Shown piece after piece: positions 1 to 33,390 of a stretch of DNA of 33,390 nt. The translations under genes and the position numbers were made by a program. The notes under the pieces were generated by a model, which did not search any database, was not told where the DNA came from, and saw only the letters and a list, made by a program, of their open reading frames with translations. Numbering within the stretch: the first letter of the stretch is position 1; the number at the start of each line of letters is the position of its first letter. Origin of the DNA: Pigoraptor vietnamica. Taxonomy: Eukaryota > Opisthokonta > Filasterea. The stretch is from contig CALSCQ010002136.1 in assembly GCA_943704525.1 (NCBI GenBank), positions 1 to 33,390 on the forward strand. The letters run 5' to 3'.

Positions 1-135
<135 letters not shown>

Positions 136-268
136 TGTCGTTTATTCTGCCGACTAACACGATGAACTGACCGACTGTATTGTGCATCCGTGCACGGGGC
201 ATTCTGCTGTCTCGCTTGCCCATTGTATTAATATCCCCTTCTTACCCTCTTGCGCAACACTTTCCCAG

Positions 269-2417
269 TTTCGCATCAAGTACTCGCCGTCGCTCGCTTT
301 TCCGACGGTGACGTTCTGCAACCTCAACCCCATCAGCATGCGCAAACTCAGAAATGCGGGCTTCAATTTCACGGGCGAAGACGAGGCGTCCATTCGTCCG
401 CCGATAGGGCGCAAAGAGCTCTACGAGCACTTCTACCAACGCCAGGCAGACTTCATCAAAAACTGCTCCTACACGCTGTCGGGTGGGTGCTTTTGCTCTG
501 GACGCAGCACGGTGTTCGTGGTGTATGGGACCGCCTGTGTCCGCGTGCACTTGTTTCGCTACTGACGGTGCACGTGGCGTGCTGTTGCCATTTTGTGAGT
601 CTCTCTGTTTGCATCCCCTGCCCTCCGCAAGGTTAAATGTGGACTTCGGCGCGTTTATTTTATGTCTTCATAGTGTCTTCTATTTATCTTATAGTTTCCG
701 CGGCGTTCATGAGAACGGAGCCGCACCGAGCACTGGCAAAAGAAAGTCACGCTTAAGTTCAAGTTGATCCTCTGTTCCTGCCATTAGTATTCGCCCACTC
801 TCGGCTGCGGTTCTCATCGCCTTTTCCCTGGCGGGACTGCAGACTGCAACAGCGACGACTATCTCGTGAATGTGACGGACGGCGAATACGGTCGCTGCTA
901 CCAGTTCAACGGGCCGTCGACAGATAACCAACTGCAGAGCTACCGCCCCGGTTCGCGTTACGGGCTGCAGCTGAACCTCAACATTGAGCAGGATGATTAC
1001 GCGCCCTCGTCACGAGAAGCCGGGATCATTGTAAGTCTCGTTCTCTCATACTCCCTTCTGGCGTGGGGGGCCGCAAGTGCCTTGACGACCCATCTTTCGT
1101 CCACGGGACTGCTGGACGTACACTGACTTGCTCGTGTCTTTGTCGTGTTGGCTGCCTTCGTACTGCGACTACTTTCGCGTGTTGTATGCCTCTGCTGGTG
1201 CTGATTGTGCCTGTCTCTGTGTGACAGATGCAACTGCACGACGCAAGCAAGCCGTTCGACCTCAATGCCGGTGGCTTCGGGTTGCAGCCAGGCTCGTACC
1301 ACCGCGTGAGTGTGCGACGCATCGAAATCTACAATCTGAAGAGTCCGTGGGGCTCGTGCGTCAGTTCAACGACCGTTAGCAAGGACGGGAAGACGGAGAC
1401 GTACTCGCTCGCAAATTGCTACGACAAGTGCCGCGACCAGGCGGTTGTGGAGACGTGCAACTGCCGTCCCGGGGGTTCGCCCGTGTCGTCCTCCGATGGA
1501 GTGGCGGACTGCGTGCCCGGCAAGGACTCCGCGGACGATATATGTCGGCGGGCGGTGGAGAAGAAGTTTGCGAGCAGCGACACGACTTCGACCTGCAACT
1601 GCCCCGAACCGTGCGCGGAGGTTTCGTACCAGTGGTCCATTAGCACGATTACAAGCCCCTCTCAAGCCGCACAGGCTGAGAAGTTGCGCGAGCTCGGCAA
1701 TATTGACAAGGCGACGCTGACGAACAACTTTCTGTCGGTCGATGTCTATTTCGAGGAGTTAAACTTTTGGAGTGAGTGCCATTTTGGCTGTGCTGCACAC
1801 GCGCACACGCACACCATGCCCTAACATATTGCCAACTTATCTTCGTGGTCGTAACATGGCAGGCGTCCAGCAGCAAGAGTCCGACACTCCCCAGGGCCTT
1901 TTCGGCAACATTGGTAATTTTTTTGTCCGTTAACAATTGCTGCGTGGTGCCGGTGCGTGTGTGCAGTGTGCCACTGAGTTCCGGCCATGTGTGTACAGCT
2001 GTGTATATATTGGGCCCGTTCGCCAGACGTATACGAAGCGCGCTCCTACGACTCGCCGCGACTCTTGGCTGAAACTTGCAGCACTGACAAGTGACCGGTG
2101 TTGGCCCTGCGCAGGAGGTAACCTCGGCCTCTTTCTCGGTGCGAGTTGGCTGTCCATTATGGAGGCCATGGAGCTCGTGTGGTGGTGGCTCAGGGACGCC
2201 TATTTGCGGAGGCAACAGAAGAAAAAGAAGACGACCGCCGTGGCGCCGGACCATCCCATCCCTCTCGATATTGAGCTTGGTGAGTCGTTGCGCACAGTGC
2301 TTCCGGGAACTGGACGCCAGTGTCGGCCGGACCAGTGACCGCTGTACGGCCGTCAGACTCAGTCAACTAACGCCGGGATGTCACACTGCAGAGTCGGTCA
2401 CCAAGAGAGAAGTGTAA
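269..2417 (+). CDS. DEG/ENaC/ASIC-family cation channel, 5' partial
   Basis: This is the 3' part of a trimeric, probably sodium-selective plasma-membrane channel. The exons that join in phase are 269-482, 843-1030, 1228-1771, 1863-1913, 2115-2279 and 2392-2417, giving 395 codons and a TAA stop. The first exon carries the family's post-TM1 signature (FPTVTFCNLNP). The middle exons form the cysteine-rich ectodomain (for example CYDKC and CNCPEPC). The fourth and fifth exons join to give NIGGNLGLFLGASWLSIMEA, the pre-TM2/TM2 signature with the G-x-S selectivity filter (GAS). A short tail rich in Arg and Lys (RRQQKKKK) follows TM2. The cytoplasmic N-terminus and TM1 are not in the window; an acceptor at 267-268 precedes the first exon. 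The family is well known in animals and less so in protists. Family assignment is firm; exact junctions are inferred. Confidence 0.9.
483..842 (+). other. Intron of the channel gene (360 nt)
   Basis: The donor gtgggt at 483 and acceptor ctgcag ending at 842 rejoin a codon split 1+2 into Asp, giving the TLS-D-CNSDD junction in the ectodomain. Nothing else recognisable lies inside it. It is the longest clear intron in the window. Confidence 0.75.
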
Positions 2418-3320
2418 TATCACATTAAATTGAGTTTCAGACCCGGCGGTCTCAGTTTCTGCCTAATTTTCAGTTTTCGCCGTCGGGTTCGGCCGTATGC
2501 GGCAAGCTAGACTGACTTCCGCCGAGCCGGCAGTTGCCAATGCGACGGTCACTTCACTGAGCCGGCGCGGAACTGCACTCAAGCAAGTGGCCTGGCGGTA
2601 TGATGCCGACGTGTGCTCTGCTAGCACAGTACCGTACAGAACTGAGCTTCAGTTCGGTCAAAGTGCCGGCGTCGATTGACACACTTGACTTCGGGTCGTT
2701 TCGGGTCGTGACGAGTTGTCCGGCACTGAAGCTGAGCGGTCGATTTCAGTGACAGCCCGCATGCTGATTCACGGTTGCGGAGAGTGACATCTGTGTGTCT
2801 GGACAGCACCTGAGGGTTGCGCACAGTAGACTGCGATATCTCGCACTACCCGCGCGGTGTGTGCCATTGCTCCGATACGAATGGTTGGAGTCAATAATCA
2901 ATTCCATTTCTACTTCGATTTTACTAAACGTAATTTATTATTATACAAATTCAATTTGAGATCAAAGTGAAAATCTGGAAACGGAGTCCACCAGGGCTCT
3001 TCATGCACACAGGTATTGTGTTTGACATGATGCGCCCTGTGTCTTGAATAGAGCGTTTTGTGTCACCACATGTGGGTAGGTCACGCCCTTCTCCCTCGCA
3101 CCTGCGGGAAAATTCGAGTTTGGCACAGTGTGGTCACAAAAACCAATACAGAAAAAGGCTCTGTCCTCCTCACAGTCCGCTTCTTTGTCACCCGCGGCGT
3201 CACTGCAACGCAGCAAATACTCCGGCGTGCTGGTTCACCCCACCTCGCTCTTCGGGCACTTTTTCCTTTGGTGCGAGACTCCCGCGGCCGGGGTTCTGAG
3301 GGCGGTGGCGGCGACTGTAG
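2418..3320. other. Intergenic spacer, no gene seen
   Basis: I found no convincing coding region in these 900 bases on either strand. Short reading frames lack family similarity and overlap one another. A patch at roughly 2880-2975 is markedly AT-rich against its GC-rich surroundings. A small direct duplication of the type TTTCGGGTCG sits near 2690-2710. The spacer should hold the 3' end of the channel transcript and the promoter of the zinc-finger gene. Confidence 0.6.
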
Positions 3321-4442
3321 ATGCTGTCGGCTTCTTCTAGTATGTCGCAGCAAAGCGAAACTACGCACAACCTCAGCGAGCACGAGCGCATGAAAATGGT
3401 GGCGTCCGAAGCATTCCACATCAAAAACCTCATAGCCCTCGACGACGCCGACCCACGGCAACGGCGACTACCGGCGGCGAGCGCGCGGAGCAGCGATGAC
3501 TCTGAAAGCGCCGTGCAACAGAGCCCCGAGAACGGCACGAAGCCCGACTCGTCGCGTATCAAGCTGCTCGAGACGATGGCGCGGCAGCGGCCGTTTCTCT
3601 GCACTGGCTGCGGGATGCGATTCAAGCTGAAACACCACCTGACGAGGCACACGCAGAACCCGACGGCTTGCCTGCAACAGTCGCGCCTTCACGCCGGCGT
3701 CCACAGCGACCAGCCTGCCGAGTCGCGCCCTTACATTTGCTCGGGCTGCGGCATGCGATTCAAGCTCAAACACCACCTCAAGCGGCACTCGCGGAGCCCC
3801 AAGGCGTGCGAGGGTGCCGCGGTCATCTACCAGCTGGCGACGGACCCCACGCTCGAAGGGATCGCCCAGACGACCAAGACCGGCGCACCGGACGCGACGA
3901 GGACGGTCATGCGCATGGCCTCTGCGGCCGCAATGCACTCTGGCGAGTACGAGTCGCCGGCCTCGATGTCTCCACGCAGCTCGGCGTCTGGCGACGGCGT
4001 CGTTCCTGCACTGCGCGCCTCGCGCCCGGCCCCCGTGTCCGCGTTTGCGCCGGGCCTCAGGATCCAGGTTCCACAACAGCGGCCGACGGGCGTGTACCGC
4101 ATCGCGCCCCCGCCCACAGTGCCGACGGCGACGGGCATGCCGTTGTACGGCACGAGCGCGCAGGCCATGATGCCCTACGCGGCCCATATGCAACCCCAGT
4201 ACTACTACGAGCCTCACATGGTGCCCGTGCACCCGCAAGTGCCCCATGGATGGACGCCCGCCCTCCCGCAAAGCATCGCGCGCCCTATGTCTGTGCCGAT
4301 ACAAGCGCCGCCGGCTCCTAGCACTGCGGTGTACGGCGGGTACGACCACGAGCCGATGCGTCGGTCGGCGGCGGCGACGGCGATGGCGCAGCTGGCACAG
4401 GCCGCGGCGCAGTCGATGCCCCTCATGCAAAGCGCGTACTGA
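3321..4442 (+). CDS. Two-finger C2HC zinc-finger protein
   Basis: A single-exon, 373-residue protein, probably nuclear and DNA-, RNA- or protein-binding. Two almost identical fingers are visible. The first uses Cys94, Cys97, His110 and Cys117; the second uses Cys140, Cys143, His156 and Cys163. Spacing is C-x2-C-x12-H-x6-C, so the classical last histidine is a cysteine. Both share the core CGMRFKLKHHL and end in a P-x-A-C element, pointing to a local duplication. The rest is low-complexity: a Ser/Asp/Arg-rich N-terminus and a long Ala/Pro/Met/Gln/Tyr-rich C-terminus, typical of a disordered regulatory region. The start is the first Met at 3321; an in-frame Met at 3342 is an alternative. No introns, unlike most neighbours. 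Targets are unknown. Confidence 0.85.
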   Translation: MLSASSSMSQQSETTHNLSEHERMKMVASEAFHIKNLIALDDADPRQRRLPAASARSSDDSESAVQQSPENGTKPDSSRIKLLETMARQRPFLCTGCGMRFKLKHHLTRHTQNPTACLQQSRLHAGVHSDQPAESRPYICSGCGMRFKLKHHLKRHSRSPKACEGAAVIYQLATDPTLEGIAQTTKTGAPDATRTVMRMASAAAMHSGEYESPASMSPRSSASGDGVVPALRASRPAPVSAFAPGLRIQVPQQRPTGVYRIAPPPTVPTATGMPLYGTSAQAMMPYAAHMQPQYYYEPHMVPVHPQVPHGWTPALPQSIARPMSVPIQAPPAPSTAVYGGYDHEPMRRSAAATAMAQLAQAAAQSMPLMQSAY

Positions 4443-5122
4443 CGTGCGCTCAGTCGACGCGCCGGAGCCGCTTTCGACGAACTGGCTCTGTCCTGATCGT
4501 GATGATACTCGCGTGCGCTGATTCCTATTTGCAAAGTCCCCGTGTTCTGGCTGGCTGGTCTGGCCCCTGCGTTCTCGGTTGCGTGCGTCTGCGGCGGCGT
4601 TTGTGCGCGAATATCCCCTCAGCTGTATAAAACACTCACTGATTTACACCACTGACACGGTGAGCTGGAGTTTGCCGCCGGAACTGAAAGTCGCCGGCGC
4701 CAGCTTCGGTGTGTTGACATGCGCCAGTCTGAGTCTGTGTCCACTCTGGGCATGACATCAATCCCTCAGCACTCAAGAGCATATTGCCCGCGTCGCACGC
4801 CAACATGGTAGTGCCTTGTGCATCCACTGGTGCGTCCGTGTGCTGCCTGTGGTGGGACGGCGGAATAATGGTCGTTCAGCCTCTGTAAACAGTCGCACGG
4901 CGCAAAAATATGTTGAGAATGTGACCGGACTGTTGGCGTTGCTCGTGTGTGGTGACGGCACTGCGACAACCAACGCACCCACCTTCGCGCACACCGTCGC
5001 GACCCACGACGTGGGCCGCAGACGCACTTGCGCTGGAAAAGTACACAGGAATGACTTTTTTTATTGCCGGGTATTGCTGCGATTGAGTCACGACGACTCG
5101 TGTTGTTGATTGGCACTGCATC
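4443..5122. other. Intergenic spacer, no gene seen
   Basis: This spacer lies between the zinc-finger stop codon and the protease start, both on the plus strand. No supported gene was found. It should contain the 3' end of the first transcript and the protease promoter. Apart from a TATA-like heptamer I see no clear element. Confidence 0.5.
4626..4632 (+). promoter_or_regulatory. TATA-like element
   Basis: TATAAAA sits 184 bases after the zinc-finger stop and about 490 bases before the protease start codon. It could be a core promoter with a long or spliced 5' leader for the protease, or chance. No other support is visible. Confidence 0.25.
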
Positions 5123-7529
<2,407 letters not shown>

Positions 7530-7669
7530 ACGGTGCACATACGGCGAAATATCTTGTGGCCTTAGAACAAGGCCAGCGTCTTACGGCGCGGCTGCGTGCA
7601 TGGCGTGAAAAGAGACGTCGTTGCGTGTATAGTGTGGAAAACGGGCGTATTGTATTGCCGGTCGTTGCG

Positions 7670-9418
<1,749 letters not shown>

Positions 9419-9565
9419 GTACGGCCCACGGGTGGCCAGTCCAGAACCGCCACCGCCACAAGCCGTCGGTTGGGAGAATGCACTACGATAGCGCGTGCAT
9501 ATTGCGTCAGAAGCGAGACCTTCGCTGACAACAAGCTCAAACAGGTCGTGGAAGCACAACAGCAC

Positions 9566-9620
9566 CTGTAATAGTAGAGACCCGCTGCAGCACCGACTGC
9601 GGCGACGCCGGCCGCAACAT
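9566..9620 (-). other. CPOX: Possible mitochondrial-leader exon of CPOX
   Basis: Reading leftward, a pyrimidine-rich tract ending in CTCTCTGCAG precedes this stretch, which encodes [18 protein letters not shown]. The peptide has Arg, Ser and hydrophobic residues with no acids, as in a mitochondrial presequence. A GTGCTG donor follows at 9565. Splicing to an AG ending at 9520 would join it in frame to the main CPOX exon, but that intron would be only 46 nt with a weak acceptor. The alternative is read-through of the long open frame from 9676. Confidence 0.4.
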
Positions 9621-10257
9621 GGCCGCTTCTGCAGAGAGAACAACACTGTGAGTGGGATAGGAAGAGTTACGCACATGAATAGACATTGTTACGGCGCTGT
9701 CCCCCTGTACGAAGTTGCGCACACCTTATCACACGCCGGGTTCCGGTCGCTGCTGCAGAGTGCATGTGCCGCGCCACTGGACGCGCAGCAGACGCGGCGC
9801 GCCACAGCGCCCGACGGCAAACAGCCGCGCAGGCAGACGACATTGCAACGGCTGATCAAAGCACTCGCAGCCACTGCCGGGAATGGGGGTAACACTGAGA
9901 CAGATGCCGGACGCACCACAACGAAGACGATTCAGCGCGCCAGCACTTATGTTGAGGGAAGGAAATCGCACACACTCACTCTCTCTTTCTCTCCCTGTGT
10001 ACGGCAAAGTGCGCAAAACAGCGAGAGGGCAGTAGCGGCGAGAGAGAGAGGCAGTTCTCGCGCTCCACTCGCCGTGTCCGCGACTCGCACGTGACGTTCA
10101 CGTGACCGTATATCACGTGATCAGCCACGTCAGCACAATCGTTGTGACGTGGCGAGTGCTGACACATCAAAATACTACACAGCCGAGAGAGGAGCTGAAA
10201 GTCACAGCGACCAAACGCACTGCGTTTCCGTACGCAGTCGCGCGCATCGCACCCGCC
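9621..10257. other. Divergent promoter region between CPOX and the macroglobulin gene
   Basis: This spacer separates two genes transcribed away from each other. I see no supported coding region. It contains a pyrimidine-rich tract near 9974-9997, a purine-rich GAGA-type stretch near 10021-10055, and the ACGT-core cluster listed separately. Any 5' untranslated exons of either gene would lie here. Confidence 0.6.
10088..10152. promoter_or_regulatory. Cluster of ACGT-core palindromes (TCACGTGA and CACGTCA types)
   Basis: Within 65 bases there are CACGTGA at 10088-10094, an overlapping TGACGT at 10092-10097, perfect palindromes TCACGTGA at 10098-10105 and 10113-10120, CCACGTCA at 10125-10132 and its exact inverse TGACGTGG at 10145-10152. 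TCACGTGA matches the E-box bound by MITF/TFE-type bHLH factors in animals; TGACGT is the CREB/bZIP core. The cluster is 105 to 170 bases upstream of the macroglobulin ATG and on the CPOX upstream side. Binding is inferred. Confidence 0.6.
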
Positions 10258-13200
10258 ATGCCCCGTATCACTGCGCGAAGGGCGGGCGCGGTCGTCGCGG
10301 CCCTTGCCGCCGCCTACCTGGTGGCCGTCGCCGTGCTCAGCCTGGAGGACCCCGCCCCAGACAAGGGCATCTTTCCCATCTTTCCCATGCCGCGCGGAGA
10401 CGACGGAGAGGGCGCACAGCAAGGGGCGGTGCATCTGCACGGAGAGAACGGGGACGGGGGCGCTGTCGACGGCAATGTCGAGGCAGTGGACGGGGACGCC
10501 GGGGATCAGCCGGTGCGACTCGCCGGGCTGCTCCAGAAGAGGCCGGGCCGGCTTCCACCGCCCGTGGACTTTGGCATCGAGCAAGTGAAGCGCGAGGTGA
10601 TCGACGACAACTTTTTTCCGCCCGCGGGCGACGACAACGAGATGTTGCGGCGCAGTCTGTTTGGGATCGCGCGCTACCTGACGCACGTGACCACCGACAA
10701 GCCAACGTACCGTGCGGGCGACACGCTGTACGCGCGCGCGTTCGTATTGGGCGCCTTCGATCGCGTGCCCTTCATGCATTCGAACGTGTACCTCGGCAGC
10801 ACGGCGGAGGTGCTTGCCCCGTCCGGACAGATAGAATACTCTGGGCCGGTGACCGCCAACGGCACCATTCCCTTCCAGTGGGTGGTGCCGACAACTGCGG
10901 TGGGCGGCGAATACACGCTGCGCATCACACACAAGAGAGACGGGTGGGTCGCAGCGTTGTCGCGTCGTCTTGTGAGCTCTGTTTTCACTCCGTGCCTCCC
11001 CCCCCCCCTTTCTCCCTCTCTTCTTGCTGACTTGAGCTACTCGCGTTGAAGGTTCCCGCCGGCCGTGCGGAAGTTTACGGTCCAGCGAACGACACGTCCG
11101 CGCATGCGTCTTCTCCTCGAGTTCGCCGAGCGTGGTTACGGACCCGGCGAGACGGTCACTGCGACGCTCACGGTGAGCATTCAGCTCTCGCCCTGGTCGC
11201 GTTTTTCACAGGCGAGACGTGCAAGCTTGTTTCTATTCCACTGATATTTAATCGCCCGGCGTGTGTGCATGCGCAGGTGTCGCGTGCAGAGGGAGGCATT
11301 CCCGTGGGCGCGGAGGTGACTTTCTCCGCGCGCGTCGAGGGGCGCTCCATCGCTATTCCCGGCGCGAGTTTGTCTCTGGGCGAGAACGGCAGTGCGACCG
11401 CGTCCTTTGCGCTTCCCGACAGAATCGACGTCGACGAAGGCAGCGTGACGGCCGTTGTGCGGGACGGCGGCGTGGTCGAGTCGACAACAAGGACCCTCCC
11501 ACTTGTCGTCAAGGCGCTCGTAGTGAAGGCGTATCCGGAGGTGCGTGTGCTCTGAATGGATCGCTTGTGCGTGTCCCTGCGGTTGGGAGTGGAAGCTCTT
11601 GGCGGTGATGGCTATGTTCTGCACCGTGTGCGCTGCCTGCTGTGCGTATTAATGTAACGGTGCCATATTTATAGTTCGGAATTAAGGCAGCGCCTTTAGT
11701 GCACGGAGCTTGTGCGGCAGAGCAAATTGCCATCAGAGGCTCATTTTTCCGTCTTCCGCTGCTGCGCTTGCTTGTAGGGCGGCGATCTCGTTCTCGGCCT
11801 TCTCAACGGCGTGTACTTTGAGGCGCGCGACACCCGCGGCGAGCCCGTCAGCATTGCGGGATACGTCGTTGCCCACGCGCCTGGCACGCAGCCCGTTCTT
11901 GGCGACGACGCAAGCCGTATTGTGTCCGTCACCGCCGAGCACGAAGGTCGGGCTTACGCGCGGTTCATCCCGGTCGCGGGGAAGTGGTATTCGCTTGTGG
12001 TCGTGCGCCCTGCGGGCGTGAAGGCGACCTTCCCCCTCCCGGAAGTGAAGGACGCGGGCGTGGCGATGATCACGGCTGAACCGGCGTATGCGAGCGGAGA
12101 GGCCATCTCGGTGCGTTGGGAGGACAAAGGCGCTTGCGCTCTGCGTGTTCTCTATTCGCTGTGCATTCGCTCCCGTGTCAGTTGCGGTCTTCGAATGGTG
12201 GTGAATCGATGCTAACAAAGTGCGTGCAATCGCAGCTGCGCGTGAGCGGAACGCAGCCAGGGGAGTACAAGGTGGTTGCATATCGACGCGAGCGCGAAAT
12301 AGGCTTCGCCGACGTCAGTATCCGAGAGCCCGGCAAGCCTGTCGACGTCGCTCTCTCTCTGCCTGTGGGCGCCGCGTTTGAGGGCGTGCTCCGCATCACT
12401 GTGTACGCCAAACCCAGCCGTCCTGTGGCCGAACGCCTCGTCTATCGCGTGCCGCACTCGCGCGTGCGTGTCGTCGTAGAAGCGGACTCGCCAGAGTACG
12501 TTCCCGGCGGCGGTGTGGACGTCACGGTGACGACGCTGGACGCGGCAACCGGAAAGCCCGTGCGCGCTCTTGTCGGCGTCACTGTGACCGACGATTCGGT
12601 GCTGTCACGCATCGAGCCACGCCGGCGCGCCCCCCGCCTCCCCGAAATGGCGCTGCTAGAGGACGAGGTTGAGAGCTTTTTCGACCCCGCGGGGTACGTG
12701 TGCGACGAGCCGCTCACGGGCATCGATGAGAAGTGCGCGCGCAACATAGACCTCCTGCTCGGAACGCAGGGATGGCGCCGGTGGGTGTACACGGACGAGG
12801 AGCGGCTCGAGGGCCAGCGCGGGGCGGCGGACCAACGCCTGCTCGCTATTTTCAAGGGGGTGGGTGTTGTAGTGTTGATGTGCGACTGCTTCGCGTCAAA
12901 TGCATTCGCGCTCTTCTAATTCTTTCTTTTTGCAATGACGGCTCTCATGACACTCTCACCTGTGTCGCTGTGGTCGTGCAGGAGCGCGCCCCTCCGAAGA
13001 TTTTCCGCGCTATGCCAATGGCGATGGCCATGCGCGAGCAAGTTGCCGACGCAGCCCTCGCGGCCGCCGCACCTGTGCCCGCCCCTCCGGCGGAGTTCGG
13101 GGGCGCGGGTGTGGCAATGGACGACGGCGTGCAAGCGGACGCGGATGTGCAGGAAGTGGATGCGCAGAACATTGAAGCGGATGTGGACGTGGTCGTAGAC

Positions 13201-15726
13201 GCGGAGGATGCCGACATCGACGAAGTGGACATTACCGAGAATGCGAACGCAGGGGCAGCGGAGGCCCCTGCTGGCGTCGCGCAGGAGGCCATTATGGAAC
13301 CCCGTATCAACGCCAAGATGATGGCGGACGCTCCCGCCGCGCGCATGATGTTTCGTCCGCCAGTCGTCTACGTGCCGCAGCCCATGTACGTGCGCGAGTA
13401 CGCGCACACGCTGCGCCCGGGCTGGCGTGCGGACGAGCGGACCGACTTTGTCGAGACGGTGTACTGGTGCGACCACATACAGACGGGTGCCGATGGCCGC
13501 GCGACCGTGCGCTTCTCACTCTCGGACCTCGTGACGGAATACCGCGTTGTCGTGGATGCGGTGGCGAAGGACGGCGGGCTCGGTTCGCACGACGGCGTAT
13601 TGCTGCCGGCGCGCAAGGCTTTTGCGGTGGAGGCGCGCATCCCGCCGGAGCTCACCCTCGGGGACTCGCTCGTCATGCCCATCGCCGTCCTCAACAGGGC
13701 GTCGCGACCGGTGGAGGTGACGCTGCGTGCGCGCATGGACGGCGGCACCGACACCATCGGGCAGCCGCTGACGACCTATGTGGAGGCACATGCGAACGGC
13801 GTCGCGCACCAAACGCTCTCGCTGCCCGTGCCGGGGACGGACGCGACTACCGACGAGGAAGCATCGTCGCTGGGCGAGCGTCGCATTGTGTTTCAGGGCG
13901 AGACACTGCCGAAGACGAGCCAAGACCTTCGCCTGCGCGACTCGCAGACGCTGTCGACGAACGTCGTCCCGCTGGGGTTCCCCGTGAAGGGCCATGCATC
14001 GGCGCTGACCAAGACGGGCGTGTCGTACTCGCTCGCCGTGCCAGATGACGCGCTTCCGGGCGCGACGTGGCTGACGGCGCACGTGTACCCGTCGCCGATC
14101 GGCAACATCCTCAGCGCGCTCGAAGCGCTCATCCAGGAGCCCTACGGCTGCTTTGAGCAGACGAGTGCGACGACGTATCCCATGGTCATGGCGCTTCGCT
14201 TCCTGACGCTCAATCCGGGCGCACCGGGGGCGGCCGCGGCAATCGAGCGCGCGCGTACGCTCCTCGAGAAAGGGTACGACCGGCTCGTGGGCTTTGAGAC
14301 GAAGGACGGCGGGTTCGAGTGGTTTGGGCAATCGCCGGGCCACGAGGCGCTCACGGCGTACGGGCTGCTGCAGTTTCTGGAGATGCGCGAGGTGATTCGC
14401 GTCGACGCCACGATGACGAAGCGCACGCAGGAGTGGCTGCTGTCGCGCCGGAACGCCAAGGGCGGGTTCAACCTCAACAGCGCGCGTCTGGACACGTTCG
14501 GAGGTGCCACAGCTCTTATCACAAAGTGAGTCTTGCGGTGTAATTTTTCGCAAATGTGGCAATCGTCCGTCCGGCGCGCCAGTGCCTTGTTTGGTGATGT
14601 CGCGCCCATTTTTGCTTATGTGTGCACGCGCGCTTGCAGCCTGTACATCACGTGGTCGCTGAGCGAGGCCGGAATTCCGCTGAGGTCCGAAGAGGTCGCG
14701 TATGCCCGCGAAGCCGCGCGCACGTCCACCGACGGGTACGTGCTGGCGCTCGTTGCGTCGATTCTCTACAACGTCAAGGACGACAAGGCGGCCGCTAAGG
14801 TTGCCGCCACGCTCGGCGAGCTTCAGCAGAAGGACGGGGGTATCATACAGGCAGAGACGTCCATCACGAGCTCCGGTGGAGAGGCACTCGTGGTGGAGAC
14901 GACTGCGCTCGCTGCGATTGCGTGGTCACACGACATTCAGCAGTTTGGCGACAATGCATTCCGCGCCCTCTCCTTCCTTGGCAAGAACTGTCAGGGCGGC
15001 CGTTTTGCGTCGACGCAGGCGACCGTCTTGGCGCTCAAGGCAATCCTCGCGTATCGCGAGGCTGTCGCGAAGAGGGGACCGGGCGACACGGGCGCCGTCG
15101 TTACCGTGTCTGTCGACGAGCAGGACGTTGCGCGGGCCGAGTACGCTGCGGGCGCGACCGATGCCGTCGTATTTGACTCTCGGAAGCCCGAATTCGCCGG
15201 CCTTGCGAAGGCGATCGCCAAGCCCGGCACGCACAACGTCCAGGTGCGCATCGAGCAGGCGGGGAAGGGGCGCTCTGTCATGGTGGCAGTTTCGTCGGAG
15301 ATGACGACGCCCCGGCCGCCGACATCGCTGGGCGCTCGCATTGCGCTCAACACCTCGCTGTCCGCGGACAACTTTGTCCAGGGCGACTCTGTGGACGTCG
15401 TTGCGACCGTGGCGAATTTGCAGGCGACGCGCTCTCCCATGACGACAGCAATCATCGGATTGCCGAGCGGACTCGAGCCTCGCCATGACAGCCTGCGAGA
15501 GCTCGTCGACTCGAACGTGATATCGTACTTTGAGGTCACCGGCCGCGCCGTCGTGCTCTACTGGCGGACGCTAGCGCCGAACGCAGTCGTTCGCGTGAAG
15601 TTTGACGCCACGGCGGTGCACCCGGGCACGTTCACGGGTGCGGCAAGTCGCGCCTACCTGTACTACACGGACGAGCTCAAGCACTGGGCAAACCCGCTGA
15701 GTATCACCATATCACCGCGCACTTAA
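10258..15726 (+). CDS. Alpha-2-macroglobulin-like thioester protein, membrane-anchored
   Basis: Exons 10258-10943, 11052-11172, 11277-11540, 11778-12110, 12236-12859, 12982-14525 and 14640-15726 join in phase to 1552 residues, the family's usual size. An N-terminal hydrophobic segment (AGAVVAALAAAYLVAVAVLS) acts as signal peptide or anchor. Macroglobulin domains follow (for example PEGGDLVLGLLNGVYFEARD), then an acidic Ala/Asp/Glu/Met-rich stretch around residues 716-780 where the bait region is expected. The A2M domain follows (RTDFVETVYW) and then the thioester motif EPYGCFEQT, with Cys1066 and Gln1069. The remainder is an alpha-helical thioester domain and a C-terminal beta-sandwich domain. 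Such proteins trap proteases or tag surfaces covalently once cleaved. The local sequence around the thioester resembles bacterial members more than vertebrate GCGEQ. Confidence 0.92.
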
Positions 15727-16287
15727 GACTGACGGGGAGCGCCTTCGTGTAAACCTTAATTAAAAAATTAAAGCTACGGAGTCCGACGTCTAGTATTGCG
15801 TGCACGTCGAAAAAAGGTGGCATGCGCAAAACTAGTTCAGTTAAAGGCGCGCCGGTCGAGAACAGACGTTACTGTTTTTGTCAATAACGACGGAATTCGA
15901 AGCTTGCCATGTGGATTATATTGCAGCCGTAGACAAGTGCGGACCAGTGTCACGGAATGGTGCAATCCTTCGGTCTGCGCGCATAAATTCTCACGTTCAT
16001 TTCACTTGGCACTTCCACTGAGGGAAGCCGTGAACGCGGACGACGGTGGCATCATGTAGCGATAGCATCTGTTCGTGGATGGAACATTAACAAAGGCACA
16101 AGAATCACCAACGTAAGTTGCCGCTCGATCAGTACTTAAAGTTAAGTTAACATCTGAGTGTAAGTTTTTTTGTGAGTCAGAGAGTGATGTCACAGCCAAA
16201 GGCACAACAGCCGCCGCCGGCTGCAAAACAACCGGTCAAATTTCTGCAGAGCGAGGGCCCCCTAAAGTGACTGTTCAGTAGTTTAAT
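15727..16287. other. Intergenic spacer between convergent genes, no gene seen
   Basis: This separates the stop codons of the macroglobulin gene and the transporter gene. It begins with an AT-rich patch near 15750-15772 that could carry 3'-end signals, though no AATAAA is present. Two short frames have no recognisable features and look non-coding. Confidence 0.55.
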
Positions 16288-19013
16288 TCACGACAGCCGG
16301 GAGCGCTTTGTCTTTCGCCGCATCGACCTCAGTATAAGCATTTGCGACCCAATTAGGACAATGAGAAAGCCAATTATGGCAAAGAACGGCGCGAGCGAAC
16401 GGTGCTCGATGCTGTGCCCAAAGGGGACCTCGACGTTCATGCCGAAGAGGCCGACGCAGAGGGACATGGGCGCCGAGATGCTCGCGACCTGCGTGAGCCG
16501 CTTCATCTGCAAGGAGCCGTCGAGCATCCGCTTGTTGATCGCAATGTCCACCTGCGACGCGCGTTACGCGGAAGCGTTCAATGCCGTGTGCGAAAGAAGA
16601 TTGACCCGAGAGGGATAGAAGCAAGGGGCTGTCAGCGCACAAGTACAAGGCCGCAGCCGACAGGTCCGCGTGACCTTTTCAAACACGATAGTCGAAGAAA
16701 AAAAAAAGGAAAAAGAAAAATAAGAAAAGAGAAAACAGGAAATGCTTACACCAACTTCTGCACGGCACCACCCACCAGTGCGAGGTACGTGCTCTGCGAG
16801 TCGCGTACTTCATCGAGCACGGCCTCAACGCGCTTGACCATTCCGCCCAAGTGCCCGTGCAGCCCACGAAAGTACAGGAACGGACTCCACAGCGACTCGT
16901 CCACAGGCGCTGCGCCGGGCGTTGGGGCGACCTCCGGCGCCACCGGCAGCGCCCCTGCGTTCGCATCGCTCGAAAGGAGGTCGATCGGCCTGATGGTGTG
17001 TCCCAGCATGCCCGTGTGACCGAGACGGAGCGTGTCAGCGTCGCCCCAGTGCGTCTTGAGGGCCGCGGCAATGTCGCGCTTTCGCACAGCCTCTCGGTAG
17101 AGGAGCATCGATCGCCGCGAGCAGCACGAGAGTCGCATGAGGAGATCCTGGGGCGCAAAGGCAGCGACACGTATTGAAATTGCCGTTCCAGAATACCAGT
17201 GCCATAATGTAGGCAGACTCGAATGCCTTCTAGTTTGCATCCACACGCACTCATACAGCAATCGGTACAAAACCGCACAAATGCACGGAACGCGCACACG
17301 CTCTGCCCACCTCTCTCTTCTCCGGCCGCCCGTCGTTCTGCGAGAGAAAGTCGTGGATCATCGTCGTGTCGCTGAGGCTCTCCCTCGCAATCTCCGCGCA
17401 CGTGATCAGCCGCTCGCACGCAGTGACCATGTCCCAGAGCGCGGCGTACACAACAAAGCGCGGGAAGGAATTGACCGTCAGGCGGTTCGACAGCGTCGGC
17501 TTCTCCGCACGCGGGCCGTACATCTTCCACTTTCGCGAGCTCTCCGTGAAGATGCGGTTGAACGACGACCACGGCCGAAGGTGCGTCGTCAGCACCATCC
17601 CCGAAAACACGACGACGCACAGGCTCTGCACGCGCGACCCGTCGTCTTCCTCGGCGTCCGCGTGGGTATCCCCCCACGACGCCTTCCCATTCTCGTCAAA
17701 GACCGACGCAAGAGGGTCTGTGAACGGGTCGTCGTCCCACGCCGGGGCCACGCTGTGCGCGCGCGTCCGCACCTGATTCCGCTGCTGGCGGCCCCCCACA
17801 GTCGACGACGGGCCCAGAAGGTGCTCTGTGGAGCCGCTTATCCGCACGAAGTCGTCCTGAAATGGGGAGAGACCCGCCTCCACGTCCTCCTCAGGCACGT
17901 CGCCGCCGCAGTACGTGCCAAGCGCGCGCTCGGCTGCGGCGAGCACATTGTGGGGGAGGCCCTGCAGCTTGAGAAAGGTGTACGCGTCGTAGGTGGCGAC
18001 GCGCTCGCGCCCGTCCTCGGAGAGGCAGTCTTCCACCGTGAGTGGGTGGAGTCCAAACACCTGCGACAGAGGCGGCCGCACTATGAGCTGGAATGTGTGC
18101 GTCCGTGTGTGATTGCAAATAAGCCGCGTGTGGTGCTGCGTGTGTCTGAAGAGGGGAAAGAGCCGCAGAGAGCCGCATAAACACACCTCGCCGAGCTGCT
18201 GGAAGTCTGCGATGGAAGGGTGGAAGAGGTCGATCCAGAGCGGACCGCCCTCGCTTTGCATGGCCTCGCACGCCGTGTCCGACGAGAAGTCCTTGAAGCT
18301 GTGGAAATTCATCATGTGCCCCGATTCGCACAGCACCGTAAAGGCCGACTGCGCGTGGGACGGCAAGAGTGAGTGGCGCGTCTCACGGCGAGAGTGAACC
18401 ATGAGTTAGAGTAAGTGCCGTGAGACGGACAGAATAGGCAAATAGAAACTGTTTCCGCGCTGGGCGTGTGTGCACGCTCCCGTGTGTCGGCTTCCCAATA
18501 ACAAAGTGCGTTACACACCTTCGGGTGCCCAATTCCCCCGTCCGGGTGCATGTGCCCTATTCGCTGCACGGCCTGAGCGTGTCGCTCGAGATGCGGGTCG
18601 CTGCCTACGCGGCGAAATGCGCCCGAATTCCCTCCCGGCTGCTGCAATCGCTTACCGATGACATTGCCAATATGTGTGCCCGAGGCCCTCCTCTGACCGT
18701 GCGCGGGCGACGCGGCTCCCCCACGCCACGACAGCGCCGTCTCGATCGAGGCACGTAGCGACTGTCTTCGCGTGCGAGGGGCGAGATCCGGCTCCAGCGT
18801 CTCCACGCTCTCGGCATCGCTCGATACAGCGGATATGTGGTCGGCGTCGTTGTGCGACATGGGCGAGTAATGCGTGCCTGACGCGGGCGTGCGACGGCCA
18901 CCGCCGAGCGCGGACGTGATGCGCTGCCATAGGGGAGAGTTGCTGCCCTGGGACATGTCGCCGGATCGCCCATTTCGGTCGATGAGTGGCGTGAGGTGCG
19001 ATGGGCGCGACAT
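16288..19013 (-). CDS. CorA/ALR-type divalent cation (Mg2+) transporter
   Basis: Reverse-strand exons 19013-18519, 18348-18187, 18087-17311, 17147-16752 and 16551-16288 all join at phase 0 into 697 residues. The CorA cytoplasmic domain shows GPLWIDL and FGLHPLTVEDCL. The C-terminus has two membrane helices with the diagnostic GMN at 647-649, at the end of the pore helix (SLCVGLFGMNVEVPFG), then FFAIIGFLIVLIGSQMLIL and a basic tail. The long Ser/Arg-rich N-terminus (about 165 residues) and an Asp/Glu-rich insertion (near WDDDPFTDP and ADAEEDD) make it closer to fungal ALR/MNR transporters than to compact bacterial CorA. It probably imports Mg2+ across the plasma or vacuolar membrane. The start is the first true ATG at 19013. 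Confidence 0.9.
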
Positions 19014-19475
19014 GGCGGGAAACGCGCCACTCCCGCGTTCACGCGCCAACTGTCAGCGAGGGAAGCGGAACAACAAGAGCGCTCGTTTGTCACATTCGCA
19101 CAGTGCCACAGAGCATAAGTATGTGTGGCCACTTGAAGCGCTGCGGAAAAAAATCGCCAACGAAACGTGAGAGAAAAAGGGAAGTAATTCGACGTTCTGT
19201 TGTGTCGTGCTGAACATTTAACACCCACCGTAGAGTGAACACCGCGTAACATCCACCCTTGCATGGAGCGGACGGAGCAGTTCCGAGTCAACAAAGCGCA
19301 CATCCGTCCCACTGAGCCAACACGCACAGCTGCGAATTCAAATCCCTCTAGAGTCCAGTCAGTCCCCTCGCACGAAGAAGAGGAGGAGCCGAGAAGGTCC
19401 TTTGCGAAAGGAGGGGCGAAGGTGCTATCCGTGCTATCGGACGCTTGTGTGGGCGGGGTGAGGTTTCCAGCGAAG
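19014..19475. other. Divergent spacer between transporter and oxidoreductase genes
   Basis: This is the head-to-head promoter region of the CorA-type gene (leftward) and the flavoprotein gene (rightward). The rightward frame is open from 19263, but the predicted 71 upstream residues are polar and Glu-rich. A leader-like peptide begins at 19476, so I treat the upstream part as untranslated. Confidence 0.5.
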
Positions 19476-22307
19476 ATGCGCCCTCCGATTGTGCCGAGGG
19501 GCGCCCTTCGCGCGGCCGTGCGCACAACGTTTGCTTGCCACGTGCGTGCGGCTGTGGGAGTGCGCCCGCAGGCGACCTACGCGACAGATGCAGGCCGCGA
19601 CTACGACCTTTGCGTGATTGGAGGGGGGCCTGCCGGCTTTGCGAGTGCCGTACGTGCGTGGGGTGGGTGTGCGCGTGATGGCGACGTACGCGGAGTATGA
19701 GTTGGTGGCGCGGGGTTTGCGTGCACATGCGCACGCCTGTTCGAGCGTATTGCTGCGCTTGTAACGGCCCACCGTCCGCAATGCGACTGAGTCAAAGCGC
19801 ACCCTTCAGACCTTGGGCGTTCGGTGTGCCTCGTGGAGCGCGGCCATCTTGGCGGCGCAGGCATTCACAACGGGGCCCTCTCGAGCAAGACAATGTGGCA
19901 CCTGTCGCGCAAGAGCCGCGTCGTGGGTGTCCTTGTAACATTTTCGTGATTGATCTCCATCGAACGAGGGTTCTGTTATCTCTGGTCGCAATCTCATCCT
20001 TCCTCCCTCTCGCCTCACGTCTGTCAAGGTGTATGAGACGCTGAGCGAGGCGGGACTCCTGCCGCGCGGCAGCTGGGGGAGTGTTCTGCGTCACGTGAAC
20101 GAGGTGACGTTCACGAAGGAGACGGACATGCTCAAGCAGCTGCAGGCGATGGCACCCAACGGAGGACACCGCGGGGTGACCATCGTCAAGGGCCACGCAG
20201 CGTTTGTGGACCCGCACACCGTCGAAGTGGCGGACCTGAAGGGGGGAAGGAAGACGGTACGTACGTGGGCGCGCACGATGAAGACGCTGTTGCGTGCATG
20301 CATTCGTACGTGTTGTCTGCGGATTTGTGGGGCGATGGCACCTGCGCTTGCACGCTGCACACACACGCATACTCCCTCCTTCTCTCGACCTCTCTTCACA
20401 CCTTCCACCTCCGCACTGCAGATAACGGCGGACAACTTTGTCATTGCGACCGGCAGCCGCCCGCGCGCCCACAAGAGCTTCCCCGTCGACGGCCGCCACG
20501 TGATCACCTCCGACCACATCCAGGACCTTCGCGACTTCCCCAAATCAATGCTCATCATTGGCGCAGGCGTTATCGGTGGGTGGCATGGATGCGTGTGTGT
20601 GTGCATGCGCGTCGTGCTTGCGCTCATACCATCGCAGGAGTGTGGAGGCGATGCTACGTGTCTGTCGCTGTCGCTGATGTGTTGTTTGTGTGCGTGTGTG
20701 CATGCGTCGTGCCTGCGCCCATACCGTCACAGCCGTCTGGTGGTCACTGCCACTAATGTGTTGTTTGTGTGTGGTGTGTGCGTGTGCGTGTGCGTGTGTG
20801 CGCGTTGTTGCGCAGGGTGTGAGTTTGCGACGATCTTTGCAAACTTTGGCCAGACAAAAGTGCACCTTCTCAACGAGGGCAAGTCGCGGCTGCTGCCATC
20901 CGAGGACGAGGACGTCACCAACCTCATCACCACGCAGATGACCAAGACGGGCGTGCACGTGCACAACGACTGCAAGGTGCGCCCACGTGCAGCGCAACGG
21001 CCGCTCGATTGATGCGTGTTGTCCGTGTCCGAGGGTTCGAGAATCCTTTTTTTTTTGCGAACCCTTCGTGTCCACTCTCGCCCTATGAGCTCCCACCCCT
21101 CCTCCCCGCCACTCTCTTGCGATTGTGGTTGACTGATGTTGCGGGCGTGTTACGCGCAGCTGCTGAACCTGGCACTGAAGGCCAACAAGGTCGAGTGCAC
21201 GCTCGGCCGCCGCCGCGCGGGCGCACAGCCGGGGTCCAAGGACGAGTACGAGCCCACGGAGTGCTTCCTCGTCGAAAAGGTGCTGCTGTCCATCGGCCGC
21301 ATTCCGAACCTCGACACGATCAACGTGGAGAAGGCCGGTGTCAAGCTGGACCGCGCGGGGGGAGTGGCCGCCGACAAGGTTTGTATTGCCCCCTCATCTC
21401 GCCGAACCCGTCTTGCAATGGAGTTGCTTATCCGTGCACTCTAACCCTAACCCTATCCCCTCCTCCGCGGCTGTGTTTATACACTGCCGACCGATTCGTA
21501 ACGCAATTTCCTTCTTGTTCGCCACAGCACGCACAGTCCTCCGTCCCTCACATCTATGCCGCCGGAGACGCAACCGCCGACGTCGGTCTCGTGAACGTCG
21601 CCGAGATGGAGGCGCGGCACGCCGTTGAACGTCTCTTCGGCTGCGAGGCGCGCGTCACAACCGAGCTCTCGTACGAAAACCTCTCGACAATCATGTTCCT
21701 CAACCCGGAGGTCGCGTGCGTCGGCCTGAACGAGAGCGAGGCGCGGCGCCGTCTGATTCCGCACCGCGTGGGACTCTACGGCTTTGACGTCGTCCACCGC
21801 GCCCTCATCAACCAGAGCTCGACGGGGTTCGTCAAGCTCGTCGTGAGCGCCGACAACGAGATGCGCCTTCTCGGCATGCGCGCGCTCGGCGACGACGCGT
21901 CGGCGGTGATTCAGACGGCGGCGCTGCTGATCACGGAGGGCAAGAGCATCTCGCACCTCGCGCGCCTGCTTCACCCGCACCCCGCGATTACCGAGGCCGT
22001 GCAGGAGTGCGTGCGCATGCTCTACGGCACGTCCATGTACAAGCCGGACTGCTTCCCGAGCTGCAAGGTGCGTGCATGCAGGCCGCCTGTTTCATTAGCA
22101 GACTGTGCGTGCCAGCTGCTTGCTGTTTTCATTATAAGACTGCGTGTTCGCACACGAAAGCGAGTGCGGCTCTGCGCGACAGGAGGGGACCCAATTCACT
22201 TATACGTCGGACTCCGTTCGGCACACGCGCAGATGCGGGAGTGGTTCCCCGACGTGCGGGAAACCAAGTCGGCGCCGCAGGCTGTCGTCCCCACATATCT
22301 CTCGTAA
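19476..22307 (+). CDS. Mitochondrial-type FAD/NAD(P) oxidoreductase, DLD-like without redox cysteines
   Basis: Exons 19476-19662, 19810-19922, 20029-20256, 20422-20575, 20816-20976, 21160-21378, 21528-22067 and 22233-22307 join in phase to 558 residues. The first ~35 residues are Arg/Ala-rich with no acids (RPPIVPRGALRAAVRTT), a mitochondrial presequence. FAD binding: DYDLCVIGGGPAGFASAV. NAD binding: SMLIIGAGVIGCEFATIF. Second FAD motif: HIYAAGDAT. A C-terminal dimerisation domain ends with HPHPAITEA, the His/Glu region of dihydrolipoamide dehydrogenase. The CxxxxC pair is absent: GGAGIHNGALSSK stands where GGTCLNVGCIPSK is usual, with Gly80 and Ala85 replacing the cysteines. It therefore cannot be ordinary DLD; a transhydrogenase or diaphorase role is possible. 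The substrate is unknown. Confidence 0.88.
20576..20815 (+). repeat. Intron with internal diverged tandem duplication
   Basis: Inside this intron of the flavoprotein gene, a unit beginning GCATGCGCGTCGTGCTTGCG (20603) and ending GATGTGTTGTTTGTGTG (20692) is followed by a shorter diverged copy (20700-20772) with the same start and end blocks. Each copy includes an ATACC(A/G)TC(G/A)CAG element that looks like a splice acceptor. The intron ends in a GT-rich tract before the true acceptor at 20815. Confidence 0.65.
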
Positions 22308-22456
22308 TGAATTCGTCCGCGGCGTTTGGTCGTTGCGCGATTGTCTCTTCCACCCACTTCTTCTCATGGCCGCGTAGATTGGTCATCGTCGACGGCGAAC
22401 GGGTGCAATCCTCTTCGTGTTTTGCTTGCGTGCATGTGACGTTCTGACCGCCACTT

Positions 22457-24122
22457 TCAGCCGTGCGACTGCAGCCAGTTCTCGAGCATGTCGGCGACCT
22501 TCGTCTTTGCCTCGACGTGCACAAAATGGCCGGCGCCGTCCACTCGCGCAACGGTCAACCGACCGCCGAACGCGCGCGCGGATTCTTCTCGCATGACATC
22601 AAACATGCGCGTGTCGATGCACCCGTCCTCGGCGCCCGTGATGCTCAGCGTGGGGATGTTGACGGCAGACGTGATGTCGAGCGCCGCGGACGTGCGAAGG
22701 GCCGCGTCGTCGCCCAGCCACCGAAAGAGAGCGCGGGGGAGCAATCCAATGGGCATTGCGCCGATAGTAACCCAGCGCCGCGCGCACGACCGAGGGCTCG
22801 GCAAATGCGGCGGCGGCCGAAGAGAACGACTCGTGCGCGTCCATCGCGTCACCCACGCCCTCCGCCACAGCGTCACTCTGCGCGCCCTCGTGGAGCATCG
22901 CACGCAGCGCGCCCCACGTGGGCGACCATGCGAGCCACAGGCGCCGCAGCAGCCAGTGTCCAGACAGCGGGCCGAGGAGAATTTCCGGCAACAGCGGCAG
23001 CTGAAAGAACAGCATGTACCACGACATGAGCACTTGCGATGGAAGGCTCCAGACGCCGGCATCCATGCCGTGTGGGACCGCCAGGCCCGCAAGCGACCGA
23101 ACGGAGGACGAGGGGCCATGGAGTGCGCCGAACGCGTACGCAACTGCGGCGCCCCAATCGTGGCCGATCACGTGGACGCCGGCGTGCGGGGAGAGGGAGC
23201 GCACCCACGCGAGCACGTCGTCGGCGAGGGATGCGAGCGAGTAGTCGTCTCCTGCAATGGCCGACGCGGGCTGCGCACGATGGGCGAGCACTGAGTTACA
23301 GTGCGAAGAGGCACCAGACACAGACGCACCCACGGTACAGATCCATTTACAGCCACAAACTAGCGAACCTTACCTCGTAGCCACGCATGACCGGGGCAAC
23401 CACGCGCCACTTTAACGCGCTTGCGCGGCAGAGGCGTCCCATGAGGTGGCGGAACGTGACGGCCGTGTCGGGGAAGCCGTGGAGGAGGATCACGACCTGC
23501 GCCGTCGGTGCACTGCTGCCGCACGCCCACGCAGAGAGGGGGACGGTGTGTCCCGGCGCAGGCCCCGTCGCATTCACGTGTCTGCAGGGTCCGCGAGATC
23601 AGCCAGAGGCATGCCATTCTGTCACTCTCAACACGGCTCGAAGAACGATGGCTTGTCAGTGACGCAGCATTCCAAGGCTGCTCTGACTCACAAAGCCATG
23701 CGGTCGCATCATCCCTTCTCGCTCAACACCCATGCTTCCCCTCTCTCTCCCTCAGAGGAGTCGATGGACACGCGTCTATGATTTAAGCTGATCCGACAGC
23801 TCTCCCTCAGTGCCCACACGCACATTCTCACTGCGTCGGCGACGGGCGGCGTGTCTCGCACGCGCGCCGCCACAGCCCGCTCCGCTTCTCCTGGCGACAT
23901 CACGCTGACCGGCACTCGCGCAAGCACCGTCCACGCAGCCCACACGCACACAACACCAACACACAGCCTCAACAGAGAAAGGAGTCGCCTTTTCTGCGTG
24001 GAACGCGAAGTGCGCCCACGCGAAGCAGGACCGCCATTCGCGGTGATGTGCGGACTTGTGCCGTCTGCGTCGCGCGTGCGCAGCCGCAACCGCGCAACGC
24101 CATTGACTCGCGCGGAGGGCAT
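22457..24122 (-). CDS. Epoxide-hydrolase-like alpha/beta hydrolase, probable one-base frameshift
   Basis: Reverse-strand exons 24122-23824, 23581-23374 and 23270-22457 give about 439 residues once one surplus base is discounted. A basic N-terminus precedes a membrane segment (LLSLLRLCVGVVCVWAAW), as in membrane-bound epoxide hydrolases. The catalytic domain shows HGFPD at 134-138 (oxyanion loop), the nucleophile Asp207 in GHDWGA, a lid segment (YMLFFQLPLLPEILLG), a later acid in TGAEDGCID and the base His in DGAGHFVHVE. Up to residue ~315 (YYRRNAHW) one frame is used; from RALFRWLGDD onward the next frame is needed. The switch falls at or near a run of five C (plus-strand G 22735-22739). It could be a sequencing error, a broken allele or a real +1 shift. 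Likely substrate: an epoxide or ester; unproven. Confidence 0.85.
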
Positions 24123-24356
24123 CTTCCACTGTAATAGGAGTGCCGCAAGGGAAGGGGAAGGGCCGTCGCTCTTGTGAGCTCGCGTTTTTCAGCACGTGCG
24201 CCGGCCATCACCAAGCGCACTCAAGGGGCCTTATCATACACAATGACTGGCGTCCGACTCCTTGCGTTTGGCGATAACGACACACTCAAACGCATGACAC
24301 CGTTGCTTCCACGCAGCATGCGCAATGGGCTGAAGGGGCGTGCAGCCACGTGTGCC

Positions 24357-26042
24357 ATGTGGCGTGCGGGGCTTGTGTGCGTCTTGCTCGCGGCCGCTCT
24401 CGGCCACTCGGCGGCAACTTGGCCGGGGGGTCTTCCCTCTCCAAGCACCGAAGATGCCCCCTCCGACAGCACCAACTCCCCCGTGGACGACGCGCTCGCT
24501 GCATTTGACGAGTGGGCGTACGTGATGGACCTCACGCAGGCGCACGACAGGGAGCTCTTTGGTGCCCTGCCGAAGCAACTCGCAGCCGCACTCGAACACG
24601 CGCAGATGCCGCGCCCACCGCCGGCATCACTCGTCCGCGCTGCAGTGCGTTCGATACAGAGGCTCCGCGCGCATGTCACGAAAGATGCCCTCGCGAGCGG
24701 GCGCGTTGACACTGTGTATGCGTCCGATCGAGTGTCGCTGGTGCCGTGGGCCCTCACGCTATTAAGGCTGCTATTGGACGCAGGCGCAGACGTGAACAGC
24801 GCCGACGAGGGCGGCGTGACTGCGGTGCATCTCGCCGCTCTTTTTGGAGAGCACGAGGCGCTTGCGTTGCTTCTGCGCGCGGGAGGGACTTTTGGCGATG
24901 ATGCGATGGCGCAGAACGCAGCGAGCTTGTGGGGACAGACGCCGCTGCACGTGGCCTGCACCACGGGCGACCTGCAGTCCATTCGCATTCTCCGTTCACA
25001 CTGCGCGCCGTTCGACGCAAGGGACGACTTTGGGCGCACGTGCGTGGATATTGCTGCGAACAGCGTGCACGCACGCGCGGACGCCCTCACGGCGCTGTTG
25101 GACGAGAGCGACCGTCTCCGCTGCGACACTTGCCCCCGTGACCCTGTGTGGCAGTCGTCCACGGCGTGTACTGCGTCTGTTCGTGTGCCTTCTGCGCCGT
25201 ACGTCGACGCGGAGAGCGAATTGCATCCGCAATGTCCTTTTGCGCGCGTGGACGTGCGCGCCATGACGCGGGAAACCTTCGTGCGTGATCACTTGTCCGT
25301 GCGTGTGCCCCTCCTTGTAACAGGCGCCACCGACGAATGGCACGTCCGACGCACGTGGTCGCTGAAGGACATCGCCGATCGCCACGGTGCGCTCGTCGTG
25401 CGTGTCGGCGGAATACCCTACGGTGCGGTGTTTGGAGCGCCGCACGGAAAGTCAACGCTCGCGTCGTATTTACGCGCCGTGCGATTGCCCGACGGAGGGC
25501 CCCGCGACTGGCCGCCCCGCCGCGTCCCACCGTATGTCTTTGACGCCGACGTGCTCGCACACGATAGCGACTTCTTCGCCGCAATGGACAACCCCCTCCC
25601 GCCGTGGCTTGTGGCCCCGCTGTCGTCGGAGGGGTTGCGTGCGGGCGTGGACGCGCCGACGGTTGTGCGGCAGTTCTTCTTGGGCCCGGCTGGCTCCGGA
25701 GCGCCTTTTCACTTTCACTGCGAGGCAACAAACGCCCTCGTGCACGGCCGCAAGCGGTGGCTGCTGACGCCACCCGCGTCGTCTTTTTACTCGAAAATGC
25801 ATCCCATTGAGTGGGGGCTTCGCGCGTGGAACCGCACTGACGTCGAGGCCCTCCTCGATCTCGGCAAGAGTCCCTCGCGTGTGCCGCGAGAGATGAGCGT
25901 GACGGGCCGCCCTTCGCCCGTCTTTTCGTGCGACCAGGCGGCTGGGGAGCTGCTATTTGTGCCGAGCTTTTGGGGCCACTTGACTGTGAACCTCGAAGAG
26001 TCTGTTGGGCTTGCGTTCGAGTTTGACCGCGGAGATTGCTGA
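24357..26042 (+). CDS. Ankyrin-repeat plus JmjC (JMJD8-like) protein with signal peptide
   Basis: A single-exon protein of 561 residues from the Met at 24357. That start is preferred over the in-frame ones at 24174 and 24243 because it directly begins a signal peptide (MWRAGLVCVLLAAALGHSA). An N-terminal helical region is followed by about three ankyrin repeats (roughly residues 135-255: LLLDAGADVNSADEGGVTAV, GQTPLHVACTTGDLQSIRIL, then a degenerate one). The C-terminal half is a JmjC cupin: FFLGPAGSGAPFHFHCEATN and GRKRWLLTPP, with His452, His454 and Glu456, then FVPSFWGHLTVNLEE with the distal His541. The H-x-H spacing before GRKRW matches JMJD8, an ER-lumen protein, more than the H-x-D hydroxylases. 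No KDEL-type tail is present. It may be a luminal 2-oxoglutarate oxygenase or an inactive relative. Confidence 0.85.
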   Translation: MWRAGLVCVLLAAALGHSAATWPGGLPSPSTEDAPSDSTNSPVDDALAAFDEWAYVMDLTQAHDRELFGALPKQLAAALEHAQMPRPPPASLVRAAVRSIQRLRAHVTKDALASGRVDTVYASDRVSLVPWALTLLRLLLDAGADVNSADEGGVTAVHLAALFGEHEALALLLRAGGTFGDDAMAQNAASLWGQTPLHVACTTGDLQSIRILRSHCAPFDARDDFGRTCVDIAANSVHARADALTALLDESDRLRCDTCPRDPVWQSSTACTASVRVPSAPYVDAESELHPQCPFARVDVRAMTRETFVRDHLSVRVPLLVTGATDEWHVRRTWSLKDIADRHGALVVRVGGIPYGAVFGAPHGKSTLASYLRAVRLPDGGPRDWPPRRVPPYVFDADVLAHDSDFFAAMDNPLPPWLVAPLSSEGLRAGVDAPTVVRQFFLGPAGSGAPFHFHCEATNALVHGRKRWLLTPPASSFYSKMHPIEWGLRAWNRTDVEALLDLGKSPSRVPREMSVTGRPSPVFSCDQAAGELLFVPSFWGHLTVNLEESVGLAFEFDRGDC

Positions 26043-26555
26043 GATCGCACTGGAGGGCTGGTCCCCTGGTGTGAATGAACTACGCCGCAAAGTGCACCGC
26101 GTCAACCCGGCAGTGGTAATGCGAAAGGCAGTGGGAGCGAATTGATTTGCGTGCGTGCCGCGCATTGCTCCACGCAGGGTAGAAGCTGCTGCTGCTGCGG
26201 GTGTTCACTTAATCGTCGCCAGGTCATATTCTCACCTGGCCAGGCTTTCAGCCACGTTGTTTTTCTCCGCGTGCAGGCAAATGTGTGGGGTTGGGGTTAG
26301 CAAGGGGCTCTGATTCCACCGCGGTGTGTCTGGACAGCGACTAGCGTCCACACGTGCTTCGGTGGGTGTGGCTACATGAGCCAGCCACCCAAAATGAGTA
26401 GAGCACGCACCCCCGCTTTGACACACAGGCGCGCCCTGACACACTCAACACAGTTTCGGCAGCGGAAACACACACAGCGCGGCGCATACATTAGAGTGCA
26501 TCGCAAGCGATTACGGTGGAGCGGCCTTTTTTCCCTTCTTTCATAGCGCGTAAAA
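26043..26555. other. Intergenic spacer, no gene seen
   Basis: No supported gene lies between the JmjC stop and the esterase start, both on the plus strand. It contains GGGGTTGGGGTTAG at 26287-26300, which resembles telomere-type repeats but is only two units long. The promoter of the esterase gene should be in the right half. Confidence 0.55.
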
Positions 26556-28130
26556 ATGACGTCCCCTTCAGTATTCGCCGGAGCAGTAGTGTGCGCACTT
26601 GCCCTCTGCTCGCTCTTCGTTGACGCTGCGCCCATGCCCGATGTGGCAAAGTCGGTTGTGTTTGGCGATTCGTACGACGACAACGGCAACGTCTATCGCA
26701 TCTCGGGCGGGCAGTGGCCTCTTCCCATGTACTACAACGGTCGCTTCTCGAACGGCCCCATCTACAACGGTGCGTCTCGACTGCGATCCACGCCCTTCTC
26801 TCCGTTTTCTGTGTTGTGCTGATGGCAACGGCGTGATCCGTGTGACAATATTGCGCCTTTTTCTGACGTCTTTATGCTTCCCTCCCTCGCGACAGAAATT
26901 GCCGCGACCAAGCTGGGCATGACCCTGTTCAACTACGCGTATGGCGGCGCAACCACCGATAACGCTTACGTGCAGGGTGAGCATGAACCTATGGGACTCT
27001 GCGCGCGGATAGCGAAAGTGCACGAGCCGCACACTGTTATGTACCTACACACGCTCCGCTCATCTCGATGCACTCTTCACACTCGCAGGCTATTCGGGAC
27101 CGACGAGCAACATTCCCGTCCCCAGCGTGGCGGATCAGATTCAAACCTATCTTGGCGACAACAATGCGCCGCGGCCGAACGACCCCTCCGTCGTCTTCAC
27201 CATTGCGGGCGGCGGCAACGACTACTTTTTCCTCGGCATCAATTCGAACGCGTCGCGCACCACGGACAACCTCGTGCAGGCAGTGCGCACTCTCTACGAG
27301 GCCGGCGCTCGCCGCTTTGTCGTCGCGAACCTGTTCCCCGCGGCCCTCATCCCCTATGTGCAGGGGGACGAGAACGTCAAGGCGCTCTTCTCGTACTTGA
27401 CGACCGCGCACAACGCCTACCTCGCGCCCAAGCTTGCTGCGCTGCGGTCGTCCGTCGGCGACGCCTCGATCGACATTCTCGACATTAACAGTATTTTCAT
27501 TAACCTCCGGGACAACGGCGCGTCGATGGGCTTCACTGCGCCCATCAGCTCGTGGGTGTCCTTTCTGTTCCCTCTTGGTTGGCCCCTCCTTCAACTCGCT
27601 TCATTCTCACACACACCGTGAACACACGCACAAATATCCTCTGCCAAGGCGTTCGTTGATGTGACGGTGTGCACGTTGGGTTTGTGCCTCCTCGCTAACA
27701 TGAATTGGTCCGTGCCCAGGGCGTGCCTCAACAGCCAGACGGGAGAAGTGTGCGCGAACCCGCAAGCATACGTCTTTGTGAGTATGCCCCCTTGCAACGC
27801 CATGGACCCATGGCCAAACAAGCGCGCTGATCGCATCCTCTCTCCCTCTCGCAGTTCGATGTGTACCATCCGACGACGCGCGTGCACGCCCTCATCGCAA
27901 AGCAGAACATCGATCTCGTTGCGTCGCCCATTCAGAAGTGGCGCGTGAGCATGAGCGACTGGCAGGCGGCCTTTGACGAGTACAAGGCGGGCGCTGGCTG
28001 CGACAAATCGGAAGCAGTAAACGAACGGCTACTTGACAATCCACTGTTGGGAACCAAGGGTCCGCCCTCTCCACATGCTTGTGTGAAATGGCACTCGGGG
28101 AAAAACTATTTCGAAATCCGTCGTTTGTGA
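26556..28130 (+). CDS. Secreted GDSL/SGNH-family esterase or lipase
   Basis: Exons 26556-26769, 26896-26976, 27089-27551, 27720-27777 and 27855-28130 join in phase to 363 residues. A signal peptide (about residues 1-24: VFAGAVVCALALCSLFVDA) indicates secretion. All SGNH blocks are present: block I FGDSYDDNGN with nucleophile Ser39, block II YAYGGATTDN, block III AGGGND with Asn142, and block V FDVYHPTTRVH with Asp274 and His277. The order and spacing resemble plant- and fungal-type GDSL esterases (RFSNGP after block I, CLNSQTGEVCANP before block V). Likely substrates are acyl esters of lipids or polysaccharides. The last ~75 residues after block V are unlike the family core and include a Cys-containing tail of unknown role. 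Confidence 0.9.
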
Positions 28131-28140
28131 GTGAACGGTC

Positions 28141-28173
28141 GCAATGACTGACAACTGACTCGGCAGTCATTGC
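28141..28173 (+). repeat. 10-bp perfect inverted repeat just after the esterase stop
   Basis: GCAATGACTG (28141-28150) and CAGTCATTGC (28164-28173) can form a perfect ten-pair stem with a 13-base loop, starting 11 bases after the esterase stop codon. In the transcript it would be an early 3'-UTR hairpin. A function in stability or 3'-end formation is possible but unproven. Confidence 0.6.
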
Positions 28174-28362
28174 CCAAACTGGCGCCCAAACTGGCGCCCA
28201 AACTGACTTGCGCTCAAACTGGCAGCTGATGCAGCGACGCACGGCATGCTCTCAGACTGTGCGTGAACGGGGAGAGCAACAGCGACGCACGACATGCTCT
28301 TAGGTTACGACATGCTCTTAGGTTCCCACTGTCTGTGGGTGAAGGCAGTTCGTTCCCACTGT
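28172..28362. repeat. Nested short tandem repeats 3' of the esterase gene
   Basis: A 12-base unit GCCCAAACTGGC occurs almost three times in tandem at 28172-28206. It is followed by a partly matching copy (CGCTCAAACTGGC at 28211), then GCGACGCACGGCATGCTCT (28233) and a near copy at 28282. CGACATGCTCTTAGGTT is itself repeated at 28290-28306 and 28308-28324, and GTTCCCACTGT occurs at 28322 and 28352. Several layers of local duplication are stacked here. Confidence 0.7.
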
Positions 28363-28985
28363 GCGTGATTAGGGAGTTCGACTGGCGCCGGGGCAGTTGA
28401 AACGAACCAGACTTTCCTCTTTGGGCGAAGGTGAGAGCGCGGTTACCCCCATCTACCCCGCAAATTGAATTTTACCGCCGATATTGGCACAATTTGGGTA
28501 CTGTTCCACACATTCTTCGCCGTGTGTTGCCAGGGTGGGGCAGGGTGGGGGTTAGGCCTGTCTGGCCTCGTCTGGTCAGCGTTCCCTCTGAATACCCTGA
28601 CCGTCCGCCCGGCTTCTCGCTCCTTCGCTCGCCACTGCGCACTCGATGTTGCTTTTTACTCCGACCTTCGCGCTTGTATTGGGTCGACTGAGACGCGCCG
28701 TTGCCCTCGCGCGCACTCGGGATATTGTGTGCGTGCGTGGGTCGTAGTGGAGAAGCACCGTTGTACCTCGCATGAGTAGACGACTTACGTGCATCCAACT
28801 CGCAACAAACCCTCGCCACACGCTTCGTCTTTGAGATTCCCAGCGACGCACTCCTTTAATTGGTCTCTTTTTGTGTCATTTTGGCCCATTCGTACGCCAA
28901 AGTGCAGCCTGGGACTTTTGACATCTTCACTCCGAGTACCGAGCATGTAAGCTTCAAGAGACTACGGCGCCGTGCGCCTACAAAA

Positions 28986-31900
28986 ATGCGCGATTCTGTT
29001 GCGCGTGAGCCCTTGTGGCATCCGCGCGTACAACGGGAAAGGCCGCCGGGTGTGTTGTTGTCCGCGGCCGCTGTCGTTGCGCTGCTGAGTGCGATTGCGT
29101 TGTGCGCGGATGCGCTCGTCGTCGGCGTCTTTCACACTGGCGGACTCGGCGATTCCGTTCTCCCCGTGCTTTATCCCAATGCAACCGCGGCTGATTTCGA
29201 CTTCAGCGACGGCGGGATGGCGCGCGTGGCATCGGCGCTGTCTGCGGCGCAGAGTGCGAGCGCGCTTGCGGGCCTGCCACTCCTTGTCGTGGATGCCGGC
29301 GACGCGTCGTCCCTCACGCCGCTGGGGATGGTCGCAGGGCCGCGGATTATCATGGACTCGCTCGCGCCGTTCTATCACGCGCGCGGGTGAGTTGTGTGTG
29401 TTTGTGTGTGCGGTTTCGTGTTGTGATATTCCTGTGCTTGATGCGCTAGTGGGCATTCTACGGGGTTGACCGTTGCGCACACCATGGGTTGCCGTCGTCC
29501 CTTGTGGCCTAACTCTTTGCTCCCCCTTCTCTACCGCAGTATTGGCATCCGCGATCTCCAGCTGGGCTCGCAGGCGCTGTACCTTGCGCTTGCGCCGCGC
29601 CCCGTTGGGTCCGGAATCCCTCACGTGCCCGTCGTTTGCACCAACTGCGTGTTCGACGACAACAACCTCTCGAACCTCGTACAAACGAGCGCCACGGTCA
29701 CGCTCCCCAATCCCGCCGGGGGTGTCGTGCGGGTCGCCGTTGTCGCGTTCGTCGGCAGCCAGGACGCGTGCAAGCTGGTCGATTGTGCACTCAACCGCTA
29801 CACTTTTCTCAGCGAGCAGAGTGCACTCGCGGGGGAGGTGGCGCGTCTCGTCGGCGGCGGAAGCCCTCCCGACGTCGTCGTGTGCCTCTCGTCCCTCACG
29901 AACGGGCGCTCACAGGTCGTGGCGCTGTCAGGTGCAGTGCCGCGGGTGGACGTGTGGGCGGTGTCGGGCGAGGGCGTGCCTCCGCCGGCCGACGGCCTCC
30001 GCGCACCCCTTCTGAACGGTAAGTGGAAGCGGCTGTACTTCCTACGCCACCGAACAATGATATGATCCCACGCTACTCTGTGCTTGCATTGTCGCTGAGA
30101 TTCATAGTTGCGTGCGTGCAGGAGGGCGGCCGTCCTTTCTCTCGGTCGCCACAAACGGTCGCGTGGGCTGGACGAACGTCACCGTCGGTTCGTCGGCGTC
30201 GGGCGCTTACGTCGCGCTGCGCGGTTGCAACAGCTCCTCACCCACGGGGGCACCCTTTCCAGCGGGCGGTTGCTTCCGGCAGGACCCCGCGACCCTCGCC
30301 AATGTCACTGCGCTGCAGCAGTCCGCCGACGCCGTCATGAACGCGCCCCTCGGATCGCTCAACGCGTCGCAAGCGCTGTCTGGCCCGCTGTCGCAGTGCG
30401 TGGCGTCCGAGTGCCCCGCGGGGTCCTTTGCCTCAGACGCCGTGCGGAACGTACTGGGCGCCGCGTGCCAGGTGGTCTTCCTGACGGCCGCGTCCCTCGC
30501 CGCGCCCATGCCCAGCGGCACTCCGCCGACCCTCGCGTCCATTGCGGGGATTGCGGACCCTCGAACGCGCGTGTCCATCTTCACGCTGAACGGCGCCGCT
30601 GTCGTTTCGTCCCTCCTGAACGCCGTGTCGCGCCTCACACGGTCGGTTGCCTTTGGAAACGACACGGTGCGCGCGGCCGCCATCGCTGCGGACCCTTCGA
30701 TGAGGCGATTTGTGCAGGTGCGTGCTTTTTAACGGGCTTGACGTGGAGTGTGCATGTCCGCTCTGCGCGCATGTGCGCGTGCGCGTGTGTGCCAGCATGA
30801 GCACGTGTTTGAATTTTGTGTGGGCTGACGCAACCGTGCACGCAGGTGGCGGGCCTCCGCTTCCTCTTCGATCCTTCTCAATCCGAGTCGTATCGTCTTT
30901 CGCGCGTCACGCTCTCCCCCAAAGTGCCCAACATCTTCTTCGACCCCTACACCGACTTCCGCGTGTGCGCATCCAACGACATGCTCTCGGGCGCCTTTAA
31001 CTTCACCGCCATCGCGGCCGACGCAACCGACGTTCACGACTTTGGGCCGTCCCTCGCCGGCATCCTTGTCAGCTACGCCTTGAAGCTGTCGGCGTACGCC
31101 CCTTCGCACACTCTGAACGCGACCACCATGACACAGCTGAACACCGCCCAACTTGGCGGTGCACTTGCGGGAGTGGTCGCGTCTGCGCGCAATGCGTCGA
31201 CGTATGGCGGCGGCGCCTTGACCGCGGCTGCGTTTGAGCAGTCTTACGGGCGCATACTCGTCATCGGCGTCGGCGGCACGAACCTGTTCCAGTGCACGGA
31301 TGCGTGCGTCAATGGCGTGTGCATCGCGAACAACGTGTGCCAGTGCCAGGCTGGGTGGTACGGGCCCGTGTGCGCTCAACAGACGAGGGCGGCGCAGGCT
31401 GGCGCCCGCGTGGGGGCGATCATTGGGGGCATTGCTGGCGGCGTCGGCGCAGTTGTGGTCATGGCGGTGATCGTGTTTCGTGTGGGTCGTTTCAACGAGC
31501 GCTTTCGGCGGACGCTCATGCGCTCGTGGGTCAACGAGATCAAGTACGAGCACCTGTCGTTCCTCGAACAGATTGGCGAGGGCGGCTGCGGCGTCGTGTT
31601 CAAGTGGGTCGCGCTGGCACCTTGCGCGCACGCGCGAAGTGTTCGTTATTCGTCTGTGTTGGAGTCGAGGCAGTGATTTGGGCTGATCCGATATTATTAT
31701 TGTCTCTTGTGTTCACGCGAATTTGAGCACGTGTTATTATGCGCCCCGTGGGGAACTGCATCATTGCGTGTGTGTGACGTCCCTCCTACCCTCGCAGAGC
31801 GCGCTACCACGGGACAATCGTCGCCGTCAAGAAGTGCGATAACATGAACATACGCGAGCGCGACAAGCCTATGGAGAAGGACGCCGCCTTTCAACACACG

Positions 31901-33342
31901 CCGTCGTTCGCCGACTGTGACGAGATGAGCGTGCGCATGCGGACGGCGCGCGCCCTCAGCACGGTTTCCTCCGTCGCCTCGAGGGCGTCGGATGCCCGCA
32001 GAACGCGGCGAAGCACCGCGTACAACAACAGCGTCACGAGCGGCGGCAGCACCGTGTCGAATTCGCGTGTCATGCGCAGCGGGATGTCGGACTCCCGGAG
32101 CACGGGCGTGCGCAGCGCCTTCGTGTCGACGGCGATGGGCGAAGAAGTGTCGATGCCGCGCGCGATCCTCGGGCGCGTCGTGGGGCTGTGGCAGAGCGTG
32201 GGCGATTGGTTCTCGGAAGTGCGGCAGCGCCTCGACAACAAGGCCGTTACGCTCATGGACGAAATTGAGATCATGAGGTGGGGAGCATGCACATCTGGCA
32301 CTTGATGGGTTTCTCGCTCTGCTTTGTCGTCTCCCTCTTTATGTGCGCGGTATCGCCCACTGTGCCTTGTCCCAGTGCCTCCCTTCCCACCGTCTCTGCT
32401 TCTCTGCGTGTGCATGTGCATCTCCGCTGTCGGCCCCGTTTTAACGCCCTTGTCTCTCGCGCAGCTCCCTGCGCCACCCGAACGTGCTCCTCTACATCGG
32501 CTGTTCGCGAGCGCCCAACCTCTGCATCGTCACGGAATACATGTCACGCGGATCCCTCAACGTGAGTGGCGCGACTACTGCGACGTTCGCCCCCCGGAAC
32601 CCTCTCTCATGTGCATCGCGACATTTATGCCCTACGTCCCAGTCGCAAAATTGTTGTTGCGCTGCGTCGCTTGTGTTAATGTTACTTTCTCCCTTCCGCA
32701 GACCATCCTTCACGATGCGCACATAGAGATCACATGGCCTCTGCGCTTTGAGCTGGCCCTGGACATCGCCTTGGGGCTCAACTACTTGCATTGCCACAAC
32801 CCCGTCATTCTCCATTGCGACCTGAAGGTGCGAGTGCGTTTGTGCGTGTGTGCGCGTGTAGTTGCGTGTGTGCCGTGCGCGTGAGTGAGCGTAGAGTGAG
32901 CCTTCATGGCGACTGACGCTCACCAAATTGCGTTGCATCCTCTTCAGTCCATGAACATTCTCGTCGACGACCGCTGGGTTGCAAAGGTGCGTGCGAGGCG
33001 CCTGTGCCCCTTCCCTCGAGCCAATGGGCACTCCCACATCCAATTCTCTTTGGTATCGTGCTGATCCCGCATTGATACGCGCTCGAAGGTGTGCGATTTT
33101 GGCCTCACTCGCTTCAAGGACTCGCGGCGTTCCGAGACGGGCCTTGTCGGCACGCTCCTGTGGATGGCCCCGGAGGTACGCTCTCACGTGACAGCACATG
33201 CTCCGCTGTGTGTCCCTGGGTGAAATGACTATCTTTTACTGTCACCCAAGTGAGTAGTCGCTAATAGCGCTGTTCCCACGCGCTGCCCTGCCCCTCAGGT
33301 GCTCCACGGCGAGAAGTACGTCGAGGCAAGCGACATATACAG
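28986..33342 (+). CDS. Receptor kinase with degenerate 5'-nucleotidase ectodomain, 3' partial
   Basis: Exons 28986-29386, 29540-30018, 30122-30717, 30846-31603, 31798-32277, 32465-32561, 32702-32827, 32948-32986, 33089-33175 and 33299-33342 join in phase to 1035 codons, then run off the right edge. A signal sequence (LLSAAAVVALLSAIALCADA) leads into a 5'-nucleotidase-like fold whose metal motifs are mostly gone (HTGGLGD at 50-56, DAGD at 103-106, LGSQ at 142-145). A 5'-nucleotidase C-terminal domain follows (GLRFLFDPS, FRVCASNDMLSG, FGPSLAGILVSYA). Then come an EGF-like Cys cluster (CVNGVCIANNVCQC), a TM helix near 682-705 and a TKL-like kinase: GEGGCG near 736, Lys756, ~125-residue insertion, Glu900, HCDLK with Asp977, DFG at 995-997 and APE. 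Probably a plasma-membrane receptor. The ligand is unknown. Confidence 0.88.
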
Positions 33343-33353
33343 GTGCGGCAACT

Positions 33354-33354
<1 letters not shown>

Positions 33355-33390
<36 letters not shown>
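33355..33390. repeat. Terminal poly-C run
   Basis: An uninterrupted run of C ends the window, 12 bases after the last donor site of the receptor-kinase gene, and so probably lies inside its next intron. It may be a real homopolymer at which assembly stopped, or a sequencing artefact of the read end. Confidence 0.8.

Follow-up and report, generated by a model that had tools for sequence, protein, structure and literature searches.

A single gene at positions 28986-33342 of the forward strand of contig CALSCQ010002136.1 from Pigoraptor vietnamica was confirmed to encode, in order, a signal sequence, a complete two-domain 5'-nucleotidase (CD73/UshA) fold, an EGF-like module, one transmembrane (TM) helix and a TKL kinase. 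The gene lies within the window, the whole analyzed stretch of 33,390 nucleotides, and its 3' part is cut off by the contig end; its features are collected in Table 1. The reading favored here, with some confidence, is that the product (hereafter the window protein) is a single-pass TKL receptor kinase whose CD73-type head lacks a catalytic site, descends from an ecto-5'-nucleotidase and now binds without cutting. The ancestor would have been a secreted or surface ecto-5'-nucleotidase; loss of its metal site would have left a two-domain hinge module able to bind without cutting, and closure of the cleft, rearrangement of a dimer, or both would switch the intracellular output. Comparison with ten paralogues in the genome supports the dead nucleotidase fold as a receptor head being a trait of the family.

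Table 1 Features of the receptor kinase gene and its predicted product (residue numbers refer to the window protein).
Feature	Positions	Strand	Details
Hydrophobic segment, likely signal sequence	29052..29108	+	Residues 23-41, Kyte-Doolittle mean 2.61
5_nucleotid_C domain	30385..31013	+	Residues 382-548, split by intron 3; PF02872 E 1.3e-6, 29 bits, cut-off 23.6
EGF-like module	31293..31379	+	Cysteines at residues 642, 646, 651, 657, 659, 668
TM helix	31419..31475	+	Residues 684-702, Kyte-Doolittle mean 2.55
TKL kinase domain	31560..33342	+	Exons 4-10, start approximate, cut at contig end; Pfam Pkinase 9.9e-36
HCDLK, non-RD catalytic loop	32813..32827	+	
Exon 1	28986..29386	+	Start codon, N-terminal hydrophobic segment, first N-domain part, where HTGGLG replaces HTNDxH and DAGD is retained
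Exon 2	29540..30018	+	N-domain with GIRDLQ (for GNHEFD), LSSL (for LSHL), SGE (for GGHSH)
Exon 3	30122..30717	+	N-domain end, linker, first C-domain part; CVASEC, LTAASLAA, IADPRT (VRRRES in 2z1a), QNGGGIRA, VLPFGN; alternative ends 30125, 30711
Exon 4	30846..31603	+	Second C-domain part, EGF-like module, TM helix, juxtamembrane, kinase glycine-rich loop
Exon 5	31798..32277	+	N-lobe strand with VAVKK, then Ser/Arg-rich insert ahead of helix C
Exon 6	32465..32561	+	Exon chain and retrained finder
Exon 7	32702..32827	+	Exon chain and retrained finder
Exon 8	32948..32986	+	Exon chain and retrained finder
Exon 9	33089..33175	+	DFG to APE
Exon 10	33299..33342	+	Last exon of contig; poly-C from there to contig end

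Profile comparisons place the window ectodomain, over both of its domains, in the 5'-nucleotidase (CD73/UshA) fold family by descent. Searched alone against the PDB, it reached E 0.0049 at best, and Pfam returned no Metallophos match at E<=1 in the window protein. A profile built from the ten paralogues matched it with 225.6 bits (93.8 for the N part and 123.5 for the C part; best of 300 shuffles, 6.1), and a profile of all 11 ectodomains matched the 5'-nucleotidase 2z1a at 5.3e-79 over positions 2-524 of 528, CD73 at about 1e-72 and UshA at about 1e-21. The paralogue C1118 by itself matched CD73 (4h1s) at 4.7e-35 over residues 2-520. The C-domain and EGF-like module of one paralogue were predicted with AF2 (best model pLDDT 73 and pTM 0.67; the other four, pLDDT 53-63), and Foldseek returned 2z1a and CD73 as the best matches to that model (2.6e-17, TMq 0.69). 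For the N-domain, attempted on a single-exon fragment of C822, AF2 gave no usable model (pLDDT 51, pTM 0.37). Downstream of the nucleotidase domains, the EGF-like module shows the six-cysteine spacing, with its best Pfam EGF match (20.4 bits) below the cut-off of 37.5. Hydropathy peaks above 1.6 fall on the signal and TM segments, with a weaker one (1.74) at residues 404-422 inside the C-domain, and Pfam found no 7tm_3 domain; in the one predicted gene, a single TM helix separates ectodomain and kinase.

Nine of the ten paralogous ectodomains are joined to membrane outputs of five kinds: four TKL-like kinases, one tyrosine kinase, one receptor guanylyl cyclase, one class C GPCR and two multi-pass proteins. 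The tenth, C243, ends with its contig before any TM segment. The guanylyl cyclase was matched at 6.5e-54 and the 7tm_3 domain of C1130 at 1.9e-45; the kinase of C877 is closest to receptor tyrosine kinases and that of C204 to TKL kinases. One hydropathy peak was observed in each of the six kinase and cyclase paralogues, and seven each in C1273 and C822. Closely related heads carry different outputs: the heads of C877 (tyrosine kinase) and C1118 (TKL) are 63% identical and pair in the tree at 100/99 despite their different outputs, as do those of C204 (TKL) and C1130 (class C GPCR), also at 100/99. The paralogue models came from the first training of the gene finder, in which three of eight loci were on the wrong strand and the window gene was included. 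Most of these models were then adjusted manually: an exon was added to C145, an intron was removed from C1118 and its start set, and, by eye, the N-domain junction was placed in C822 and the C-domain exons in C877. A further locus, C853, was taken from a longer fused prediction, of which it is the nucleotidase-like portion, and served beside 2z1a as a reference enzyme. A second probe of the genome for more ectodomain paralogues found no new contig. The first probe had also matched C813, C325, C1238, C942, C314 and C1193 (E 6e-6 to 0.005), solely at query residues 583-686, the EGF, TM and juxtamembrane region. Scans of virus and prokaryote contig collections with a C1118 peptide yielded pattern matches of which 0 of 2 and 0 of 18, respectively, were confirmed.

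Six nucleoside and phosphate contacts of the enzymes were scored (R354, N390, R395, F417, F500 and D506; roles as described in portions of PMC12586806 and PMC7508162). The ten paralogues keep 46 of 60, against 318 of 640 at other conserved C-domain columns (p 0.029) and with p 0.00065 against all C-domain columns; nine keep four to six of the six, and C802 keeps none. This retention is moderately significant against the other conserved columns and may be partly structural. On this evidence, the likely ligand of most paralogues is a nucleotide or nucleoside. The window protein keeps none of the six, with V, T, A, P, D and F at the respective positions and SGAFNF where NGGDGF is expected, compared with 26 of 64 at the other conserved C-domain columns (p 0.055, suggestive rather than proof). 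Because all six contacts are absent, its sequence names no ligand. The initial annotation had proposed a nucleotidase fold turned into a binding module, perhaps for nucleotides or nucleosides; the dead fold as the ectodomain of a TKL receptor stands, and the nucleotide part is weakened. A nucleotide sensor fits most paralogues better than the window protein, which is more likely to have a different ligand or to act as a non-binding partner than to bind nucleotides directly, and probably does one or the other.

The partner role in its strict form, which we consider somewhat unlikely, would have the window receptor take no small ligand but supply the kinase to a paralogue that does bind one, the two pairing through a dimer surface of CD73 type. 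CD73 is a non-covalent dimer (PMC12586806, in the portion available), ten paralogues are present in the genome, and the window ectodomain sits on a long tree branch (2.24), all of which are consistent with such pairing. That the window receptor is itself a nucleotide or nucleoside sensor, its dead fold binding in the cleft as the first reading had it, is unlikely: the fold it shares with its paralogues and the contacts kept in nine of these argue for it, and its own 0 of 6 contacts argue against. Decay of the window gene into a functionless remnant is very unlikely. Both its catalytic and its contact sites are lost, and a frameshift in the C-domain of C877 indicates that decay or assembly error does happen in the family, but the window gene retains an open frame across ten exons, kinase motifs that by eye persist as far as DFG and APE, and six cysteine columns that are invariant over the 11 aligned ectodomains.

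The window protein keeps one of nine catalytic-site letters (metal ligands and the His-Asp dyad), in agreement with the earlier statement that nearly all of these ligands are missing. Four of the five underlying motif readings (TGGLG, DAGD, LSSL and VSGEG) were as reported; the GNHE site is GIRD (in IGIRDLQLG) and not LGSQ. In the ten paralogues 6 of 90 catalytic letters are kept, five of them a His at position 245 in an uncertainly aligned stretch, against 220 of 500 at the other N-domain columns that are identical in 2z1a and C853 (permutation p 1e-4). These two reference enzymes disagree with each other at three of the 15 site columns (H38, F417 and F500). These counts support loss of the catalytic site throughout the family, common to the window protein and its ten paralogues. 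The loss may have occurred more than once, since the tree does not separate the dead heads from the enzymes as one clade; five of its ten inner branches are open, and the enzymes fall beside C204 and C1130 at 60/73. It is most improbable that the window protein remains enzymatically active through relocated metal ligands or some other chemistry: the equivalent of D85 is kept, and five paralogues have the His near position 245, but the retained letters in both the window protein and the paralogues are far below the level at other conserved N-domain columns.

Solved ecto-5'-nucleotidases of the CD73/UshA type (4h2i, 2z1a and 1ush) share with the window protein a two-domain fold across the whole ectodomain (the C-domain by model), and the CVASEC motif has its counterpart in the C-x4-C pair of CD73 and venom-type enzymes, which is missing in 2z1a and C853. 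The window protein differs from CD73 and UshA in having no metal site, His-Asp dyad or substrate contacts, and in carrying an EGF-like module, a TM helix and a kinase. Nucleotidase-derived heads on other receptors have been described. Class C (glutamate-type) GPCRs with 5_nucleotid_C and Ephrin_rec_like ectodomains occur in choanoflagellates and other animal relatives (PMC12716839, in part), and a class C GPCR of Capsaspora, EFW44378.1, contains 5_nucleotid_C (PMC3251606, in part). These use the nucleotidase C-domain as a receptor head, as the window protein does, and the paralogue C1130 has their architecture, with Ephrin_rec_like below the cut-off; the window protein instead combines its head with an EGF-like module and a TKL kinase. 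The available portions of those two papers contain nothing on catalytic residues or on nucleotidase heads on kinases or cyclases, and that of PMC10445921 does not mention 'nucleotidase'. Among the matches listed from the open-access literature, none joined a nucleotidase ectodomain to a receptor kinase or cyclase. The distinct signalling architecture claimed in the initial annotation is accordingly narrowed: 5_nucleotid_C heads were already published on class C GPCRs, and none on kinases or cyclases appeared among those matches.

A parallel is offered by the Venus-flytrap receptors, in which one two-lobe head is found across class C GPCRs, receptor cyclases and receptor kinases, as are the nucleotidase heads here; the folds are unrelated, that of the window family being nucleotidase-derived. 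Venus-flytrap heads are carried also by natriuretic-peptide cyclases and Venus kinase receptors. Those of mGluR and GABAB receptors are annotated as ANF_receptor (PMC12716839, in part). It is conceivable, and proposed tentatively, that the dead ecto-5'-nucleotidase is a second, independent 'flytrap', a hinged sensing head of two domains that one lineage has placed on a class C GPCR, a receptor guanylyl cyclase and receptor kinases. Most of these heads would still sense nucleotides outside the cell and leave them intact, and some, that of the window kinase included, would have moved to new ligands or partner roles. If true, receptor classes that bear a Venus-flytrap head in animals would have received another one here. 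A recipe for a receptor head is suggested: the catalytic half of a two-domain enzyme is erased, its binding half is kept together with the hinge, and any output is joined on. Insofar as 11 such ectodomains in one genome (on TKL and tyrosine kinases, a cyclase, a GPCR and multi-pass proteins) form a natural series, they could be used to test hinge closure of an enzyme fold as a signal, and nucleotide sensing outside the cell by single-pass receptors of protists.

The gene structure is supported from several directions. Among allowed GT and AG sites, four open exon chains were found, each of ten exons and 1032-1035 codons, varying at 30122/30125 and 30711/30717 alone. A gene finder retrained on correct strands, with the codons of the window gene left out (2238 codons and 43 introns from paralogue models), recovered exons 2-10 whichever of the five intron penalties was set, exactly at -10 and -12 and with one additional short intron within exon 4 at -7 to -9, although it is not fully independent, its splice tables deriving from paralogue models made by the earlier finder trained on window gene introns. 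It did not recover the start at 28986, which it placed at 29217 or, with a penalty of -7, replaced by an internal exon that began at 29253 and continued the upstream gene; 28986 is the sole ATG ahead of the hydrophobic segment in that open frame. In a finder sweep of the whole stretch, gene limits were unreliable. Intron 1 occupies the identical alignment column and phase in nine of nine compared paralogues, and intron 2 has such a counterpart in six of nine. Intron 3 is matched in phase, one column off, in two of nine (C877 and C822 not being comparable there), the offset arising because the exon list uses 30122 and the aligned protein 30125. The single ten-exon frame from signal sequence to kinase, as first annotated, was upheld by the open chains, the retrained finder and the shared introns. 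An artefactual joining of two separate genes, a secreted nucleotidase-like one and an adjacent kinase, is barely credible and was rejected: the unaided finder does fuse true neighbors (for example the upstream lipase region and the window gene), but exon 4 alone spans half of the C-domain, the EGF-like module, the TM helix and the kinase glycine loop in an uninterrupted frame, the introns first flagged as possible boundaries (30717-30846 and 31603-31798) fall within domains, intron columns and phases are common to the paralogues, and other TKL-type paralogues have the identical domain order.

The kinase of the window protein is assigned by sequence to the TKL type. Its nearest solved kinases, among the best 60 of 103 matches, are CTR1, followed by SOBIR1, MAP3K12, RIPK2, MAP3K20, IRAK4 and roco4. 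It resembles plant receptor kinases in having a TKL-like kinase inside a single TM helix, and differs from CTR1, SOBIR1, MAP3K12, RIPK2, MAP3K20 and IRAK4 in its nucleotidase ectodomain and HCDLK loop. A glycine loop (GEGGCGVV), VAVKK, HCDLK, DFG and APE were recognized by eye. The contig runs out in poly-C, which cuts the domain short at subdomain IX; none of 10 matches elsewhere was recognized as its missing C-lobe, without a check of each contig end. HCDLK is a minority form of the catalytic loop in this genome, with 17 pattern matches (control 3) against 83 of HRDLK type (control 5), 73 of which spell HRDLK; the counts come from patterns with less of the next codon, longer ones missing genes with an intron after DLK. 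At the site of the Ser/Arg-rich insert of exon 5, inserts were also seen by eye in C1118, C802, C938 and C204.

The receptor kinase gene comprises ten exons with GT-AG introns and 1032-1035 open codons up to the contig end. In Pfam searches the protein carries a kinase domain (9.9e-36) and 5_nucleotid_C (1.3e-6), the latter split between exons 3 and 4; EGF models were below cut-off and Metallophos was absent. Exon 4 on its own reaches from within the nucleotidase C-domain, whose second half it encodes, past six EGF-type cysteines and the TM helix to the kinase glycine loop. Introns 30718-30845 and 31604-31797, at which the initial annotation had named two separate genes as the refuting case, therefore both interrupt domains, and its reading as a single gene was upheld. 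A small gene finder, retrained with this gene's codons excluded and splice tables that were not fully independent, recovered exons 2-10 but not the start; looser settings produced one spurious intron within exon 4. Among nine paralogues compared with the window gene, intron 1 has identical column and phase in all nine and intron 2 in six, and intron 3 is one column off with identical phase in two.

Relatives were sought in the 32.5 Mb assembly (1395 contigs; C879 in full is the window). PF02872 matched 16 exon pieces on 11 contigs besides the window's, and a second probe gave no further contig. Among these 11, C853 encodes a protein with intact catalytic motifs (GNHD, GGHDH; Pfam Metallophos 3.8e-12, 5_nucleotid_C 6.2e-41). 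The remaining ten carry the same ectodomain as the window protein. A profile of the 11 ectodomains matched the solved 5'-nucleotidase 2z1a at 5.3e-79, covering positions 2-524 of 528; its matches to CD73 and UshA were at about 1e-72 and 1e-21. C1118 alone matched CD73 at 4.7e-35, and the window protein alone matched the PDB weakly (0.0049). Against a profile of the other ten, the window ectodomain scored 225.6 bits, with both halves scoring; none of 300 shuffles exceeded 6.1. From an alignment that included window rows, the C-domain and EGF module of a paralogue were predicted at fair confidence (pLDDT 73, pTM 0.67; other four models, pLDDT 53-63), and Foldseek placed 2z1a and CD73 as the top matches to the modelled structure.

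Conservation of the active site was scored by CD73 numbering at nine catalytic positions (D36, H38, D85, N117, H118, D121, H220, H243 and 245), which include the metal ligands. Six contact positions (R354, N390, R395, F417, F500 and D506) have substrate-contact roles described in PMC12586806 and PMC7508162. Comparison columns were those outside the scored sites on which 2z1a and C853 agree; these two differ at H38, F417 and F500. At the catalytic positions the window protein has, in order, G, G, D, I, R, Q, S, E and a gap (1/9 kept); at the contacts it has V, T, A, P, D and F (0/6, against 26/64 at other conserved C columns; p 0.055). Of the 90 catalytic letters in the ten paralogues, six are kept (one N117 and five His at 245), against 220/500 at other N-domain columns (p 1e-4). 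Their contacts are kept at 46 of 60 positions versus 318/640 at other agreed C-domain columns (p 0.029; p 0.00065 versus all C columns). By these counts the catalytic half is gone from every one of the eleven heads; nine of them retain the binding half, which the window protein and C802 have lost. The loss of the metal and catalytic site noted in the initial annotation is supported for the window protein and shared by its paralogues.

Ectodomain contacts and outputs of the ten paralogues (gene models and Pfam)
Contig	Contacts kept	Output
C145	6/6	Kinase-like region and guanylyl cyclase (6.5e-54)
C938	6/6	Kinase
C1273	6/6	Head and EGF, then region with 7 hydropathy peaks; no Pfam transmembrane family at E 0.01
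C204	5/6	Kinase
C243	5/6	Contig ends before any output
C822	5/6	Head and EGF, then region with 7 hydropathy peaks; no Pfam transmembrane family at E 0.01
C1118	5/6	Kinase
C877	4/6	Kinase
C1130	4/6	Class C 7TM (1.9e-45)
C802	0/6	Kinase

A single hydropathy peak precedes the kinase in each of C145, C877, C802, C204, C938 and C1118. The solved kinases nearest to that of the window are CTR1, SOBIR1, MAP3K12 and RIPK2 (best 60 of 103 matches), which assigns it to the TKL group. C1118, C802 and C938 are called TKL because of their likeness to it (53-69% over exon pieces; other matches listed, 32-49%). The C204 kinase is nearest TKL kinases (CTR1, TNNI3K, IRAK4, TAK1), and that of C877 is nearest receptor tyrosine kinases (FGFR, Mer, EGFR, Met). 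By eye, the window kinase has the usual motifs through APE, with HCD instead of HRD. HCDLK is also present in C1118, C802 and C204 (C938 is not readable at that site); genome-wide this pattern gave 17 matches (control 3), as compared with 83 (control 5) for the HRDLK-type pattern, 73 of the latter spelling HRDLK. Non-RD kinases often serve immune receptors, and the HCD offers only a hint of such a role. The kinase-like region of C145 lacks the catalytic HxD (HGRLTSAN there). PF07714 (PK_Tyr_Ser-Thr) gave at least 177 exon matches in the genome, headed by eight single-frame kinases of >250 bits each. For six further contigs (C813, C325, C1238, C942, C314 and C1193), the match to the window protein is confined to its EGF, TM and juxtamembrane region (query 583-686, E 6e-6 to 0.005); they perhaps encode kinase receptors with other heads.

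The ectodomains of C877 and C1118 are 63% identical, whereas their output kinases differ, being of tyrosine and TKL-like type respectively; those of C204 and C1130 group at 100/99, with a TKL kinase versus a class C 7TM output. These pairs imply two or more switches of output for the head, provided that the C877 model, whose frameshift reflects decay or assembly error, does not join two genes. The ectodomain tree is poorly resolved (5/10 inner branches open), with the window on a long branch and two enzymes adjoining C204/C1130 at weak support, so that one and several losses of catalysis are indistinguishable.

The cleft of CD73 closes on its ligand. CD73 is described in PMC12586806 as a dimer of two-domain subunits with a hinge between the domains. 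We infer that the head binds without cutting, and that cleft closure or dimer rearrangement could be relayed via EGF and TM to the kinase. The nucleotide or nucleoside ligand suggested by the initial annotation is likely for C1118-like members, which mostly keep their contacts; for the window protein its sequence disfavors this, and a new ligand or partner role seems more likely. The architecture was also proposed to be distinct. This holds insofar as the papers listed in searches of open-access literature included none with a 5_nucleotid_C head on a kinase or cyclase, but such heads are already published on class C GPCRs, for Capsaspora in PMC3251606 and for choanoflagellates and further relatives of animals in PMC12716839. 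The relevant passages of these accounts do not mention catalytic residues. Those receptors share the nucleotidase C-domain head, and the window protein has a TKL kinase output instead. The window gene is among the most diverged members of the nucleotidase-head receptors.

Positions of features in the window and on two paralogue contigs
Feature	Position	Strand	Evidence or content
Amiloride-sensitive sodium channel family protein	within 338-4442	+	PF00858, 1.8e-48
Subtilase	within 5123-7529	+	PF00082, 2.4e-24
Alpha-2-macroglobulin family protein	within 8936-23294	+	TED 1.7e-23, A2M 4.2e-11
GDSL lipase, upstream of receptor gene	about 26600-28100	+	PF00657, 1.6e-18
Receptor kinase gene	28986-33342	+	
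Run of C	about 33352-33390		contig terminus
Receptor guanylyl cyclase	C145:1-8000	-	dead nucleotidase head, EGF, TM, kinase-like region, cyclase
Frameshift in tyrosine-kinase receptor	C877, reverse complement, about 2430-2450		inside nucleotidase C-domain

The run of C is probably an assembly artefact. The sodium channel family is best known from animals, and the alpha-2-macroglobulin family protein carries a thioester-type motif, PYGCFEQ.
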